A DNA stretch of 64,000 bases from Nibricoccus aquaticus (GTDB taxonomy: Bacteria > Verrucomicrobiota > Verrucomicrobiia > Opitutales > Opitutaceae), in contig NZ_CP023344.1 in assembly GCF_002310495.1 (NCBI RefSeq), forward strand, positions 1,116,001 to 1,180,000, read 5' to 3'. This document shows positions 1 to 64,000 of the stretch, in pieces. A model generated the notes under the pieces. It worked only from the letters and a program-made list of their open reading frames with translations, ran no database searches and was not told the origin of the DNA. Each line of letters starts with the position of its first letter. Within the stretch, counting starts at the first letter, position 1. Made by a program: the position numbers and the translations under genes.

Positions 1-23
1 CTTCACTTTTCACTCTTCCTCCC

Positions 24-1022
24 ATGAGCGCTCCTGCTCCCTCCATGTTCACCCCCGCGGCCACCGCGGTCGCCCAAAAGCTCGGCCTCAAAAAAGGCCG
101 CGCCAACCTCGAAGAATTCGCCGACACGCTCCAGGCGCTCGCGACCGCCGACCGCAACATCGTCGCCGTCACGTCCGACTCCCGCGGCTCCGGCAAACTC
201 GCGCCCTACGGCAAAGCGCTCCCGAAGCAGATCGTCGAAGTCGGCATCGCCGAGCAAAACCTCGTCGGCATCACCGCCGGCCTCGCCGCCTGCGGCAAAA
301 AAGCCTTCGGCGTCTCGCCCTCCTGCTTCCTCACCGCGCGCTCCCTCGAGCAGATCAAAAACGACATCTGCTACTCGAACGTCCCCGGCGTAGTCATCGG
401 CATCAGCTCCGGCGTCAGCTACGGTGCGCTCGGCAGCACGCACCACTCGCTCCACGACCTCGCCGTCCTCCGCGCGATCAACAACCTCACCATCATCGTC
501 CCCGCGGATAACTTCGAAACCCGCGAAGCCATCAAATACGCCGCCGCCGCCCCGCGCCCCGTCTTCGTCCGCTTCGGCAAAGCCGCGATGTACGACCTCG
601 CCCCCGCTGGCGCGACCTTCACCACCGGCAAAGCTCTCACCCTCCGCGAAGGCAAGGACGTCGCTTTCATCGCCAACGGCGAAACCGTCGTCCACGCCCT
701 CCTCGCCGCCGAAAACCTCGCCGCCCAAGGCATCTCCGCCCGCGTGCTCAGTCTCCACACCGTGAAGCCGCTCGACACCGCCGCGATCCTCGCCGCCGGC
801 CGCGAATGCCGCGCCGTCATCACCGTCGAAGAACACATGATCAACGGCGGCGTCGGCGAAGCCGTCGCCTCGACACTGCTCCAAGCCGGCGTCGCTCCGA
901 AGTTCAAGATGGTCGGCTTCCCCGACGAAGACACCGTCACCGGCGCCCAAGCCGACCTCTTCCGCCACTACGGCATCAGCATGGAAGGCCTCACCGAAAC
1001 CACACAAAAACTTCTCGGCTGA
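24..1022 (+). CDS. Split transketolase, C-terminal subunit
   Basis: This 332-residue protein is the pyrimidine-binding plus C-terminal half of a transketolase. It carries the TPP-activating glutamate (E77 in GIAEQN), with the pyrimidine domain at about residues 28-190 and the C-terminal domain at about 205-325. The diphosphate-binding half is absent and is expected just upstream, outside the window. Split transketolases move two-carbon ketol units in the cytoplasm and work as an A/B pair. The FGGY kinase 290 bases downstream on the same strand recalls the D-apulose-4-phosphate transketolase (AptA/AptB) plus D-apulose kinase arrangement, but an ordinary pentose-phosphate role cannot be excluded. 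The ATG at 24 gives the full domain; M8 is a possible alternative start. Confidence 0.9.
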   Translation: MSAPAPSMFTPAATAVAQKLGLKKGRANLEEFADTLQALATADRNIVAVTSDSRGSGKLAPYGKALPKQIVEVGIAEQNLVGITAGLAACGKKAFGVSPSCFLTARSLEQIKNDICYSNVPGVVIGISSGVSYGALGSTHHSLHDLAVLRAINNLTIIVPADNFETREAIKYAAAAPRPVFVRFGKAAMYDLAPAGATFTTGKALTLREGKDVAFIANGETVVHALLAAENLAAQGISARVLSLHTVKPLDTAAILAAGRECRAVITVEEHMINGGVGEAVASTLLQAGVAPKFKMVGFPDEDTVTGAQADLFRHYGISMEGLTETTQKLLG

Positions 1023-1083
1023 TTTCTTGAATCGCAAAGACGCCAAGCCGCAAAGTTCCGACCCAAGAAATCCCCTCCAATCT

Positions 1084-1300
1084 CCGTCATCCGTGCCCAT
1101 CTGTGCAATCCGTGGTTAAAATTCCGACCTCCTAAACATTTGCGTCCCTTAACATCCCTTCGCGGTTAAAAAATCCTACCCGTCCCCTTGCGACCTCTGT
1201 GCCCTCTGTGTCCGCGCTCCGTGCACTCTGTGGCCCACTCCGACTCCGATCTCTGAAACTTCGCTCCGACCTTAGCGCCTTCGCGTCTTAGCGATTAACC
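1084..1300. repeat. Intergenic phrase repeats (four types)
   Basis: The gap between transketolase and kinase is almost wholly made of phrases that recur elsewhere in the window: CATCYGTGCCCATCTGTGCAA...GTGGTTAAAATTCCG (about 1088-1126), GCGTCCCTTA...GCGGTTAAAAAATCC (about 1141-1175), CTCTGTGCCCTCTGTGTCCG... (about 1191-1248) and CTTAGCGCCTTCGCGTCTTAGCG (about 1268-1300). The transketolase leader (1-23) carries another, CTTCACTTTTCACTCTTCC, also seen before 32059. Confidence 0.8.
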
Positions 1301-1311
1301 TACCCTCAAGC

Positions 1312-2844
1312 ATGCCCGCCGCTCCGTCATCGCCCAACGCGTCTCAAGCGACCCACGTCCTTGCCCTCGACCAAAGCACCTCCGCCACCAAGGCCCTGCT
1401 TTTCACCCGCCACGGCCGCCTCCTCGACAAAGAATCCCGCGAGCACAAGCAGCACTACCCGCAGGCCGGTTGGGTCGAGCACGACGCTGAGGAAATCTGG
1501 CAGAACACCCTCGCCACTCTCCGCGCGGTCATCACGCGCCTCGGCGACCACGGCCTCTCCCTCGCCGACCTCGCCTGCCTCAGCCTCACCAATCAGCGCG
1601 AGACCATCGTCCTCTTCGACCGCGTCACCGGAAAACCGTTACACCACGCGCTCGTCTGGCAGGACCGCCGCGGCGACGCCCTCTGCGCGTCTCACATCGC
1701 CGCCGGCCGCGAGCCCCTCGTCCTCCAAAAAACCGGCCTCAAAATCGACGGCTACTTCTCCGGTTCGAAACTCCAGTGGCTCGCCCAAAACAAGCCCGAC
1801 CTCCGCGCCAAACTCGCCGACGGCTCCGCCCTCATCGGCACGATCGACGCCTACCTCGTCTACCGCCTGACGCAGGGCCGCGTCTTCGCCACCGACTCCA
1901 CCAACGCCTCCCGCACGCTCCTCTTCGACCTCACCACGCTCAAGTGGGACGCCGACCTCTGCGACCTCTGGGAAGTCCCGCTCAAAGCCCTCCCCGAAGT
2001 CCGCGACAGCTCCGCCCGCTTCGGCGAAACCACGCTCGATGACGCCCTCACGAAACCGCTCCCCATCGTCGGCGTGATCGGCGATTCCCAAGCCGCCCTC
2101 TTCGCCCAGCGTTGCTACCAGCCCGGCGCCGCCAAAGTCACCTTCGGTACCGGCTCCTCCATTCTCCTCAACATCGGCGCCAAGCCCCGCTTCTCCACGC
2201 GCGGCGTCGTCACCACGCTCGCCTGGGTCCACGCCGGTGTGCCGACCTACGCCTTCGAAGGTATCATCATCAGCTCCGCCGCCACGCTCACTTGGCTCCG
2301 CGATCAACTCGGCGTCATCCGCGAGATGTCCGAAATCGAAAAACTCGCCCGCGAGCTCCCCGACAACGGCGGCGTGTACCTCGTCCCCGCCTTCTCCGGC
2401 CTCGGCCTCCCGCACTGGCAGCCCGCCGCCCGCGCCGCGATCGTCGGCCTCTCCAGCCACAGCGACCGCCGCCACGTCATCCGCGCCGGCCTCGAATCCA
2501 TTTCCTACCAAGTCCGCGACGCCCTCGACGCCATGCGTGCCGACGCCGGCGTTCCCCTCGTCGGTCTCCACGGAGACGGCGGTGCCACAACGAATGCCTT
2601 CCTCATGCAGTTCACCGCCGACCTCGCCGGCGCCGAATTGCGCGTGGCAACGATGTCCGACTGTTCCCCGCTCGGAGCCGCGCTCGCCGGCCTCCTCGGC
2701 CTAGGCATTTTCAAATCCCTCGACGAAATCGCCGCCGTCCCGCGCGGCGACGTCGTCTACCATCCGTCAATGCCTGCGTCACAGTCATCCGAATACTACG
2801 CCGGCTGGCAGCGCGCCGTCCGCCAGATTCTGCCGGTCGCTTGA
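1312..2844 (+). CDS. FGGY-family sugar kinase, glycerol kinase-like
   Basis: A 510-residue ATP-dependent kinase with both FGGY domains, close to glycerol kinase in layout. Most of the glycerol-site signature is visible: R96-E97 in NQRET, W116 in VWQ, Y148 in DGYFSG and the catalytic aspartate D258. The glutamine that follows this aspartate in E. coli GlpK (GDQQ) is S259 here (GDSQ), which could alter the polyol pocket. No glycerol uptake or glycerol-3-phosphate dehydrogenase gene lies nearby. Position behind a split transketolase half suggests a ketose substrate such as D-apulose or erythrulose; this is inference, and plain glycerol kinase remains the main alternative. Start ATG at 1312 sits right after the repeat block. 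Confidence 0.85.
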   Translation: MPAAPSSPNASQATHVLALDQSTSATKALLFTRHGRLLDKESREHKQHYPQAGWVEHDAEEIWQNTLATLRAVITRLGDHGLSLADLACLSLTNQRETIVLFDRVTGKPLHHALVWQDRRGDALCASHIAAGREPLVLQKTGLKIDGYFSGSKLQWLAQNKPDLRAKLADGSALIGTIDAYLVYRLTQGRVFATDSTNASRTLLFDLTTLKWDADLCDLWEVPLKALPEVRDSSARFGETTLDDALTKPLPIVGVIGDSQAALFAQRCYQPGAAKVTFGTGSSILLNIGAKPRFSTRGVVTTLAWVHAGVPTYAFEGIIISSAATLTWLRDQLGVIREMSEIEKLARELPDNGGVYLVPAFSGLGLPHWQPAARAAIVGLSSHSDRRHVIRAGLESISYQVRDALDAMRADAGVPLVGLHGDGGATTNAFLMQFTADLAGAELRVATMSDCSPLGAALAGLLGLGIFKSLDEIAAVPRGDVVYHPSMPASQSSEYYAGWQRAVRQILPVA

Positions 2845-3177
2845 ATAAAAATCTTTCGAGCAGATCATCGCTCGCCCCTAGCGTACGCCACGCCGCCTGT
2901 TAGAATACTGGCATTATTTGCGCCGGATGCGGGGAGTTCCCCGGGGATGATTCGAGTAAGGTAATTTTTAGTTACATCCCGCCTCCCCTGCACCCGTTGT
3001 CGGCTTGAATCTGTCGTTGTCTGGCCGCACCCCGCTACCCGCAAGCTATCTTCATGCTATCCCGACCACCGGAAGCACTCACCCTCAGCGCCCGCACGGC
3101 GCATCATTGATTTCGGTAGCAACCCACAACCCACCGAACCAGCGCTTGGTCCTATACGGCGCTGCCCTGCTCCCAAC
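2845..3177. other. Intergenic region upstream of TonB receptor 1
   Basis: This 333-base gap holds none of the phrase repeats found elsewhere. I see a small GC palindrome, GGGGAGTTCCCC (2931-2942), and an AT-richer stretch near 2960. No convincing promoter, terminator or riboswitch can be named. The leader of the receptor gene probably lies in its last 200 bases. Confidence 0.4.
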
Positions 3178-5886
3178 ATGCACGCAAAAATAAAACTACC
3201 CGCAACTGCCAGCCTACTGGCGCTCTTGTCAGCTGCCAGTCTCCCTCTGTCCGCCAAAACCACCCCGACGCCGCCTAAGGACGAAATCCCCGCCGATGAA
3301 AAAATCGTGGATCTCGAAGTTTTCGAGGTGAAGGGTTTCCGCAGCAGCCTGTCGTCCGCCGCTGAGATCAAACAATCCAGCGCGACGATCGTGGATTCGA
3401 TCGTCGCGACCGACATCGACAAGCTCCCCGACATCAATGCCTCCTACGCGCTCTCCCGCGTCCCCGGCGTTCAGCTCGCGCACACGTTCTCCGGCCTTGG
3501 CGGAAACGGTGCCGTCACGATCCGCGGCCTCAATCAAATCACCAACACACTCGATGGTCGTCAGGTGATCACGCCCGGCGGCATCGCCAACGGCACCGCC
3601 GGCGTCGGCGTCGGCCAGCGCACCTTCGACTACTCGCAAATCCCCTCCGCGTTGATCGCCGGTATCGACGTCTATAAAACTGCCGCCGCAAACCAGATCG
3701 ATGGCGGCCTCGGTGGCCTCGTCGACGTTCGCATGCGCAAACCCTCCGACTTCGCCGAAGGCTACGGCGGCGGTATCACCGCCGGCACCTCGTATTCTGC
3801 TCTTCGCGACAAAAACGAGCAGAACTACAACGTTTTCTTCAACGCCTCCAAAAAGACCGAGGGCTTCGGCAAAATCGGGCTTCTCGTCGCATTGAGCGAC
3901 ATCACCACGCCCTGGCGCGAAGACGCCATCAGCATCGGCAACCCGGTCGCCAGCTCCACCGCCACCACTGGCGTTCCCACCGCGCTTATTTCCAGCGGCT
4001 ACAACGTCAATTCCTCCTACGGTGAATTCAAAACCGAGGGCTTCAACGCCGTCCTGGAGTGGCAGCCCAACCAAAGCTGGCAGTTCTATGTCGGCTACAA
4101 TCCGAACAAGTGGCGCAACATCCAGGACACGGTGCAATTCGTCACCGCCCTCTCCGCCGCAAACGTCGTCCCCGGTTCCGGCACGATGTTCGGTGGCAGC
4201 TCCACCGCTGTCCGCTCGGCCACCTTCGCCAACGTCACTGGCACCGCCTACGGCTTCACCCGCGACCTCGAGAACAAACTCGAAATGTTCAACGCCGGCG
4301 GCCGCTACAAAGCGGGCGACCTCACCGTGAAGTTCGACGCCAACCACTACACCAGCTCGAATCGCTTCTACAACAACCTCGTCTTCGCCTCCGTTAACAT
4401 CCCATCGCTTACTTACGATCTCGCGGGCGATATTCCTTCGGTGCGGATCGCTGGCGTGGATCTGCAAGACCCGACCGGCTATCGTCTCAACCAGGTCAAC
4501 TACCGCCTCTTCCCCTCCAACACCGAGGGCAAGGCCGCACGCATTGACGCCGAATATAACATCCAGAAGGGTTTCCTCTCCAAAGTCGCCGCCGGTATTC
4601 GCTACTCGGCGACCACGAGCGACAATTACCCGACCGGCCTCTTCCTCGGCTCCTACTCGTTTTCCCCTTCGAATAACTTGCTGAGCCAGTATCCCGGCCA
4701 GTGGGGCCCGTCGCCCATCAAGGATTTCTACACCGGCTACAGCGAGCCGCAGATCCCGCTCTACCTCACCGGCAGCACCGCCGTCATGCGCGACGCGAAT
4801 GCTTTCTACAAAACCTACGGCGCCACCAACACGCCCGACACCTCCGCCACGGTCAACCGTCTCAGCCTCTTCGACATCGAGGAAACCACCACGGCATTCT
4901 ACGTGATGCCGCAGTTCGCCGGCTTGATCGGTGGCTACCGGATCGATGGCAACATCGGTCTCCGCGCCGTGGAGACAAAGGAAGACACCAATGGCTTCCA
5001 AGGCGCCAACTCCGCCTCCGCCGTTCCGCTCAACCTGCAAACTTCCTATTGGAACTACCTCCCGAGCTTCAACGGCCGCATCCACTTCACCGAGCAGCTC
5101 TCCCTCCGCACCGCCGTCTCGAAGACCATCACGCGCCCCAACTTCGGCTCGCTCTCTCCGTCGCTGACGCTGAACGCGAACCCCGTGAACCCGGCCCTCA
5201 ACTCCGGCTCGCAAGGTAATCCCGACCTCAAGCCGATTCGCGGCACTAACTTCGATCTCTCGCTGGAGTATTACTTCAACAAGTCCGACTTGGTCTACCT
5301 CGCCGGCTTCCGCAAAGAGGTCAAAGGCTTCATCTCCAGCTTCTCCGAACAGCGCACCTACGAGGGCGTCACCTACGTGATCAGCACATCCAAGAACCTG
5401 AACCCCGCGACGATCCAGGGCTTCGAAGCCGGCTTCCAGAAGTTCTTCACCTTCCTACCCAAGCCGTTCGATGGCTTCGGTCTCCAGTCGAACTTCACCT
5501 ATGTGGACAGCTCGACTCCAACCACCGTCACCGGTGCCGGAACAGTGGATACGCCGCTGACGAACCTCTCCCGGCAGAGCTACAATATCGTCGGCATGTA
5601 CGAAAAAGGCCCTTTCTCGGCCCGCGTCGCCTATAACTACCGCTCCGATTTCGTCACCGGCTTCGCCTACTTCGTGAACACCGGCCTGCTGCGCCAGACG
5701 ATGCTCGGCTACGGCGACCTCGATGCGTCGTTGAACTACGACATCACCAAAAACATCCAGATCGCCATCCAGGCCGTGAATCTCACCAACAAGCTTCGCT
5801 ATCAGGTCTACGGCTCCAAGCAGGTCCCCTCGAACATCTATCTCGATGGCCGCCAGCTGATGGCCAGCGTCACGCTCCGCTTCTAA
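3178..5886 (+). CDS. TonB-dependent outer-membrane receptor
   Basis: A 902-residue receptor for TonB-energised uptake of large ligands across the outer membrane. An N-terminal signal peptide (about residues 1-26) is followed by a plug domain with the typical VPGVQLAHTF...VTIRGL block (about residues 85-190), then a long beta-barrel ending in aromatic F902 (SVTLRF). There is no CarboxypepD_reg domain and no SusD-like partner, so it is of the stand-alone type rather than SusC. It sits between the kinase and the AraC/GH127 pair, so an arabinose- or rhamnose-containing pectin oligosaccharide is a reasonable guess for the ligand. ATG 3178 is chosen because the signal peptide follows directly. Confidence 0.93.
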   Translation: MHAKIKLPATASLLALLSAASLPLSAKTTPTPPKDEIPADEKIVDLEVFEVKGFRSSLSSAAEIKQSSATIVDSIVATDIDKLPDINASYALSRVPGVQLAHTFSGLGGNGAVTIRGLNQITNTLDGRQVITPGGIANGTAGVGVGQRTFDYSQIPSALIAGIDVYKTAAANQIDGGLGGLVDVRMRKPSDFAEGYGGGITAGTSYSALRDKNEQNYNVFFNASKKTEGFGKIGLLVALSDITTPWREDAISIGNPVASSTATTGVPTALISSGYNVNSSYGEFKTEGFNAVLEWQPNQSWQFYVGYNPNKWRNIQDTVQFVTALSAANVVPGSGTMFGGSSTAVRSATFANVTGTAYGFTRDLENKLEMFNAGGRYKAGDLTVKFDANHYTSSNRFYNNLVFASVNIPSLTYDLAGDIPSVRIAGVDLQDPTGYRLNQVNYRLFPSNTEGKAARIDAEYNIQKGFLSKVAAGIRYSATTSDNYPTGLFLGSYSFSPSNNLLSQYPGQWGPSPIKDFYTGYSEPQIPLYLTGSTAVMRDANAFYKTYGATNTPDTSATVNRLSLFDIEETTTAFYVMPQFAGLIGGYRIDGNIGLRAVETKEDTNGFQGANSASAVPLNLQTSYWNYLPSFNGRIHFTEQLSLRTAVSKTITRPNFGSLSPSLTLNANPVNPALNSGSQGNPDLKPIRGTNFDLSLEYYFNKSDLVYLAGFRKEVKGFISSFSEQRTYEGVTYVISTSKNLNPATIQGFEAGFQKFFTFLPKPFDGFGLQSNFTYVDSSTPTTVTGAGTVDTPLTNLSRQSYNIVGMYEKGPFSARVAYNYRSDFVTGFAYFVNTGLLRQTMLGYGDLDASLNYDITKNIQIAIQAVNLTNKLRYQVYGSKQVPSNIYLDGRQLMASVTLRF

Positions 5887-5909
5887 ACTGTTCGCTCAAC
5901 CATCAGCCC

Positions 5910-5958
5910 AAGCCCCGCAGCACGCGCATTCCACGATCGCATGCTGACGGGGCTTTTT
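5910..5958 (+). terminator. Rho-independent terminator after TonB receptor 1
   Basis: An imperfect stem pairs AGCCCCGCAGC (5911-5921) with GCTGACGGGGCT (5943-5954), followed by TTTTT on the plus strand. It lies 24 bases past the receptor stop and before the convergent AraC gene. Confidence 0.7.
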
Positions 5959-5979
5959 CTTTCACAAATCGGGCGCGTG

Positions 5980-6843
5980 TCACTGCCCCGCACCCAGCTC
6001 ATGCTCCGTGCGAAACGCCCGCGGAGTGCAACCGCACGCGTGCCGGAACGCTTCGTTGAAACGGCTGATCGAGTTGAACCCCGAGCTGAACGCGATATCC
6101 ACGATCTTCTGGTCCGTCGTCGCCAGCAGCCGCTTCGCGTGAAAAACGCGGTGATGCGTCAGATGATCCACCAGCGTGGAGCCAAAGGTTTTCTTAAAAA
6201 GACGCATCGCCGAATTCGGATGCAGCCCCGCCACCCGCCCAATGTCCTCGGCCGTGATCGGCTCCATGTAATTCTGCGCGATGTAGCAGACCATCCGCTC
6301 AACCTTGTTCAAACCGCCGACCTGCAATTTCGCATGCCCGCGTTTCCGCGATCCTGTCTTGGCTGCCTCGAGCACCACCGCCAGCCGCCGCAAACGCGTC
6401 TCCATTTCCTGAGTCACAATCTCCCGGATGCCTCCCACACCCGCTTTCAAATCCGCCGTCCATTCCCGGAAAAACGCGGCGTCGAACTCCCCGCGTTCCA
6501 AGCTCGGCTCTTCCACCACCTGCCCGCGCATCAACGGCTGCACCAGCGTGTCCGGCAGTTCGCACTGCAAAAACCACGCGAGCGGCAACGTCGCGACATA
6601 GTACTCCGTGTCCGGTTCGTAATCGATGATCTGGTGCGGAATCGCCGCCCAGAACGCCGTCAGATGCCCCGCCTTCACCTTCACTTTCTCCGCCCCGATC
6701 AAATACGTCACACGTCCCCGACACAGCATGTTCAACTGAATCTCATTGTGATGATCCGGCCCCCGCATCGGTGACGGATTCCACCGCACGCAAGAGAGGC
6801 CGTAAGACGTGAAATCTGGGTGCGCAGTATCAAGCTGGATCAT
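5980..6843 (-). CDS. AraC-family transcriptional regulator
   Basis: A 287-residue regulator. The N-terminal cupin-like sensing half contains HNEIQLNMLCRGRVTYL and an aromatic-rich stretch (AFWAAIPHQI, about residues 60-72). The C-terminal double helix-turn-helix of AraC/XylS proteins covers about residues 180-280 (AEDIGRVAGLHPNSAMRLFKK, then IAFSSGFNSISRFNEAF). It is transcribed divergently from the GH127 gene, with a 239-base shared intergenic region, so it probably controls GH127 and the following genes in response to a pectin-derived sugar. No operator repeat was recognised in the gap. It converges on TonB receptor 1. Confidence 0.92.
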   Translation of the reverse strand: MIQLDTAHPDFTSYGLSCVRWNPSPMRGPDHHNEIQLNMLCRGRVTYLIGAEKVKVKAGHLTAFWAAIPHQIIDYEPDTEYYVATLPLAWFLQCELPDTLVQPLMRGQVVEEPSLERGEFDAAFFREWTADLKAGVGGIREIVTQEMETRLRRLAVVLEAAKTGSRKRGHAKLQVGGLNKVERMVCYIAQNYMEPITAEDIGRVAGLHPNSAMRLFKKTFGSTLVDHLTHHRVFHAKRLLATTDQKIVDIAFSSGFNSISRFNEAFRHACGCTPRAFRTEHELGAGQ

Positions 6844-7082
6844 GAAGCGGGGACGATTAGTTCGCAGAAAAAGCTAAATTTCATGCGACACAACGTCCAC
6901 CGTCATGTTCTTACTTTTCCGGCGATTTCTCAAAACCGCTCCACGCCGCGCAGCAAACGCGTCATCGTCGAAGTCACTGCACCGTAAACTAAAAATTCAG
7001 CTCATTTCCCTCCGATATTCTCGCCTTCCCCGCATCATCTTTCCGTAACTCCCCATCCGCTAATTTCAGACCCGATTCCCTC

Positions 7083-9200
7083 ATGAAAAACGCCTGCCCA
7101 CTCCTCACCCGTTTCCGCCTTCACCTGTCTGCACTTCCTTTGGTTTTGGCGGCGTTTTCTTCGTCCGCCACGATCAGCCACGCCGCCGAAAAATCCCTCA
7201 TCGACACCACCAAGTCGCCGCACGCCGCGATGTACATGACCGACCTCGCAGACGTCCGCTGGACCACCGGTCTCTGGGCCGAGCGCTTCGAAGCCTGCCG
7301 CACCACGATGATCCCGCACATGTGGTCCATCTTCAAAGACGACTACGAGAGCCACGCCTGGTCCAACTTCCTCGTCGCCGCCGGCATGGGCGCAGGCCGC
7401 GACGGCAAAAAACAATTCCACGGCCCGCCCTTCAACGACGGTGATTTCCTCAAGTGGGTCGAAGCCCTCGTCCAGGTTTACGCCGTCACCAAAGACCCCG
7501 CCATCGACAAGCAGCTCGACGAAATCATCACCGTCGTCGCCAAGGCCCAACGTGAGGACGGCTACCTCCACACGCAAAAAATCATCCCGCAGCGCCAGGG
7601 TCTCACCGGCGCCACCGCCAAGGAGTTCGAAGATCGCGAACACTTCGAGACCTACAACATGGGTCACCTCATCACGACCGCGTGCATCCACTACCGCGTC
7701 ACCGGCAAAACCAACTTCCTCGACTGCGCCCGCAAAGCCGCCGACTACATCGACAACCTCTGCAAGACCGTCCCGAAGGACCTCGCGAAAAACGCCATCT
7801 GCCCGTCGCACTACATGGCCGTGATCGAGCTCTACCGCGTCACGCGCGAACCGCGTTACCTCGAGCTCGGCAAGCAACTCATCGAGATCCGCAGTCTCTT
7901 CAGCGGCAAGGAAGGCTCCGACCAAAACCAAGACCGCACCGCCTTCCGCGAAACCTTCGAAGCCGTCGGCCACGCCGTCCGCGCCAACTATCTCTACGCC
8001 GGTGTCGCCGACGTCGTCGCCGAAGACGGCGACAAAACCCTCTTCAAGCCCCTCGAAAAAATCTCCGAGGACATCGCCACCCAGAAGCTCTACATCACCG
8101 GCATGACCGGCGCCATCTACGATGCCGCCTCGCCCGACGGCGCGCACCACACACTCCATCCGCAGATCAAAACCATCCACCAGGCCTACGGTCGCGACTA
8201 CCAGCTCCCGAACATCACTGCCTACAACGAAACCTGCGCCACCATCGGCTACGGCATGTGGATCTGGCGCATGCTCACCCTCACCGGCGACGCCCAGTAC
8301 GCCGACCTCTTCGAACAAACCCTCTACAACGGCATCCTCCCCGGCATCAGCCTCGAAGGAAAACACTACTTCTACGTCAACCCGCTCCGCACCGACTCTG
8401 AGTACAAATGGCCGCTCCGCTGGTCCCGCACCCGCCAGCCCAACTACAAAGCATCCTTCTGCTGCCCGCCCAACATCGTCCGCACCATCGCCGAGGCCCA
8501 CAACTACGCCTACACGCTCTCCGAAAATTCCCTCTGGGTTCAGCTCTACGCCGCCAACACCCTCGACACCAAGTGGACCGACGGCGCCCGCATCAAACTC
8601 CGCCAAGAAACTGATTATCCGTACGACGGCGCAGTGAAGATCACCATCGACGAAGCGCCCGCGAAAGACATCGCCCTCAAGCTCCGCATCCCCGGCTGGC
8701 TCCACAAGGAAGCCGCCACCCTCAAGGTAAACGGCACGCCCGTCTCCGCCACGCTCAAGCCCGGCTCCTTCGCCGAAGTGAAGCGCACGTGGAAAGCCGG
8801 CGACGTCGTCACCCTCGACCTCGCGTTCAAGCCCGTCCTCCTCGAAGCCAATCCGCTCGTCGAAGAAACCGTGAACCAGGTCACCGTGAAGTACGGCCCG
8901 CTCGTTTACTGCCTCGAAGCCGCCGACCTCCCCAAAGGCGTCCGCCTCGCCGACGTCGTCCTCAGCCTCGATCCCAAGCACCGCCAGTTCACCCCGAAGG
9001 CCGAGAAGATCGTCAACGCCAACCTCACCACATTTACCGTGCCCGCGTTCCAACTACAGCGCGACGAGTGGAAGCCCGACCAACTCTACCGCGAAGTCGG
9101 CGCCGCCACCCTCAAGGCCATCGACGTCAAATTCGTCCCCTACTTCGCCTGGGACAACCGCGGCACCGGCGACATGAGCGTCTGGGTCCCCGTCCGCTAA
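7083..9200 (+). CDS. GH127 beta-L-arabinofuranosidase
   Basis: A 705-residue secreted glycoside hydrolase of the DUF1680/GH127 type, which removes beta-L-arabinofuranose from plant glycans by a zinc-assisted cysteine mechanism. The diagnostic residues are intact: E383-T-C385 in YNETCA and the adjacent pair C460-C461 in FCCPPN, matching the zinc ligands and nucleophile of characterised members. A signal peptide covers about residues 1-35 (ends near SHAAEK). The (alpha/alpha)6 barrel spans about 50-480 and beta-sandwich domains follow. It is first in a rightward series GH127-MFS-GH78. RG-II carries terminal beta-L-arabinofuranose, a plausible target. Related families (GH146) share these motifs. 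Confidence 0.9.
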   Translation: MKNACPLLTRFRLHLSALPLVLAAFSSSATISHAAEKSLIDTTKSPHAAMYMTDLADVRWTTGLWAERFEACRTTMIPHMWSIFKDDYESHAWSNFLVAAGMGAGRDGKKQFHGPPFNDGDFLKWVEALVQVYAVTKDPAIDKQLDEIITVVAKAQREDGYLHTQKIIPQRQGLTGATAKEFEDREHFETYNMGHLITTACIHYRVTGKTNFLDCARKAADYIDNLCKTVPKDLAKNAICPSHYMAVIELYRVTREPRYLELGKQLIEIRSLFSGKEGSDQNQDRTAFRETFEAVGHAVRANYLYAGVADVVAEDGDKTLFKPLEKISEDIATQKLYITGMTGAIYDAASPDGAHHTLHPQIKTIHQAYGRDYQLPNITAYNETCATIGYGMWIWRMLTLTGDAQYADLFEQTLYNGILPGISLEGKHYFYVNPLRTDSEYKWPLRWSRTRQPNYKASFCCPPNIVRTIAEAHNYAYTLSENSLWVQLYAANTLDTKWTDGARIKLRQETDYPYDGAVKITIDEAPAKDIALKLRIPGWLHKEAATLKVNGTPVSATLKPGSFAEVKRTWKAGDVVTLDLAFKPVLLEANPLVEETVNQVTVKYGPLVYCLEAADLPKGVRLADVVLSLDPKHRQFTPKAEKIVNANLTTFTVPAFQLQRDEWKPDQLYREVGAATLKAIDVKFVPYFAWDNRGTGDMSVWVPVR

Positions 9201-9227
9201 AACACTCCGCACCTCCGATATAGGTCC

Positions 9228-9380
9228 TATTAGTCCCATAAGTCCTATTTGTCCTATTTGTCCTATTCCGAAGCTCCTCCGAATCCTTCCGTCTCCGTGT
9301 CATCTGTGGTTAAAATTCCGACTCCGTCTTCCGTCCTTCTTCTTAAACTTAGCGTCTTCGCGTCTTTGCGCTTCACCTAA
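9228..9380. repeat. Intergenic phrase repeats, GTCCTATT series
   Basis: The gap before the MFS gene contains a 9-base tandem series (AAGTCCTATTTGTCCTATTT, about 9228-9268), then CATCTGTGGTTAAAATTCCG (9301-9320) and CTTAGCGTCTTCGCGTCTTTGCG (about 9349-9371). The last two recur at 1084-1300 and in many gaps of region 2. The GTCCTATT series is seen only here. Confidence 0.75.
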
Positions 9381-9424
9381 CCCCCGCTTCCAGCTCCAAC
9401 CCAGTCTCGCATCACACACACCGT

Positions 9425-10732
9425 ATGGCCACCAACCCACCCCTCGCCGCTGACAGCGGCTCCGCTATCACACGCCAGCAATGGAAATGGTCTGCCCTCG
9501 CCGGCATGGCCTCCTACCTCGACGCCGGCTCCATCGTCGCCCTCGGCGTCGGTCTCGCGCTCTTCCAGAGCGAATTTGCTCTGAGCAACGGCGCCGTCGG
9601 CACGCTCGCCGCCATCGGGCCCAACGCCCTCGGCTGCGCGCTCGGCGCATTTCTCGGCGGCTGGTTGGGCGACAAGCTCGGCCGCAAATTCATCTACCAG
9701 TATGACCTCATGGTCTACGCGGTCGGCATCCTCTTCATCACCTTCGCGGTGAACGCCGAGATGCTCTTCATCGGCACTTTCATCGTCGGTGTCGCCGTCG
9801 GTGCGGACGTCCCCACTTCACTCGCCCTCGTCGGTGAGTTCGCCCCCGACAAAGCACGTGGCAAACTCCTGGGCTTTACACAGATCGCCTGGTGTCTCGG
9901 CCCGGTCATCGTGCTCCTCATGGGTGCCGCGCTCGCGCCTTATGGACTGCTCGGCATCCGTATCATCTTTTTCCATCTCTTCCTCGTCGCCTTCGTCACG
10001 TGGGCCATGCGCCGCGGCCTGACCGAGTCACCTCGCTGGAAAGAAGCGAAAAAAGCCTACGACATCGCTCCGTCCAAGCGGAACAACCTGGCGCTCCTCT
10101 TCTCTGGTTCGAACCTCAAGGCCCTCATCTGGACCACGACGATCTATCTCTTCTGGAATCTCGCCGCTGGCACCGCCGGCGCCTTCAACTCCTATCTCAT
10201 CAAGATGAACGCGGGCGGCTCGCAAGCCGAGGCCACCATCATGCCGTGCGTCGCCTTCATCACTGCGATGCTCTTCACGGTCTTCGTCTTCATGAAGTTC
10301 TCCGACCGCAGCTTTGCCGCCCGTAAAACCATGTGGGGCATCGGTGCCGTCGTGCAGATCATCGCCTACGCGCTCTTCATGGTGCTGCCGTTCTCGATCC
10401 CCGTCGTCTTCATCAACATCCTCATGTTCTCCGCCGGTGGCGCGCTGGCCGGTGAAGCTTTCTACAAAGTTTTCAGCCAGGAACTTTTCCCGACCATGAT
10501 TCGCGGCACCGCCCAAGGCTTCTCCTTCGGCGCCGCTCGTGTCGCCGTCGGTATCTGGAGCTTCTTCGTCCCGATGGTCGCCGAAATGAGCCTGCCGCTG
10601 CTCGGTGGGATTCTCGCCGGCTCCCTCTTCATCAGCGGCGCAGTCGGCTTCTTCTTCATGCCCGACACCTCTGGCAAATCCCTCGAACAAATCGAAAACG
10701 AGCGCACCAAGGCGCCGTTCCCCGCCCGCTAA
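9425..10732 (+). CDS. MFS sugar transporter
   Basis: A 435-residue inner-membrane permease with about 12 hydrophobic segments. The major-facilitator signature GGWLGDKLGRKFIYQYD lies after segment 2 (about residues 78-96), and a sugar-porter-like motif with charged end (GEFAPDKARGKLLG, about 138-152) after segment 4. ESPRWKEAKK closes the first half, as in sugar porters (ESPRW). It probably imports a mono- or disaccharide released by the neighbouring GH127 and GH78 enzymes by proton or sodium symport. Which sugar cannot be told. A strong hairpin terminator follows. Confidence 0.88.
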   Translation: MATNPPLAADSGSAITRQQWKWSALAGMASYLDAGSIVALGVGLALFQSEFALSNGAVGTLAAIGPNALGCALGAFLGGWLGDKLGRKFIYQYDLMVYAVGILFITFAVNAEMLFIGTFIVGVAVGADVPTSLALVGEFAPDKARGKLLGFTQIAWCLGPVIVLLMGAALAPYGLLGIRIIFFHLFLVAFVTWAMRRGLTESPRWKEAKKAYDIAPSKRNNLALLFSGSNLKALIWTTTIYLFWNLAAGTAGAFNSYLIKMNAGGSQAEATIMPCVAFITAMLFTVFVFMKFSDRSFAARKTMWGIGAVVQIIAYALFMVLPFSIPVVFINILMFSAGGALAGEAFYKVFSQELFPTMIRGTAQGFSFGAARVAVGIWSFFVPMVAEMSLPLLGGILAGSLFISGAVGFFFMPDTSGKSLEQIENERTKAPFPAR

Positions 10733-10759
10733 TCTGCTCAACACTTCCCGCTTCAGCTA

Positions 10760-10826
10760 AACCACAGAGGCGCAGAACCACGGAGTCTCAAACTCCGTGC
10801 CCTCTGTGTCTCTGTGGTTAATTTTT
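10760..10826 (+). terminator. Terminator made of two inverted phrase repeats
   Basis: AACCACAGAG (10760-10769) pairs with CTCTGTGGTT (10810-10819), and an inner stem pairs CGGAGT with ACTCCG (10781-10786 with 10792-10797). The long stem is followed by ATTTTTT. It lies 28 bases after the MFS stop. The arms are a forward and a reverse copy of the CTCTGTGTCTCTGTGGTTAA repeat, so a repeat pair has produced a terminator. Confidence 0.75.
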
Positions 10827-10893
10827 TCTCCCAATTCCCTCCGCGCTTCCGCTCTTCAGCGCTTCCGCGATAAACATACCGCCGCCCAATCTT

Positions 10894-10932
10894 CGCTCCG
10901 ATCTTAGCGCCTTCGCGTCTTTGCGATTCAAA
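10894..10932. repeat. CTTAGCGCC-type phrase repeat before GH78
   Basis: CGCTCCGATCTTAGCGCC followed by TTCGCGTCTTTGCGATTC ends about 12 bases before the GH78 start. The same phrase with small changes lies at 1262-1300, 9349-9371 and 22727-22770, each shortly before a start codon or another repeat. Confidence 0.75.
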
Positions 10933-10943
10933 TCAACCGCCGC

Positions 10944-13787
10944 ATGCCCTCCGCCTCCGTCTCCTCCACTCCCGCCTTCGCCATCGCCAATCTCCGCTGC
11001 GACTACCTCGTCAATCCCCTCGGCATCGACGAAAGCTCCCCGCGCCTGAGCTGGACGCTTGAGTCGGAAGCCCGCGGCGCCCGCCAGCTCGCCTACCGTA
11101 TCCGCGTATCGAGCACCGCCCAAAAACTCGCCGCCAACAACACCGACCTCTGGGACTCCGGCCGCATCGAAAGCGACCAGACCACGCACATCACCTACGC
11201 GGGCAAACCTCTCACCTCCCGCGCCACCGCCTTCTGGACCGTCGAAGTCTGGCCCACATCCGACTCCGCTTCCGTCTCTCAACCCTCAACTCTCAACTCT
11301 CAACTTTCCGCAGTCGCCCACTTCTCCCTCGGCCTCCTCTACCCCGCCGACTGGTCCGCCCGCTGGATCACGCACGACGTCGAAATCATCAAACGCGACT
11401 CCGCCGCCACCGAAGGCACACTGCTCGAACCGGGCACACCCGCCCTCTTCCGTCGCGAGATCGATCTCCCTGCGCCCATCGCCCGCGCCACACTCTACGC
11501 CACCGCCCGCGGCATCTTCGAATTCCGTGCCAACGGCCAGCGCATCAGCCAAGACCTCTTCGCCCCCGAGTGGACCGACTACGACAAACGCATCCACTAC
11601 CGCACCTACGACGTCACCGCGCTCCTCTCGCAAGGCCGCAACGCCCTCGCCGCCACGCTCGGCGACGGTTGGTGGACCGGCTACGTCGGCTGGCAGGAAA
11701 CCCGCGCCCGCTACGGCAGCCTCGAAAATTCCCTCCTCGCTCAGCTCGAAGTCGAACTCACCGACGGCCGCCGCCTCACCTTCGGCACCGACTCCTCGTG
11801 GACGTGCAACACCGGTCCCATCCTCACTTCCGACTGGATGATGGGCGAAACCTACGACGCCCGCCGCGAACCTCACGGCTGGGATCGACCAAATTTTTCC
11901 CCGAGCTCCCTCACGATTCCTCCTTTCGCTTCCACCGCCGCTCTCGGTCTTCCTTGGCTACCCGCCCGCGAAACTGCCGCGCCGGCTGTCCCCCTCGTCG
12001 CCCAGCGCTCCGAACCCGTCCGCATCACCGAGCTCCTGAAGCCCGTCTCGCTTACCGAGATCAAACCCGGCGTCTTCATCTACGACCTCGCCCAAAACAT
12101 TTCCGGCTGGGCCCGCCTTAAACTCCCGAAGCTCCCCGCCGGCACCAAGATCATCATCCGCCAAGGCGAGCGCCTCAGCCCTGACGGCACGCTCTACGTC
12201 GAAAACCTCCGCCGCGCCAAAGCCACCGATACCTACGTCGCTCGTGGCGACTCCTCCAGCGAAACCTACGAGCCACACTTCACCTTTCACGGTTTCCAAT
12301 TCGTCGAACTAACCGGCTTCCCCGCCGGCGTGAAGCCCGACATCACCACCGTCACCGGTTGCATGATACAGTCCGCCACGCCGCCCACCGGACACTTCGA
12401 GTGCTCCAACGCCGACGTGAACCGCCTCTGGCTCAACGGACTCTGGTCCCAGAAGGACAACTTCCTCTCCGTCCCCACCGACTGCCCGCAGCGCGATGAA
12501 CGCCTTGGCTGGATGGGCGACGCCCAGGTCTTCCTCCGCACCGCGTCCTACAACATGGACGTCGCCGCCTTCTTCACGAAGTGGATGATCGACGTCGAGG
12601 ACGCGCAGACGCCTGAGGGTATTTTCCCCGACGTCGCCCCGCGCCTCCGCGAAGGCGAAAACTTCATCGGCCTCGGCAATCTCGGTGGCGCCGCCGCTTG
12701 GGCCGACGCCGGCATCATCATCCCGCACACCCTCTGGCGCGTCTACGGCGACCGCCGCGTCATCGAGAAACACTACGGCGCGATGGTGAAATGGGTCGAC
12801 TGGATCGCCTCGCACAACCCTACCGGCCTCCGCCTCAACCAACTCGCCAACAACTACGGCGACTGGCTCTGCATCCCGAGCGACACCTCTTTCGGCACGC
12901 ACTCGCCGATGAAGAACCTCCTCGCCACCGCCTACTGGGCAGACGACTGCACCAAACTCGCCGAAATTGCCCGCGAACTCGGCCACACTGCCGACGCCGC
13001 CCGCTTCACCGCGATGTTCGAGAAAGTCCGCGCCGCCTTCCAGAAGGAGTGGGTTCGCGAAAACGGCCAAATCATCGTTGAAACTCAGACCGCTTACTTG
13101 ATCGCGCTCGCGTTCGATCTCTTGAAGCCCGAGGACCGCGGTCACGCTGCCGATCGTCTCGTCGACAATATCGCCGCGCTCGACTGGCACCTCAGCACCG
13201 GCTTCGTCGGCATCAGCCACCTCAACCCGCAGCTCACGCTCAACGGCCGCGCCGACGTCGCCTACAAACTCCTCCTCCGCGACGACTATCCCTCCTGGCT
13301 CTATCCCGTGAAACACGGCGCCACCACGATCTGGGAACGCTGGAACGGCTGGACGCATAAAGACGGGTTCTTCAACCCGCACATGAATTCATTTAACCAC
13401 TACTCGCTCGGCTCCGTCGGCGAATGGCTCTTCCGCCACGTCGCCGGCATCGAACTCGATCCCGCCAAACCCGGTTTCCAACATTTCATCCTGCGCCCCT
13501 TCATTCCCGCCGAAGGCACCCTCTCTCACGCCCGAGCCACCTACCGCACCATGCACGGCGAAATCGAAAGCGCCTGGAAGCGCTCCGGCAGCGACTTCAC
13601 CTGGACCATCCGCATCCCCGCCAACTGCACCGCCCGCGTATATGTTCCTTCAAAGACCGGCATGCCGATCTTTGAAAATCACCTCTCTCTCGATCGCGTC
13701 GCCGGTCTGCAAAACTTTGATCGGGTCGGTGATTACGCCACGTTCACCGCCCCCTCCGGCCGCTACACCTTCACCAGCACACTCTGA
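10944..13787 (+). CDS. GH78 alpha-L-rhamnosidase
   Basis: A 947-residue inverting alpha-L-rhamnosidase with the usual order: N-terminal beta-sandwiches (about 10-340), an (alpha/alpha)6 barrel (about 460-810) and a C-terminal sandwich. The acidic catalytic block DCPQRDERLGWMGD starts at D513, and the second signature, MNSFNHYSLGSVGEW, starts at M814. No signal peptide is visible at the N-terminus, so it may act in the cytoplasm on imported oligosaccharides, or a leader may be missing. The N-terminal domain contains an in-frame copy of a CTCAACTCTCAA repeat (encoding SVSQPSTLNSQLS, about residues 111-123) that looks inserted in a loop. It lies downstream of GH127 and the MFS transporter. Confidence 0.92.
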   Translation: MPSASVSSTPAFAIANLRCDYLVNPLGIDESSPRLSWTLESEARGARQLAYRIRVSSTAQKLAANNTDLWDSGRIESDQTTHITYAGKPLTSRATAFWTVEVWPTSDSASVSQPSTLNSQLSAVAHFSLGLLYPADWSARWITHDVEIIKRDSAATEGTLLEPGTPALFRREIDLPAPIARATLYATARGIFEFRANGQRISQDLFAPEWTDYDKRIHYRTYDVTALLSQGRNALAATLGDGWWTGYVGWQETRARYGSLENSLLAQLEVELTDGRRLTFGTDSSWTCNTGPILTSDWMMGETYDARREPHGWDRPNFSPSSLTIPPFASTAALGLPWLPARETAAPAVPLVAQRSEPVRITELLKPVSLTEIKPGVFIYDLAQNISGWARLKLPKLPAGTKIIIRQGERLSPDGTLYVENLRRAKATDTYVARGDSSSETYEPHFTFHGFQFVELTGFPAGVKPDITTVTGCMIQSATPPTGHFECSNADVNRLWLNGLWSQKDNFLSVPTDCPQRDERLGWMGDAQVFLRTASYNMDVAAFFTKWMIDVEDAQTPEGIFPDVAPRLREGENFIGLGNLGGAAAWADAGIIIPHTLWRVYGDRRVIEKHYGAMVKWVDWIASHNPTGLRLNQLANNYGDWLCIPSDTSFGTHSPMKNLLATAYWADDCTKLAEIARELGHTADAARFTAMFEKVRAAFQKEWVRENGQIIVETQTAYLIALAFDLLKPEDRGHAADRLVDNIAALDWHLSTGFVGISHLNPQLTLNGRADVAYKLLLRDDYPSWLYPVKHGATTIWERWNGWTHKDGFFNPHMNSFNHYSLGSVGEWLFRHVAGIELDPAKPGFQHFILRPFIPAEGTLSHARATYRTMHGEIESAWKRSGSDFTWTIRIPANCTARVYVPSKTGMPIFENHLSLDRVAGLQNFDRVGDYATFTAPSGRYTFTSTL
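11275..11305. repeat. CTCAACTCTCAA tandem repeat inside GH78
   Basis: A 7-base periodic tract (CTCTCAA units after TTCCGTCTCTCAA) sits in frame in the GH78 coding sequence. Nearly the same tract is found at 14655-14693 inside the GH43 gene. It encodes Ser/Gln/Leu/Asn-rich residues not typical of the family. Confidence 0.75.
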
Positions 13788-14199
13788 AGTACGGCCTGAC
13801 TTCACGTCAGGCCTCCGAGTTGTAGGCGGGGTTCCCTCACCCGCTTCACAAGACCCAAGCCGCCACTCAAATCCGAGGCGGAGCACGCACTCAGAGCGCG
13901 CTTTCACAAACGTACGCAAACTCGGTCCGCCTCTGTCTTGGAGTGCGGCGGCTCGACGCCGCCTTCGACGGACCGGCTCGACGGTCCGCCTCCTCGCCTC
14001 ATCACTCCTCACGCACTCCAGCAAGCCCGCCCCCCAACTGCGGCCATTGGCCGTCTCCGCCCGGTCGCGAAGGCCATTGGCCAAAGCCGCACTTCGAAAA
14101 AACGCCCCATTGGCGTTTTTCCATTAGTGGTTAAAAATTCCGTCCTCCGAATCCGAACTCCGCTCCATTCATTTTACTTCCACGTCTCGCTCTCAAAGT
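13788..14199. other. Convergent intergenic region rich in hairpins
   Basis: This 412-base gap follows GH78 and precedes the end of the leftward lipoprotein gene. It contains a hairpin GGCCTGAC-TTCAC-GTCAGGCC (13793-13813), further GC palindromes near 13945-13995 (GGCGGC/GCCGCC, GGACCG/CGGTCC), a bidirectional terminator at 14098-14120 and a GTGGTTAAAAATTCCG phrase repeat at about 14128-14143. I see no gene in it, although short reading frames exist. Confidence 0.6.
14098..14120. terminator. Bidirectional terminator between GH78 and lipoprotein
   Basis: AAAAACGCC (14098-14106) pairs perfectly with GGCGTTTTT (14112-14120) around a 5-base loop. T tracts follow the stem on both strands, so it can end transcripts from GH78 and from the leftward small lipoprotein gene. 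Confidence 0.8.
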
Positions 14200-14361
14200 T
14201 CACTTGATCGGAATCTGCCCCGACTGCGGAATCGGCAGCACCACCGACGGCTTCACATCCAGTCCGCCGCCCCGCTCCTTATTCCGAAACGAGAACATAC
14301 ACCCGCTCAGCCACAAACCGGCCAGCAGCAGAGATCCGACGCGCAAGAAGTGTTTCATCAT
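14200..14361 (-). CDS. Small lipoprotein, 53 residues
   Basis: A short gene on the minus strand encodes a 53-residue protein starting MMKHFLRVGS. A basic start and a hydrophobic stretch lead to the lipobox LSGC, with C21 as the expected lipidation site, so the mature part is only about 33 residues (ends SGQIPIK). The gene runs opposite to its neighbours and ends 80 bases from a bidirectional terminator. No family was recognised. Tiny lipoproteins of this shape are often outer-membrane or periplasmic accessory proteins, but no function can be claimed. The double ATG leaves the start uncertain by one codon. Confidence 0.6.
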   Translation of the reverse strand: MMKHFLRVGSLLLAGLWLSGCMFSFRNKERGGGLDVKPSVVLPIPQSGQIPIK

Positions 14362-14539
14362 GTGAAGTCTGAGGACTGACCAGACGCTTCAAAGGAGTGT
14401 TCCGGCGTCTTTCACAAGCATTCACTCTGCTCCTGCTTTCTTTTCGTAAACCTATCCCTCTTCGCAAAACCTCACGCCTCGCAATCTCTCCCGCGACACC
14501 GAACGCCGTCTCTTCGCCGCCCTCCATCCAGCCCGGCAT

Positions 14540-16372
14540 ATGAACCTCCCCATTTTAGTTTCCCTCCACCGCCTCGCACTCGCCTCCGCTTGCGCGCTCA
14601 CAACCACCTGCGCCCTCGCGCAAAAACCAACCACGGATCCCTCCTCCTCCACCCTTTCCGTCTCTCAACTCTCATCTCTCAACTCTCAACTCATCCCAAA
14701 CCCGATCATCCCCGGCGACTGGTCCGACCCCGGCGTCATCAAAGTCGGCGACGATTACTACTCCTGCCGCTCCTCCTTCGGCTGGCAGCCCGGCATCCCC
14801 ATCGCCCACAGCCGTGATCTCGTCCACTGGCGTTACATCGGCCACGCCTTCACCTCCCACGAAAAACTTTTACCGGGCGACACCCGCGCCGGTATCTGGG
14901 GCCTGGATATGGGCTACAATCCCAACACCCAGGAATTCCTCATCTACGCCCCTACCCGCGACCACGAGGTTTACGTCTTTCACTCCAAAAACCCCGCCGG
15001 CCCCTACGAAAGGAAAAGCCTCGGTAAAGCTCTCGGCATCGATCCCGGCTTCTTCGCCGACGACGACGGCCGCCTCTACGTCACCCTCAGCAAAGGCATC
15101 ACCTACGAACTCGCCCGCGACGGCCTCAGCATCATCGGCGAAGTCAGCCGCATCGACCGCAACCGCTACAAACTCTTCGAAGGCCCCGCCATCTTCAAAC
15201 GCGACGGCTGGTACTACATGCTCTTCTCCGACGGCGGCACCCTCCCTCGCGAACCCAGCACCATCTCCGTCCTCCGCTCCCGCGAAATCACCGGCCCATG
15301 GGAGGAAAATCCCAACAACCCCGTCATGTTCGCGACCGATCAAGGCACGCGCTTCGAAGCCCCCGCCCACGGCGTCCTCCTAGAGCCTACGCCCGGCAAC
15401 TGGTTCATCACCTACCACGCATACGAGACCTCCCACTACACCCTCGGCCGCCAGATGTTCATGGAACCCATCGAATGGACCGCCGACGGCTGGTGGTGCC
15501 CTGCCTCCGGTAAAAAATCACCCGCCCTCACCGCCCCCGCGCCACTTCCCTTCGTCACCGACGGCTTCACCCTCGCCGAGTCCGACGAGTTCACTGCGCC
15601 CACCCTCGGCCTCCAATGGTTCTTCACCACCGCCCCAGACTTCTCCGGCAAATCCTGGAGCCTCACCGAAAACCCCGGCCAGCTCCGCGTCTTCACCCAG
15701 CCCGGCGACCTCAGCTCGCTCACCGCACTCACCGGCATCGTCCAGCAACGCGTCACCCGCAAAGCCTTCGCCATCGAAACCCGCGTCACCTTCGACGCCA
15801 GCAACGCCCGCGAAACCGCCGGCCTCCATTTCTTCCATAACCCGCGCATGAATTTCTGGTTCGGCCTCAGTACCGACAAAGGCGACCCGTGCCTCGTCAT
15901 CGGCAAGACCGACCAGGGCAAACGCACCGATCTCTGGTCCGCCAAAAATCCTCACGGCAAAACCGTTCACCTCCGCATCGCCGTCGACGGCGAGGAACGC
16001 GCCACCTTCTTCCACAGCGGCGACGGCCAGCGCTGGGAAAAACTCGGCGAGAACATTTACTTCGGCGCCAGCGGCCACCACCTCCGCAACGGCGAACGCG
16101 GCTCCCCCGATCTCGGCTGGGTCGGCGTCTACAAAGACCCCGCCGCCACCAAAGCCCTCGGCCTCCCCGAGTACCTCAACGCCGAAGAGTCCAAGATCTA
16201 CTTCACCGGCACCACCGGCCGCCCCGAACGCCCCGGCAACGTCTGGACCGGCGCCACCTTCGGCCTCTTCGCCACTCGCGACGGCGCCGAAAAACCCAAA
16301 CCCGCCGACTTCGACTACCTCCGCGTCAGCCCGTCTCCTTCCGTTGGAGCCGCGACACCCACGTCGCGCTAA
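14540..16372 (+). CDS. GH43-family glycoside hydrolase with C-terminal sandwich domain
   Basis: A 610-residue secreted enzyme. A signal peptide (about residues 1-28, ending CALAQ) is followed by a Ser-rich linker that contains a CTCAACTCTCAA repeat, then a five-bladed GH43 propeller (about 55-330). The catalytic base is D63 in WSDPGV and the acid E214 in FEGPAIFKRDGWYYML, with an aspartate near residue 171 (DPGFFADDDGRLYVT) as the likely pKa modulator. The C-terminal third (about 340-605) resembles the concanavalin-like domain often fused to GH43. Family members act on alpha-L-arabinofuranosides, beta-xylosides or beta-galactans; the neighbours favour pectin arabinan or galactan side chains. 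Confidence 0.88.
   Translation: MNLPILVSLHRLALASACALTTTCALAQKPTTDPSSSTLSVSQLSSLNSQLIPNPIIPGDWSDPGVIKVGDDYYSCRSSFGWQPGIPIAHSRDLVHWRYIGHAFTSHEKLLPGDTRAGIWGLDMGYNPNTQEFLIYAPTRDHEVYVFHSKNPAGPYERKSLGKALGIDPGFFADDDGRLYVTLSKGITYELARDGLSIIGEVSRIDRNRYKLFEGPAIFKRDGWYYMLFSDGGTLPREPSTISVLRSREITGPWEENPNNPVMFATDQGTRFEAPAHGVLLEPTPGNWFITYHAYETSHYTLGRQMFMEPIEWTADGWWCPASGKKSPALTAPAPLPFVTDGFTLAESDEFTAPTLGLQWFFTTAPDFSGKSWSLTENPGQLRVFTQPGDLSSLTALTGIVQQRVTRKAFAIETRVTFDASNARETAGLHFFHNPRMNFWFGLSTDKGDPCLVIGKTDQGKRTDLWSAKNPHGKTVHLRIAVDGEERATFFHSGDGQRWEKLGENIYFGASGHHLRNGERGSPDLGWVGVYKDPAATKALGLPEYLNAEESKIYFTGTTGRPERPGNVWTGATFGLFATRDGAEKPKPADFDYLRVSPSPSVGAATPTSR
14655..14693. repeat. CTCAACTCTCAA tandem repeat inside GH43
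   Basis: TTTCCGTCTCTCAACTCTCA and following CTCTCAA units lie in frame just after the signal peptide and encode LSVSQLSSLNSQL. The tract is almost identical to that inside GH78 at 11275-11305, although the two genes are otherwise unrelated. Confidence 0.75.
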
Positions 16373-16430
16373 CCGTCACGCACTCCAAACACCGATCGAC
16401 GCTTAGCCGTCGCCTACTTGCGAGCCTATG

Positions 16431-16487
16431 TGCTCTCTGTGTCAGCACTCCGTGTCCTCTGTGACCAACTCCGACTCCGACTAGCCC
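16431..16487. repeat. CTCTGTG-type phrase repeat
   Basis: TGTGCTCTCTGTGTCAGCAC and CTCCGTGTCCTCTGTGACCA follow one another in the convergent gap between GH43 and the MaoC gene. The same 50-60-base phrase lies at 1191-1248, 24133-24190, 26731-26790 and 31967-32020, in the same orientation. Confidence 0.7.
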
Positions 16488-16502
16488 GGCTTCCGCCGTC
16501 AC

Positions 16503-16943
16503 TCAGCTTTTACGTTTCACCAACAGCAAATGCTCCGCGGCCATCACCGTCTCGCCGCGCTGATTGATCGACTCCACGAGCTCCACCACCACGCCCATCG
16601 TCGGCCGCTTCGGGTCGTCGCGTTTTTCCTTAATGGTACAACGCGCCGTGATGGTATCGCCGATGAACACCGGCCGGATAAACCGCAACCGGTCGTAGCC
16701 ATACGAAAACGCCTCGGGATTGATCACGCCCGCCGTCTGCCCCACCGCCACGCTGAAGATCAGCGTTCCATGCGCGATACGCTGCTTGAAGTCCTGGGTC
16801 TTGCACCACTCGGCATCCATGTGATGCGGAAAAAAATCCCCCGTCTGCCCCGCGTGCATCACGATGTCTGTCTCCGTGATCGTACGTCCCGTCGAGGTCC
16901 GCGATTCGCCCGTCACATAATCTTCAAAGTAGATCGATTTCAT
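16503..16943 (-). CDS. MaoC-like (R)-hydratase/dehydratase
   Basis: A 146-residue single hot-dog-fold protein of the MaoC family, which adds or removes water at the double bond of enoyl-CoA thioesters in the cytoplasm. The hydratase motif is visible: D35-F-F-P-H-H around residues 34-40 (GDFFPHH), then [14 protein letters not shown] (about 54-67). Its start lies 14 bases after the IclR stop on the same strand, so the two form an operon. Its ATG is preceded by GAAGGTG, one of the few Shine-Dalgarno-like sequences here. A class III CoA-transferase is encoded 6 kb away in the same locus, so an acid-CoA substrate is likely, but none can be named. Confidence 0.87.
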
Positions 16944-16957
16944 AAAAACACCTTCGC

Positions 16958-17782
16958 TTAACGCGCCCCACGCGCCGCCGCACGCGTTCTTTTTTCCGCG
17001 CCTCCGCTCTTCCGCGCTTCCGCGATTTCTCCGCCCGACTCCTGCGTCCCGCGCCCGAGCCCCAGCGCCCTCGTGATCTCCGCAGCCGCCGCGCGCATCC
17101 CCGCCAGCAACGCCGCCTCATCCGCCCGCTGCCCGCGCCGTAGCAACCGCGTCACCGCCAGCGCCGCCATCACCCCCGCCTCCGGTTTTCCCACGTGTAC
17201 CGCCAGATCGCGCACCCCCTCGATCGTCTCGCTCTCCGCCACCGACACTCCGCTCGTCCGGATCTTCGCAAAAATCTTCTCCAACACCTTCCGCGTTTTT
17301 CCTTCTCCACGCGTCGCACGTTCGCCCGACCACGCCAGCAGCAACCGCCCCGACGCCGTCTTCGCCGCCTCAAACGTCGCCCCCACCTCGATCGAAATCC
17401 TCACCGGCTCCGGACTCATCTCCTGCGCCACCACCAGCAACCGCCCGCGCTCCAGCACGCTCAGATGGCACGATACCTGAAATTCCTCCGTCAGCCCCCG
17501 CATCGGACCCCGCGCCGCCTGCAACAACTTCTCCGTCACCGAATGCACATGCGACAGCGCGAATAACTTCAGCGTCAGCCCATACTTCCCCGATACCGCC
17601 TCGCGCGCCACATACCCCCGTCGCTCCAGACAATTCAGCATCCGGAAAAGCTCGCTGCTGCTCCGCTTCAACCCCGCCGCCAGCTCCCCCAGCGATTGCG
17701 GTGTCGCTTCCGCCGCCAGCGCCTCGACGATGTCGAGTCCCTTCTCCAACGCCGGCACGGGATATTCGGGAGTCTTGGACAT
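16958..17782 (-). CDS. IclR-family transcriptional regulator
   Basis: A 274-residue regulator with an N-terminal winged helix (about residues 5-65; [20 protein letters not shown]) and a C-terminal effector-binding domain (about 80-250). IclR proteins bind small organic acids or sugar acids, KdgR being the pectin-related example. It precedes the MaoC gene in a leftward operon and is divergent from the Gfo/Idh gene that starts the twelve-gene rightward series, so it is the best local candidate to control that series. The C-terminal tail after residue 250 is Arg/Ala/Gly-rich (to RAAARGAR) and probably unstructured. Confidence 0.9.
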
Positions 17783-18119
17783 CTTTGAGCTTGCCGGAGT
17801 TCGCTAATGAAAAACCCTTTTGCAAATAAAAACCCCGCCGCTCCACCGCTGTAGGAACCGTGATCTCCGACAGCTCCCTTCAATACCCATCCGTTATTAA
17901 AAATTCCGCCCTCCGCTCCTCATCGTTCTCGTACGCCTACTCATTCTCCAACTCCGATAATCCGCCTCTCCTCCATCAGTGTCCTTCAGTGCTCATCAGT
18001 GGTTAATAAATTCCTCCCCCCGACATCCGTGCCCATCCGAGCAATCCGTGGTTAAAAATCCCCTCCGAAACATTCGCGTCCCTTAGCGTCCGCTCGCGGT
18101 TAAAAAAATCCCCACTCAC
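17783..18119. repeat. Divergent intergenic region with phrase repeats
   Basis: The first 190 bases from the IclR start show no clear operator. Then come three phrases in series: CATCAGTGTCCTTCAGTGCT...GTGGTTAATAAATTCC (about 17975-18014), GACATCCGTGCCCATCCG...GTGGTTAAAAATCCC (about 18021-18062) and CGCGTCCCTTAGCGTCCG...GGTTAAAAAAATCC (about 18074-18111). The Gfo/Idh start codon follows within ten bases. Confidence 0.75.
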
Positions 18120-19205
18120 ATGAGCCAGCCCCTCGCGCTCCCCGCACCCGCTCCGCTCCTCCCGCGCAGCCCCCGCCCCATCATCAGCATCGGCGCCGGC
18201 GGCATCGTCAAAGACGCCCACCTCCCCGCCTACCAGATCGCCGGCTTCCCCGTCGCCGGCATCTACGACCTCAACCGCGCCAACGCCGAAAAACTCGCCG
18301 CCACCTTCAACATCTCGCGCGTCTTCCCCACCCTCGCCGACGCCATCTCCCAAGCTCCCGCCAACGCCGTCTTCGACGTCGCTGTCCCCGCCTCCGCCCT
18401 CCCCGACATCCTCTCCGCCCTCCCCAACGGAGCCCCCGTCCTCATCCAAAAACCCTTCGGCGAAAATCTCCCCGAAGCCCGCAACCTTCTCGCCATCTGC
18501 CGGAGCAAAAACCTCCGAGCCGCCGTCAACTTCCAACTCCGCTACGCACCCTATATCGCCGCCGCCCGCGCACTCATTGCCAGCGGTGCCATCGGCGAAC
18601 TCCACGACATGGAGATCCGCGTCACCGTGTACATGCCCTGGCATCTCTGGACCTTCCTCGAAGGCATCCCCCGCGTCGAAATCCTGTACCACAGCATCCA
18701 CTACGTGGACCTGATCCGCTCCTTCCTCGGCGAGCCCCGCGGCGTTTACGCCAAAACCGTCAAACACCCGCTCACCGCCAAGCTCGCCTCCACCCGCACC
18801 AACATCGCCCTCGATTACGGCGACATCCTCCGCGCCAACATCGCGACGAATCACGGCCACCTCTTCGGCCTCCGCCACCAGGAAAGCTACGTGAAATGGG
18901 AAGGCTCCAAAGGCGCCCTCAAAGCCCGCCTCGGCCTCCTCATGAATTACCCCGAAGGCGAACCCGACGCCCTCGAAATGTGCCAGCTCGACGACTCTGG
19001 CAAACCCGGCGAATGGCAGCCCGTCCCCTTCTCCGGCAGCTGGTACCCGCACGCCTTCATCAGCACCATGGCCGACGTCATGCGCTTCGCCGACGGCGAA
19101 ACCACCGAGCTTCCGACGCGCGTCGAAGACGCCTTCAAAACCATGGCCACCGTCGAAGCCACCTACGCCTCCTCCTCTACCGGCGCCACCCCCATCCCAT
19201 CCTAA
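18120..19205 (+). CDS. Gfo/Idh/MocA-family oxidoreductase
   Basis: A 361-residue NAD(P)-dependent sugar or sugar-acid oxidoreductase. The Rossmann start is ISIGAGGIVKDAHLPA (about residues 22-37). The family EKP motif appears as QKPFGE with K111, and the catalytic block YHSIHYVD provides H191/H194 and D197. The first 18 residues are a proline-rich extension. It opens the rightward metabolic series that ends with the DUF1537 kinase and racemase-like gene. Gfo/Idh proteins include D-apiose dehydrogenase, so it could supply the first step of an apionate route, but many other sugar dehydrogenases belong here and substrate cannot be read from sequence. Confidence 0.9.
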   Translation: MSQPLALPAPAPLLPRSPRPIISIGAGGIVKDAHLPAYQIAGFPVAGIYDLNRANAEKLAATFNISRVFPTLADAISQAPANAVFDVAVPASALPDILSALPNGAPVLIQKPFGENLPEARNLLAICRSKNLRAAVNFQLRYAPYIAAARALIASGAIGELHDMEIRVTVYMPWHLWTFLEGIPRVEILYHSIHYVDLIRSFLGEPRGVYAKTVKHPLTAKLASTRTNIALDYGDILRANIATNHGHLFGLRHQESYVKWEGSKGALKARLGLLMNYPEGEPDALEMCQLDDSGKPGEWQPVPFSGSWYPHAFISTMADVMRFADGETTELPTRVEDAFKTMATVEATYASSSTGATPIPS

Positions 19206-19222
19206 CTTTCTCCCCCGTTCCT

Positions 19223-19357
19223 TCCTGTTAATCCTGTCCAAACGCCTGCCCCCTCCGCCATCCGTTCCCATCCGTGCAATCCGTGGTTAAAAAATCCGCC
19301 CTCCGATTCCGACCTTCCGGTCATTCATAATTCTTCATTCTGAATTCTTAATTTCCC
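19223..19357. repeat. Phrase repeats before epimerase gene
   Basis: Three recurring phrases fill the gap: CCTGTTAATCCTGTCCAAA (about 19225-19243), CCATCCGTTCCCATCCGTGC...GTGGTTAAAAAATCC (about 19259-19297) and ATTCATAATTCTTCATTCTG followed by AATTCTTAATTTCCC (about 19322-19357). The last, AT-rich phrase recurs before 22862, 24245 and 25379. Confidence 0.8.
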
Positions 19358-19369
19358 AAATCCCCCCAA

Positions 19370-20338
19370 ATGAAATTCCTAGTCACCGGCGCCACCGGCT
19401 TCATCGGCTGGCGCGTCGTTTCCAATCTCCTCGCCCGCGGCATCCCCGTCGTCGCACTCGATTTCCCCGGCGACGCCGAGACCATGACCAAGCTCCGTGC
19501 CCGCGCTGGCACTACGCCGCTCACTTTCGTCACCGCCAACGTTGGCGAATTCCACGAAGTCATGTCGGTCCTCCACCAGCACCCCGACATCACCCACGTC
19601 ATCCACCTCGCCTACTTGATGAGCGCCGAGTGCGAGGCCAACCCACACCTGGCCGTCCGCGTCAACATGCTCGGCATGGTCAACATGTTCGAAGCCGTGC
19701 TGCAGAAAAAACTCCAGCGCCTCATCTTCACCAGCAGCGAAACCTACTACGGCGCGAAACAGGAATTCTTCGGCGACCGCGACGTCACCGAGGATGACTT
19801 CGCCCCGCCGTCGCAGCATCACTTCACCTACGGCGCGATGAAAGTTCTCAACGAATTCATGGCGCAAAAATACGTCGCCCGTCACGGCATCAGCCTCGCC
19901 TGCGTCCGCCCGCCCGTCGTCTTCGGCCACGGCCGCAAACGCGGCTCCGTCCTCTGGGCCGAAGACTTCGCCACCAAGCCCGCACTTGGCCTCCCCGTCA
20001 CGCTGCCATTCAACTCCAAGACCCGCGACGTCTGGATCTACGTCGACGACACCGCCGAACAACTCGTGCGCCTGTCGCTCGCGCCGAAACTTTCCCACTT
20101 CGCCTACAACAACGGCGGCGAATCCGTCACCGCCTCCGAACTCGCCGCGATGGTTAAACGCTGGCTGCCCGACGCCCAGATCAGCTTCGACGAAACCAAA
20201 CCCGGCACACCCTTGATCGACCGCATGGACGGCTCCCGCCTCCGCCACGAAATCAATTTCACGCAACGCCCACTCGTCGACGCCATCCGCGCCCACATCA
20301 ACGAAGCCCGCGCCACCGTCGGCCTCCCCGCCGTCTAA
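19370..20338 (+). CDS. NAD-dependent epimerase/dehydratase family protein
   Basis: A 322-residue extended short-chain dehydrogenase. The dinucleotide site is GATGFIG (residues 7-13), the catalytic serine region is TSSETYYG (121-128), and the Y154-x-x-x-K158 pair lies in YGAMK. D31 after strand 2 (VALDF) suggests NAD rather than NADP. It follows the Gfo/Idh gene and precedes the MetE-like gene by 53 bases. Members of this group act on nucleotide sugars or oxidise free sugar acids (D-erythronate dehydrogenase belongs here); the catabolic setting favours a free sugar or acid substrate. The exact reaction is unknown. Confidence 0.88.
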   Translation: MKFLVTGATGFIGWRVVSNLLARGIPVVALDFPGDAETMTKLRARAGTTPLTFVTANVGEFHEVMSVLHQHPDITHVIHLAYLMSAECEANPHLAVRVNMLGMVNMFEAVLQKKLQRLIFTSSETYYGAKQEFFGDRDVTEDDFAPPSQHHFTYGAMKVLNEFMAQKYVARHGISLACVRPPVVFGHGRKRGSVLWAEDFATKPALGLPVTLPFNSKTRDVWIYVDDTAEQLVRLSLAPKLSHFAYNNGGESVTASELAAMVKRWLPDAQISFDETKPGTPLIDRMDGSRLRHEINFTQRPLVDAIRAHINEARATVGLPAV

Positions 20339-20345
20339 CAACTCT

Positions 20346-20391
20346 CCGCCTACTCACTACCCGCTACTCGCTACTCACTACTCTTTCCACC
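20346..20391. repeat. CTACTCGCTAC-type repeat
   Basis: CTACTCACTACCCGCTACTC followed by GCTACTCACTACTC is a 9-10-base periodic tract that runs to within seven bases of the MetE-like start. The same tract precedes 21465, and a short piece precedes 26825. Confidence 0.8.
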
Positions 20392-21378
20392 ATGTCCTAC
20401 CGCACCACCGTCGTCGGCTCCTATCCCCGCCCTGATTTCACGGGCGACACGCTCAAGAAACCGTCCCTCACCGATGCCGACATCGTCGCCCTCGTCACCT
20501 GGGCCGCGAAAGACCAGGCCTCGCTCGGCCTCGACGTCATCACCGACGGCGAAGGCTACCGCGAGAACATGTACTATTTCTACCAGCGCCGCCTCGACGG
20601 CATCTCCTTCGAAAACATGCCGAAGAAAACCTTCGGCACCGCCGGCTTCGGCATCGAGTGTGCCCGCGTCGTCGATACGATTAAAAACCCACGCTGCCAG
20701 CTCGCCCGCTGGTGGAAACTCGCCCGCGAATCCGCGCCCGCCAACGTCCGCGTCAAACAAACCGTCACCGGCCCGCACGTCCTCGCCCGCTTCTCCGTCA
20801 ACGAGCGCCCCGACCTCTACCCCGACGAACAAGCCCTCTGCCGCGCTTACGCGAAAATCCTCTCCGAAGAACTCACCGCCGTCATCGACGCCGGCTGCGA
20901 CTTCATCCAGTTCGACGAACCCATGTGGACCGAAGCCCCCGAGCAATCCTCTTGGGCTGCCGATATCCTCAACGAACTTATCGATTCCCTCAAAGGCCGC
21001 GCCCGCATCGGCCTCCACGTCTGCGGCGGCAACCCGCGCCGCAAACGCGTTTACTTCACGAAATACACCGACCTCGTCCCCGCATTTTCCAAAGTGAAAA
21101 TCGACGAAGTCTCCCTCGAGCACTGCACGCTCAGCTACGACCTCATGACGCTCTGGGATCAGTGGAAATTCAAAGGCGACCTCGCCCTTGGCGTGATCGA
21201 CCAGCGCAGCGACGCCCTCGAAGATACCGAAGTCATTCGCAAACGCGTCGAACCCGCGCTCGCCCATTTCCCTCGCGAACGTCTCGTCCTCACGAGCGAA
21301 TGCGGCTTCGGCCACGTCCCCTTGGACATCACCCGCGCCAAACTCAAAGCCCTCACCACCGCCGCCAAAACGCTTTGA
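20392..21378 (+). CDS. Stand-alone MetE-type catalytic domain protein
   Basis: A 328-residue protein equivalent to the C-terminal catalytic domain of cobalamin-independent methionine synthase (Meth_synt_2, TIM barrel). The zinc ligands are visible as H209 and C211 (HVCGG), E243 (SLEHC) and C304 (TSECGFG). The N-terminal half of true MetE is absent, so standard folate-dependent methionine synthesis is not certain. It sits in a sugar-acid locus between an epimerase and a solute-binding-like protein. Related stand-alone proteins handle methyl transfer or other zinc-thiolate chemistry. A role with O-methylated pectin sugars is possible but speculative. Confidence 0.82.
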   Translation: MSYRTTVVGSYPRPDFTGDTLKKPSLTDADIVALVTWAAKDQASLGLDVITDGEGYRENMYYFYQRRLDGISFENMPKKTFGTAGFGIECARVVDTIKNPRCQLARWWKLARESAPANVRVKQTVTGPHVLARFSVNERPDLYPDEQALCRAYAKILSEELTAVIDAGCDFIQFDEPMWTEAPEQSSWAADILNELIDSLKGRARIGLHVCGGNPRRKRVYFTKYTDLVPAFSKVKIDEVSLEHCTLSYDLMTLWDQWKFKGDLALGVIDQRSDALEDTEVIRKRVEPALAHFPRERLVLTSECGFGHVPLDITRAKLKALTTAAKTL

Positions 21379-21423
21379 TAGTCCGCGATTGATTGGAGCG
21401 CGCCGCTTCGCCGCCGCCTCCGA

Positions 21424-21462
21424 CCTACTCGCTACCCGCTACTCACTACTCGCTACTTCCTC
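21424..21462. repeat. CTACTCGCTAC-type repeat, second copy
   Basis: CCTACTCGCTACCCGCTACT then CACTACTCGCTACTT ends just before the next start codon. It is nearly the same tract as 20346-20391. Reading frames open through it, which makes an upstream GTG/ATG start possible, but the encoded residues look like translated repeat. Confidence 0.75.
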
Positions 21463-21464
21463 CA

Positions 21465-22625
21465 ATGCCCACCCTCCGCGGCATGACCTGGAACCACACG
21501 CGTGGCTACCTCCCCATGGTAGCCACCGCGCAACGTTTCACCGAACTCCACCCCGACATCGAAATCGTCTGGGAAAAACGCTCGCTCAAAGCCTTCGAGG
21601 AATTTCCCGTCGAAAAACTCGCCGCCGACTACGACCTGATGGTCATCGACCATCCGTTTTCCGGATACGCCGCCAAACACGGCCCGCTTCTCCCAATCGA
21701 TCAACACCTCCCCGCCGCCTTCCTCGCCGATCAAGCCGCCAACTCCGTCGGCCAGTCCCACGCGAGCTATAACTTCGCCGGACACCAGTGGGCCCTCGCA
21801 ATCGACGCCGCCACACCGATCGCCTTCTGGCGCGAAGACCTCATTTCCTCCCTCGGCCTCTCCGTCCCCAAAACCTGGGATGACCTCCTCACGCTCGCCC
21901 GCGTCGGCCACGTCGAAGTCCCCGCCGCCCCCATCAACTGCCTGATGGATTTCTACACGCTCTGCCTCGCGAACGGCGAAACGCCCTTCGCCACTCGTGA
22001 GCGCGTCGTCTCCACCGACACCGGCCGCTTCGCCCTCGACCGACTCCGCGAACTCATCTCCCTCTGCGAACCCGGCTGCTGGACCCGCAACCCCATCGCC
22101 TCGCACAACCTCGTCTCTTCAACAGCCAACACCCGCATCGCCTACTGCGCCTTCGCGTACGGCTACTCCAACTACGCCCGCCCCGGCTACGCCGACCACG
22201 TCCTCACCTTCGGCGACGTCCCGCACCTCAACTGCAAGCCGCTCCACACCACTCTCGGCGGCACCGGCCTCGCCCTCTCCGCCCTCCGCCCCAACCGCGA
22301 AGCCGCCCTCGCCTACGCCCAGTTCGCCGCCTCCGGAAACACACAGCGCACCCTCTTCACCCAAGCCGGCGGCCAACCCGGCCACCGCACCGCCTGGCTC
22401 GATGCCGACAACAACCGCTCTGCCGGCAACTATTTCACCAACACTCTCCCGACGCTTGATCGCGCCTACGTCCGCCCCCGCTACTGCGGCTACATGGAAT
22501 TCCAGGAAAAAGGCGGCCCCCTCCTCCACGCCGCCCTCCGCACCCAAATTTCCGACACCGACGCCCTCGCCCAACTCGACACCCTCTACCGCCAAACCCT
22601 CACCCACGCCGCCACCCTCTCCTAA
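21465..22625 (+). CDS. Solute-binding-protein-like protein without signal peptide (1)
   Basis: A 386-residue protein with the fold signature of family-1 extracellular sugar-binding proteins (TAQRFTELHPDIEIVWEKRS near residues 22-41; then AIDAATPIAFWREDL). Such proteins usually feed ABC importers in the periplasm. Here the N-terminus (MPTLRGMTWNHTRG) has no signal peptide or lipobox, and no ABC permease or ATPase gene occurs in the window. An in-frame ATG 24 codons upstream (21393) only adds translated repeat. It is followed by a CoA-transferase gene. It may be a cytoplasmic binding or carrier protein; function is unknown. Confidence 0.8.
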   Translation: MPTLRGMTWNHTRGYLPMVATAQRFTELHPDIEIVWEKRSLKAFEEFPVEKLAADYDLMVIDHPFSGYAAKHGPLLPIDQHLPAAFLADQAANSVGQSHASYNFAGHQWALAIDAATPIAFWREDLISSLGLSVPKTWDDLLTLARVGHVEVPAAPINCLMDFYTLCLANGETPFATRERVVSTDTGRFALDRLRELISLCEPGCWTRNPIASHNLVSSTANTRIAYCAFAYGYSNYARPGYADHVLTFGDVPHLNCKPLHTTLGGTGLALSALRPNREAALAYAQFAASGNTQRTLFTQAGGQPGHRTAWLDADNNRSAGNYFTNTLPTLDRAYVRPRYCGYMEFQEKGGPLLHAALRTQISDTDALAQLDTLYRQTLTHAATLS

Positions 22626-22685
22626 AGCTCAAATGAGGGGAAACCACAGAGCCCAATCCCCCCTCCTAATCATTCCGTATCCCTT

Positions 22686-22857
22686 CCCATCTGTGGTTAA
22701 AAATTCCGCCCTCCGATTCCGTTCTTCGCTCCGACCTTAGCGCCTTCGCGTCTTCGCGCTTCACCTAACCCTCGCCCACCCTCCCGCACATTTTTCCTCC
22801 ACGAGACTCCACCGGTCTTCATTCATAATTCTGCATTCCTAATTCTTCATTCGCCTT
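22686..22857. repeat. Phrase repeats before CoA-transferase gene
   Basis: The gap contains CCATCTGTGGTTAAAAATTCCG-type (about 22686-22710), CTTAGCGCCTTCGCGTCTTC (about 22736-22755) and ATTCATAATTCTGCATTCCT plus AATTCTTCATTCGCC (about 22821-22855). A reverse fragment, AACCACAGAGCCCAA, lies near 22641. Confidence 0.8.
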
Positions 22858-22861
22858 TCCC

Positions 22862-24004
22862 ATGCGCCCCCTCGAAGGCCTCCTCGTTCTCGACTTCGCC
22901 CAATTCCTCGCCGGCCCCTTCGCCGCCACGCGCCTCGCCGACCTCGGCGCCCGCGTCATCAAGATCGAGCGCCCCGGCTCCGGCGACATCTGCCGCCACC
23001 TCTACATCTCCAACCTCTCGCTCGACGGCGACAGCACGCTCTTCCACTCGATCAACCGCAATAAACAGAGCTACGCCGCCGACCTCAAAAACCCGGCCGA
23101 CCTCGCCAAGGTTAAACAACTCATCGCGAAGGCCGACGTCCTCATCCAAAATTTTCGCCCCGGCGTCATGGACCGCATCGGCCTCGGCGCCGACGCATGC
23201 GCCGCCCTCAACCCACGCCTCGTCTACGGCGTCGTCACCGGTTACGGAAGCAAAGGCCCGTGGGTCGATCTCCCCGGCCAGGACCTCCTCGCGCAAAGCC
23301 GCTCCGGCCTCGTCCACCTCAACGGCAACGCCGACCAGCCCCCGCTCCCCTTCGGCCTCTCCGTCGCCGACCTCACCGCCAGCGCGCACCTTGTCCAAGG
23401 TATCCTCGCCGCCCTCATCCGCCGCGGCGTCACCGGCAAAGGCGGCCTCGTCGAAGTCTCCCTCCTCGAGTCCATCCTCGACCTCCAGTTCGAGCTCACG
23501 ACCACCTTCCTCAACGATGGCGGCAAAGCCCCGCAACGCTCCGCCGTCAATAACGGCAACGCGTATCTGGGCGCCCCCTACGGCATCTACGCCACGGCCG
23601 ACGGCTACCTCGCCCTCGCCATGGGCTCGATCACCACCCTCGGCCAGCTCCTCGAACTCCCAGCGCTCGCCGGTTACGCCGACGCCAAGACTTGGTTCAC
23701 CCACCGCGACGAAATCAAACAACTCATCGCGCTCCACCTGAAACTCCAGCCCACCGCCCACTGGATTTCGCGCCTCGAAGCCTCCGACTACTGGTGCGCC
23801 GAAGTCCTCTCGTGGGAAAAACTCTGGCAGACCGACGCCTTCAAAGTCCTCGACTGGGTCCAAGACGTCACCCGCGACGATGGTCCGACGCTCCGCACCA
23901 CCCGCTGCCCCATCACCATCGACGGCCAGCACTTCAAATCCCCCAAAGGCGCCCCCCGAGTCGGCCAACACACGACCCAAATCCAAACAGAATTCTCCCT
24001 CTAA
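22862..24004 (+). CDS. Class III (CaiB/BaiF-type) CoA-transferase
   Basis: A 380-residue member of the family III CoA-transferases, which move CoA between carboxylic acids through an aspartyl-CoA intermediate in the cytoplasm. The expected nucleophile is D170 in GLSVADLTAS, at nearly the same position as the known formyl-CoA transferase residue. The N-terminal LEGLLVLDFAQFLAGPF and the DVLIQNFRPGVMDR block are typical. It lies between two solute-binding-like genes. Together with the MaoC hydratase at 16503 it points to acyl-CoA chemistry of an unknown acid, but no thiolase, ligase or lyase is nearby. Confidence 0.9.
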   Translation: MRPLEGLLVLDFAQFLAGPFAATRLADLGARVIKIERPGSGDICRHLYISNLSLDGDSTLFHSINRNKQSYAADLKNPADLAKVKQLIAKADVLIQNFRPGVMDRIGLGADACAALNPRLVYGVVTGYGSKGPWVDLPGQDLLAQSRSGLVHLNGNADQPPLPFGLSVADLTASAHLVQGILAALIRRGVTGKGGLVEVSLLESILDLQFELTTTFLNDGGKAPQRSAVNNGNAYLGAPYGIYATADGYLALAMGSITTLGQLLELPALAGYADAKTWFTHRDEIKQLIALHLKLQPTAHWISRLEASDYWCAEVLSWEKLWQTDAFKVLDWVQDVTRDDGPTLRTTRCPITIDGQHFKSPKGAPRVGQHTTQIQTEFSL

Positions 24005-24039
24005 CATCGACCAACACCGCACCGCCTCCGTGATCCCAT

Positions 24040-24241
24040 TCGTTCCCATCTGTGCAATCTGTGGTTAAAAATTCCGACCTCCGCCATCCGCATCCCTTAG
24101 CGTCCATTCGCTGTTAAAAATTCTGCGCTCCGAATCTCCGACCTCTGTGCCCTCCGTGTCCGCGCTCCATGCTTTCTGTGGCGCACTCCTACTTCCGAAA
24201 CTCTTCATTCATAATTCTCCATTCTGAATTCTTAATTCCCC
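24040..24241. repeat. Phrase repeats before RhaT-like gene
   Basis: Four phrases in series: TTCCCATCTGTGCAATCTGT...GGTTAAAAATTCCG (about 24049-24082), GCATCCCTTAGCGTCCATTC...GTTAAAAATTC (about 24088-24123), CGACCTCTGTGCCCTCCGTG... (about 24139-24186) and ATTCATAATTCTCCATTCTG followed by AATTCTTAATTCCC (about 24208-24241). Confidence 0.8.
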
Positions 24242-24244
24242 CCC

Positions 24245-25324
24245 ATGACCCCCAATCCACTCCTCGGCACCGCCCTCCACACCATCGGCGCCGCCTCCGC
24301 TGCCCTCTGCTATTCCCCGCAACGCTTCGTCCACAAATGGGCCTGGCAAACCTACTGGCTCGTCCAGGCCGCCTTCTGCTGGCTCATTCTCCCCTGGGTC
24401 TTCGCCTACTTCTGCATTCCAAATCTCGGTGAAGTCCTCGCCGCCGCCCCGCGCGACGCGATGATCAAATCCTATCTCTTCGGAGCGCTCTACGGCATCG
24501 GCGGCATCGCCTTCGGTGTATCCATTCGTTACATCGGCTTCTCGCTCACCTACGCCATCGCCATCGGCGTCTCCTGCGTCGGCGGCACCTTCATCGGCCC
24601 CTTCCTCGCCGGAAATCTCTCCGGCATCGTTTCCCAAAACGGATTCACCTACGTACTCGTCGGCGTGCTCATCGGCGCCGTCGCCATGCTCTTCACCGGC
24701 CTCGCCGGCTTCCAAAAAGAAAAAGAACTCGGTGCCGGTGACTACCAAGTCTCCGACTTCAATCCCCGCGTCGGCATCCCGATCTGCCTCCTCGCCGGCG
24801 TCCTCTCCGCCGTCTACAGCCTCGCCATCGGTGCAGGCGACCCGATCACTCAACTCGCCCTCACTCACGGCGCCGGCGACTTCGCCTTCACCGCCAATTA
24901 CCTCTTCTCCAATCCCGGCGCCTTCACGACCACGCTCTTCTACGCCGGCTGGCTCTCGTTGAAAAACAAAACATCCGGCGAATTCTTCGGCACCGCCGAC
25001 GGCACCGGCCTCATCAAAAACTACCTCCTCGCCGCGCTCACCGGCCTGCTCTGGTACCTGCAATTCTTCTTCTACGGCCTCGGTCACGACCGCATGGGCA
25101 CGCTCGGCTTCTCCAGCTGGGCGATCCACATGATCATCCTGATCCTCCTCAGCTGCGGCTTCGGCGTCGCCATCGGTGAATGGAAAAAATGCCGCGTCTC
25201 CACGAAACGCCTTATCACCTTCGCCGTCGCCCTCCTCGTCATCGCCGTCGGCTTCATCACCCACGGCAACAAAATCGCCACCGACACCGCGCCCACACCA
25301 CCCGCCACCTCCAGCGGCCACTGA
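24245..25324 (+). CDS. RhaT-like L-rhamnose/proton symporter
   Basis: A 359-residue inner-membrane protein with about ten hydrophobic segments, close in length to E. coli RhaT (344). The N-terminal HTIGAASAALCYSPQRFVHKWAWQTYW and the late WAIHMIILILLSCGFGVAIGEWK resemble the RhaT family, which takes up L-rhamnose with protons. The neighbouring SDR and FAH-family genes fit 6-deoxyhexose catabolism, and rhamnosidases are encoded at 10944, 45721 and 63717. Transport of L-rhamnose or a related deoxy sugar or acid is therefore likely. The C-terminal tail after about residue 340 is Pro/Thr-rich. Confidence 0.85.
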   Translation: MTPNPLLGTALHTIGAASAALCYSPQRFVHKWAWQTYWLVQAAFCWLILPWVFAYFCIPNLGEVLAAAPRDAMIKSYLFGALYGIGGIAFGVSIRYIGFSLTYAIAIGVSCVGGTFIGPFLAGNLSGIVSQNGFTYVLVGVLIGAVAMLFTGLAGFQKEKELGAGDYQVSDFNPRVGIPICLLAGVLSAVYSLAIGAGDPITQLALTHGAGDFAFTANYLFSNPGAFTTTLFYAGWLSLKNKTSGEFFGTADGTGLIKNYLLAALTGLLWYLQFFFYGLGHDRMGTLGFSSWAIHMIILILLSCGFGVAIGEWKKCRVSTKRLITFAVALLVIAVGFITHGNKIATDTAPTPPATSSGH

Positions 25325-25337
25325 CGCACTCCGGTCA

Positions 25338-25376
25338 TTCTTAATTCATCATTCTGAATTTTTAATTTTCCCCGCC
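25338..25376. repeat. AT-rich ATTCTGAATTTTTAA phrase repeat
   Basis: TCATTCTTAATTCATCATTC followed by TGAATTTTTAATTTTCCCC fills the 54-base gap up to the second solute-binding-like gene. Sister copies lie at 19322, 22821 and 24208. Confidence 0.75.
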
Positions 25377-25378
25377 CC

Positions 25379-26581
25379 ATGCCCTCCCGTCGCGAAACCT
25401 TCCGCATCGCCGTCCGAAAATTCGGCCCCTTCGAATCCGCGATCGAGAAACAGTGGGCGTCCTTCTGCGCCACCACCGGCTGCACCCTCCGCCTCGAAGC
25501 CGAACCCCTCGACCTCCACCCGCTCCACGACACCCTCTTCGCCCGCCAGGGCCTCAAAAAAGGCAACTGGGACGCCGCCTTCATCGTCACCGACTGGATC
25601 GCCGAAGCCCACGCCACCCACGCCCTCCTCGACCTCGCCCCCCACATCGCCGCGCAACCACCCGCCGACTTCCCCCACGGCTGGACCGACTCCCTCCTCC
25701 GCTACCAGCGCTTCGACAAAGCGATCCTCGGTCTGCCCTACCACGACGGCCCCGAGTGCCTCATCTACCGCAAAGACCTCTTCGACGCCGCCGGCCTCCA
25801 GCCACCGCGCACGTGGCACGAGTTCCACGCCACCGCCCGCCTCCTCACCAAAGCCTCCGCCAACCAATGGGGCACCGTCTTCGCCGCGTATCCGGACGGC
25901 CATAACACCGTCTACGACTTCTGCCTCCAGCTCTGGACCCGTGGCGGCGAACTCTTCGACACCGCAGGCCGCCTCTACCTCAACACCCCCGCCGCCGAAG
26001 CCGCCCTCGCCTTCTACCGCGAGATGCTCACCGACTCATCCGCCACTCACCCGAAGTCCCGCGAACTCGACTCCGTCCAAAGCGGCTTCGCCTTCGCCCG
26101 CGGTGAAGTCGCCATGATGGTCAACTGGTTCGGCTTCGCCGCCATGGGCGAAACCCTGGCCGACAGCGCCGTCAAAGGCCGCGTCGCCGTCGCCCCCCTC
26201 CCCGCCGCCCCCGGCAGCACCAGCGCCTCGCTCAACGTCTACTGGACCCTCGGCATCGGCTCCGGCTCGCCCCACGCAAAAATCGCCTACGATTTCCTCC
26301 GCCACTGCGCCTCCGCCGAAAACGACAAACTCCTCACCCTCGAAGGCGCCATCGGCTGCCGCAAATCCACCTGGCACGATGCCGACGTAAACCGCGTCAT
26401 CCCTTTCTACCGCGAGCTGGAAAAAATCCACGCCCACGCCCGCGAACTCCCCCGCCTCGCCCACTGGTCCGAACTCTCCGCCGTCATCGACCGCCTCGTC
26501 ACCTCCGCCGTCGATACCGACGAGTCAATTCCCTCCCTCCTCGCCCGCGCCCAACAAGAAGCCAACGCCCTCACGGCCTGA
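25379..26581 (+). CDS. Solute-binding-protein-like protein without signal peptide (2)
   Basis: A 400-residue protein related to family-1 sugar-binding proteins (SBP_bac). Typical elements are ILGLPYHDGPECLIYRKDLF (about residues 117-136), PRTWHEFHATARLLT and the late AYDFLRHCASAENDKLL. The N-terminus (MPSRRETFRIAVRKFG) is charged with no signal peptide or lipobox, as in the protein at 21465. No ABC permease is encoded in the window. The two proteins share fold but little sequence, so they are not recent duplicates. A cytoplasmic sugar-binding role, or export by another route, would both be unusual. Confidence 0.8.
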   Translation: MPSRRETFRIAVRKFGPFESAIEKQWASFCATTGCTLRLEAEPLDLHPLHDTLFARQGLKKGNWDAAFIVTDWIAEAHATHALLDLAPHIAAQPPADFPHGWTDSLLRYQRFDKAILGLPYHDGPECLIYRKDLFDAAGLQPPRTWHEFHATARLLTKASANQWGTVFAAYPDGHNTVYDFCLQLWTRGGELFDTAGRLYLNTPAAEAALAFYREMLTDSSATHPKSRELDSVQSGFAFARGEVAMMVNWFGFAAMGETLADSAVKGRVAVAPLPAAPGSTSASLNVYWTLGIGSGSPHAKIAYDFLRHCASAENDKLLTLEGAIGCRKSTWHDADVNRVIPFYRELEKIHAHARELPRLAHWSELSAVIDRLVTSAVDTDESIPSLLARAQQEANALTA

Positions 26582-26620
26582 CCCATAACTCTCTCTCTTT
26601 TCTCCCCTCCGCCATCCCTG

Positions 26621-26818
26621 CCCATCGTGCCATCTGTGGTTAAAAATCCGTCCTCCGCCATTAGTGTCCCTCAGTGCTCATCAGTGGTTAAAAAAATCCC
26701 GCCCTCCGACCTTCTCTCCATTTCCGTCCCCGACCTCTGTGCTCTCAGTGTCCGCACTCCGTGCCCTCTGTGACCCAATCCGACTCCGCCTTCTGACTCC
26801 GACCTACTCGCTACTTTC
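26621..26818. repeat. Phrase repeats before SDR gene
   Basis: In order: GTGCCATCTGTGGTTAAAAATCCG (about 26627-26650), CATTAGTGTCCCTCAGTGCT...GTGGTTAAAAAAATCC (about 26659-26699), GACCTCTGTGCTCTCAGTGT...TCTGTGACCCAATCCG (about 26730-26783) and CCTACTCGCTACTTTCAC (about 26804-26821). The GTG start of the SDR gene follows within three bases. Confidence 0.8.
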
Positions 26819-26824
26819 ACAACC

Positions 26825-27580
26825 GTGTTCTCCCTCACCAACAAAACCGCCCTCGTCACCGGCGCCGGCTCCGGCATCGGCCAGGCCATCGCGCAAACCC
26901 TCGCCGCCGCCGGCGCCCACGTCTGGGTCATCGACCGCGACGCCCCCGCCGGTGAAGCCACCGTCGCCACCATCCGCGCCGCCAGCCACCGCGCCGACTT
27001 CGCCGCCCTCGACGTCTCCTCCGAATCCGACGCCCACGCCCTAGCCGCCCGCCTCCCCGCGATCGACATCCTCGTGAACAACGCCGGCATCGGCCACGTC
27101 GGCAACCTCCTCGGCACCGCCGCCGCCGACCTCGACCGCCTCCACGCCGTCAACGTCCGTGGCCCCTTCAATCTCTGCAAAGCCTTCGTCCCCGCCATGC
27201 TCACGCGCGGCAGCGGCTCCGTGATCAACATGGCCTCCATCGGCGGCATCGTCGCCGTCCGCGACCGCCTCACCTACACGATCACCAAACACGCCGTCGT
27301 CGGCCTCACGAAGGCTCTCGCCCTCGACCACTCCCACACCGGCGTCCGCTTCAACGCCATCTGTCCTGGCCGCGTGGAGACACCCTTCGTCAAAGCCCGC
27401 ATCGCCGAATACCCCGACCCCGAAAAAGCCTACCGCGACATGTCAGCGACCCAACTCACCGGCCGCATGGCCAAACCCGAAGAAATCGCCGCAGCCGCGT
27501 TGTACCTCGCGAGCGACGAAGCCGCCATGGTCACCGGCTCCTGCCACCTCATCGACGGCGGCTGGAGCGCCGGAAAATAA
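26825..27580 (+). CDS. SDR oxidoreductase, likely 2-keto-3-deoxy sugar-acid dehydrogenase
   Basis: A 251-residue classical short-chain dehydrogenase with a GTG start. It has the TGAGSGIG dinucleotide site (residues 12-19), D37 after strand 2 (favouring NAD), NNAG (85-88), S138, and Y151-x-x-x-K155. FAH-family hydrolase lies 107 bases downstream. An SDR plus an FAH hydrolase is the hallmark of the non-phosphorylated L-rhamnose/L-fucose routes, where the SDR oxidises 2-keto-3-deoxy-L-rhamnonate or -fuconate at C4 and the hydrolase splits the product to pyruvate and lactate. The RhaT-like gene nearby supports this. Other SDR substrates remain possible. Confidence 0.88.
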   Translation: MFSLTNKTALVTGAGSGIGQAIAQTLAAAGAHVWVIDRDAPAGEATVATIRAASHRADFAALDVSSESDAHALAARLPAIDILVNNAGIGHVGNLLGTAAADLDRLHAVNVRGPFNLCKAFVPAMLTRGSGSVINMASIGGIVAVRDRLTYTITKHAVVGLTKALALDHSHTGVRFNAICPGRVETPFVKARIAEYPDPEKAYRDMSATQLTGRMAKPEEIAAAALYLASDEAAMVTGSCHLIDGGWSAGK

Positions 27581-27687
27581 AGCTCCGAGCTTTCTGCCAC
27601 AGAAAAACGCTCCCCCCCTTCCGACATCCCTCCGTATCCTTCCCCATCTGTGGTTAAAAACTTCCGATCCCGAATCCCAATTTCCCA
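27581..27687. repeat. CCATCTGTGGTTAAAAA phrase repeat before FAH gene
   Basis: CCCCATCTGTGGTTAAAAAC followed by TTCCGATCCCG lies at about 27642-27673, 15 bases before the next start codon. The rest of the gap has no recognised signal. Confidence 0.65.
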
Positions 27688-28494
27688 ATGAAACTCATCC
27701 GCTATCTCGACTCCGCCAACGTCGCCCACCACGCCGCCGAACAACCCGACGGCACCGCCCTCCGCATCGAAGGCGACATCTACGGCGCCCACAAAGTCAC
27801 CTCTGACCGCGCGCAGGTCACCAAACTCCTTTCTCCGATCGCGCCCACCCAGATCCTCTGCATCGGCCTCAACTACCGCCAGCACGCCGCCGAGACCAAC
27901 GCCAAGATCCCCCAGCGCCCCATCCTTTTCGTCAAAGGCATCAACACCGCCCAAAACCCAAACGACCCGATCCAGATCCCCACGCACCTCGCCTCCAACG
28001 AAGTCGACTACGAGTGCGAACTCGCCGTCGTCATCGGCAAAGCCGCGAAAAACGTGAGCCGCACCAACGCCCTCGACTACGTCCTCGGCTACACCTGCTG
28101 CAACGACGTCTCCGCCCGCGACCACCAGATCAAACTCGGCGGTGGACAATGGTGCCGCGGCAAATTCTTCGACACCTTCGCTCCCCTAGGCCCCAAGCTC
28201 GTCACCCGCGACGAAATCCCCAACCCCAATTCGCTCCGCATCTCCACGCTCCTAAACGGCGAGCGTGTTCAGGATTCCAACACCGGTGACATGATTTTCG
28301 ATATCCCCGCCCTCATCGAATATCTCAGCGGCAGCACCACCCTCGTCCCCGGCACCGTCATCCTGACCGGCACCCCTCAAGGCGTCGGCATGGCCGCCAA
28401 ACCCGACCCCCGCTGGCTCCGCCCCGGCGACACCGTCTCCATCGAAATCGAAAAAATCGGCACTCTCACCAACCCAGTAGCCCTCGAAAAATAA
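27688..28494 (+). CDS. Fumarylacetoacetate hydrolase-family protein
   Basis: A 268-residue cytoplasmic enzyme of the FAH superfamily (2,4-diketo acid hydrolases, decarboxylases and isomerases). The metal-binding acids E109 and E111 (DYECELAVVIG) and D140 (NDVSARD) are present, and the PILFVKG and LTGTPQGVGM blocks are typical. Paired with the preceding SDR, the likely reaction is hydrolysis of 2,4-diketo-3-deoxy-L-rhamnonate (or -fuconate) to pyruvate and L-lactate. Aromatic meta-pathway hydrolases use the same fold, but no aromatic genes lie here. A hairpin repeat follows the gene. Confidence 0.9.
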   Translation: MKLIRYLDSANVAHHAAEQPDGTALRIEGDIYGAHKVTSDRAQVTKLLSPIAPTQILCIGLNYRQHAAETNAKIPQRPILFVKGINTAQNPNDPIQIPTHLASNEVDYECELAVVIGKAAKNVSRTNALDYVLGYTCCNDVSARDHQIKLGGGQWCRGKFFDTFAPLGPKLVTRDEIPNPNSLRISTLLNGERVQDSNTGDMIFDIPALIEYLSGSTTLVPGTVILTGTPQGVGMAAKPDPRWLRPGDTVSIEIEKIGTLTNPVALEK

Positions 28495-28505
28495 CTCACT
28501 CCGCC

Positions 28506-28536
28506 CGTAGGTGCGGACCTCTGGTCCGCACCTACG
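28506..28536. repeat. Perfect 14-bp hairpin after FAH gene
   Basis: CGTAGGTGCGGACC (28506-28519) pairs perfectly with GGTCCGCACCTACG (28523-28536) around TCT. No T tract follows. A degraded relative (CGTAGGGCCGGACCTCTGGT) follows the next gene at about 29967-29998, so this is a post-gene hairpin repeat rather than a simple terminator. Confidence 0.75.
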
Positions 28537-28574
28537 CCCCGAAGATCGTTCCCTCCTCCACTCCCGTCTCCCTC

Positions 28575-28677
28575 CGTCATCCTGTCTTCCTCCGTGCCAT
28601 CTGTGGTTAAAAACCTCATCCTCAGAAATCTTAGCTCCTACCTCCGTGCCCTCTGTGTCTCCGTGGTTAAAAAATAA
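28575..28677. repeat. Phrase repeats before RuBisCO-like gene
   Basis: CCGTGCCATCTGTGGTTAAA (about 28591-28610) and CTCCGTGCCCTCTGTGTCTC followed by CGTGGTTAAAAAATAATCC (about 28643-28681) end about 20 bases before the RuBisCO-like start. Confidence 0.75.
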
Positions 28678-28701
28678 TCCCGCCTATCTCCGGTTTTCCG
28701 C

Positions 28702-29964
28702 ATGAGCTCCAGTTCCCCTCGCCTCACCGCCCGCTACTTCATCGAAACGCCCAACGACCTCGCCAAGGCCGCCGCCACGCTCGCCGGCGAACAATCCTCC
28801 GGCACCTTCGTCGAAGTCCCCGGTGAAACCGCCGAACTCAAACAACGCTTCGCCGCCCGCGTAGAATCCATCAAGCCCCTCGACACGTCGCCCACCCCCG
28901 CCATTCCCACCGGCCGCCCAACTCCGCCGAACGCCGTTTACCGCCGCGCCGAAGTCGCCGTCTCCTGGTCCCTCGAAAATTTCGGCCACAACCTCCCGAC
29001 CCTCGTATCCACAGTTCAAGGCAACCTCTACGAACTCGCCCAATTCTCCGGCCTTAAACTGATCGACCTCGATTTCCCCGCTGAATTCTCCGCCCGCTTC
29101 CGCGGTCCGCAATTCGGCATCCCCGGCTGCCGCCGGCTCACCAACGTCCCCGCCGGACGCCCGCTCATCGGCACCATCATCAAACCGAGCATCGGTATGT
29201 CTCCCGACACGACCGCCGAACTCGTCCGCACGCTCGTCGAAGCCGGCATCGACTTCATCAAAGACGACGAGCTCATGGCCAACCCGCCGCACTCGCCCTT
29301 CGACGCCCGCGTCGACGCCATCATGCGCGTCATCAACGCCCACGCCGACCGCACCGGCAAGAAGGTCATGTACGCCTTCAACGTCTCCGACGAAATCGAC
29401 GCCATGCAGCGCCACTACGAGAAGATCGTCCGCAGCGGCGGCACCTGCGCCATGATCAGCCTCAACAGCGTCGGCCTCTCCGCCTCCAAAAAAATCTGCG
29501 ACCTCGGCCAGCTCGCCATCCACGGCCACCGCAACGGCTGGGGCATGCTCAACCGCCACCCGCTCCTCGGCATCGAGTACCCCGCCTACCAAAAACTCTG
29601 GCGCCTCGCCGGCGTCGACCAGCTCCACGTCAACGGCATCGCGAACAAATTCTGGGAATCCGACGACTCCGTCGTCCGCTCCATCCAATCCTGCCTCGCC
29701 GCCGAACCCCTCAACAAACCCCTCCTCCCCGTCGTCTCCTCCGGCCAATGGGGCGGTCAGGCGCCTGAGACCTGGCGCCGCACCCAAACTACCGACCTCC
29801 TCTACATGGCCGGCGGCGGCATCATGGCACACCCGAACGGACCAGCCGCCGGCGTCCACGCCCTCCGCGAATGGTGGGAAGCCGCCGTATCCGGATTAAC
29901 CTACGACCAGTGCCTCGCCCAACGCCCCAACCTCGCCCTCTCCGCCCAAAAATTCGCTAAGTAA
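28702..29964 (+). CDS. RuBisCO-like protein (form IV)
   Basis: A 420-residue protein with the RuBisCO large-chain fold: N-terminal domain about 1-145 and TIM barrel about 150-410. It keeps K161 (TIIKPSIG), the carbamylated-lysine block K187-D-D-E190 (GIDFIKDDE), H274-x-H-R (IHGHRNGWG) and K316 in loop 6, so metal-dependent enolisation or decarboxylation is likely. The second lysine of the true RuBisCO KPK motif is serine. It is followed by a DUF1537 acid-sugar kinase. RuBisCO-like proteins next to DUF1537 kinases act on 3-oxo-isoapionate 4-phosphate in D-apiose catabolism (OiaX, decarboxylase; OiaT, transcarboxylase/hydrolase). Which of these reactions applies is not evident. Confidence 0.92.
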   Translation: MSSSSPRLTARYFIETPNDLAKAAATLAGEQSSGTFVEVPGETAELKQRFAARVESIKPLDTSPTPAIPTGRPTPPNAVYRRAEVAVSWSLENFGHNLPTLVSTVQGNLYELAQFSGLKLIDLDFPAEFSARFRGPQFGIPGCRRLTNVPAGRPLIGTIIKPSIGMSPDTTAELVRTLVEAGIDFIKDDELMANPPHSPFDARVDAIMRVINAHADRTGKKVMYAFNVSDEIDAMQRHYEKIVRSGGTCAMISLNSVGLSASKKICDLGQLAIHGHRNGWGMLNRHPLLGIEYPAYQKLWRLAGVDQLHVNGIANKFWESDDSVVRSIQSCLAAEPLNKPLLPVVSSGQWGGQAPETWRRTQTTDLLYMAGGGIMAHPNGPAAGVHALREWWEAAVSGLTYDQCLAQRPNLALSAQKFAK

Positions 29965-30282
29965 TCGTAGGGCCGGACCTCTGGTCAGCGCCTCCGTACT
30001 CCACAATCTTTCTCTTACTCATTTTCGTTCTCCCGCCTTCGCTTCCTTCGCCCGCTTCGCGAGACAACCTCTTCCGTCCCCCAACTACCAATTACCAACT
30101 ACAAACTACCGCAGCCCGCCGCTCCGAAATCCTGTAATCCTGTCCAAAATTTCCTTCCGGAATCCCTTCCGTATCCTGCCCCCATCTGTGGTTAAAAAAT
30201 CCGCCATTCCGAAATTAGCGTCCCTTAGCGTTCATTAGCGGTTCAAAAATTCCGTCCCTTCCGTCCTCCGTGTCCGCACTCC
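29965..30282. repeat. Intergenic region filled by phrase repeats
   Basis: This 318-base gap holds a degraded hairpin repeat (29967-29998), CAACTACCAATTACCAACTA (about 30081-30100), ATCCTGTAATCCTGTCCAAA (about 30131-30150), CCATCTGTGGTTAAAAAATCCG (about 30184-30205), TTAGCGTCCCTTAGCGTTCA...GCGGTTCAAAAATTCCG (about 30216-30253) and CTCCGTGTCCGCACTCCGTG (about 30266-30285). The last runs into the next gene and supplies its likely start codon. Confidence 0.8.
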
Positions 30283-31677
30283 GTGCCCTCTGTGTCCCCC
30301 TCCGATAAAAATAACCCCCGTCCGCCTTCGACGTCGTCCGAACTTCTCCTCGCCTACTACGGCGACGACTTCACCGGCTCGACCGACGCCCTTGAATTCC
30401 TCTCCCGCGCCGGCGCGCGCACCCGCCTCTTCCTCGACCCACCGACACCCGCGCAACTCGCCCGCCACCCCAGCCTTCAAGCCATCGGCGTCGCCGGCCT
30501 CACCCGCTCCCTCGCCCCCGCCGACATGGAGCGCACCCTCCGCCCCGCCTTCACCGCCCTCCGCGCCCTCGGGTCTCCACACGTCCACTACAAGGTCTGC
30601 TCCACCTTCGACTCCTCCCCGACCACCGGCAGCATCGGCCGCGCGATCGACGTCGGCTCCGAAATTTTCCAACGCCCCTTCGTCCCCCTTCTCATCGGCG
30701 CACCCGCCCTCGGCCGCCACTGCGTCTTCGGCACGCTATTCGCTCGCATGGGCATCGGCTCCACCGGCGAAATCCACCGCCTCGACCGCCACCCCTCCGC
30801 CAGCAAACACCCGATTACCCCCATGCACGAGGCCGACCTCCGCCTCCACCTCGCGCAACAAACCAAAAAGAAAACCGGCCTCTTCAACATCCTCCAGCTC
30901 GAGCTCCCCGACCACGAAGCCCACGCCGCCCTCGCCAAACTCATCGCCGACAAAAACGACATCGTCCTCTTCGACCTCCTCTACGCTTCCCAACTTCCCC
31001 GCATCGGCTCCCTCCTCGACGAACACGCCAGCCGCCTCGACCCGCTCTTCACCGTCGGCTCCTCCGGCGTCGAGATGGCCCTCGGCGCACACTGGGACGC
31101 TAAAAAACGCCTCAGCCACATCGCCTCCTGGCCACACCCCGGCGCCGTCGAACCGCTCCTCGTCGTCTGCGGTAGTTGTTCTCCCGTGACCGCCCGCCAG
31201 CTCGCTTGGGCCCGCGAAAACAAGTTCACCGAGATCCGCCTCGATACCCACGCCGCCACCTCGCTCCACCACAGCTCCGCCCTCGCCGCCACCATCGAAG
31301 CCGCCGTCCAATCCCTCGCTCGCGGCCACCACACCGTCGTCCACACCGGCGGCACCGCCCAAGTCGATCCGCACATCGCTGCCCTCGGCGCCCGCTCCGC
31401 TGAAATCCTCGGCACCGCCCTCGGCAACGTCGTCCGCGGCACCCTCGAACGCCTCCGCCTCAAACGCGTCCTCTTCGCCGGCGGAGACAGTTCGAGCTAC
31501 GCCGCCCGCGCCGTCGGCATCGAAGCCGTCGAAATGATCGCCCCTCTGGCTCCCGGCGCCCCCCTCTGCCGCGCTTACGCCCCGAACAGCCCCGCCGACA
31601 ACCTCGAAGTAAATTTCAAAGGCGGCCAAGTCGGCGCCGACGACTACTTCGCCGCCGTCGCCTCCGGCCACCTCTGA
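30283..31677 (+). CDS. DUF1537 four-carbon acid-sugar kinase family protein
   Basis: A 464-residue cytoplasmic kinase with the family start LLAYYGDDFTGSTDALEFL (about residues 22-40) and the C-terminal nucleotide-binding block with VHTGGTA (about 346-352) and FAGGDSSSYAARAVG. DUF1537 kinases phosphorylate four-carbon acids (threonate, erythronate) and branched 3-oxo acids such as 3-oxo-isoapionate (OiaK). The RuBisCO-like gene upstream favours the last. The start is uncertain: GTG at 30283 and GTG at 30292 both lie inside a CTCCGTGCCCTCTGTGTCC phrase repeat, and the family core begins only about 20 codons later. Confidence 0.9.
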   Translation: MPSVSPSDKNNPRPPSTSSELLLAYYGDDFTGSTDALEFLSRAGARTRLFLDPPTPAQLARHPSLQAIGVAGLTRSLAPADMERTLRPAFTALRALGSPHVHYKVCSTFDSSPTTGSIGRAIDVGSEIFQRPFVPLLIGAPALGRHCVFGTLFARMGIGSTGEIHRLDRHPSASKHPITPMHEADLRLHLAQQTKKKTGLFNILQLELPDHEAHAALAKLIADKNDIVLFDLLYASQLPRIGSLLDEHASRLDPLFTVGSSGVEMALGAHWDAKKRLSHIASWPHPGAVEPLLVVCGSCSPVTARQLAWARENKFTEIRLDTHAATSLHHSSALAATIEAAVQSLARGHHTVVHTGGTAQVDPHIAALGARSAEILGTALGNVVRGTLERLRLKRVLFAGGDSSSYAARAVGIEAVEMIAPLAPGAPLCRAYAPNSPADNLEVNFKGGQVGADDYFAAVASGHL

Positions 31678-32058
31678 CCCAATCTTCGATCTCTGCCACA
31701 GAGCACACAGAGCCCGGACACAGATTTAACAGAGAGTTACCCCGCTCCAAACCCCCACCTCCATTCACGCCGTGTCTACTCTCACCCATCTTCACCCAAT
31801 CCTATCCATCCCGTAATCCTGTCCAAAATCCCCTTCCGAAATCCCTGCCGTATCCTGCCCGTATCTGTGGTTAAAAACTCCGCCGATAAACCCTCCGAAA
31901 ATTAGCGTCCTTTCGCGTCCATTAGCGGTTCATAAAATCTTCTCCCCAAACCTCCGCCCCTCCGACCTCCGCGCCCTCTGTGTCCGAACTTCGTGTCCTC
32001 CGTGACCCACTCCGCCTCCGAGTTTCCCCATTCACTCTTCACCCTTCACTCTTCTCCC
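31678..32058. repeat. Intergenic region filled by phrase repeats, one inverted
   Basis: This 381-base gap contains a reverse-orientation copy (CTGCCACAGAGCACACAGAG, about 31694-31713), CCCGTAATCCTGTCCAAAAT (about 31809-31828), CCCGTATCTGTGGTTAAAAA (about 31857-31876), TTAGCGTCCTTTCGCGTCCA...GCGGTTCATAAAATC (about 31902-31939), GCGCCCTCTGTGTCCGAACT...CCTCCGTGACCCACTCCG (about 31969-32011) and CATTCACTCTTCACCCTTCA plus CTCTTCTCCC (about 32029-32058), which touches the start codon. No gene is seen. Confidence 0.8.
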
Positions 32059-32715
32059 ATGCCCACCCTCGCCCTCATCCACACCTCCGCCACCCTCGTC
32101 CCCGTCTTTCAGCAGCTCTGCAAAACGCACCTGCCCTCCGTAAAAACCTTCAACATCGTCGACGACTCCCTCGTCTCCGGCATCCGCGCCAAAGGCTCGC
32201 TCACGGCCGACATCGCCCGCCGCGTCCAGGCCTACGTCTCCTCCGCCGAAGCCGGCGGCGCTGATCACATCCTCGTCACCTGCTCCTCCATCGGACCCGC
32301 CGTCGAAGCCTCCGCCAAATTCTCCGCCGTCCCCGTCCTCCGCGTCGATCAGCCCATGGCTGATCAAGCGGTCAAAACCGGCAAACGTATCGGCGTCATC
32401 GCAACACTCTCCACCACCCTCGAGCCGACCTCCGACCTCGTCCAACGACGCGCCGCCGCCGCCGGCAAGCAAATCGAGCTCAGCTCCGTGCTCGTCGAAG
32501 GCGCCTTCGAAGCCCTCATGGCCGGCGACTCCGCCACGCACGACACCAAAGTCGCCGCCGCCCTCCGCGAACTCTCCTCCAAGGTCGACGTCATCCTCCT
32601 CGCCCAAGCCTCCATGGCTCGCGTCGTCGACACGCTCCCATCCGCAGACAAACGCATCCCCATCCTCGCCAGCCCCCCCATCGCGATCCAACACCTCGCC
32701 TCGCTGCTTTCATAA
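32059..32715 (+). CDS. Asp/Glu racemase-superfamily protein
   Basis: A 218-residue protein of the aspartate/glutamate/hydantoin racemase superfamily. One cysteine is in the expected place, C75 in ILVTCSSIG. The second catalytic cysteine of true racemases is not found; the corresponding strand reads ILLAQASMARV. Single-cysteine or atypical members include isomerases and decarboxylases of small dicarboxylic acids. It ends the rightward metabolic series, after the DUF1537 kinase, so a sugar-acid or keto-acid isomerase role is possible. ATG 32059 is preferred to an upstream frame because the latter would translate repeat sequence. Confidence 0.8.
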   Translation: MPTLALIHTSATLVPVFQQLCKTHLPSVKTFNIVDDSLVSGIRAKGSLTADIARRVQAYVSSAEAGGADHILVTCSSIGPAVEASAKFSAVPVLRVDQPMADQAVKTGKRIGVIATLSTTLEPTSDLVQRRAAAAGKQIELSSVLVEGAFEALMAGDSATHDTKVAAALRELSSKVDVILLAQASMARVVDTLPSADKRIPILASPPIAIQHLASLLS

Positions 32716-32833
32716 ATCTCGGCGCGCCGTCCGACGCGTCCCGTCAATGCGGGACATGCTCGTTGCTCGTTCTCCCCTGTCCGCGTGGCTTCGTAGTCGA
32801 AGCCTTCGACAACTGTCCGCTTTCAACCACCCC

Positions 32834-34057
32834 ATGCCGCGCCGCACACCTCTGCTCATCGCATTCTCCCTCGTCGCCAACGCCGCCCTCGCCGTCGTCC
32901 TCTGGCAGCGCTCTACCTCACCCGCGGCACACAGCCCACACTCCACCGCCGCTTCTCCCTCACCCGCCGCCACTGCCGCTGCGCAAACCCCCGACGCATT
33001 CTCCGCACAGTGGCAGCAACTCCTCCAAAACCCCGACGACACCGCCGCTCTCTCGCTTCTTCGCTCGTCCGGATTTCCTCCCGAGGTCGTGCGCAGCCTC
33101 ATGACCGAGCGCATCCGTAGTCGCTACCAGGACCGCTTCCGCGCACTCGCCGCCAAACAAGCCGAGACTCCCTACTGGCGCACCAACGCCTGGTATAACT
33201 TCGACGGCGACGTCGCCACCCGCTCCGAACGCCGCGCCCTCGAACGCGAAATCTCAGACTCCGTCCGCAAACTCCTCGGCGACGACACCGACTCCCTCTC
33301 GTTCTATGAACGCGATTCCCGCGCCCGCAGTTTTGGCAACCTCCCCTCCGTTAAGATCACCGAGCTCCAAGCCATCTCCCGCGACTACGGCGAACTCTCC
33401 TCCCAGATCCGCGACAACGCCAAAGGTGTCGTCCTCGCCGAAGACCGCGAAAAACTCGCCTTCCTCGAAAAAGAAAAGCGTACCGACCTCTCCGCCCTGC
33501 TCACCCCCGACGAACTCGAAGACTACGACCGCCGCAACAGCCCCTCTGCCTCCGAGATTCGCGGCAAACTCCGTTTCTTCGACGCCACTGAAACCGAGTT
33601 TCTCGCGCTCTACCAAGCCCAGCACGATTTCGACGCCCGCTACGGCCGCGACAATCTCTCCGGCGAACAAAGCGACCTCCGCAAAGCCGCTCTCCCCCAG
33701 CTCACCGAACAATTCAAAGCCGCCCTCGGCCCTGAGCGCTACGCCGAGTACGAACTCCTGACCGACGGCAACTACTCTTCCACTCGCTCTACCCTGACTC
33801 AACTCGGCCTCCCCGCCGACTCCGCCCGCGAACTCGTCGCCACCCAGCGCGCCGCCAACAAACGCGCCGAAGCCATCCGCGCCGACAAATCCCTCAACTC
33901 CGAACAACAGGCCTCGCAACTCGCCGCACTGGAAAAAGACGCCACGGAAAAAGTCACCGCCACCATCGGCGCTCAAAATCTAGACGAGTATAAAAAATAC
34001 ACCGGCAACTGGCTCACCCGGCTGGCGCCTAAGCCCAAGAACCCCGCCACCCGCTGA
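32834..34057 (+). CDS. Secreted or anchored helical protein, tandem paralogue A
   Basis: A 407-residue protein of no recognised family. An N-terminal hydrophobic helix (LLIAFSLVANAALAVVLW, about residues 6-23) looks like a signal anchor, then an Ala/Pro/Ser-rich linker (about 24-55), then a long charged helical body rich in Glu, Arg and Lys. It shares blocks with the next gene: LPLVE/FREIRAI-like start, PYWR, TPDELEDYDRR/TPEQYSEYLYR, LGPERYAEYELL and a C-terminal WLTRLAPKPK. The 11-base gap to the next gene implies a shared transcript. ATG 32834 places the hydrophobic helix at the N-terminus. Function unknown. Confidence 0.7.
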   Translation: MPRRTPLLIAFSLVANAALAVVLWQRSTSPAAHSPHSTAASPSPAATAAAQTPDAFSAQWQQLLQNPDDTAALSLLRSSGFPPEVVRSLMTERIRSRYQDRFRALAAKQAETPYWRTNAWYNFDGDVATRSERRALEREISDSVRKLLGDDTDSLSFYERDSRARSFGNLPSVKITELQAISRDYGELSSQIRDNAKGVVLAEDREKLAFLEKEKRTDLSALLTPDELEDYDRRNSPSASEIRGKLRFFDATETEFLALYQAQHDFDARYGRDNLSGEQSDLRKAALPQLTEQFKAALGPERYAEYELLTDGNYSSTRSTLTQLGLPADSARELVATQRAANKRAEAIRADKSLNSEQQASQLAALEKDATEKVTATIGAQNLDEYKKYTGNWLTRLAPKPKNPATR

Positions 34058-34068
34058 ACGCGCCCCCG

Positions 34069-35358
34069 ATGAAAATTTCCACCGTCCTCCTCTCTCTCAC
34101 GCTGCTCGCAAACCTGGCCCTTGCCGCCGCCGTCTTCCTGAAACCCAACGCCTCTCCGACTACCACCGGCAACCTCTCCTCTACCGCCAACGCAAACTCG
34201 TCCACAAGCAGCGGCCCGCAGAAACAAGCCAACTCCTCCGCATCCGACACCGTCACGACCACTGACTCTCAGTCCGCCGCCTCGCTCCAAAACCTCTGGA
34301 GCCAGCTCTACTCCGAAGACTTCGACCAATTTGTCTCCCGCCTGAAATCCGCCGGTTTCTCCTTCCGCGAAATCCGCGCGATCATCCTGCCCCTCGCGCA
34401 GAAAAAATTCGAAACCATCCGCGCCGACATCGTCGGCAAACAGGAAGACCGCCCCTACTGGAGAGCTTCCTCCGGCTATTATTCCATGCCTGAGGACGCC
34501 GCCCAACGCGCGAAACTCATGGAAGTGATGCAAAAGGAATCGAAGGTTTATCAAAAATATTTCTCCAGCCCCGAAGCCATCGCCGGCGACGACCAGATGC
34601 AGCAATACGCCCGCCGTCAGTTCGGCGACCTCCCCGTCGAAAAACTCCAGGAGCTCTCGAAAATCCAAACCGACTACCAGGAACTCCAATCCGAGCTCTA
34701 CATGAACGCGCAGAAACGCCCGCGCTCCGAACTCACCGCCGACGAAAAGAAACAACTCAAACTCCTCGAATCCGAACTCCAGCGCGACTTTCAGCAAACG
34801 CTCACGCCCGAACAGTATTCCGAGTACCTCTACCGCAGTAGCCCCACCGCCAATAACCTCCGCCAGCAACTCGACCTATTCCGTCCCACCGAAGCCGAGT
34901 ACAAAGCCCTCTTCGCACTCCAGCGCCCTCTCGACGAACAATTCAACGAGCAATCCTACGACGAAGCCTCCGGCAAAGCCCGATCCGAAGCGCAGAAAAA
35001 ACTAGAGCCCCAAATCCAGGCCGCTCTCGGCCCCGAACGCTACGCCGACTACAAGCAGGTCATGGAATCCGGCGGCGACAGAACCGCCCGCCTCATGGTC
35101 CGCCTCGATCTCCCGCTATCGACGATCGGCAAAATCAACACCGTCCGCGACGACATCAATCAACGCGCCAAAAAAATCCGCTCCGACCAACAACTCTCCA
35201 CCGCCCAACGCGACGCCCAGCTCTCCTCCCTCGCCCAAGAAGCTCAGACCAAACTCACCACCACCCTCGGCGGTGCCCGCGGCTACGAAGCCTACACCGA
35301 CCTCAAAGGCGACTGGCTCCGAGCCCTCAATCCCGCCCCCAAAACCACAAAGCCATAG
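34069..35358 (+). CDS. Secreted or anchored helical protein, tandem paralogue B
   Basis: A 429-residue paralogue of the preceding protein. It begins with a hydrophobic segment (MKISTVLLSLTLLANLALAA), followed by a Ser/Thr/Asn-rich linker (about residues 25-70) and a charged helical body. Shared landmarks are F-x-x-R-E-I-R-A-I, PYWR, LTPEQYSEYLYRSSP, LGPERYADYKQ and GDWLRALNP at the end. Gln and Lys content is high. The pair probably arose by tandem duplication and now differs widely. Likely cell-envelope location; partner and role unknown. Confidence 0.7.
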   Translation: MKISTVLLSLTLLANLALAAAVFLKPNASPTTTGNLSSTANANSSTSSGPQKQANSSASDTVTTTDSQSAASLQNLWSQLYSEDFDQFVSRLKSAGFSFREIRAIILPLAQKKFETIRADIVGKQEDRPYWRASSGYYSMPEDAAQRAKLMEVMQKESKVYQKYFSSPEAIAGDDQMQQYARRQFGDLPVEKLQELSKIQTDYQELQSELYMNAQKRPRSELTADEKKQLKLLESELQRDFQQTLTPEQYSEYLYRSSPTANNLRQQLDLFRPTEAEYKALFALQRPLDEQFNEQSYDEASGKARSEAQKKLEPQIQAALGPERYADYKQVMESGGDRTARLMVRLDLPLSTIGKINTVRDDINQRAKKIRSDQQLSTAQRDAQLSSLAQEAQTKLTTTLGGARGYEAYTDLKGDWLRALNPAPKTTKP

Positions 35359-35477
35359 GGCATACAGGCCGCAGACCATGACAAATCCCTGACCACTTTC
35401 TGACACACCGCTGACAACTACAGCGGCATCATCTGTTAAAACATCTGCCTCCTCCCTCAATACTTCCGCCCCGTTCC

Positions 35478-36767
35478 ATGCCCCTCCGCAAACTCGCCCT
35501 CTTCGCCGTCGCCCCCGCCCTCCTCGCCCTGCTCATCGGCCTCGTATCCGGTAACCCAGCACTCTGGCAGCCCGCCGCCGTCGCTGCCGCCGTCCTCCTC
35601 GCCCTCGGCCTCGGCTCTTCGCCCTCCCTCAAATCCTACCAGTACACCGCCTGGATCATCGCCGCTGTCGTCGCCGCCATGATCTACCCCGCGCAGCTAC
35701 TCCACTGGGGCGACTTCGACCTCCGCAACAAATGGCTCACGCTGATCGCCGTGCAGATGGTCATGTTCGGCATGGGCACCCAGATGAGCCTCAAGGATTT
35801 CGCCGGCGTCGCCAAAATGCCCTACGGCGTCCTCATCGCCGTCGCCAGCCAGTTCATCGTCATGCCCCTCGTCGGCTTCGCACTGACAAAAATTTTCACC
35901 CTCCCCGACGAAGTCGCCGCCGGCGTCATCCTCATCGGCGCCTGCTCCAGCGGGCTCGCCTCGAATGTCATGTGCTACATCGCCAAGGCCAACCTCGCCC
36001 TCTCCATCACCGCCACCGCCGTCACCACGCTCATCGCCCCGTTCATGACCCCCATGTGGATGAACCTCCTCGCCGGCCGCCTCGTCGAAGTCGATTTCAC
36101 CAAGATGATGATGGAGATCGTCAAGATCGTCATCGTCCCCATCGGCGCCGCCCTCCTCGGCGATCACCTCCGCAACGCACCGCCCGCCACCCGCCGCGCC
36201 TGGCTCATCTCTGCCATCCTCTCCGCCGTCCTCTGCGTCTGGCTCTTCTCCTCCGCCTCATCCCTCGCCCGGCCCGATCTCGCCAAAACTGTCCACCTCT
36301 CCCTCGAGTCCCTCGCCTTCATCGCCGCAGCCATCGTCGTCGGCGTCCTCTACGCCGCCCTCGTCCGCGCCTTTCCCTCGCTCCCCGGCCGCATGCCCCT
36401 CTTCTCCATGGCCGGTATCGTCTATTTCACGACGATCACCACCGCCGCCGGCCGCGACAACCTTCTCCTCGTCGGTGGCCTGCTCTTTGTCGTCGCCGTC
36501 CTTCACAACACCTTCGGCTACGTCCTCGGCTACTCCCTCGCTTGGCTCGCCCGCCTCGACCGAGCCTCCCGCCGCACCGTCGCCATCGAGGTCGGCCTGC
36601 AAAACGGCGGCATGGCTTCAGGACTCGCCGCCTCGATGGGCAAGCTCGCCACCGTCGGCCTCGCCGCCGCCGTCTTCAGCCCCTGGATGAACATCTCCGG
36701 CTCCCTCCTCGCCAACTTCTGGCGCCGCCGCCCCGTGTCGCCCGACGCAAAATCCCCGGGCGTCTAG
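35478..36767 (+). CDS. SBF (bile acid:sodium symporter)-family transporter
   Basis: A 429-residue inner-membrane protein with about ten hydrophobic segments. The family signatures are MFGMGTQMSLKDFA (about residues 96-109), GVILIGACSSGLASNVMCYIAKANLALS (about 150-177) and the late EVGLQNGGMASGLA (about 375-388). Bacterial members import organic acids such as pantoate, keto acids or bile acids with sodium. No partner gene indicates the substrate. It is separated by 119 bases from the paralogue pair and is followed by a hairpin. Confidence 0.9.
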   Translation: MPLRKLALFAVAPALLALLIGLVSGNPALWQPAAVAAAVLLALGLGSSPSLKSYQYTAWIIAAVVAAMIYPAQLLHWGDFDLRNKWLTLIAVQMVMFGMGTQMSLKDFAGVAKMPYGVLIAVASQFIVMPLVGFALTKIFTLPDEVAAGVILIGACSSGLASNVMCYIAKANLALSITATAVTTLIAPFMTPMWMNLLAGRLVEVDFTKMMMEIVKIVIVPIGAALLGDHLRNAPPATRRAWLISAILSAVLCVWLFSSASSLARPDLAKTVHLSLESLAFIAAAIVVGVLYAALVRAFPSLPGRMPLFSMAGIVYFTTITTAAGRDNLLLVGGLLFVVAVLHNTFGYVLGYSLAWLARLDRASRRTVAIEVGLQNGGMASGLAASMGKLATVGLAAAVFSPWMNISGSLLANFWRRRPVSPDAKSPGV

Positions 36768-36795
36768 CCCCACCCTCCGCGTCCACCCCGCACCC

Positions 36796-36817
36796 GGCTG
36801 GTTGCCCACAACCAGCC
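36796..36817. terminator. Hairpin after SBF gene
   Basis: GGCTGGTTG (36796-36804) pairs perfectly with CAACCAGCC (36809-36817) around CCCA, 28 bases past the SBF stop. No T tract follows directly, so termination is possible but not certain. Confidence 0.45.
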
Positions 36818-36992
36818 CGCAACGCCTCTCCGCCGCACCGCCACGACCAGGGATTTTTTCATCGCTCTGGCCACAACCGGTTAACGCTCGCCGCCTCCTC
36901 GCTGGCACAACTCTCGCGTTAGGCACGCGACTCTCCATGCCCGCGCTCCTCGCGCCGTGCGCCACTTCCACGCTCCGCAAAAAACCATCCCC

Positions 36993-39368
36993 ATGCGTCG
37001 CTCTCCCCGCCACTTTTCCGCCCTCGCGCTCCTCGGCCTCCTCACCGCCGTCCCCGCCAGCGCCGCATCGGCCACCCCATCGACAGGCACCACGCCGATC
37101 GCCACCCCCGCGCCCGACGCACCCGCCCTCACCCTCTCCGCCAGCGACCTCGCCATCGCTGAAATTCCCGCCATCGGCACCGCCTCCACCACCCGCTTCA
37201 ACAACCTCTTCCGCCCTTTTCGCACCGAAGCCGCCGCCCTCTCCCCCGACGGCCAGCGCCTCGCCTACTCCCTTCGCGAGGGCGACAACCTCTACGTCAT
37301 CACCGTCAAAATCGACGACCCTTCCCGCCCCCTCGCCAGAATCCTCGCCGGCACCACCCGCACTTCCACGCCCTTCATGGAAGTCCACGCCAGCGAAAAA
37401 ACCCCCGCCCGCATCCGCTGGATGGGCTGGGCCACCGCCGACCGCCTCCTCATCGAGACCAACGCCAACCTCGTCACCGATCTCACCAACACGTCCGGCG
37501 GCATCTTCGCCGTCAACGCCGACGGCTCCAACCCCCGCACCCTCGTCACCCCACGCGACGTTTCCCTCGCCGCGAGCCTCTCCCGCGACACCGCCCCCAT
37601 CCCCTCCTCCTTCTCCGACTCCCGCATCTACACACCCGACATCGACCCCGTGGAAGCGCGCAAAGCCGAGGCTAACGCATTCGCCGCCACCACCTACGGC
37701 CTCGACAACGACCTCCCCACCGACCTCCGCTCCCCCCGCACCCCCACCTTCTTCGACTACGCACCCGGCGAACCCGACTGGATCATCATCCGCACCAGCG
37801 ACCCTCGCCACTACGGCCTCTATCGCGTCAATATCGCAACCGGCCAGTTCCGCTACGGCCCCACCGAAAATGTCTCCGGCGATTACGCCACCCTCATCAA
37901 CCGCCAGGGCGTCGTTGGCGGCGTCGTCCCCAACTCCTCCCGCTCCGCCTTCCCCCACACCTTCCAAGTGGCCAAAGCCTCCCCTCTCAGCCTCGGCCGC
38001 TGGCTCAAACTCTCCGCCCTCACCTCCGACACCGCCACCGACTTCACCCTCTCCCCCGATAATTTCTTCGGCCAGCGCTCCTTCCCCATCGGCTTCGACG
38101 AAAACCCGCACCTCCTCTACTACGCCACCAACGTCGGCCGCGACACCTACGCCATCCGCGGCCTCGACCTCAAAACCGGCCTCCCCGCCGGCCGCACCAT
38201 CGAGAGCACCGCCATCGACCTCGCCACCCCCGGCCCCGACGGCCTCCCCGCCGTCAACCCCCTTGTATTCGATCGCCACACACGCTCACTCGCCGGCATC
38301 CGCTACCAGGCCTCCATCCGCTCCGCCATCTGGCTCCGCCCCGACCTCCAGGACATCCAGGCCTCCCTCGAAAAAATCCTCCCCGGCCGCAGCATCGACA
38401 TCCTCGAATGGGATAAATCCGCCACCCGCTACCTCGCCCTCGTCCGCGGCCCCACCGAGCCCGGCAGCTTCTACATCGTCGACCGCACCGCGCGCCGCGC
38501 CCTCGAATTCGTCCGTCGCTCCGAACTCCCCGCCGCAAGCGAACCCCGCTTCTCCCGCCACTTCTCCATCGAGAATCCCGCCGGCGGCCAGCTCACCGGC
38601 TTCGTCGTCATCCCCAACGCCGTCCGCCAGAAACCCATCCCCACCGTCGTCATCTGCGCCGATGAGCCCTGGCAGCAAGCCCCCGCCGAATTCGACGGCG
38701 AGATCAACGCCCTCGCTCAAATGGGCTTCGCCGTCGTGCAGATCAACCCCCGCGGCACCTGGGGCTTCGGCACCCGCCACCGCTCCCCCTCCGGCGCCCC
38801 TTTCGACGAGATCCAGACCGCCGACATCGTCGCCACCATCGACGCCCTCGCCAAAACCCTCCCCCTCCACCGCGCCCGCGTCGCCCTCATGGGCCGCGGG
38901 CGCGGTGGCTTCCTCGCCCTCCGCGCCGCCCAGCTCCGCCCCGACCGCTTCCGCTGCGTCATCGGCCTCGACCCCACCGTCAACCTTTCCAGCTGGATCA
39001 ACTACACCCGCTGGACCACCAGTGACTCCGCCCCCGCCCTCGCCCGCGCCTTCTTCAGCCCCCGACTCATCGACGCCAATCCTCTCTTCAAAGACGACCG
39101 CCCCCACAAGTGCCCGGCCTTCATCCTCGCCTACCGCGGCAACGAAGGCGGCTCCCCCACCCAGATGTACCTCGACGCCCGCTCCCTCGCCCGCGCCATC
39201 GAAAACGACGGCACCCCTGTTCAATTTAAAAACCTCACCTTCGACTACTCGCGCCACATGCCCGAAGCCCGCTCCGACACCATGCGCCACATCGAGGATT
39301 TCCTGAACCTCAACATCTACACCCACGACGTGCAGATGGGCGACGCCAAGATCACCGGCACTTGGTGA
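36993..39368 (+). CDS. S9-like secreted protein, catalytic Ser replaced by Gly (paralogue A)
   Basis: A 791-residue protein with a signal peptide (about residues 1-25), a beta-propeller-like region (FRTEAAALSPDGQRLAYSLREGDNLYV and later FIIRTSDPRHYGLY-type strands) and a C-terminal alpha/beta-hydrolase domain like S9 prolyl oligopeptidases (from about residue 530; QINPRGTWGFGTRHR). At the nucleophile elbow, where S9 peptidases have G-x-S-x-G-G, it reads GRGRGG, with G636 at the serine position. Peptidase activity is therefore doubtful. ATG 36993 is chosen because the signal peptide starts there. The next gene is a paralogue. Confidence 0.85.
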   Translation: MRRSPRHFSALALLGLLTAVPASAASATPSTGTTPIATPAPDAPALTLSASDLAIAEIPAIGTASTTRFNNLFRPFRTEAAALSPDGQRLAYSLREGDNLYVITVKIDDPSRPLARILAGTTRTSTPFMEVHASEKTPARIRWMGWATADRLLIETNANLVTDLTNTSGGIFAVNADGSNPRTLVTPRDVSLAASLSRDTAPIPSSFSDSRIYTPDIDPVEARKAEANAFAATTYGLDNDLPTDLRSPRTPTFFDYAPGEPDWIIIRTSDPRHYGLYRVNIATGQFRYGPTENVSGDYATLINRQGVVGGVVPNSSRSAFPHTFQVAKASPLSLGRWLKLSALTSDTATDFTLSPDNFFGQRSFPIGFDENPHLLYYATNVGRDTYAIRGLDLKTGLPAGRTIESTAIDLATPGPDGLPAVNPLVFDRHTRSLAGIRYQASIRSAIWLRPDLQDIQASLEKILPGRSIDILEWDKSATRYLALVRGPTEPGSFYIVDRTARRALEFVRRSELPAASEPRFSRHFSIENPAGGQLTGFVVIPNAVRQKPIPTVVICADEPWQQAPAEFDGEINALAQMGFAVVQINPRGTWGFGTRHRSPSGAPFDEIQTADIVATIDALAKTLPLHRARVALMGRGRGGFLALRAAQLRPDRFRCVIGLDPTVNLSSWINYTRWTTSDSAPALARAFFSPRLIDANPLFKDDRPHKCPAFILAYRGNEGGSPTQMYLDARSLARAIENDGTPVQFKNLTFDYSRHMPEARSDTMRHIEDFLNLNIYTHDVQMGDAKITGTW

Positions 39369-39598
39369 AACCGATAGCCATCGTCACGATTCTCCGCGCC
39401 AGACCGCGCGCCACCTTGTCACGCCCGGGGAAAAATCGCGTGACACCGACGACGAAGCTCGACCTACACCGCCGCCCATCTTTCATCGTCACTCCCCGCG
39501 GGAGAGCGGCGGACCAACCTTTCCACATTCCCGCCTCAACCACGACTCTCGCTGTCACTTTCCGTCTGCTTCCACCGTCTTCCTTTCAACCTCCCCTC

Positions 39599-41977
39599 AT
39601 GTCGCGTCTGTCCCTCCTCGCCCTGCTCCTCTGCCTCGCCACCAGCTCCGTCCTCGCCCAGACGCCCGCCCCCGCCGCTCCCCCGGCCGCCCCCATCGCC
39701 GTCGGCACCGCCGCCCCCGAACGCTTCTTCAAACTCTTCCTCCCCTACCGCACCGACAGCGCCGCCATCTCCCCCGATGGCAAACTCCTCGCCTACTCCA
39801 TCCGCGAAAACGACGACCTCTTCATCCTCATCATCGAAATCGATAACCCCGCCAAAGTCCGCGCGAAGGTCAAAGTCGGCGACGCCGCCACCTCCACCCC
39901 CAAACTCCAAAGCGACGTCCGCGAAATCACCCCTCCCCGCGTCCGCTGGATCGGCTGGGCAACCGACACCCGCCTCATCGTCGAAACCAACACCAACCTC
40001 GCCACCCTCTCCGACGGCGAATGGACCAACACCTCCGGCGCCATCTTCGCCGTCAACGCCGACGGCACCAACGGCAAAACCCTCGTCACCCCCAAAGACG
40101 TCCTCAAGACCGAGCTCAAACCCTACATGCCCTCGGACAACGTCGGCAACGTCGGCACAGGCCCGATGGACCTCAAAATCGACAGCCCCGGCGCCGACCC
40201 CAGCAAACCCGCCGACGGCGTCTCCATCACTGGCTTTGAAGAAGCCGGCGCCAACGAAGACCTCCTCCTCAACCGCGTTAACAACCTCCCCACCGACGTC
40301 CGCACCCCCCGCACGCCCACCGTCTTCGATTACCTCCCCGGCAAACCCGACTGGCTCACCATCCGCACCACCGATCCGCGCAACTACGCCCTCTTCACCG
40401 TCAACATCAACGACGCCAATCTGAAATTCGGCCCCCTCGAACGCATCGACGCCGAACTCTCCCCCCTCATCAACCGCCAGGGCCTCCAGCAGATCGCCGT
40501 CCCCAACACCCTCCGCACCAGTTTCCCCCACCGCTACCTCGTCCAGAAATCCGGCGCCATCACCCTCGGCCGCTGGAACGAACTCAACAAAATCGCCAAG
40601 ATCCCCGGCGTCGATTTCTCCGTCTCCCCCCAGAATTACCTCGGCGAACGCTCCTTCCCCATCGGCATCGATGAGAATCCCGACATCCTCTACTACGCCT
40701 CCAATGTCGGGCGCGACACTTACGGCATCTACGCGATGAACCTCAAAACCGGCGAACGCACCGGCAAACCCATCGAGAGTCCGAAGCTCGACCTCGCCAA
40801 CCCCGCCCCCGACGGCTTCCTCGCCGAAAACCCCCTCGTCTTCGACCGCCACACCCGCCAGCTCGCCGGTATCCGCTTTCAGGGCACCACCCGCAGCGCC
40901 ATCTGGCTCCGCCCCGAAATCCAGCAGGTGCAGATGGAACTCGAAAAAGTCTTCCCCGGCCAGAGCATCGACATCCTCGACTGGGACCGCACCACCAACC
41001 GCCTCCTCGCCCTCGTCCAGGGCCCCACCAACTCCGGCGGCTACTACATCTTCGAACGCGCCACCAACAAAGCCATGGAGTTCGTCCGCTGCGCCCCTTG
41101 GACCGAGGACGACGAACGCCCCCTCTCCCTCTTCGTCAACATCCCTTCCCCTCACGGCGGCACCCTCTCCGCCACCCTGGCCATCCCCCGCCAGGTCCGC
41201 CAGAAACCTATCCCCATCGTCGTACTCTGCCCCAACGAACCCTGGCAGCGCACCACCGGCCTCTTCCACAACGAGATGAACGCCATCGCCAACATGGGCT
41301 TCGCCGTCCTCCAGGTGAACCCGCGCGGCACCTGGGGCTTCGGTGCCAAACACCGCCTCGCCGCCCAGTCCGCCTTTGATGAAATCCAGATCGCCGACAT
41401 CATCACCGTCATCGACGAACTCGCCAAAGGCATGCCCCTGAATCCCAAACGCGTCGCCATCTTCGGCCACGACCGCGGCGGCTACCTCGCCATGCGCGCC
41501 GCCCAACTCCGCCCCGACCGCTTCCGCTGCGCCATCGGCATCGAACCCACCGTCAACCTCGCCGGCTGGCTCGCCGAATCCCGCTGGACCTCCGGCGCCT
41601 CCGGCCCCGCTCTCACCCGCTCCTTCTTCGGCGAAAAACTCCTCAAACAAAATCCCCTCATGGACGGCGCCAAAACCATCACCCGCCCCGTCTTCGTCCT
41701 AGCCTACCGCGGCCTCGATGGCGGCCCCACCACGCAATATTACCTCAACGCCCGCACCTTCGCCTCCGCCGTCGATCGCGCCGACGTCCCCGGCAAATTC
41801 TTCGACCTCTCCACCGACTACATGCAAGGCCTCGCCGGCGCCCGCTCCGAAGTCATGCGCAACATCGAAGACTTCCTGAACGAAAACATCTACGCCTATA
41901 ACGTGAAGATGGGCGAAACCCAGGTCATCGAAAACGGCCAGGCGACGACTCCGCCTCCCGCGCCGCCCAAGAAATAA
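39599..41977 (+). CDS. S9-like secreted protein, catalytic Ser replaced by Asp (paralogue B)
   Basis: A 792-residue paralogue of the preceding protein with the same layout: signal peptide (about residues 1-20, SSVLAQ), propeller region (FLPYRTDSAAISPDGKLLAYS), and C-terminal alpha/beta-hydrolase domain. The elbow reads GHDRGG, so D625 stands where S9 enzymes have serine. Asp nucleophiles at this site are known in haloalkane dehalogenases and epoxide hydrolases, but not in S9 peptidases. The usual GxGHG histidine block is also not evident (STDYMQG). It may be a binding protein or an enzyme with different chemistry. ATG 39599 is set by the signal peptide. Confidence 0.85.
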   Translation: MSRLSLLALLLCLATSSVLAQTPAPAAPPAAPIAVGTAAPERFFKLFLPYRTDSAAISPDGKLLAYSIRENDDLFILIIEIDNPAKVRAKVKVGDAATSTPKLQSDVREITPPRVRWIGWATDTRLIVETNTNLATLSDGEWTNTSGAIFAVNADGTNGKTLVTPKDVLKTELKPYMPSDNVGNVGTGPMDLKIDSPGADPSKPADGVSITGFEEAGANEDLLLNRVNNLPTDVRTPRTPTVFDYLPGKPDWLTIRTTDPRNYALFTVNINDANLKFGPLERIDAELSPLINRQGLQQIAVPNTLRTSFPHRYLVQKSGAITLGRWNELNKIAKIPGVDFSVSPQNYLGERSFPIGIDENPDILYYASNVGRDTYGIYAMNLKTGERTGKPIESPKLDLANPAPDGFLAENPLVFDRHTRQLAGIRFQGTTRSAIWLRPEIQQVQMELEKVFPGQSIDILDWDRTTNRLLALVQGPTNSGGYYIFERATNKAMEFVRCAPWTEDDERPLSLFVNIPSPHGGTLSATLAIPRQVRQKPIPIVVLCPNEPWQRTTGLFHNEMNAIANMGFAVLQVNPRGTWGFGAKHRLAAQSAFDEIQIADIITVIDELAKGMPLNPKRVAIFGHDRGGYLAMRAAQLRPDRFRCAIGIEPTVNLAGWLAESRWTSGASGPALTRSFFGEKLLKQNPLMDGAKTITRPVFVLAYRGLDGGPTTQYYLNARTFASAVDRADVPGKFFDLSTDYMQGLAGARSEVMRNIEDFLNENIYAYNVKMGETQVIENGQATTPPPAPPKK

Positions 41978-42084
41978 GCCGCGCAGCGCGCGCGCTATCA
42001 CCGCGCGCACTGATCCCCGCGCCCCCAATTGCGCCATTGCCCTCCCCGCGCGCGCGGACTTCGCTCGCGGGCCTCACGCCCGCC

Positions 42085-43251
42085 ATGCCGTCGCATCCCT
42101 CCGAGTCCAGCTCCACCACCGCCCCGTGCTCCGCCCGCGCCATCGATAACGGCTTCGATACCATCGAGGCCGCCATCGCCGCCATCGCCGCCGGCCGCCC
42201 GGTGATCGTCACCGACGACGAAGACCGCGAAAACGAAGGCGACCTCATCATCGCCGCCGAAAAAGCCACCGTGGAGTCCATCAACATGATGATCCTCCAC
42301 GCCCGCGGACTCATCTGCGTCCCCATGACCGGCGAACACCTCGCCCGCCTCGGCATCGGCGAAATGGTCCCCAAAAACCGCGAATCCTTCAAAACCGCCT
42401 TCGCCGTATCCGTCGATGCGGCACACGGCATCTCCACCGGCATCAGCGCCGCCGACCGCACTGCCACCGTCAAACTCCTCGCCAATCCCGCCACCACCGC
42501 CGACGACCTCGTCCAGCCCGGCCACATCTTCCCCCTCGCCGCGCGCCCCGGCGGCGTCCTCGAACGCGCCGGCCACACCGAAGCCGCCGTCGATCTCGCC
42601 GTCCTCGCCGGCCTAAAACCCTGCGCCGTCATTTGCGAAATCCTTAAAGACGATGGCTCCATGGCCCGCGTCCCCGACCTCATCGAGTTCAAAAAACGCT
42701 TCAACATCCCCCTCGTCTCCATCGAGCAACTCATCGAGTACCGCCACCGCACCGAACTCCTCGTCGAAAAAATCTCCACCGAGTTTGTCGCCACCGCCTG
42801 GGGCGATTTCGATCTCCACACCTTCCGCGAACGCCTCTCCGGCCGCACCCACTACGCCCTCACCCTCGGCACGCTCGACGACACTCCAACCCTCGTCCGC
42901 GTCCACCGCATGAACCTGCTCTCCGACGTCTTCCGCCAGCGCGGCTCCGACGGAGCCGCCGTCATCGAAAACTCCCTTGAGCAAATCCGCGCCGAAGGCC
43001 GCGGCGCCCTCGTCTACCTCCAGCACAACCCCACCCGCCCCCTTCCCGCTTTCAAGACGCCCGGCTCGCTCGAAGAAAAAAAAGCCCAGCCCCTCCCCGC
43101 CGACTTCCGCGAAGCCGGCATCGGCGCGCAAATCCTCTCCTCGCTCGGCCTGAAAAAAATCCGCCTTCTCTCTTCGACCCACCGCAAGGTCATCGGCCTC
43201 GACGGCTTCGGCCTCGACATCGTCGCCCAAGTCCCCCTCTGCACCAAGTAG
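42085..43251 (+). CDS. ribB: DHBP synthase with degenerate GTP cyclohydrolase II domain
   Basis: A 388-residue RibBA-type protein. The N-terminal 3,4-dihydroxy-2-butanone-4-phosphate synthase half (about 20-222) is intact, with metal-binding D46-E-D-R-E-N-E-G-D (E51 included), RGLICVP, TGISAADR and GHTEA (H164). It makes the four-carbon unit of riboflavin. In the C-terminal half the zinc-binding block of GTP cyclohydrolase II (VHSEC...RCDCG) reads VHRMN...RGSDG (about residues 273-290), so all three zinc cysteines are gone. A separate functional RibA must exist elsewhere. This is the RibBX-like pattern. ATG 42085 is preferred over 42037, whose extra 16 residues match no family. Confidence 0.9.
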   Translation: MPSHPSESSSTTAPCSARAIDNGFDTIEAAIAAIAAGRPVIVTDDEDRENEGDLIIAAEKATVESINMMILHARGLICVPMTGEHLARLGIGEMVPKNRESFKTAFAVSVDAAHGISTGISAADRTATVKLLANPATTADDLVQPGHIFPLAARPGGVLERAGHTEAAVDLAVLAGLKPCAVICEILKDDGSMARVPDLIEFKKRFNIPLVSIEQLIEYRHRTELLVEKISTEFVATAWGDFDLHTFRERLSGRTHYALTLGTLDDTPTLVRVHRMNLLSDVFRQRGSDGAAVIENSLEQIRAEGRGALVYLQHNPTRPLPAFKTPGSLEEKKAQPLPADFREAGIGAQILSSLGLKKIRLLSSTHRKVIGLDGFGLDIVAQVPLCTK

Positions 43252-43609
43252 AGCCCGCGCTCCGCCTCCGACCGGACCGCGGGTTATCCAACCCGCGATA
43301 ACGCCCCGCCCGCGAACCCCTGCCCCATCGGCCCCTTCCCGTTGAAGGCTTCGGTGCTCCGCCGCCGCCACTTGAGCGTTCAGCGTTGAACGTTGAGCAT
43401 TAAACGTTCGTCCCCCTCCACCTCGCCCAATCCTGTTCATCCTCTTAATCCTGTCCAAAAATTCCGCCGCTGCCCCCTCCCCATCCGGTACCCATCTGTG
43501 CAATCCGTGGTTAAAAAACTCCGCGCCCTCCGCGCCTCCGCGGTGAATCCCCCTCCGTCTCCCCGGCCCCCACCGCACGCCCTCCCGCCCGTTTCAGCGC
43601 CTCAGCCCC
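43252..43609. repeat. Convergent intergenic region: hairpin plus phrase repeats
   Basis: This 358-base gap holds a hairpin CGCGGGTT-ATCC-AACCCGCG (43278-43297), a GTTGAACGTTGAGC-type periodic tract (about 43375-43408), CATCCTCTTAATCCTGTCCA (about 43438-43457), GGTACCCATCTGTGCAATCC...GTGGTTAAAAAAC (about 43490-43520) and a CTCCGCGCCTCCGCGGT phrase (about 43530-43546). It separates ribB from the convergent GH20/67-like gene. No gene is seen in it. Confidence 0.7.
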
Positions 43610-45715
43610 TCACCGCTTCCGCGCCAAAAACTCCGCCAGCCACTTCTCCTGCAGCTCCGCGTCCATCTTCACCTTCTCGTTGAACGCCCGCTCCCACGGC
43701 TTCGCGTCAAACATCGACGACCCCGCCGTATAGAACCGCCGCGCGTGCGTGAACATCGCCTCATACTTCGCAACCGACTCTGTCATCATCTCCGTCAACT
43801 GCGCCGCGTACTTCGCCTCGCCCGTCAGCTCCAATAATCGCTTCGCCAGCGCCGCCCGCACCTTCAGCCGGTAATACTCCGCCGTCAGCACCAGACACTC
43901 GCTGTCATTCACGAACCGCTGCAACTCCGCCGGATCATTTCCACCCGCCGCGACCGCCGCCTTGGCTATCTCGAGCGAGCGCTGCGCCATCTCCACATAA
44001 AGATCCACGAGCCAATCCGCCCGCATCACATCCTTCGGCTCCCGCCCCGCCGCCAGCTCCACAGCCAGCTCAGCCACCGGCATCGACCGCAGATCGCGCA
44101 CCGCCTCCACGCCATAAGATTGCTGATACAGCGCGATCGTGTACGCATCCACCGGCCGGCTGTAATAACGCTGCCGCGTCAGCCCCGTCGGACCCTGGAA
44201 ACGCACATCCTCGATCTTCGTCCGATAACTCAAAATATCGTCCACCGTCGCCTGCACCCACGCGATCGACACCGGGAAAAAATTCCCGAACCGCACCGCC
44301 GTCACGTTCTGCAACCCCGGCAAAATCGGCCCCGTCAAATCGTACCACACCACCAGCGCCGCGCCCGCCTTCTTGCTCCCGAACTTCTTCCCAAGAAACT
44401 CCGACGCCCACCGCTGCTCCGTCTTCTCGTCGCGCTCCGCCTTCCACAGATACCGCCCTTCGAGCAAATGCCACAGCGGATCTCGCTCAAACGCGTTGAG
44501 CCCCGCCGTCACCTCTTTCCCGTTCGCATCTTTCACGACATCCAGCGTACCCGGCCAGCTCCACGCCTGCGGTGGATAAAACCACGCGCCCTTGAAAAGC
44601 CCCGACTCTTTCCAGTGCTTCACCATCTCACCGATCAGCCGCGGACTCCCCACCCGATAAGGCGTCGCATCCGCCGGATCGTGCAGATTCACGATGTGTC
44701 CCTTGAGCACGCCCTTCCAATCGTTGTGCCGCTCATCCGGCCACGGGCTCGTGATCGTCTCGTCGTTATGCTTCAGCTCCGAGTACAGGTTGTCGTACAT
44801 CGTCGGCAGCTTCGCCTTGAACCCCATGTCGAGCGTCCAGTCGCGGATGATCAGCTTAGGATTTTTCCCCGAGTCCTTCGCCGCCTTGAAAATCACATCG
44901 CGAAACCAAGGCTCCTGCTGATCGAGGGCGAGGGATTCTCCCGGACAAATGTAGAGCCCTACGTTCGGAAACTCCGCGAAATACTTCGTCAGCACCGCCC
45001 GATAATACCCGCGCACAAAATCATCCGGCACCGAGTAACGCGTCGCATCCTTCTCCGCCTCATTCTTCGGCCTCTTCAAAACCTCGGCCTGATGCTCACT
45101 GATATGAATGTTATAAAAATGCGTGAGCACGGTGATGTTCCGCTTCTCACACTCCTCCGCCAGCCAGCGAAACTGTTCCTGATTTCTCCGCACCTCTTCA
45201 CGACTGAACTGCGTCGCATCCGGATACTCCGGCAGCTCCAGGATGTGCGGAAACAAATGCCCCGACCACACGATCAACGTGTTGAGCCGCGCCGACAGCA
45301 GATAGTCCAGATAACGCGTCATCAGCGGACGGTCGAAAAACCACGGAAACCGCTCCGGACTCAGCTCCGACTGGTATCCCCAATTCGGACTCAACATCAC
45401 GAGCACCGCCCCGCGCAGCTCGAAATCCGGCGCCCCCTGCGCATCGACGACATCCTTCCCCAACACCGTCTGCACTCCATAGAGCACACCACCCGGTCCA
45501 CCTGCGATCACCCGTTTATCTCCATCTATCCGAAACGCCTCAGGCGACTTCACCGACGGATCGATCTCAAACACCACGGATTTCCCCGCCGCCTTCATCA
45601 TCTCCTCCGCCATCTGCACCGGCGCCGGCTTATCCGCGCCCTGGGCGAAGCCCGCGGCGATTCCCGCAAAACCAAACAGACCTGCACACCACACACGTTT
45701 CATCGTCGTTATCAT
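43610..45715 (-). CDS. GH20/GH67-like glycoside hydrolase, specificity unknown
   Basis: A 701-residue secreted protein. Signal peptide about residues 1-25 (MKRVWCAGLFG, ends AAGFAQ). Then a GH20b/GH67N-type alpha/beta domain (about 30-105; SPEAFRI...GGPGGVLYGVQTVLG), a TIM-barrel-like region (about 115-450; WFFDRPLMTRYLDYLLSARL) and a helical C-terminus. YICPGESLALDQQE offers candidate acids, but no family-specific pair was identified. Start: ATG 45715 has GGAGG nine to ten bases upstream; ATG 45724 overlaps the GH106 stop as ATGA. Either way it is translationally coupled to GH106, so it likely acts on the same rhamnose-containing glycan, perhaps on a uronic acid. Confidence 0.75.
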   Translation of the reverse strand: MITTMKRVWCAGLFGFAGIAAGFAQGADKPAPVQMAEEMMKAAGKSVVFEIDPSVKSPEAFRIDGDKRVIAGGPGGVLYGVQTVLGKDVVDAQGAPDFELRGAVLVMLSPNWGYQSELSPERFPWFFDRPLMTRYLDYLLSARLNTLIVWSGHLFPHILELPEYPDATQFSREEVRRNQEQFRWLAEECEKRNITVLTHFYNIHISEHQAEVLKRPKNEAEKDATRYSVPDDFVRGYYRAVLTKYFAEFPNVGLYICPGESLALDQQEPWFRDVIFKAAKDSGKNPKLIIRDWTLDMGFKAKLPTMYDNLYSELKHNDETITSPWPDERHNDWKGVLKGHIVNLHDPADATPYRVGSPRLIGEMVKHWKESGLFKGAWFYPPQAWSWPGTLDVVKDANGKEVTAGLNAFERDPLWHLLEGRYLWKAERDEKTEQRWASEFLGKKFGSKKAGAALVVWYDLTGPILPGLQNVTAVRFGNFFPVSIAWVQATVDDILSYRTKIEDVRFQGPTGLTRQRYYSRPVDAYTIALYQQSYGVEAVRDLRSMPVAELAVELAAGREPKDVMRADWLVDLYVEMAQRSLEIAKAAVAAGGNDPAELQRFVNDSECLVLTAEYYRLKVRAALAKRLLELTGEAKYAAQLTEMMTESVAKYEAMFTHARRFYTAGSSMFDAKPWERAFNEKVKMDAELQEKWLAEFLARKR

Positions 45716-45720
45716 AAAAA

Positions 45721-48700
45721 TCATTCCTCCCTCATCAGCCGCACCGGCCCGAGCAAGCCCGCCTTCAGCAGCGGCCGCCCCTTCATGCCGATTTTTGCCG
45801 TCGTCCACGTGACGCGCTCCGCCTCCGGCAACTCCGCGTCGCCGATCAACCGGTTCGCCCACGTATTCGTGACTCCGACACGCAGCTCGTTGTCACCGTC
45901 CTTGAGCGCCCGCGTGACCTCCACGTGATAAGGCGGCGTCCAAGCCACGCCGCAATTCACGCCATTCACATAAACCTCCGCGAGATTCGCCACCTCGCCA
46001 AGATCGAGCCACACGCGCCGCCCGCGACTCGACGCCGCGTTAAACGAAAACACGCGCTTGTACTGCGCCGTCCCCGAAAAATGCCGCACCGCCGCATCGC
46101 TGTGCTTGCTCCAGTCGAAAAGCGCCTCCGCATAAACCGGCGCACCCGGCGCCGCCGGACGTTTCTCAAACGCCACGGTCCAGCTGCCAGTCAGCTCCTG
46201 CATCGCGCGCAAAAACGGCTGATTCGCTCTCTCGCTCTTGAGCATCGCAGTCGTCTTCTCACGAAACACCACAAACACCGACTCCGCCGCCGCCAACTCC
46301 AGTGGCAGCACCGTGCGTCCTTTCTCCCGCCACCAGCTGCGCGCCTCAATGATCTCTCCCGTCACCGTATTCCAAATCTCCGGCACGCTCCCATCCACGC
46401 GAAGCGAAAACTCCAGCGACCGCGTCCGCTCCAATTGATTCGAAACGAAATAAACCTCCACGTCCTCCACGCGCCGATGCGTCCAAGCCACCTTGTCCGC
46501 CTCCTCGCCTTTCTCCATCGCCACAAAATCCCGCGCGATCTTCAGCGAGTCGAGGGTCTCCTCCGTCCACGGCGCATCGATGATCTTCGCACCGAGCTTC
46601 TTCAACTCGCCCACCCGCTTGGCCACTTCCGCCGACAACGGCACCCCGCTCGGATTCATCGGATTCGCGCCCGGTAAAACCAGCACGCCATAACTCGCTC
46701 CGCCAGGCAGCACGATCCGTCCATCCCGCACCGTCGCCAGCCGCAACAGCGCATCACGATTGATCGAGTCGTAAGCATAACCGCGCAACGGATCGGTCCA
46801 GTCCGCCGGATTTGTCGTGTTCGCCGAACTCGAAACCCCCTCCGCCACCGTCTTCATCGGCTGACCGACATTTGCCAGCCGCACCGCCTCACGCTTCACC
46901 GCATCCTCGCCCATCAACCCTGGCAGAACTGTCGTCAACCGCTCCGGCAACACCGCCCGCCGCGGCATTTCCTCGCCCGTAAACACCGCGACATCCACCA
47001 CCGGCACTCCTTGCTGAAGCACCGCCTGCACGCGATGCGCATAAGCGAACCACGCCGCGCCGGGACGCCACCACGTCTGATCGCGCTGAAAGAAAGTACC
47101 CACACCACCCAGCGTCATCCCTGGCTTCCGATCAGGCCACGGATTGTGCATGAAAACATGATACGCGAAGTGATTCACCCCGAGCGCATAGTTCCGGTCC
47201 CCAAGTGCCTTCAACATCCCCGGATGCTCGTCCCACGTCAGCTTCAGCTCGGTGAACGCCTCCGCCCCGATGATCTTCTTCCCATAAACACGCGCCGCCG
47301 AAATCGTATCCCGCATGTCGTTCGGCTTGTCGTGCGTCGGACTCCGCAGCCAGAACTCGCCCATCGGCAAATCCACCTGCTCGAAGTGCCGCATGTTATC
47401 GCTCGTGACCACCGGCGACACACTCTCCGCCGTGAACCGCTTCCCATTCACGCGCGCCAGCTCCGCATAAACGCCGACAAAATTATCCACGATCAACTCC
47501 CCGATCGTCGTCCGCACATCGTGCAAAAACGTCTCCGATGCCTCCGCGCTCTCCACCGGAATCCCCGCCATCGCCGGTAGCCACGGCCGCGGATCGTACC
47601 CACGCCGCCGCTCAAACTCCTTCTGAAAAACCGGCGACCAGTTCTGCGACCCGCACTCCCAGCTATCCAAGTGAAAACCCGCCAGCACGCGCTTGCTCAG
47701 CTCCGGCCCCGCCCGTCGCATCGCCTCGCCAAACCACTGATCGAAATTCAACCGCGCCGCCGCCGGATTAAACTTATCCGCCTCCAGCCCTTTGCCTGCG
47801 CCCGCCGTCTCGTTGTGCTGCCCCGTCGATGTATGGCCGACTCGCAGGATCGTCCACGCTCCCGCCGGCATATCCCAGTTCAATTTCCCATCCGCGCCCA
47901 GCTTCGACGTGAGATCGACCATCGTCCCCTTGGCCACCGCCAGCTTCTCCGGCAAAATATCCGACGTCGTACGCTTCCCGATACGCCAGAGCGCTCCGGA
48001 CTTTCCCTCAAACTGCTCGATGCGCGCCTCGCTCGAAAGCTCCAACCGCGTCACTTTCAAAATCGGTCGCCACTTCGCCGCATCCATATCCTCCGAGCCC
48101 GGCTCCGAACCTGCCGGATCCCACACAAACCGAAAATACCGCGCCGTCGTCTCCGGCAGCGCGAAGGTCGCCTCCCACGCATTGTGCTGCCACCCCTGAC
48201 GCGCCGGCTCGAGCTGCGCTACAAAAAGAAAATCCTTCCCGTCCTCGCTAGCCTCCACGCGCAACCGCAGCCCCTGCATGTTCGTCCCATCCGGCTGCAC
48301 CACGAGCGACCGCGCCGTGAACGACTCCGCAAACGCATACTGAATCCACCCCGCATCCTCCGCCCGATAACGCGCCTTCTCTTTTCCCATCGGCAGCATC
48401 GACGCATCAGCTCCCTCACTCGTCGTCACTACCGGCACCACCGTCCGCGTCGACACGCCCGCGCCCGCCTGCGTCGGAAACGCCAGCACCGCGATGTCGC
48501 GATAATAATTTTCCTTCGTCGGCGGCTGCGGCAGCACGCCCGAAAAAACTTTCCCCGTTTTCCCGCCGCTCACCCGCGTCTCGCTCCACACCACGCGCTG
48601 CATCGAAAGCTCCGGCGTGATCCACGGCCCGCCCGACGTCGCGAATCCATCGCACGCATGCATCGCGATCTTCAGCCCCAGCCGGTCCGCCTCCTTAAAC

Positions 48701-49020
48701 GCATGCATCACCATGCCCCACCATTCCTCTGTGAGCTGTCGCACCGGCGTAATCGGCCACGCGGGAGTCGGCATATCCTGGATCGCCATGAAATACGCCC
48801 CGCCGATTCCCGCCTGCTTCATCGCTTCAAGATCCGCCGTGATCCCTTCGCGCGAAACCGACGCCTGCATCCAATACCAAATCACCCACGGCTTCGCCGA
48901 CTCCGGCGGATTCTGAAAATCGCGCACGAGCGCATACGGTGTTCCCTCCGCCCGCATCGCCGAAACACCAGCGACCAGGATCAAAACGAAAACAGGCAGC
49001 AGACGGGAAAAACGGATCAT
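45721..49020 (-). CDS. GH106 alpha-L-rhamnosidase
   Basis: A 1099-residue secreted enzyme. The signal peptide is at about residues 1-26 (MIRFSRLLPVFVLILVAG). The family start F-x-x-PP-x-x-x-x-P-W-x-x-W-Y-W-M is seen as FQNPPESAKPWVIWYWM, followed by ITADLEAMKQAGIGGAYFM of the catalytic barrel. A sandwich domain with VYVNGVNCG ends the protein (about 1020-1090). GH106 enzymes remove alpha-L-rhamnose, including from rhamnogalacturonan II. It is third in the leftward Gfo/Idh-GPH-GH106-GH20/67 cluster. ATG 49020 is selected since upstream residues are Arg-rich and unrelated. Confidence 0.9.
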   Translation of the reverse strand: MIRFSRLLPVFVLILVAGVSAMRAEGTPYALVRDFQNPPESAKPWVIWYWMQASVSREGITADLEAMKQAGIGGAYFMAIQDMPTPAWPITPVRQLTEEWWGMVMHAFKEADRLGLKIAMHACDGFATSGGPWITPELSMQRVVWSETRVSGGKTGKVFSGVLPQPPTKENYYRDIAVLAFPTQAGAGVSTRTVVPVVTTSEGADASMLPMGKEKARYRAEDAGWIQYAFAESFTARSLVVQPDGTNMQGLRLRVEASEDGKDFLFVAQLEPARQGWQHNAWEATFALPETTARYFRFVWDPAGSEPGSEDMDAAKWRPILKVTRLELSSEARIEQFEGKSGALWRIGKRTTSDILPEKLAVAKGTMVDLTSKLGADGKLNWDMPAGAWTILRVGHTSTGQHNETAGAGKGLEADKFNPAAARLNFDQWFGEAMRRAGPELSKRVLAGFHLDSWECGSQNWSPVFQKEFERRRGYDPRPWLPAMAGIPVESAEASETFLHDVRTTIGELIVDNFVGVYAELARVNGKRFTAESVSPVVTSDNMRHFEQVDLPMGEFWLRSPTHDKPNDMRDTISAARVYGKKIIGAEAFTELKLTWDEHPGMLKALGDRNYALGVNHFAYHVFMHNPWPDRKPGMTLGGVGTFFQRDQTWWRPGAAWFAYAHRVQAVLQQGVPVVDVAVFTGEEMPRRAVLPERLTTVLPGLMGEDAVKREAVRLANVGQPMKTVAEGVSSSANTTNPADWTDPLRGYAYDSINRDALLRLATVRDGRIVLPGGASYGVLVLPGANPMNPSGVPLSAEVAKRVGELKKLGAKIIDAPWTEETLDSLKIARDFVAMEKGEEADKVAWTHRRVEDVEVYFVSNQLERTRSLEFSLRVDGSVPEIWNTVTGEIIEARSWWREKGRTVLPLELAAAESVFVVFREKTTAMLKSERANQPFLRAMQELTGSWTVAFEKRPAAPGAPVYAEALFDWSKHSDAAVRHFSGTAQYKRVFSFNAASSRGRRVWLDLGEVANLAEVYVNGVNCGVAWTPPYHVEVTRALKDGDNELRVGVTNTWANRLIGDAELPEAERVTWTTAKIGMKGRPLLKAGLLGPVRLMREE

Positions 49021-49099
49021 GGCGGAGGAGTTGAAAAGTGAATGAAGGAAAATCGCCCCGCCAGCCGACACGCCGCCAGACGCAAAACGCGCCGGGAAG

Positions 49100-50461
49100 T
49101 TACGTCCTCTGCGCGGCCCGACGACGCTCAAGATCCGCGCGGATCTGCGGCTCAAGCTTCTCGAAACGTCCGTAGAAAAGCACCGGTACGATCGCCAGTC
49201 CGAAGCACGCCGCCGGAATCCACACAATGCCGGCATTGATCGCCGACACGACCGCTGCCGTCGGCTCCGTCTTCGCGACATAACCCGCCGCATCGAGAAT
49301 CCACATTGGCAGCGCCGTGCCCAACCCCGCTCCGGCCTTCAAACAAAACGCCGCACCGATCGCCGTAAGCAGACCCGCCGCGCGAATCCCAGTCTTCCAT
49401 TCGCCGAAATCGACGCTGTCCGAAAGCACCACGAACGGCATCGCCATCGCCACGCCGCTCGCGAGAAACCCGATCGTCCAGCCAGTCAGGATAATTTCCA
49501 CCGACAGCCCATTCTTCACGCCGAGATAAACAATCAGCTGCCCGATCGTCATCCCCAGCAAACCGAGCGCCCACACAGTTCCCTTCGATGCCTTGCGACA
49601 AAACCACGGGAGCAAAACCGCCGTCGCCAGCGACGCAAAATCGAGACTGTTCGCTAGCTTGATCAGATCCTTCCGATGCAGCACGTACTCGAAAAAATGA
49701 GGCGCCACCGAGACACGCGAGATGAAGCCGATCCAGAACAGAAAGCTGCTGATAAAAATAATCACCCACGGCCAGTTTCCCCGCAGCGCGCCAAACGTGC
49801 CCAGAATCGGCTGCGGTTTCGTCTCCACCGCGACCGTCTCCTTCAGATTCCGAAACGCGATGAGAAACAGGATTATCGAGGCTACCGCAAACATCGGCAT
49901 CGCCAGCAAAAATCCTTTGCGATCATCGCCCCCACCTAGCCACACCGCGAACTCGATGCCCGTGAGATTCACGATGAGCACCCCCAGCTTGGAGCCGAAC
50001 ATCCGGAAGGTCGTCAGCGTCACGCGCTCCTTCGAATCCGTCGTGAGCGCCGATAGGATCGACGTCACCGGCGTGTTAATACCGGTATAGATCACGTTGA
50101 AAATGATGTACGTGATCGCCGCGTAGAAGAGCTTGGCCGTCGCTCCCAGATCCGGCGTCAGAAATGTCAGAGTCCCAAAGATCGCGAACGGCCCGCACAG
50201 CCACAGAAACCACGGACGGCTCTTCCCAAAACGACTCCGCGTCTTGTCGAAGATGATTCCCCAGATCGGCGCATCCAGCGCATCCACCCAGCGGGCGATC
50301 AATGCAATCCACGCCACCGCCGCCGCGGAAATTCCATACACGTCCGTGTAGAAGTATGGCAGGTATCCCATGATCCAGCCGAACAACAACTGCCCGCCGA
50401 TATCCGGCAGAGCATAACTAAAACGCGTGGTAAGAGAGGTCTTGCCGGTTGGGGTACTCAC
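49100..50461 (-). CDS. GPH-family sugar:cation symporter
   Basis: A 453-residue inner-membrane transporter of the glycoside-pentoside-hexuronide family (MelB/XynB-like, MFS). Family signs are RWVDALDAPIWGIIFDKTRSRFGKSRPWFLW (about residues 57-87) and DSVDFGEWKTGIRAAGLL (about 345-362), with about 12 hydrophobic segments. It starts with GTG. The gene lies 42 bases after the Gfo/Idh stop and 79 bases before GH106, so all are probably co-transcribed. It likely imports the sugar released by GH106 and its partner, rhamnose or a rhamnosyl oligosaccharide being the best guess. Confidence 0.9.
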   Translation of the reverse strand: MSTPTGKTSLTTRFSYALPDIGGQLLFGWIMGYLPYFYTDVYGISAAAVAWIALIARWVDALDAPIWGIIFDKTRSRFGKSRPWFLWLCGPFAIFGTLTFLTPDLGATAKLFYAAITYIIFNVIYTGINTPVTSILSALTTDSKERVTLTTFRMFGSKLGVLIVNLTGIEFAVWLGGGDDRKGFLLAMPMFAVASIILFLIAFRNLKETVAVETKPQPILGTFGALRGNWPWVIIFISSFLFWIGFISRVSVAPHFFEYVLHRKDLIKLANSLDFASLATAVLLPWFCRKASKGTVWALGLLGMTIGQLIVYLGVKNGLSVEIILTGWTIGFLASGVAMAMPFVVLSDSVDFGEWKTGIRAAGLLTAIGAAFCLKAGAGLGTALPMWILDAAGYVAKTEPTAAVVSAINAGIVWIPAACFGLAIVPVLFYGRFEKLEPQIRADLERRRAAQRT

Positions 50462-50503
50462 AAAAGCGACAGGGTATTTAAGAGAGGAAAAACGCGCGCA
50501 GAT

Positions 50504-51589
50504 TTAACTCATGAGATCCGTCAGTCCGAACCGCCCGAGCACCTCCTTGATTTTCACTGGCCGCCCGATCTGCGTAGACTCCTCCATCGCCTGCATGAGC
50601 GCCACCGTCACGATACCCTCACGCGCATCCGGCTTCGGCGTTTTGCCCTCCGTGATCGAACGCGCGAAGTACTCGATGTAATTCTGATACTCGCCCGCGT
50701 GATGCGAATGCCCGCCGAAGCGGAAATAGTGCGCATCCTGATCCTCAAACGTCTCCACGACCGACTGGCTGCCGATCTTCCACGCATAGCGCAGATCGTA
50801 ATAGTCGCCCTGACTCGCGCCGTTCGCGCAACGCAGGATGCAGCTCATGTTGGAATCACGCTGCAGCGGCACCACCGGCCCCGAGTACGACCCGCTCACG
50901 CGCGCCGTGACGCCATTGGTCGCCTTCATCACAAAGTGGAACGTATCCGGATGCGCGAGACCGAGCGACCGCCCATTCTCGCTGAGCGACGAGTATCCCA
51001 TCACTTCTTCGATGTCCGGCAGATACCAACGCACCAGATCACCCGGATGGCTGATGCAACCATAGAGCCATTTGAACGCATCGTTCTTCGCCCATTCCTT
51101 TTTCAAGAACCAGCGATGATCTGCATGATAGTACGCCTCGACCGTGATGATGTCGCCAAACGCCCCGCTCTCAAAATGCTCCCGCTGCCGCGTGAACGGC
51201 GCGAAAAACCGCGAGCTCTGCCCCACGAAAACCTGCTTCCCGCTCGCTTTCTGCGCATCGAGCACCTCGCGCGCCCGACTCAGATCGTGCAGAAACGGCT
51301 TCGTGCAGATCACGTGTTTCCCGGCCTTGAGTGTTTGGATCACATGATCCGCATGGAGATGATCCGGCGTATAAATCCCCACCACATCCACCGCCGGGTC
51401 CGCCAGCATCGTTTCCAACGACGACGCGTAAACCTTCGGATCGAGTCCAAACTCCGCGCAGCGTGCCTTCCCCAGTTCCTCACTAAGATCGCACAGTCTG
51501 GCAACAGACCAAAGCGGGCTATTCACGCCCGCCGAGATAATGCTGCGGCCTTCGCCGAGTCCAAGAACACCGAGTCCAAGTTTTTTCAT
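50504..51589 (-). CDS. Gfo/Idh/MocA-family oxidoreductase
   Basis: A 361-residue NAD(P)-dependent oxidoreductase. The Rossmann start is LGVLGLGEGRSIISA (about residues 6-20), the EKP-type motif is TKPFLHD with K97, and ISHPGDLVRWYL holds the usual His and Asp. It is the first gene of the leftward cluster and its promoter region carries the TTTCAT..GAAA palindromes shared with the divergent TonB receptor. The protein probably oxidises a released sugar, or is a glycoside-modifying dehydrogenase; substrate unknown. It is not close to the Gfo/Idh protein at 18120 beyond family motifs. ATG 51589 fits the Rossmann strand. Confidence 0.9.
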   Translation of the reverse strand: MKKLGLGVLGLGEGRSIISAGVNSPLWSVARLCDLSEELGKARCAEFGLDPKVYASSLETMLADPAVDVVGIYTPDHLHADHVIQTLKAGKHVICTKPFLHDLSRAREVLDAQKASGKQVFVGQSSRFFAPFTRQREHFESGAFGDIITVEAYYHADHRWFLKKEWAKNDAFKWLYGCISHPGDLVRWYLPDIEEVMGYSSLSENGRSLGLAHPDTFHFVMKATNGVTARVSGSYSGPVVPLQRDSNMSCILRCANGASQGDYYDLRYAWKIGSQSVVETFEDQDAHYFRFGGHSHHAGEYQNYIEYFARSITEGKTPKPDAREGIVTVALMQAMEESTQIGRPVKIKEVLGRFGLTDLMS

Positions 51590-51690
51590 AGGGTTTAAGG
51601 AAGACGGGAACGACCACGCGTAGAGACATGGCCATCGCCTCGATGCAATGACCGGCCAAACACCCGGAATTACATCCAATGCTCACCAAG

Positions 51691-51710
51691 CTTATTTCAT
51701 GTGAAATAAG
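51691..51710. promoter_or_regulatory. Operator palindrome (Gfo/Idh side, long)
   Basis: CTTATTTCA and TGAAATAAG form perfect 9-base arms around TG. It lies about 100 bases upstream of the leftward Gfo/Idh start. It is the same sequence type as the palindrome at 51929-51950. Confidence 0.75.
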
Positions 51711-51723
51711 AGCAAGCCCTCTT

Positions 51724-51733
51724 TTTCATGAAA
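51724..51733. promoter_or_regulatory. Operator palindrome (Gfo/Idh side, short)
   Basis: TTTCATGAAA, a perfect 10-base palindrome with its centre 28 bases from that of the 51691-51710 site. For the leftward genes it is upstream of the long site, the same order as on the receptor side. Confidence 0.7.
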
Positions 51734-51890
51734 CATTAAATTATTGGATCACCTCACAACACTAAACAACCCCCTGCCCACCCCACACCTCTTACAACTC
51801 ACAAACCAGACCCAGACTCATCAAAGCATACTCCGCAGGGAGACCACCAATCGCCCACACGCTTCAGGCGCAGCTCAACCGCAAAAACTA

Positions 51891-51920
51891 TTGACACTCA
51901 CTTTTCATGAAACACAGAAT
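51891..51920 (+). promoter_or_regulatory. Sigma-70-type promoter of TonB receptor 2
   Basis: A perfect -35 box TTGACA (51891-51896) and a -10-like CAGAAT (51915-51920) are 18 bases apart. The short palindrome TTTCATGAAA (51903-51912) lies in the spacer and the long one just downstream, so a bound repressor would cover the promoter. Confidence 0.65.
51903..51912. promoter_or_regulatory. Operator palindrome (receptor side, short)
   Basis: TTTCATGAAA, identical to the site at 51724-51733, placed between the -35 and -10 boxes of the receptor promoter. Confidence 0.75.
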
Positions 51921-51928
51921 TAAGGCTC

Positions 51929-51950
51929 TTTTATTTCATATGAAATAAAA
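51929..51950. promoter_or_regulatory. Operator palindrome (receptor side, long)
   Basis: A 22-base perfect palindrome with arms TTTTATTTCAT and ATGAAATAAAA. It would overlap the transcription start or the first transcribed bases of the receptor gene, 68 bases before its ATG. Confidence 0.8.
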
Positions 51951-52018
51951 TAAATACCCTGCCTCCCGCATTTGCGGACGACTTTAGCCGTACCGACTCC
52001 CCCAACCCATAGCATAGC

Positions 52019-55000
52019 ATGAACTACCACAGTCCAGTTCGAGCCACCGCCACTAACCGGCCCCGCTCAGTCACCGCCCGCAAACTGGCGATGCTGCTGG
52101 CGGCCATGGCTGCATCGTCGCAGCTGGCCCCCACTCCAGTCGTCGCCCAAGCCGCCGCCACCGGCTCCATCCAAGGCCGTGTCATGAATGCGGCCAACGG
52201 CATGTACCTGAATAACGCGCGCGTTACCGTTGAAGGCACATCGATCGAAACCTTCACCAATGAATTCGGCGACTTCAGCCTGAATGACATTCCCGCAGGC
52301 CAGGTCACCATTCGCACCTCCTACACCGGTCAGGAGCCACAGGTCACAAAAGTCACCGTCGAAGCAGGAAAGACCGCCACCCAGAACATCTCTTTTAACG
52401 CCGAACAATCTACGACCGGCGAAGACGGCACCATCGTCCTGAACGAGTTCGTCGTCGCCTCCGACCGTTTCAAAAACGCGCAAGAACTCGCCACCAACGA
52501 AGAGCGGTACTCCACCAACATCAAAAACGTAGTCTCCACCGATTCCCTCGGCTTCGTCCCAGGCGGTAATGTCGGTGAATTCGTCAAATACCTCCCCGGC
52601 GTACAGGTCGGCTACGGCGGCAGCACCACCGTCAACCCTTCCACCGCCTCCAGCATCGAAGTCCGCGGCTTCGGCTCCGATCAGACCACCATCCTCATCG
52701 ATGGCTTGCCTGTATCCTCTGCTAACGCCGGCGGTCTAACGCGTGAGACCGGTCTCGACACCCTCTCAATCAACAACGCCTCCCGCATCGAAGTCATCAA
52801 GGTGGCCACCCCCGATATGCCTGCGGAAGCGGCCGGCGGCACGATCAACCTCATCACCAAATCCGCCTTCGAGTACGCCAAGCCTACCACCACGGTCTCG
52901 CTCTACCTGACCGCCAACAGCGAGGACCTCAAGTTCAGCAAACAACAAGGCCCGACCGACGAGAAGAGCTACCACATCCTCCCCAGTGCCCGCGTCTCGG
53001 TTGCGATCCCCTTGAGTGAAAAACTCGGCCTCACCGTCTCCCTGTCCTCAGACAACCAATACGCCCCCACCAACACCGTAGCGGCCGATTGGACCCGCAT
53101 TCCGACCTTTTTCGACAATACCGCTCTCGGCGGTCAGACCGGCACCCCGGTCACCAACGCCAAAGGTGAGTCAGCTAGCCTCGCCAATCCCTACCTCGGT
53201 AAAACTACCACCTCCGAGTACGCCTGGGCCGACTATCGCCTATCCGGCAACATCAAGCTCGATTGGAAGCCCTTCACCGGCCTGATCATCAATACCAACA
53301 TCAACTACTCGAGCTACGAGGGCTACAGCACCCGCCGCGCCCTCGAGGTCAGCGCCAGCAGCCCGATGGACTGGGGCCCTGACTACACCGTCGGCCGCCT
53401 CGCCTCGGTCACGAACGGCACCACCACCACCTACCGGGGCCCCGGCAACACCGCCCGCATGACCGTCGAAGGCTTCGACAAAATTGGCGACACCATCGCG
53501 GCGTACCTGAAGTTCCGCTACAACAAAGGCCCCTTCTCCCTCGACGGCCAGGCCAGCACCTCGATCTCCAATCTCGACTACGTGGACATCGACAACGGCC
53601 ACTTCTCGCAAATCGAGATGAACCTCCGTGATGTCGGTCAGGTCCGCTTCGACGGCATCAACAACGGCGTGCCCGCTCTGACCACCATCACCAAATTCGA
53701 TGGCTCCACCGTCGATCACACCAGCATCTCGTCTTGGACCAATGCCACCGTGGACGCCGGTATCCTGGATAATCACTCCCAAGGCACCCGCGATCTCTAC
53801 AACATTAACCTCCGCTACCAGCTCGATTTCCTCCCATTCGATCTCGCCGTCAAAACCGGCTTCAGCCGTGATGAACGTAAGGACGATCAATGGGGTCGTG
53901 GCGGCGCCAAGTACCGCTACGTCGGCCCCAACGGACTCGACACCAACGGCAACGGTACGCCCGCCTTGACCGCTGAGCAGCTCCTCGATCCCAACGGTCG
54001 CCGCTCCCCCGGCTACGGCCTCCCCGCTCAGGAATGGTCCAGCGTTTATACCCTCCATAAACTCTACGCCGATAACCCTTCGTGGTTCAGCGATACCGCC
54101 ACCATCGGCCTCCAAGCCTCCAACCTGCGCGCCCAACTCACCAATACGAAACACATCAAGGAGACCAACGACGCCTACTACGCGATGGCGGAATCCAAGC
54201 TCTTCGACAACCGCCTCAATATCACCGTCGGCGGCCGTCAGACGAACCGCAAGCGCGTCGCCAATCAGTCCGTCGTCGATACCAAGTGGAACTACGTCAA
54301 AAATCCAGACGGCAGCGTGTACACCGACGCCACCTTCCGCGAAGGCGTCAAAATCGACTACTCCAACGCCCGTGAGTACGACCCGAACCTTCCCAACTCT
54401 ACCACTTACACCACGATCAACGATTTCAACTACACCGACCCCGCCTATGGCCTTTTGGCTAAATTCGCCGCCGTTGGAGCCATCCATCCAGGTCACGTCC
54501 TCTACGGTCCCAACAACACCACCGGCAATCCCACCCAGGCCAACACCAGCAACAACCTCGAAGCTGTTCGCCTCGCCTACGGTACCAAACCCATCATCGC
54601 CGAAGCCAAAGACCCCGTCGTCCCCCAGGTTCAGCTCTCCTATCGCGTCACTGACTCTCTAACTGCGAAGATGGCTTGGAGCCGGGAAGTCGCTCTCCCC
54701 CGCCTCGAATCCAGCGTCGGCGGCATCCTGACCAATACCTTCAGCATTAACGAATTCGTTGACCCGGTTGAAATCGCTCAAAACTCAGGCGCTGACGGCC
54801 GTATCACGATGTCCAACGCCGGCCTCGATCCTCAGACCACCCAGTCTTGGAACTTCGAGCTCGGTTACTACTTCAGCAAGGGCGGTAAGATCTCCGTCAG
54901 CTATTACTACAAAGAGATCGAGAACGTCTGGGAAGCCATCGTCGTGCCTCCCTCCGACGCCTCCTATGCTCTCCTGCTGAACTCCATCGGCCTGGACCCC

Positions 55001-55555
55001 GCGCTCTACCCGAACTACGTCGTCTCCTCCACGATCAACGGCTCCAGGAACTCCACCAACACCGGCTACGAAATCGACATCCGCCAGAACCTCGAATTCC
55101 TCGGCCGCTACGGACGCTACTTCAACATATTCGCCAACTACAGCCACAAGGACACCAAGCGCAGCGCCCCCTCGAACAGCGTCGTCCAGATCTTGGCGGA
55201 CTCCGCTGACGACACCTACAACGGCGGCATCACCTTCGCGACGAGCCGGTTTCAACTCGCTCTCCGCGGTAACTACATCGCCGAAAATCTCCAGCGCACC
55301 ACCAGCAGCATCGTGTTTAACGGAGTCCCTGTGGCCGCCTACGATTATACCCCCGAAGAGTTCCGCGTAAACGTCCAGGCCGACTACACCATCAGCAAGC
55401 GTTACAGCTTCTTCCTCTCGGCTAACAACGTGCTCAACAGCGACCGCAAGGTTCAGTACCGCGACGCCGCTTACATCACCCCCGACTACGCCTCGACCCG
55501 CAACCTCACCACGTTCGGCGTCACGATCACCACCGGCATCAACGCCAAATTCTGA
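52019..55555 (+). CDS. TonB-dependent receptor with N-terminal carboxypeptidase-regulatory-like domain
   Basis: A 1178-residue outer-membrane receptor. After a signal sequence (about residues 22-44, MLLAAMAASSQ...VVAQ) comes a CarboxypepD_reg-like sandwich (about 48-130; GSIQGRVMNAANGMYLNNARVTVEG), a plug domain (about 145-290; VKYLPGVQVGYGG, SIEVRGFGSDQTTILIDG) and a long barrel ending at F1178. It is divergent from the Gfo/Idh-GPH-GH106 cluster and shares its operators, so it likely imports the rhamnose-containing pectin fragment handled there. No SusD homologue is present. A terminator hairpin follows. Confidence 0.93.
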   Translation: MNYHSPVRATATNRPRSVTARKLAMLLAAMAASSQLAPTPVVAQAAATGSIQGRVMNAANGMYLNNARVTVEGTSIETFTNEFGDFSLNDIPAGQVTIRTSYTGQEPQVTKVTVEAGKTATQNISFNAEQSTTGEDGTIVLNEFVVASDRFKNAQELATNEERYSTNIKNVVSTDSLGFVPGGNVGEFVKYLPGVQVGYGGSTTVNPSTASSIEVRGFGSDQTTILIDGLPVSSANAGGLTRETGLDTLSINNASRIEVIKVATPDMPAEAAGGTINLITKSAFEYAKPTTTVSLYLTANSEDLKFSKQQGPTDEKSYHILPSARVSVAIPLSEKLGLTVSLSSDNQYAPTNTVAADWTRIPTFFDNTALGGQTGTPVTNAKGESASLANPYLGKTTTSEYAWADYRLSGNIKLDWKPFTGLIINTNINYSSYEGYSTRRALEVSASSPMDWGPDYTVGRLASVTNGTTTTYRGPGNTARMTVEGFDKIGDTIAAYLKFRYNKGPFSLDGQASTSISNLDYVDIDNGHFSQIEMNLRDVGQVRFDGINNGVPALTTITKFDGSTVDHTSISSWTNATVDAGILDNHSQGTRDLYNINLRYQLDFLPFDLAVKTGFSRDERKDDQWGRGGAKYRYVGPNGLDTNGNGTPALTAEQLLDPNGRRSPGYGLPAQEWSSVYTLHKLYADNPSWFSDTATIGLQASNLRAQLTNTKHIKETNDAYYAMAESKLFDNRLNITVGGRQTNRKRVANQSVVDTKWNYVKNPDGSVYTDATFREGVKIDYSNAREYDPNLPNSTTYTTINDFNYTDPAYGLLAKFAAVGAIHPGHVLYGPNNTTGNPTQANTSNNLEAVRLAYGTKPIIAEAKDPVVPQVQLSYRVTDSLTAKMAWSREVALPRLESSVGGILTNTFSINEFVDPVEIAQNSGADGRITMSNAGLDPQTTQSWNFELGYYFSKGGKISVSYYYKEIENVWEAIVVPPSDASYALLLNSIGLDPALYPNYVVSSTINGSRNSTNTGYEIDIRQNLEFLGRYGRYFNIFANYSHKDTKRSAPSNSVVQILADSADDTYNGGITFATSRFQLALRGNYIAENLQRTTSSIVFNGVPVAAYDYTPEEFRVNVQADYTISKRYSFFLSANNVLNSDRKVQYRDAAYITPDYASTRNLTTFGVTITTGINAKF

Positions 55556-55582
55556 TCCCACGGCAAAGTCCCGCTCCCTCCC

Positions 55583-55609
55583 AAGGCCCGACCTCACCAG
55601 TCGGGCCTT
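55583..55609 (+). terminator. Terminator hairpin after TonB receptor 2
   Basis: AAGGCCCGAC (55583-55592) pairs perfectly with GTCGGGCCTT (55600-55609) around a 7-base loop, 28 bases after the stop. The trailing T tract is weak (GTCATT). Confidence 0.65.
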
Positions 55610-55665
55610 GTCATTGAATCATCCCGCGGCTCGCGTCTGCCACCGCCCGCCACGCTCCCCCACGA

Positions 55666-58011
55666 ATGACGAAGGCCACCCACACCGCCACCTCCCCACG
55701 CCTGTTCGCTTGGCTTGCGCCCCTGGTCCTGATCGCAGCGATCACCTTCGCCTACCACGACACGCTCTCCGTCCCGTTCCTCTTCGACGACACCGCCTCA
55801 ATCCAGCAAAACCTCACCCTCGACAGCCTCTGGCAATCCCTCCGCCCACCCGCCGACAGCGGCGTCACCGTTAGCGGCAGGCCTCTGCTCAACCTCTCCT
55901 TCGCACTCAGCGATCGCCTCGGCGCAGGCACCCTCGCGGGCCATCACCTCGTCAACATCGCCATCCACGCCGCCAACGCCTGCCTCCTGTACGCACTGGT
56001 TCTTGGCACCCTCCAGCTGTCCTCAGTCTCCCGATACGCCCCCAGATTCCCCCATGCCCACTCGCTAGCGATCGCCCTTCTCTGGTCGCTCCACCCGCTG
56101 CAAACCGAGTCCGTCACCTACCTCGTCCAACGCGCCGAATCCCTCGCCGCCTTTTTCTACCTCCTCACCCTTTACCTGTTCCTGCGCTCGCAAACCACCC
56201 CGCCCCATCGCTCGCGATTCCTACTCATCGCCACCGTCACCGCCTGCGCCCTCGGCATGGCCGCCAAGGAGGTCATGGTCTCCGCTCCGCTCCTGGTCCT
56301 CCTCTACGACCGCGCCTTCCTCAGCCGCGACCTGCCGTCCGCGTGGAAAACCAAAAAACACTTCTACCTCGCCCTGTTTTCCACCTGGGCCGTCCTCATC
56401 CTCTGCATCATCCAGAGCGGCTCCCGCGGAAACACCGCCGGCTTCCACGCCGGCACCAGCTGGATCGACTATATCTACACTCAGGCCTTCGCGATCACCC
56501 ACTACCTGCGCCTCGCCTTCTGGCCCTCCCCCATCGTGTTCGATTACGGCCGCGAACTCATCACTTCCTTCAACTCCATCGCCTGGCCCGCCGCTCTGCT
56601 GATCGTGGCCATCGCGTGGATCTTCAAACGCTGGTGGCACAACCGTCCCTCCGGTTTCCTCGGCGTTCTTTTCCTCGCCGTCCTCGCCCCCACCACCCTC
56701 GTCCCCGTCGCCACCCAGACCATCGCCGAACACCGCACTTACCTGGCCCTCGCCCCGCTCTTCGCGGGCACCGTACTCCTGTTCGCCCGCCTCCTCGGTG
56801 AAAAAGCCGCCTGCTTCCTCACCGCCGCTCTCTCCCTCACCCTCGTATTCATCACCCTCGACCGCAACCGCGACTACCACTCCGTCGAATCCATCTGGTC
56901 CGACACCCTCGCCAAACGCCCCACCAACGACCGCGCCTGGCACTCCATGGGCTACGTTTACCTCGAAAAAAATCTCCCCGACGAGGCCAAGAATTCCTTC
57001 CGCCAGGCCATGCAGCTCCACAGCGATCCGGTCAACATCATGGGCTACGCTCACGCCCTCACCAAATCCGGTGACACAGGCGAAGCCGACGAGGCCATCT
57101 ACCTCTACCGCACCGCCCTCGCTGCCGTCCCCAGCACCTACACCGACGTTTACGAAAGCATGTCCAACCTCGGCCTGCTCCTCGGTCAGAAAGGCGAATA
57201 CGACGAAGCCCTCCGCTGGCTCAACAACGCCATCGCGCTCGCCCCCCGCAAAACCGGCGCACCCTACAACCTCGGCTCCCTCTATTTCTCCCTCGGCCGC
57301 TACGAAGAAGCCACCGCCCCGCTCCGCCTCGCCCTCTCTGATCCTAAACAAGGCGACGCCGCCAGCGACCTCCTCGTCCGCGCACTCCTCAGCCTCGGCA
57401 AAACCAGCGACGCCCTCGCCCTCGCCGAAAAACAAACCGCCGCCCACCCGGACTCCCTCCTCCTCCGCCTCTCCCACGCCCAAGCCCTCGCCGCCTCCGG
57501 CAGACTCGACGCCGCCCTCGCCGAATACCAAGCCATCCTCGCCCAGGCCCCCGCCTTCCCCTCCGCACGCACCCAGCTCGGTATCCTTTTTTTCGCCACA
57601 CGCCGCCTCCCCGATGCCCGCCGCGAGCTCGCCCTCGCCGTCACCCAAAACCCCCGCGACGCCGCCGCTCAATCCACGCTCGCCGAAGTCCTCCTCAAAT
57701 CCGGCGAGCCCGACGAGGCCGTCCCCCACTTCGAAGCCGCCCTCCAGCTCGCCCCCGCCGACCGCAAATCCCGCTACCTCCTCGCCAACACTCTCCTCCA
57801 GCTCGGCGATCTCGACGACGCCATCCCTCACTACCAGCGCCTCATTCAGGAAAAATCCCCGCCCCTCGCCGAAATCCACAACCAGCTCGCCATCGCCTAC
57901 GCCCAAAAAAACGACTTCGCCCAAGCCCGCGCCCACTTCTCCGAATGCCTCCGCCTCGATCCTAAACACACCGGCGCTTCAGAAAACCTACGCCGCCTCC
58001 CCGCACCATAA
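55666..58011 (+). CDS. TMTC-like membrane protein with TPR repeats
   Basis: A 781-residue protein. About ten to eleven membrane segments occupy residues 15-405, with GT-C-type features: an early loop acidic pair FLFDD (about 42-46), GRPLLNLSFALSDRL, HLVNIAIHAANACLLYAL and LLWSLHPLQTESVTYLVQRAESLAA. These match the TMTC/GT-C group, in which eukaryotic members are O-mannosyltransferases. Residues about 415-780 form around ten TPR units (AWHSMGYVYLEKNLPDEAKNSF and following). Bacterial homologues are mostly uncharacterised; lipid-linked sugar transfer to exported proteins is possible. It lies between the receptor and the pectate lyase gene but may not belong to the pectin system. Confidence 0.8.
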   Translation: MTKATHTATSPRLFAWLAPLVLIAAITFAYHDTLSVPFLFDDTASIQQNLTLDSLWQSLRPPADSGVTVSGRPLLNLSFALSDRLGAGTLAGHHLVNIAIHAANACLLYALVLGTLQLSSVSRYAPRFPHAHSLAIALLWSLHPLQTESVTYLVQRAESLAAFFYLLTLYLFLRSQTTPPHRSRFLLIATVTACALGMAAKEVMVSAPLLVLLYDRAFLSRDLPSAWKTKKHFYLALFSTWAVLILCIIQSGSRGNTAGFHAGTSWIDYIYTQAFAITHYLRLAFWPSPIVFDYGRELITSFNSIAWPAALLIVAIAWIFKRWWHNRPSGFLGVLFLAVLAPTTLVPVATQTIAEHRTYLALAPLFAGTVLLFARLLGEKAACFLTAALSLTLVFITLDRNRDYHSVESIWSDTLAKRPTNDRAWHSMGYVYLEKNLPDEAKNSFRQAMQLHSDPVNIMGYAHALTKSGDTGEADEAIYLYRTALAAVPSTYTDVYESMSNLGLLLGQKGEYDEALRWLNNAIALAPRKTGAPYNLGSLYFSLGRYEEATAPLRLALSDPKQGDAASDLLVRALLSLGKTSDALALAEKQTAAHPDSLLLRLSHAQALAASGRLDAALAEYQAILAQAPAFPSARTQLGILFFATRRLPDARRELALAVTQNPRDAAAQSTLAEVLLKSGEPDEAVPHFEAALQLAPADRKSRYLLANTLLQLGDLDDAIPHYQRLIQEKSPPLAEIHNQLAIAYAQKNDFAQARAHFSECLRLDPKHTGASENLRRLPAP

Positions 58012-58088
58012 TGTTCCGATAAGCTCCCCCGCGCTACCCTCCGCCCATCCACCCGCTTTGCGCGCCTCCGGATTACTCCGCCTCCTCC

Positions 58089-60590
58089 ATGCATCTCCCC
58101 CGCTCACTCGCCTTCGGCCTTACTCTCTCCGCGCTGCTTTCCTCCGCCTCCGCGCAATCCGCCACTCCGCTCAAAGTCGACTTCAGCATCCCCGGTCGCA
58201 GCGACGCCATCGCCCCTCACTTCAACCAATGGCCCGTTAAAAACGGCGCCTCCGACGAGAAAGAAATCGCCGGCCTCTCCTTCAAGCTCACCCACCGCGG
58301 CCCCGGCAAAGGCATCGCCACCACGTGGTGGAAATTCGGCGCCCTCGAAGGCTCCCGCATGGCCGTGGACGGCGTCACTCTCGACAACGGCGACACTACC
58401 TCCGTCCTCGAACTCCGCATGCGCGGCCTCACTCCCGGCCCTCACACCCTCGTCACCTATCACAACATCTCCGAAGACGACTCCAAAAATCCCTACGGCA
58501 AAATCGACATCGCCATCAACGGCACCGCGCAAATCTCCGGCCTCACCCCGTCCCGCCGCGCCACCGACGAAACCGCCGCCTTCGCCTACCTCACCTTCAA
58601 CGCCACCGCCGGCCAGGAGGTCGTCATCGCCTTCACGCCTTCGCCCGCCTCCGCCGACCCTTCCGCAAAACGCCGCAACATCATCCTCAACGGCTTCGAG
58701 CTCGACGCCTCCAGCCCCGCCCTCCGCGCCCGCCAGCCTTCCCCCGCTCACGGCGACTACCACACCGACGCCGACACCGCCCCGCTTTCACTCACCTGGG
58801 TTCCCGCCGCTTCTGCGGTCACTCATCACGTTTACCTCGGCACCAGCCTCGAAGCCGTCGCCAACGCCACCCCGCAATCCCCCGAATACCGCGGCCCCGT
58901 TTCCAAGCCTGCCTTCTCCCCTGGCGCACTCAGTCCGCTCGTCCGCCACTTCTGGCGTATCGACGAAGTCGATGCCGCTGGTCTTGTCACTCGCGGTGAG
59001 GTCTGGTCCTTCCAACCCCGCCGCGTCGCCTTCCCCGGAGCCGAGGGCTACGGTCGCTTCGCCCTCGGCGGACGTGGCGGTCGCGTCATCGAGGTCACCA
59101 ACCTCAACGACTCCGGCCCCGGCTCCCTCCGCGCCGCCGTCGAGGCCGACGGCCCCCGCACCGTCGTCTTCACCGTCTCCGGCCTCATCACCCTCGAGAG
59201 CAAACTCCCCGTCCGGAATCCGTTCATCACCATCGCCGGTCAGACCGCCCCCGGCAAAGGCATCACCATCCGCAAATATAACCTCGGCCTCCTCGGCGCC
59301 CACGACTCCATCATCCGCCACCTCCGCGTCCGCCCCGGCAACATCGCCGGCGTCACCCTCGACGGCATGGGCATGGCCGGCACCGACCACGCCATCTTCG
59401 ATCACTGCTCCATCAGCTGGACCATCGACGAATCCTTCAGCTCCCGCGGCGCGAAAAATATCACACTCCAGCGCACCCTCATCTCCGAAGCCCTCAACGC
59501 CGCCGGCCACAAAAATTACGAAGCGGGCAAACCCCATGGCTTCGCGGCCTCCATCGGCGGTGACATCGGTTCCTTCCACCACAATCTTCTCGCCCATAAC
59601 TACGGCCGCAATTGGTCCCTCGCTGGCGGTCTCGGTGCAGGCGGCGCCTTCACTGGCCGCCTCGATATCACCAACAACGTAGTGTACAACTGGGGACGCC
59701 GCGCCACGGACGGCGGCGCTCACGAGGTCAACTTCGTCAACAATTACTACAAGCCCGGCGCGGCCACCACGATGTTCTACGCCCTCAACGCCCAGTACGG
59801 CGGCTTCCCCGGCACCCAGCGCTACTACTTCGCCGGAAACGTCATGCCCGGCAAATTCGACGAGAAATCACAGAAGAAGGGCCGCATGGTCAGCACCGAG
59901 CTCGGCGCCAAAATGCCCACCTACGAGGTTTACGTGGACCAGCCTTTCTTCCCGTCGCACGTCACCACCCAGTCCGCCCGCCACGCCTATAAAGTCGTCC
60001 TCTCCGATGTCGGCGCCAACGCCCCCGCCCTCGATAATCACGACACCCGCATGATCTCCGAGACGCTCGCCGGCACCTACTCCTTCAAAGGCTCGAAGAC
60101 CGGCCTCCCCGGTATGCCCGACACCCAGGTCGACTCCGGCGGCTGGGAAGCTCTTCCCGAGATCCGCCGCGACGCTTCGTGGGACACCGACCACGACGGC
60201 CTCCCCGACTGGTGGGAAAAACTCCACGGCTCCAACCCCGCGTCTCCGGCCAATGACTACAGCGACTCAAACGCCGACCGCGACGCCAACGGCTTCACCG
60301 ATCTCGAAGACTACCTCGCCTGGATGGCCACGCCCCGCACCTCGATCCCCGCCGGCCAGCCGACCGAGCTCCCGTTCTCCATCCTCTCCAACCTCACCGC
60401 CGGCTTCACCGACAAGCCCGTCTTCACCGTCGCCTCTGCCAAAAATGGCGAACTCGTCATTCTCCCCGACGGCAAAGCCGCCCGCTTCACGCCCGCCCCC
60501 GGCTTCACCGGACTCGCCTCCTTCACTTTCACTGTCACCGATGCCGAGGGCGACTCGCTCACGCGCACCGTGAATCTTCTCGTGCAATAA
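58089..60590 (+). CDS. PL1-family pectate lyase, multidomain
   Basis: An 833-residue secreted lyase. Signal peptide about 1-22 (SSASAQ). N-terminal sandwich about 28-215; Fn3-like domain about 220-315 (LSLTWVPAASAVTHHVYLGTS...FWRIDEVDA). The right-handed beta-helix (about 317-640) opens with VAFPGAEGYGRFALGGRGG and holds the PL1 strands GPGSLRAAVEADGPRTVVFTVSG, HDSIIRHLRVRPGN and GTDHAIFDHCSISW. Then a calcium-binding DTDHDGLPDWWEKLHGSNP segment (about 698-716) and a C-terminal cadherin-like domain (about 765-833). It cleaves polygalacturonan by beta-elimination with calcium. GH95 follows after 26 bases. Confidence 0.9.
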   Translation: MHLPRSLAFGLTLSALLSSASAQSATPLKVDFSIPGRSDAIAPHFNQWPVKNGASDEKEIAGLSFKLTHRGPGKGIATTWWKFGALEGSRMAVDGVTLDNGDTTSVLELRMRGLTPGPHTLVTYHNISEDDSKNPYGKIDIAINGTAQISGLTPSRRATDETAAFAYLTFNATAGQEVVIAFTPSPASADPSAKRRNIILNGFELDASSPALRARQPSPAHGDYHTDADTAPLSLTWVPAASAVTHHVYLGTSLEAVANATPQSPEYRGPVSKPAFSPGALSPLVRHFWRIDEVDAAGLVTRGEVWSFQPRRVAFPGAEGYGRFALGGRGGRVIEVTNLNDSGPGSLRAAVEADGPRTVVFTVSGLITLESKLPVRNPFITIAGQTAPGKGITIRKYNLGLLGAHDSIIRHLRVRPGNIAGVTLDGMGMAGTDHAIFDHCSISWTIDESFSSRGAKNITLQRTLISEALNAAGHKNYEAGKPHGFAASIGGDIGSFHHNLLAHNYGRNWSLAGGLGAGGAFTGRLDITNNVVYNWGRRATDGGAHEVNFVNNYYKPGAATTMFYALNAQYGGFPGTQRYYFAGNVMPGKFDEKSQKKGRMVSTELGAKMPTYEVYVDQPFFPSHVTTQSARHAYKVVLSDVGANAPALDNHDTRMISETLAGTYSFKGSKTGLPGMPDTQVDSGGWEALPEIRRDASWDTDHDGLPDWWEKLHGSNPASPANDYSDSNADRDANGFTDLEDYLAWMATPRTSIPAGQPTELPFSILSNLTAGFTDKPVFTVASAKNGELVILPDGKAARFTPAPGFTGLASFTFTVTDAEGDSLTRTVNLLVQ

Positions 60591-60616
60591 ATCTCCCGCT
60601 CCGGCGTTAACCACCC

Positions 60617-62935
60617 ATGCCTTTCTCATTTCGCTCACTCGCCGGAGTCTTCGTCTTCGCTCTCGCCGCAGCGTCATCGCTCGCCACCAGCTCCACCCCG
60701 CCGCCCGTCCTCTGGTACGAGCAACCCGCCGCCAAATGGACCGAAGCCCTCCCCGTCGGCAATGGCCGCATGGGCGCGATGATCTTCGGCAGCCCCGCCG
60801 AGGAACGCATCCAGTACAACGAAGACACCCTCTGGACCGGCAAACCCCACGACTACGCCCGCCCCGGCGCCGTCCAGCATCTCCCCGCCATCCGCAAAGC
60901 CATCGCCGACGGCGACAGCAAACGCGCCAACGACCTCGTCCGCGCCCACTTCATCGGCGACCCCGTCCGCCAGAAAGCGTATCAACCTTTCGGCGATTTG
61001 CGCCTCAGCTTCCCAGGCCACCAGCTGGCGACCAGCTACCGCCGCGAACTCGACCTCGACGCCGCCGTCGCCCGCACCACCTACCGCTTCGAGGAGACCA
61101 CCTACACGCGCGAGGTCTTCGCCAGCTACCCAGCCCAGGCCATCGTCATCCGCCTCACCGCCGACAAACCCGGCGCCCTCAACGTCATCCTCCGCAGCGA
61201 GAGCCCGCACAAAAGCGCCGCCAACCGTCTCGTCGGCACCGACACCCTCGCCCTCTCCGGCCAGATCGCCGCCGACGGCCTCCGCTTCGAATCCCGCGTC
61301 CGCCTCATAGCCACCGGCGGCACCACGGAGCCTTCGGAGAACAAGATCGTCGTCAAAAACGCCGACAGCGTCCTCCTTGTCCTCGTCGCCGCCACCAGCT
61401 TCAAAAACTACGAAGACATCTCCGCCAACCCCGCCGAACGCTGCGCCGCTTATCTCGCCCGCCTGGAAAACGAGTCCTTCGCCTCGCTCCTCGGCGCCCA
61501 TCAGGCCGATCACCGCAACCTCTTCAACCGCGTTTCCCTCAACCTCGGCTCGACCGATGCCGCCGCGCTCCCCACCGACCAGCGCCAGAAACGCCTCAAG
61601 GAAAACGGCCTCATCAGCGACCCCGCCCTTGCGTCACTGCACTTCCAATACGGCCGCTACCTCCTCATCGCCAGCAGCCGCCCCGGCTCCCAGCCAGCCA
61701 ATCTACAAGGCGTCTGGAACGAGGAGATGAACCCGCCGTGGGAAGGAAAATTCACCACCAACATCAACTTCGAGATGAATTACTGGCCCGCCGAGATCAC
61801 TAATCTCAGCGAGTGCCACCAGCCCATGTTCGATCTCATCGACGATGTCGTCGTCAGTGGCCGCCGCACCGCCCGCACCAACTACGGCGTCGGCGGCTGG
61901 GTGCTCCATCACAACACCGACCTCTGGCGGGCCACCGCCCCGGTAAACAACATCGACGGTATGTGGTCCACTGGCGGCGCCTGGCTTTGCCACCACCTCT
62001 GGGAACACTACCTCTTCACCGGCGACCGCGAGTTCCTCGCGAAACGCGCTTACCCGGTCATGCGCGAGTCTGCGCAATTCTTCGCCGAGTTCCTCGTCAA
62101 AGATCCCAAGACCGGCTGGCTGGTCACCAGCCCTTCGCATTCCCCCGAACAAGGCCCGCTCACCATCGGCCCCACGATGGATCAACAACTCATCCGCGCT
62201 CTCTTCCGCTCCGTCATCGAGTCCGCCGCCATCCTTAAAACGGATACCGAATTCGCCGGCAAAATCGCCGACCTCTACGCCCAGCTCGCTCCCAATCAGA
62301 TCGGCAAACACGGCCAGCTCCAGGAGTGGCTCGACGACGTGGACGTCCCCGACAACAACCACCGCCACATGTCCCCGCTCTGGGCGCTCTACCCCGGCAC
62401 CGACATCACGCCCGCCACGCCCGCCGTTTACGACGCCGCGAAAAAACTCCTCGCCTGGCGCGGCCAAGGCTCTACCGGCTGGAGTTTCGCCTGGCGCATT
62501 CCGCTCTGGGCCCGCGTCGGCGACGGCGACTATGCCTTCAGCCAGCTCGCCGGCCTCCTCCAGAAGCGCACGCTCCCCAATCTCTTCGATCTCTGCGGCC
62601 CGTTCCAAATCGATGGCAACTTCGGCGCCACCGCCGGCGTAGCCGAGATGCTGCTACAAAGCCACGCCTTCTCGCCCAGCGATAAAGCTCTCCGCATTCT
62701 CGATCTCCTCCCGGCTCTTCCGAAAGCCTGGCCCACCGGCAGCATCACCGGCCTCCGCGCCCGCGGCGGTTTCGAAATCGATCTCGAATGGCAGGACGGC
62801 GCCCTCACCCGCGTCATCGTCCGCTCCACGCTCGGCCAGCCCTGCCGCCTCCGCTTCGGCCGCTTCACCGAAGACATCGCGACCCTTGCCGGCCAGACCT
62901 ACATCCTCGACGGCCAGCTCAAACGCCTCCGCTAA
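60617..62935 (+). CDS. GH95 alpha-L-fucosidase/alpha-L-galactosidase
   Basis: A 772-residue secreted enzyme with signal peptide about 1-27. The family start W-x-E-A-L-P-V-G-N-G-R-M-G-A-M (WTEALPVGNGRMGAMIFG, about 41-58) and NEDTLWTG are present. The (alpha/alpha)6 barrel contains NINFEMNYWPAE, whose Asn residues activate water, the catalytic acid E511 in SHSPEQGP, and NFGATAGVAEMLLQSH. GH95 enzymes remove alpha-1,2-L-fucose or, in some pectin loci, L-galactose, both found on rhamnogalacturonan II or xyloglucan. It lies 26 bases after the pectate lyase and 15 before DUF3826, a likely operon. Confidence 0.92.
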   Translation: MPFSFRSLAGVFVFALAAASSLATSSTPPPVLWYEQPAAKWTEALPVGNGRMGAMIFGSPAEERIQYNEDTLWTGKPHDYARPGAVQHLPAIRKAIADGDSKRANDLVRAHFIGDPVRQKAYQPFGDLRLSFPGHQLATSYRRELDLDAAVARTTYRFEETTYTREVFASYPAQAIVIRLTADKPGALNVILRSESPHKSAANRLVGTDTLALSGQIAADGLRFESRVRLIATGGTTEPSENKIVVKNADSVLLVLVAATSFKNYEDISANPAERCAAYLARLENESFASLLGAHQADHRNLFNRVSLNLGSTDAAALPTDQRQKRLKENGLISDPALASLHFQYGRYLLIASSRPGSQPANLQGVWNEEMNPPWEGKFTTNINFEMNYWPAEITNLSECHQPMFDLIDDVVVSGRRTARTNYGVGGWVLHHNTDLWRATAPVNNIDGMWSTGGAWLCHHLWEHYLFTGDREFLAKRAYPVMRESAQFFAEFLVKDPKTGWLVTSPSHSPEQGPLTIGPTMDQQLIRALFRSVIESAAILKTDTEFAGKIADLYAQLAPNQIGKHGQLQEWLDDVDVPDNNHRHMSPLWALYPGTDITPATPAVYDAAKKLLAWRGQGSTGWSFAWRIPLWARVGDGDYAFSQLAGLLQKRTLPNLFDLCGPFQIDGNFGATAGVAEMLLQSHAFSPSDKALRILDLLPALPKAWPTGSITGLRARGGFEIDLEWQDGALTRVIVRSTLGQPCRLRFGRFTEDIATLAGQTYILDGQLKRLR

Positions 62936-62950
62936 TATTTAACCACCGCC

Positions 62951-63628
62951 ATGAACTCCCTCCGCCTCCTCTCCCTGAGCATCCTCGGCTCCGCTCTCTT
63001 GCTCGGCTCCGCTCGCGCCGCCGATCCTGCTCCCGCCGCCCCAGCCGATAAAGAAGCCGCCTACACCAAAGTCCTCGACGAACGCTCCTCCAAGATCGTC
63101 GCCGCCCTCGAACTCGGCGACTCCACCAAAGCCGCCCGCGTCCAGGCCCGCATCATCGCCCAATATCGCTCCCTCAACGCCTGGCAGGAAACCCACGAAG
63201 AAAAACTCAAGGAGCTCCGCAAAACGAAAGACGCCGAGCCCGCGAAATCCGAAATCGCCGCCATCTACGCCGCCCGCAAAACCGCCCGCGACACCTTCCT
63301 CGCCGACCTCGCGAAAGACCTCACCCCGGCTCAAGTGGACACCGTCAAAGACAAGCTCACCTATAACAAACTACAGGTCACCTACAACGGCTACCTCCAG
63401 CAACTCCCCTCACTCAAAGAAGAGCAGAAGAAAAAAATCTACGACTGGCTCCTCGAAGCCCGCGAAGAAGGCATCGACGGCGTCAGCTCCCACGAAAAAG
63501 ACGAAATTTTCGGCAAGTACAAAGGCCGCATCAACAACTACCTCTCCAACGAAGGCTACGACTTAAAGCAAAGCAGCATCGACTGGAAAGCCCGCCGCGA
63601 CGCCGAAGCCGCCTCCGGCAAAAAGTAA
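62951..63628 (+). CDS. DUF3826 secreted protein
   Basis: A 225-residue protein with signal peptide about 1-24 (SARA) and a body of charged helices matching DUF3826: EAAYTKVLDERSSKIVAALELGDSTKAARVQ (about 33-63), then WQETHEEKLKELRK and LTPAQVDTVKDKLTYNKLQVTY. DUF3826 proteins are commonly encoded in pectin-degradation loci of Bacteroidota and Verrucomicrobiota, but their role is not known to me. It starts 15 bases after GH95 and is followed by a strong terminator, so it closes the PL1-GH95-DUF3826 operon. Confidence 0.88.
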   Translation: MNSLRLLSLSILGSALLLGSARAADPAPAAPADKEAAYTKVLDERSSKIVAALELGDSTKAARVQARIIAQYRSLNAWQETHEEKLKELRKTKDAEPAKSEIAAIYAARKTARDTFLADLAKDLTPAQVDTVKDKLTYNKLQVTYNGYLQQLPSLKEEQKKKIYDWLLEAREEGIDGVSSHEKDEIFGKYKGRINNYLSNEGYDLKQSSIDWKARRDAEAASGKK

Positions 63629-63661
63629 GCCTCCGCATCGCAGTTCACTCTCTCAAAACGC

Positions 63662-63693
63662 AAAAGGCGCGGTCTTCACAGACCGCGCCTTTT
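63662..63693. terminator. Strong bidirectional terminator
   Basis: A perfect 14-bp stem, AAAAGGCGCGGTCT (63662-63675) with AGACCGCGCCTTTT (63680-63693), around TCAC. T runs lie at both ends, so it serves the DUF3826 gene and the convergent GH78 gene. Confidence 0.9.
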
Positions 63694-63716
63694 CATTTCA
63701 CGCCGAGCTCAAACGC

Positions 63717-64000
63717 TCAGCGAACTTCGAACACATAGCTGCCCGAGGCTACTTCGAGGGCCGTGAGCGCTCTGCCTTTCTGCGCGAGCCTCACATTGGG
63801 GTCTCCAAGGGTCAGCGGACGCCCGCTTTCTCGAACATCCCCGGCACCCGTCTGCGGCAGATAAACGATCGCCGTCGTATTTGTCGGCACCGTTACCTTG
63901 AGCGTCAGCGGTGCTCCCACCGACGCGCGCTCCCACCGCACCGCGATTTTTCCGTGGATCGATTCGTAGCTCGCATCCACCCACGTCGTCTCCGCGACCA
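63717..64000 (-). CDS. GH78 alpha-L-rhamnosidase, C-terminal end (partial)
   Basis: Only the last 93 or so codons are in the window; the gene starts beyond 64000. The translated end, VDASYESIHGKIAVRWER followed by LTLKVTVPTNTTAIVYLP and SGSYVFEVR, matches the C-terminal beta-sandwich of GH78 rhamnosidases; the same strands occur at the end of the GH78 protein at 10944 (YRTMHGEIESAWKR, SGRYTFTS). The gene converges on the PL1-GH95-DUF3826 operon. Activity cannot be judged from this fragment. Confidence 0.8.
   Translation of the reverse strand, partial: VAETTWVDASYESIHGKIAVRWERASVGAPLTLKVTVPTNTTAIVYLPQTGAGDVRESGRPLTLGDPNVRLAQKGRALTALEVASGSYVFEVR

Follow-up and report, generated by a model that had tools for sequence, protein, structure and literature searches.

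What does a RuBisCO-like protein (RLP) do when it is encoded next to a DUF1537 kinase in Nibricoccus aquaticus? To address this question, we analyzed a stretch of 64,000 nucleotides of its genome (contig NZ_CP023344.1, hereafter the window). A sequence-only reading of this DNA had proposed an apionate-type acid-sugar pathway, or failing that a pathway for another branched acid. Our results favor the latter, and the acid they point to is L-aceric acid (3-C-carboxy-5-deoxy-L-xylose). This branched sugar acid is among the unusual sugars of rhamnogalacturonan II (RG-II), a polysaccharide present in the cell walls of all plants. We propose that the RLP and the kinase are part of a four-gene cassette that probably serves L-aceric acid catabolism; its substrate, order of steps, isomerase and product are those we infer from comparisons of sequences and gene contexts. 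The relevant features are collected in Table 1.

Table 1. Features of the window discussed in the text (positions of the window; strand; evidence or remarks).
Feature	Position	Strand	Evidence or remarks
Transketolase C-terminal subunit	24..1022	+	Adjoins isomerase and transketolase N subunit upstream of the window (genome positions 1113343 and 1114979)
FGGY kinase	1312..2844	+	Beside split transketolase
GH127, nearest solved structure 5mqo	7083..9200	+	Structure-sequence match; N-terminus signal-peptide-like by eye
MFS transporter	9425..10732	+	Pfam; relatives adjoin cassette in 6 loci
GH78 alpha-L-rhamnosidase	10944..13787	+	Pfam; relatives adjoin cassette in 11 loci
RuBisCO-like protein (RLP)	28702..29964	+	ORF of 420 aa; Pfam, NCBIfam, tree, active-site alignment
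DUF1537 (four-carbon acid sugar) kinase, OiaK-like, separate clade	30283..31677	+	ORF of 464 aa; Pfam, NCBIfam, tree
Asp/Glu-racemase-fold protein, proposed aldose-ketose isomerase	32059..32715	+	Pfam, alignments, AlphaFold model
SBF (bile acid:sodium symporter) family transporter, proposed importer	35478..36767	+	Pfam, cassette linkage
GH106, closest to PDB 5mqm = BT_0986	45721..49293	-	Structure match; regional context

Judged by its sequence, the RLP belongs to the RuBisCO superfamily and has kept a RuBisCO-type active site. It matches the Pfam families RuBisCO_large (PF00016, 198.6 bits) and RuBisCO_large_N (PF02788, 34.6 bits), both above the cut-off. Its alignment with a form I RuBisCO places K161, K187-D188-D189-E190, H276-R277, H309, K316, S346 and G371-G373 on the active-site positions of RuBisCO. 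The metal site (K187 to E190) and the loop-6 lysine K316 are invariant in 15 members of the RLP clade. ORFs, Pfam and this alignment bear out what had been noted from the letters alone, i.e., an RLP with an intact K187-D-D-E190 and K316 followed by a DUF1537 kinase. The best NCBIfam match of the RLP is OiaX (NF042437), with 488.4 bits for an equivalog cut-off of 700; for comparison, the annotated OiaX of Paracoccus scores 761.4 bits on this model. In the tree, the RLP falls outside the OiaX clade: a branch with support 100/95 sets apart the 33 rows of its group, and the OiaX rows are the sister of this group. One of these 33 racemase-type rows, that of genome G544, was labelled by sequence, and the racemase gene of this genome was confirmed later. 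The placement is thus beside an acid-sugar clade, and not among MtnW-type enolases or in a clade unrelated to acid sugars, the placements that would have counted against the sequence-only reading. An enolase or isomerase of the methionine-salvage kind, which would belong to the same superfamily, is extremely improbable. The MtnW models TIGR03332 and NF007095 give 120.4 and 161.9 bits (cut-offs of 513.6 and 409); on these scores the identity was rejected, and the partners and context of the RLP are carbohydrate genes. We propose instead that the RLP acts on the phosphate of a branched 3-oxo sugar acid, either as a decarboxylase or as a transcarboxylase/hydrolase. Proteins of such kind currently go by the name of "ribulose-bisphosphate carboxylase large subunit family protein", e.g., on a Rufibacter plasmid.

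The kinase has the DUF1537 pair of Pfam domains (SBD_N with 176.9 bits, NBD_C with 107.7 bits). Its best NCBIfam match is OiaK (NF042436), with 438.7 bits and an equivalog cut-off of 700, and a quick tree puts it in a separate clade of 26 rows (SH-aLRT of 99). To see which genes accompany the RLP, we used the best 80 named loci by RLP similarity (63-79% identity to the RLP). The kinase was found with the RLP in 76 of these 80 loci, a racemase-fold protein in 75, and an SBF transporter in 72. Hence, the pairing of RLP and kinase is not due to chance. There are exceptions to the pattern: locus L089 has no kinase, racemase or SBF transporter within 10 kb, and locus L097 lacks the kinase. Neither the racemase-fold protein nor the transporter was found in any of 18 plasmid loci whose RLP belongs to other clades, or in any of the four ApnO-type RLP loci of the window's family. 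Genome G544 has both arrangements: GH127, GH78, RLP, kinase, racemase and SBF transporter in a row in one place, and an ApnO-type gene, an ApnL-like gene, an apiosidase and an RLP at 51% identity in another. We propose that the RLP, the kinase, the racemase-fold protein and the transporter form one catabolic cassette. The interval 28702-31677, to which the sequence-only reading was confined, correctly holds the pair but is too narrow, as the unit also covers 32059-32715 and 35478-36767.

The ORF of the racemase-fold protein opens at a GTG (31993), and the ATG at 32059 agrees with the relatives. Its AlphaFold model (pLDDT of 96.1) has the Asp/Glu racemase fold, with a Z of 21.1 and an rmsd of 2.5 over 208 aligned residues relative to 1jfl. 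Arylmalonate decarboxylase, which Foldseek also lists, was rejected as the nearest fold since its matches are weaker (TMq of 0.48 and 0.61). C97 aligns with the first of the two catalytic cysteines of glutamate racemase 1b73, and is kept in 70 of 70 rows. The second corresponds to Q205, in an AQASM motif, a position that lies one column beyond the printed end of the 1b73 alignment and is a glutamine in all 70 rows. By these alignments, the protein keeps one of the two cysteines of Asp/Glu racemases. We know of no aldose-ketose isomerase in this superfamily. A further cysteine, at position 168, is present in 64 of the 70 rows and absent from the window's protein.

The link to L-aceric acid comes from the GH127 gene. 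Its product is closest to 5mqo among solved structures (684 bits, the next one having 345), and 5mqo was the nearest structure for all three GH127 tested, the window's included. We take 5mqo to be BT1003, the L-aceric acid hydrolase of RG-II degradation. The depositors named the protein beta-L-arabinofuranosidase, 5mqo is not named among the matches listed from the open-access literature searched, and 5mqm and 5mqr, of the same PDB series, were confirmed as BT_0986 and BT_1020. BT1003 is described as an aceric acid hydrolase in PMC10850190 and PMC5698469. Given its nearest solved relative, the window's GH127 is a candidate aceric acid hydrolase of BT1003 type. The region also encodes a GH106, and the chain of RG-II that bears aceric acid is chain B. 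This GH106 is BT_0986-like (1178 vs. 476 bits), and BT_0986 is described in PMC6828813 as a rhamnosidase for a chain B oligosaccharide.

The distribution of these genes across genomes is consistent with this link. In the window's family, BT1003-like GH127 occur in 29 of the 31 genomes with the RLP and in 16 of the 221 without it (p=2.8e-24). Counted here are proteins that are 60% or more identical to the GH127 of the window, fragments (G448, G480, G512) included; adding three genomes with matches at 38-46% (G546, G438, G336) gives p=4.9e-23. The association is much less marked for other GH127 (16/31 vs. 61/221, p=0.011). The figures for BT1003-like GH127 in a second family are 35/35 and 48/216 (p=3.9e-20), with p=0.11 for other GH127. 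The gene lists behind these counts, and behind those of apiosidase and BT_1020 given below, were compiled by hand. Among the 37 loci measured (of 38 GH127, one lacked a called ORF for the RLP), 21 have the GH127 on the same strand at most 150 bp upstream of the RLP. The two genes are not always together: in the window's family, 16 of the 45 genomes with this GH127 lack the RLP, and a GH127 is in the flanks of only 40 of the best 80 named RLP loci. Over all located pairs, GH127 is near the RLP in 22 of 28 cases in the window's family and in 11 of 35 in the second one, where near means less than 20 kb and where 12 are on other contigs and four more than 400 kb away. We also compared 40 genomes, drawn from 46 after dropping G605-G609 and G611, for which RLP positions were lacking. 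Within 20 kb of the RLP we found GH127 in 29 of the 40 and an apiosidase in one. The first figure is inflated because the choice of genomes favors GH127: in each of the 18 from the window's family the GH127 shares a contig with the RLP, and the 11 genomes of the second family that have a GH127 within 20 kb are all among the 22 taken from its 35. The apiosidase figure is free of such selection.

Such linkage might reflect a general clustering of RG-II genes, with the cassette serving another sugar acid of RG-II or pectin, e.g., one derived from Dha or Kdo, or D-apiose through an undescribed route. The RLP loci are indeed rich in RG-II-type genes (GH141, BT_1020-like, GH106, GH78, GH2), and the BT_1020-like protein is likewise commoner in genomes with the RLP (28/31) than in those without it (22/221). 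Yet, the GH127 often directly adjoins the RLP, and where a BT_1020-like protein is encoded, the RLP is found in 28 of the 35 genomes that have a BT1003-like GH127 and in none of the 15 that lack it. The apiosidase is remote or absent in 39 of the 40 genomes. Furthermore, the ketose of L-aceric acid would be an exact analogue of 3-oxo-isoapionate, whereas Dha and Kdo seem to have no such analogy. We therefore consider another RG-II sugar unlikely. GH127 alone is insufficient, since only one of the ten genomes with GH127 and without a BT_1020-like protein has the RLP.

It is quite improbable that the pair serves D-apionate and 3-oxo-isoapionate catabolism, with the RLP as OiaX, the kinase as OiaK, and the oxidation steps encoded elsewhere or incomplete. 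Part of this earlier proposal stands: OiaX and OiaK are the nearest models, and in the tree OiaX is the sister group of the RLP clade. In addition, D-apiose also occurs in RG-II (PMC12282258), and of the 40 genomes compared, 33 have apiosidase-family genes, N. aquaticus only with a weak match (84 bits), and seven have none. It is the D-apionate substrate that finds no support. Both proteins are below the equivalog cut-offs, and the apiosidase is close to the RLP in a single genome. The sequence-only reading saw no clear lactonase or D-apionate oxidoisomerase in the window, which holds and, by one Shinella query each, appears to extend to the whole genome. The query for the oxidoisomerase, presumably ApnO given its gene context, matched no NCBIfam model at an E of 1e-20. 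It had no match in the 4.73-Mb single-contig genome of N. aquaticus at an E of 1e-8, and matched six of six positive-control records, one being its own. The ApnL-like query, searched without controls, had no match there either; it scores 313 bits on the ApnL model (cut-off of 750), and its relatives are 29-40% alike. In the window's family, 29 genomes with the RLP were searched for the ApnO-type gene (31 minus G480 and G512, which were left out): 23 of them, N. aquaticus counted, lack it, and six have it. It is also absent from 9 of 9 genomes reached via loci of other groups. Finally, the ApnO-type modules of G544, G548, G390 and G560, of the same family, carry a different RLP. Because the gene is missing and these modules use another RLP, the D-apionate reading is unsupported for the RLP of the window. 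The isomerase, split transketolase and FGGY kinase at the left edge of the window are presumably a separate D-apiose/apulose route, which also argues against it.

For L-aceric acid, we propose the following route. The BT1003-like GH127 would release the sugar from RG-II and the SBF transporter would take it up. The racemase-fold protein would then convert the aldose into the 2-ketose HOOC-C(OH)(CHOH-CH3)-CO-CH2OH, i.e., 3-oxo-isoapionate plus one methyl. The kinase would phosphorylate the CH2OH adjoining the ketone, and the RLP would attack the resulting beta-keto acid via its lysine-carbamate metal site. As a decarboxylase, like OiaX, the RLP would yield CO2 and a 5-deoxypentulose 1-phosphate, which an aldolase would split into dihydroxyacetone phosphate and acetaldehyde. 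This variant is awkward because no aldolase is prominent among the annotated recurring neighbors of the cassette loci. As an OiaT-like transcarboxylase/hydrolase acting on the same L-aceric substrate, it would yield 3-phosphoglycerate and lactate. RLPs of both kinds, acting on 3-oxo-isoapionate 4-phosphate, are described in PMC6302742. The lack of a prominent aldolase is in line with the OiaT-like outcome, as is H309, which is as in RuBisCO (H327) while four of four rows of the OiaX clade have a glutamine. The sister position to the OiaX decarboxylase group speaks against it, and we regard this outcome as possible but somewhat doubtful. More broadly, it is possible, if tentative, that the cassette encodes a complete L-aceric acid pathway, with a one-cysteine racemase-fold isomerase of a new kind and cleavage by the RLP into central metabolites. 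In that case, an RLP and a DUF1537 kinase would make up a common core for the breakdown of branched sugar acids, and the substrate would depend on a third enzyme (of ApnO, SDR, VOC or racemase type).

Other neighbors were assessed in the best 80 named loci. The SDR (26825) and FAH hydrolase (27688) genes just 5' of the RLP have no tblastn relatives there and were rejected as cassette partners; matches of the SDR at 31-38% in six loci are at the superfamily level. Both are, however, present upstream of the RLP in G421, of the window's family (82% and 80% identity), where genes for CaiB, RhaT, a Gfo/Idh protein and one solute-binding protein accompany them, so that we regard them as local neighbors outside the constant cassette. 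The best match of the FAH protein is 2,4-didehydro-3-deoxy-L-rhamnonate hydrolase (222 bits for a cut-off of 500), which suggests a rhamnose-type route for it. The epimerase (19370) and the MetE-like gene (20392) were each found in 0 of the 80 loci and were discarded. The epimerase and the Gfo/Idh gene (18120) had been suggested as helpers of the pair; only the latter is retained, as a minority link, with 10 of 80 loci in addition to G421. The GH2 adjoining the cassette was rejected as a relative of BT0993: among solved structures it is nearest to ordinary beta-galactosidases, and it does not help the interpretation.

An enzyme releasing L-aceric acid has already been described, and the cassette is a candidate route for the freed sugar, with four proteins to test. 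We found no such route among the matches listed from the open-access literature searched, which does not extend to the two principal studies of how RG-II and D-apiose are degraded. If correct, the L-aceric acid route would add a natural substrate to the RuBisCO superfamily and a new chemistry to the Asp/Glu racemase fold, and would give a better name to an RLP clade that named genomes carry in at least 80 loci. The cassette can be compared with several known systems. It shares with the OiaX/OiaK pair (NF042437, NF042436) the RLP beside a DUF1537 kinase, the RuBisCO-type metal site and lysines, and a sister position, but differs by scores under both cut-offs, a genome without an ApnO-type gene, the racemase-fold and SBF partners, and H309 in place of the OiaX glutamine. 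The ApnO-type modules (ApnL-like and Gfo/Idh genes; e.g., Shinella L041, G544, G548, G390) also combine an RLP and a kinase, presumably for a branched 3-oxo sugar acid, with another RLP clade and another third enzyme, and both types coexist in G544. Relatives of the GH127, GH106 and BT_1020 proteins of Bacteroides thetaiotaomicron (BT1003, BT_0986, BT_1020) are in or near the window's region, which, compared on RG-II genes only, adds a downstream catabolic cassette. Finally, the racemase-fold protein has the fold of the Asp/Glu racemase superfamily (1jfl, 2eq5; arylmalonate decarboxylase) but keeps one catalytic cysteine, the second being replaced by the glutamine of its AQASM motif.

In the genome of Nibricoccus aquaticus (4.73 Mb, single contig), the RuBisCO-like protein (RLP) and the DUF1537 kinase, which the sequence-only reading had taken as a candidate apionate-type acid-sugar pathway, are genuine genes backed by Pfam. 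They form a cassette with a racemase-fold protein and an SBF transporter. The RLP also has the RuBisCO-like site ascribed to it, since K161, K187-D188-D189-E190, H276, R277, H309, K316, S346 and G371-G373 align with a form I enzyme; the H309 position is Gln in all four OiaX-clade rows of the alignment. The top NCBIfam models were OiaX, the 3-oxo-isoapionate 4-phosphate decarboxylase, for the RLP (488.4 bits vs a cut-off of 700) and OiaK, the 3-oxo-isoapionate kinase, for the kinase (438.7 vs 700). MtnW models gave the RLP 120-162 bits, and a Paracoccus protein annotated as OiaX reached 761 bits with the OiaX model. In an RLP tree of 56 rows, with two long-branched RuBisCO rows as outgroup, 33 racemase-type RLPs lie together beyond one branch (100/95), and the four OiaX-clade rows form their sister group (100/99). 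A quick kinase tree sets apart a matching group (26 rows, SH-aLRT 99).

Of 252 genomes in the same family, 31 contain a relative of the RLP (68-80% identity), fragmentary in two cases, and the named genomes among the best 80 loci (more exist) belong to Bacteroidota, Verrucomicrobiota, Planctomycetota and Balneolota. At these 80 loci, tblastn identified the kinase in 76, the racemase-fold protein in 75 and the SBF transporter in 72. Among the loci with missing genes, the sequence stops at most 0.8 kb from the RLP in L068, L073, L102 and L121, while all three partners are missing from L089, the kinase from L097 and the transporter from the Planctomycetota loci L099, L119 and L120. A Rufibacter plasmid has the identical cassette order, followed by a pectinesterase. 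All 18 plasmid loci whose RLPs belong to other clades (flanks of 3-12 kb) lack racemase and SBF genes, as do all four RLP loci of the window's family with a gene of the D-apionate oxidoisomerase (ApnO) type; most of these loci instead bear ApnO-type, SDR or VOC genes. The two proteins between the racemase-fold and SBF genes have no Pfam match at E 1e-5 and no relatives across the best 80 loci. The window also holds five intergenic copies of a repeat near TCCGTGGTTAAAAA (at most 2 mismatches; 0 expected).

Positions of the features discussed (window coordinates unless a genome or locus is named)
Feature	Position	Length	Remark
RLP	28702-29964	420 aa	Pfam
DUF1537 kinase	30283-31677	464 aa	Pfam
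Racemase-fold protein	32059-32715		PF01177, 69.7 bits
Two adjacent proteins in cassette	32747-34057, 34069-35358	~430 aa each	
SBF transporter	35478-36767		
GH127	7083-9200		Nearest structure 5mqo
MetE-like catalytic-domain protein	20392-21378		183 bits vs cut-off 406
Second module	16509-16949 (-), 18120-19205, 21393-22625, 22862-24004, 24245-25324, 25379-26581 (+)		
Repeat	18043, 19278, 28658, 31862, 43502 (+)		
G544, second RLP	C11:874-888 kb		With ApnO-type gene, apiosidase
G544, cassette	C12:806-818 kb		GH127, GH78, RLP, kinase, racemase, SBF consecutively
Amidohydrolases	L062:6785-7639, L112:1911-2849		
VOC-family proteins	L131:7459-7998, L133:7461-8000		Just upstream of RLP and kinase
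L145 cluster	L145:3001-6555		No annotated genes

The most frequent additional neighbor of the cassette is a GH127, present at 38 of 88 loci when ORFs were clustered and assigned with Pfam, and at 40 of the best 80 by tblastn. At 21 of 37 measured loci it lies upstream of the RLP, within 150 bp and on the same strand. For the three GH127 checked, the nearest structure was always 5mqo (676 bits vs 425 for the runner-up, 868 vs 398, and 684 vs 345 for the window's own). We take this structure to be BT1003, the L-aceric acid hydrolase of Bacteroides thetaiotaomicron; its depositors named it beta-L-arabinofuranosidase, and none of the open-access papers searched names it. Two papers assign 5mqm to BT_0986 (PMC6828813) and 5mqr to BT_1020 (PMC7263609), in the same structure series.

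In the window's family, a BT1003-like GH127, defined by an identity of 60% or more, occurs in 29 of the 31 RLP genomes vs 16 of 221 others (p=2.8e-24), and other GH127 in 16 of 31 vs 61 of 221 (p=0.011), kinship being ignored. Among 28 located RLP-GH127 pairs, 22 are on one contig and never more than 20 kb apart; the other six are split across contigs of fragmented genomes. In a second family, that of a Pedobacter genome, the corresponding counts, again ignoring kinship, are 35 of 35 vs 48 of 216 (p=3.9e-20) and 6 of 35 vs 17 of 216 (p=0.11). However, most GH127 genes of this family are not close to the RLP (11 of 35 pairs within 20 kb, 8 at 38-80 kb, 4 more distant but on one contig, 12 on different contigs), and in the window's family 16 GH127-bearing genomes lack the RLP.

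As regards DISCRIMINATING D-apiose from aceric acid, rhamnogalacturonan II (RG-II) contains both sugars. In one of 40 genomes (G574) an apiosidase (PF13204) is encoded at most 20 kb from the RLP, and seven of the 40 have none (E 1e-20); a BT1003-like GH127 is that close in 29 of these genomes, whose choice favored GH127. Where a genome encodes a BT_1020-like protein (PF24067), the RLP is present in 28 of 35 cases with GH127 and in 0 of 15 without it; among GH127-positive genomes lacking a BT_1020-like protein it occurs in 1 of 10. We searched with Shinella proteins that, from gene context, we take to be ApnO and the D-apionate lactonase ApnL. The ApnO-type gene is absent from the source genome, from 23 of the 29 genomes of its family with a racemase-type RLP (source genome counted) and from all nine genomes traced from loci of other groups; all six control records matched, one being the query's own. 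Four genomes of the family (G544, G548, G390, G560) have a different RLP, at 51-55% identity, adjoining an ApnO-type gene and a kinase, in three cases also with ApnL-like and Gfo/Idh genes, and G544 has both kinds of RLP. Genes for a transketolase C-subunit and an FGGY kinase open the window, and ahead of them the genome has a sugar isomerase and the transketolase N-subunit. Such a set of isomerase, split transketolase and FGGY kinase is of the type that Carter et al. reportedly described in 2018 for the D-apiose/apulose-4-phosphate transketolase route. D-apiose would thus fall to genes other than the cassette.

Together with its flanks, the window resembles a single RG-II region some 100 kb long, with GH2, GH141, the isomerase, split transketolase and FGGY kinase, a TonB receptor, the BT1003-like GH127, an MFS transporter, GH78, GH43, the RLP cassette, GH106, a protein weakly matching the apiosidase family (84 bits) and one resembling BT_1020 (262 bits). 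The nearest structure to the GH106 is 5mqm (1178 vs 476 bits), and the substrate of BT_0986 derives from RG-II chain B, according to PMC6828813. Amid the sugar genes is a MetE-like protein of the methionine synthase type; a link with the O-methyl sugars of RG-II comes to mind, speculatively. A second module comprises a MaoC-like dehydratase, a Gfo/Idh protein, two solute-binding-type proteins lacking an obvious signal peptide, a CaiB CoA-transferase and RhaT. Most parts have homologues (44-65%) adjoining the cassette in Bacteroidota loci L062, L070 and L112, and G421, of the window's family, has most of the module in the equivalent position; the Gfo/Idh occurs at 11 of 88 loci. With CoA-transferases and MaoC amid sugar genes, it perhaps serves another RG-II sugar. 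The Bacteroidota form has an amidohydrolase, near L-fucono-1,5-lactonase in L062 (141 bits vs a cut-off of 400) and judged from its N-terminus in L112.

Other RLP-kinase pairs have other neighbors. Those beside a VOC-family protein (L131, L133; Azospirillum and Paracoccus alcaliphilus) lack an ApnO-type neighbor, so this clade likely acts on a further substrate. Five loci without an ApnO-type gene (L036, L037, L039, L130, L147), on plasmids of Azospirillum, Rhizobium, Chimaeribacter, Agrobacterium and Bradyrhizobium, combine the pair with a dehydrogenase of the SDR type and transporters that vary, possibly a third substrate class. On a Rhizobium leguminosarum plasmid (L145), what looks like a cluster of RLP, kinase and ApnO-type genes gives only piecewise matches and is possibly decayed. 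Two MAG contigs with ill-fitting names are probably misnamed or misbinned: L044, labelled Akkermansia muciniphila, and L116, labelled Williamsia yet placed with Chitinophagaceae in the RLP tree.

The predicted model of the racemase-fold protein (pLDDT 96.1) matches aspartate racemase 1jfl (Z 21.1, rmsd 2.5, 208 residues). Aligned with glutamate racemase 1b73, at what we take to be its catalytic cysteines, C97 falls on the first and Q205, one column beyond the printed end, on the second. Both are kept in 70 of 70 family rows; an extra cysteine at position 168 (64 of 70 rows) is absent from the window protein. With one catalytic cysteine and a glutamine at the second site, it is unlikely to be a classical two-cysteine racemase, and may possibly be a one-base isomerase or decarboxylase. 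Its predicted role as an aldose-ketose isomerase was reached by elimination.

No L-aceric acid pathway turned up in a search of one open-access collection, the field's main papers being outside it. The cassette probably serves L-aceric acid breakdown, for which it would need just import, one aldose-ketose isomerization, one phosphorylation and the RLP step. These four steps match its four genes, and would account for the lack of a dehydrogenase, lactonase or oxidoisomerase among the constant partners. Hydrolysis by the RLP to 3-phosphoglycerate and lactate would be favored by the missing aldolase, none being constant among the annotated part of the recurring gene families near the cassette. 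Decarboxylation would be favored by the sister relation to OiaX. By structure reasoning, the 2-ketose of L-aceric acid is 3-oxo-isoapionate with 1-hydroxyethyl replacing hydroxymethyl, and the 4-phosphate of 3-oxo-isoapionate is either decarboxylated, or transcarboxylated and hydrolysed, by RLPs, as PMC6302742 states.
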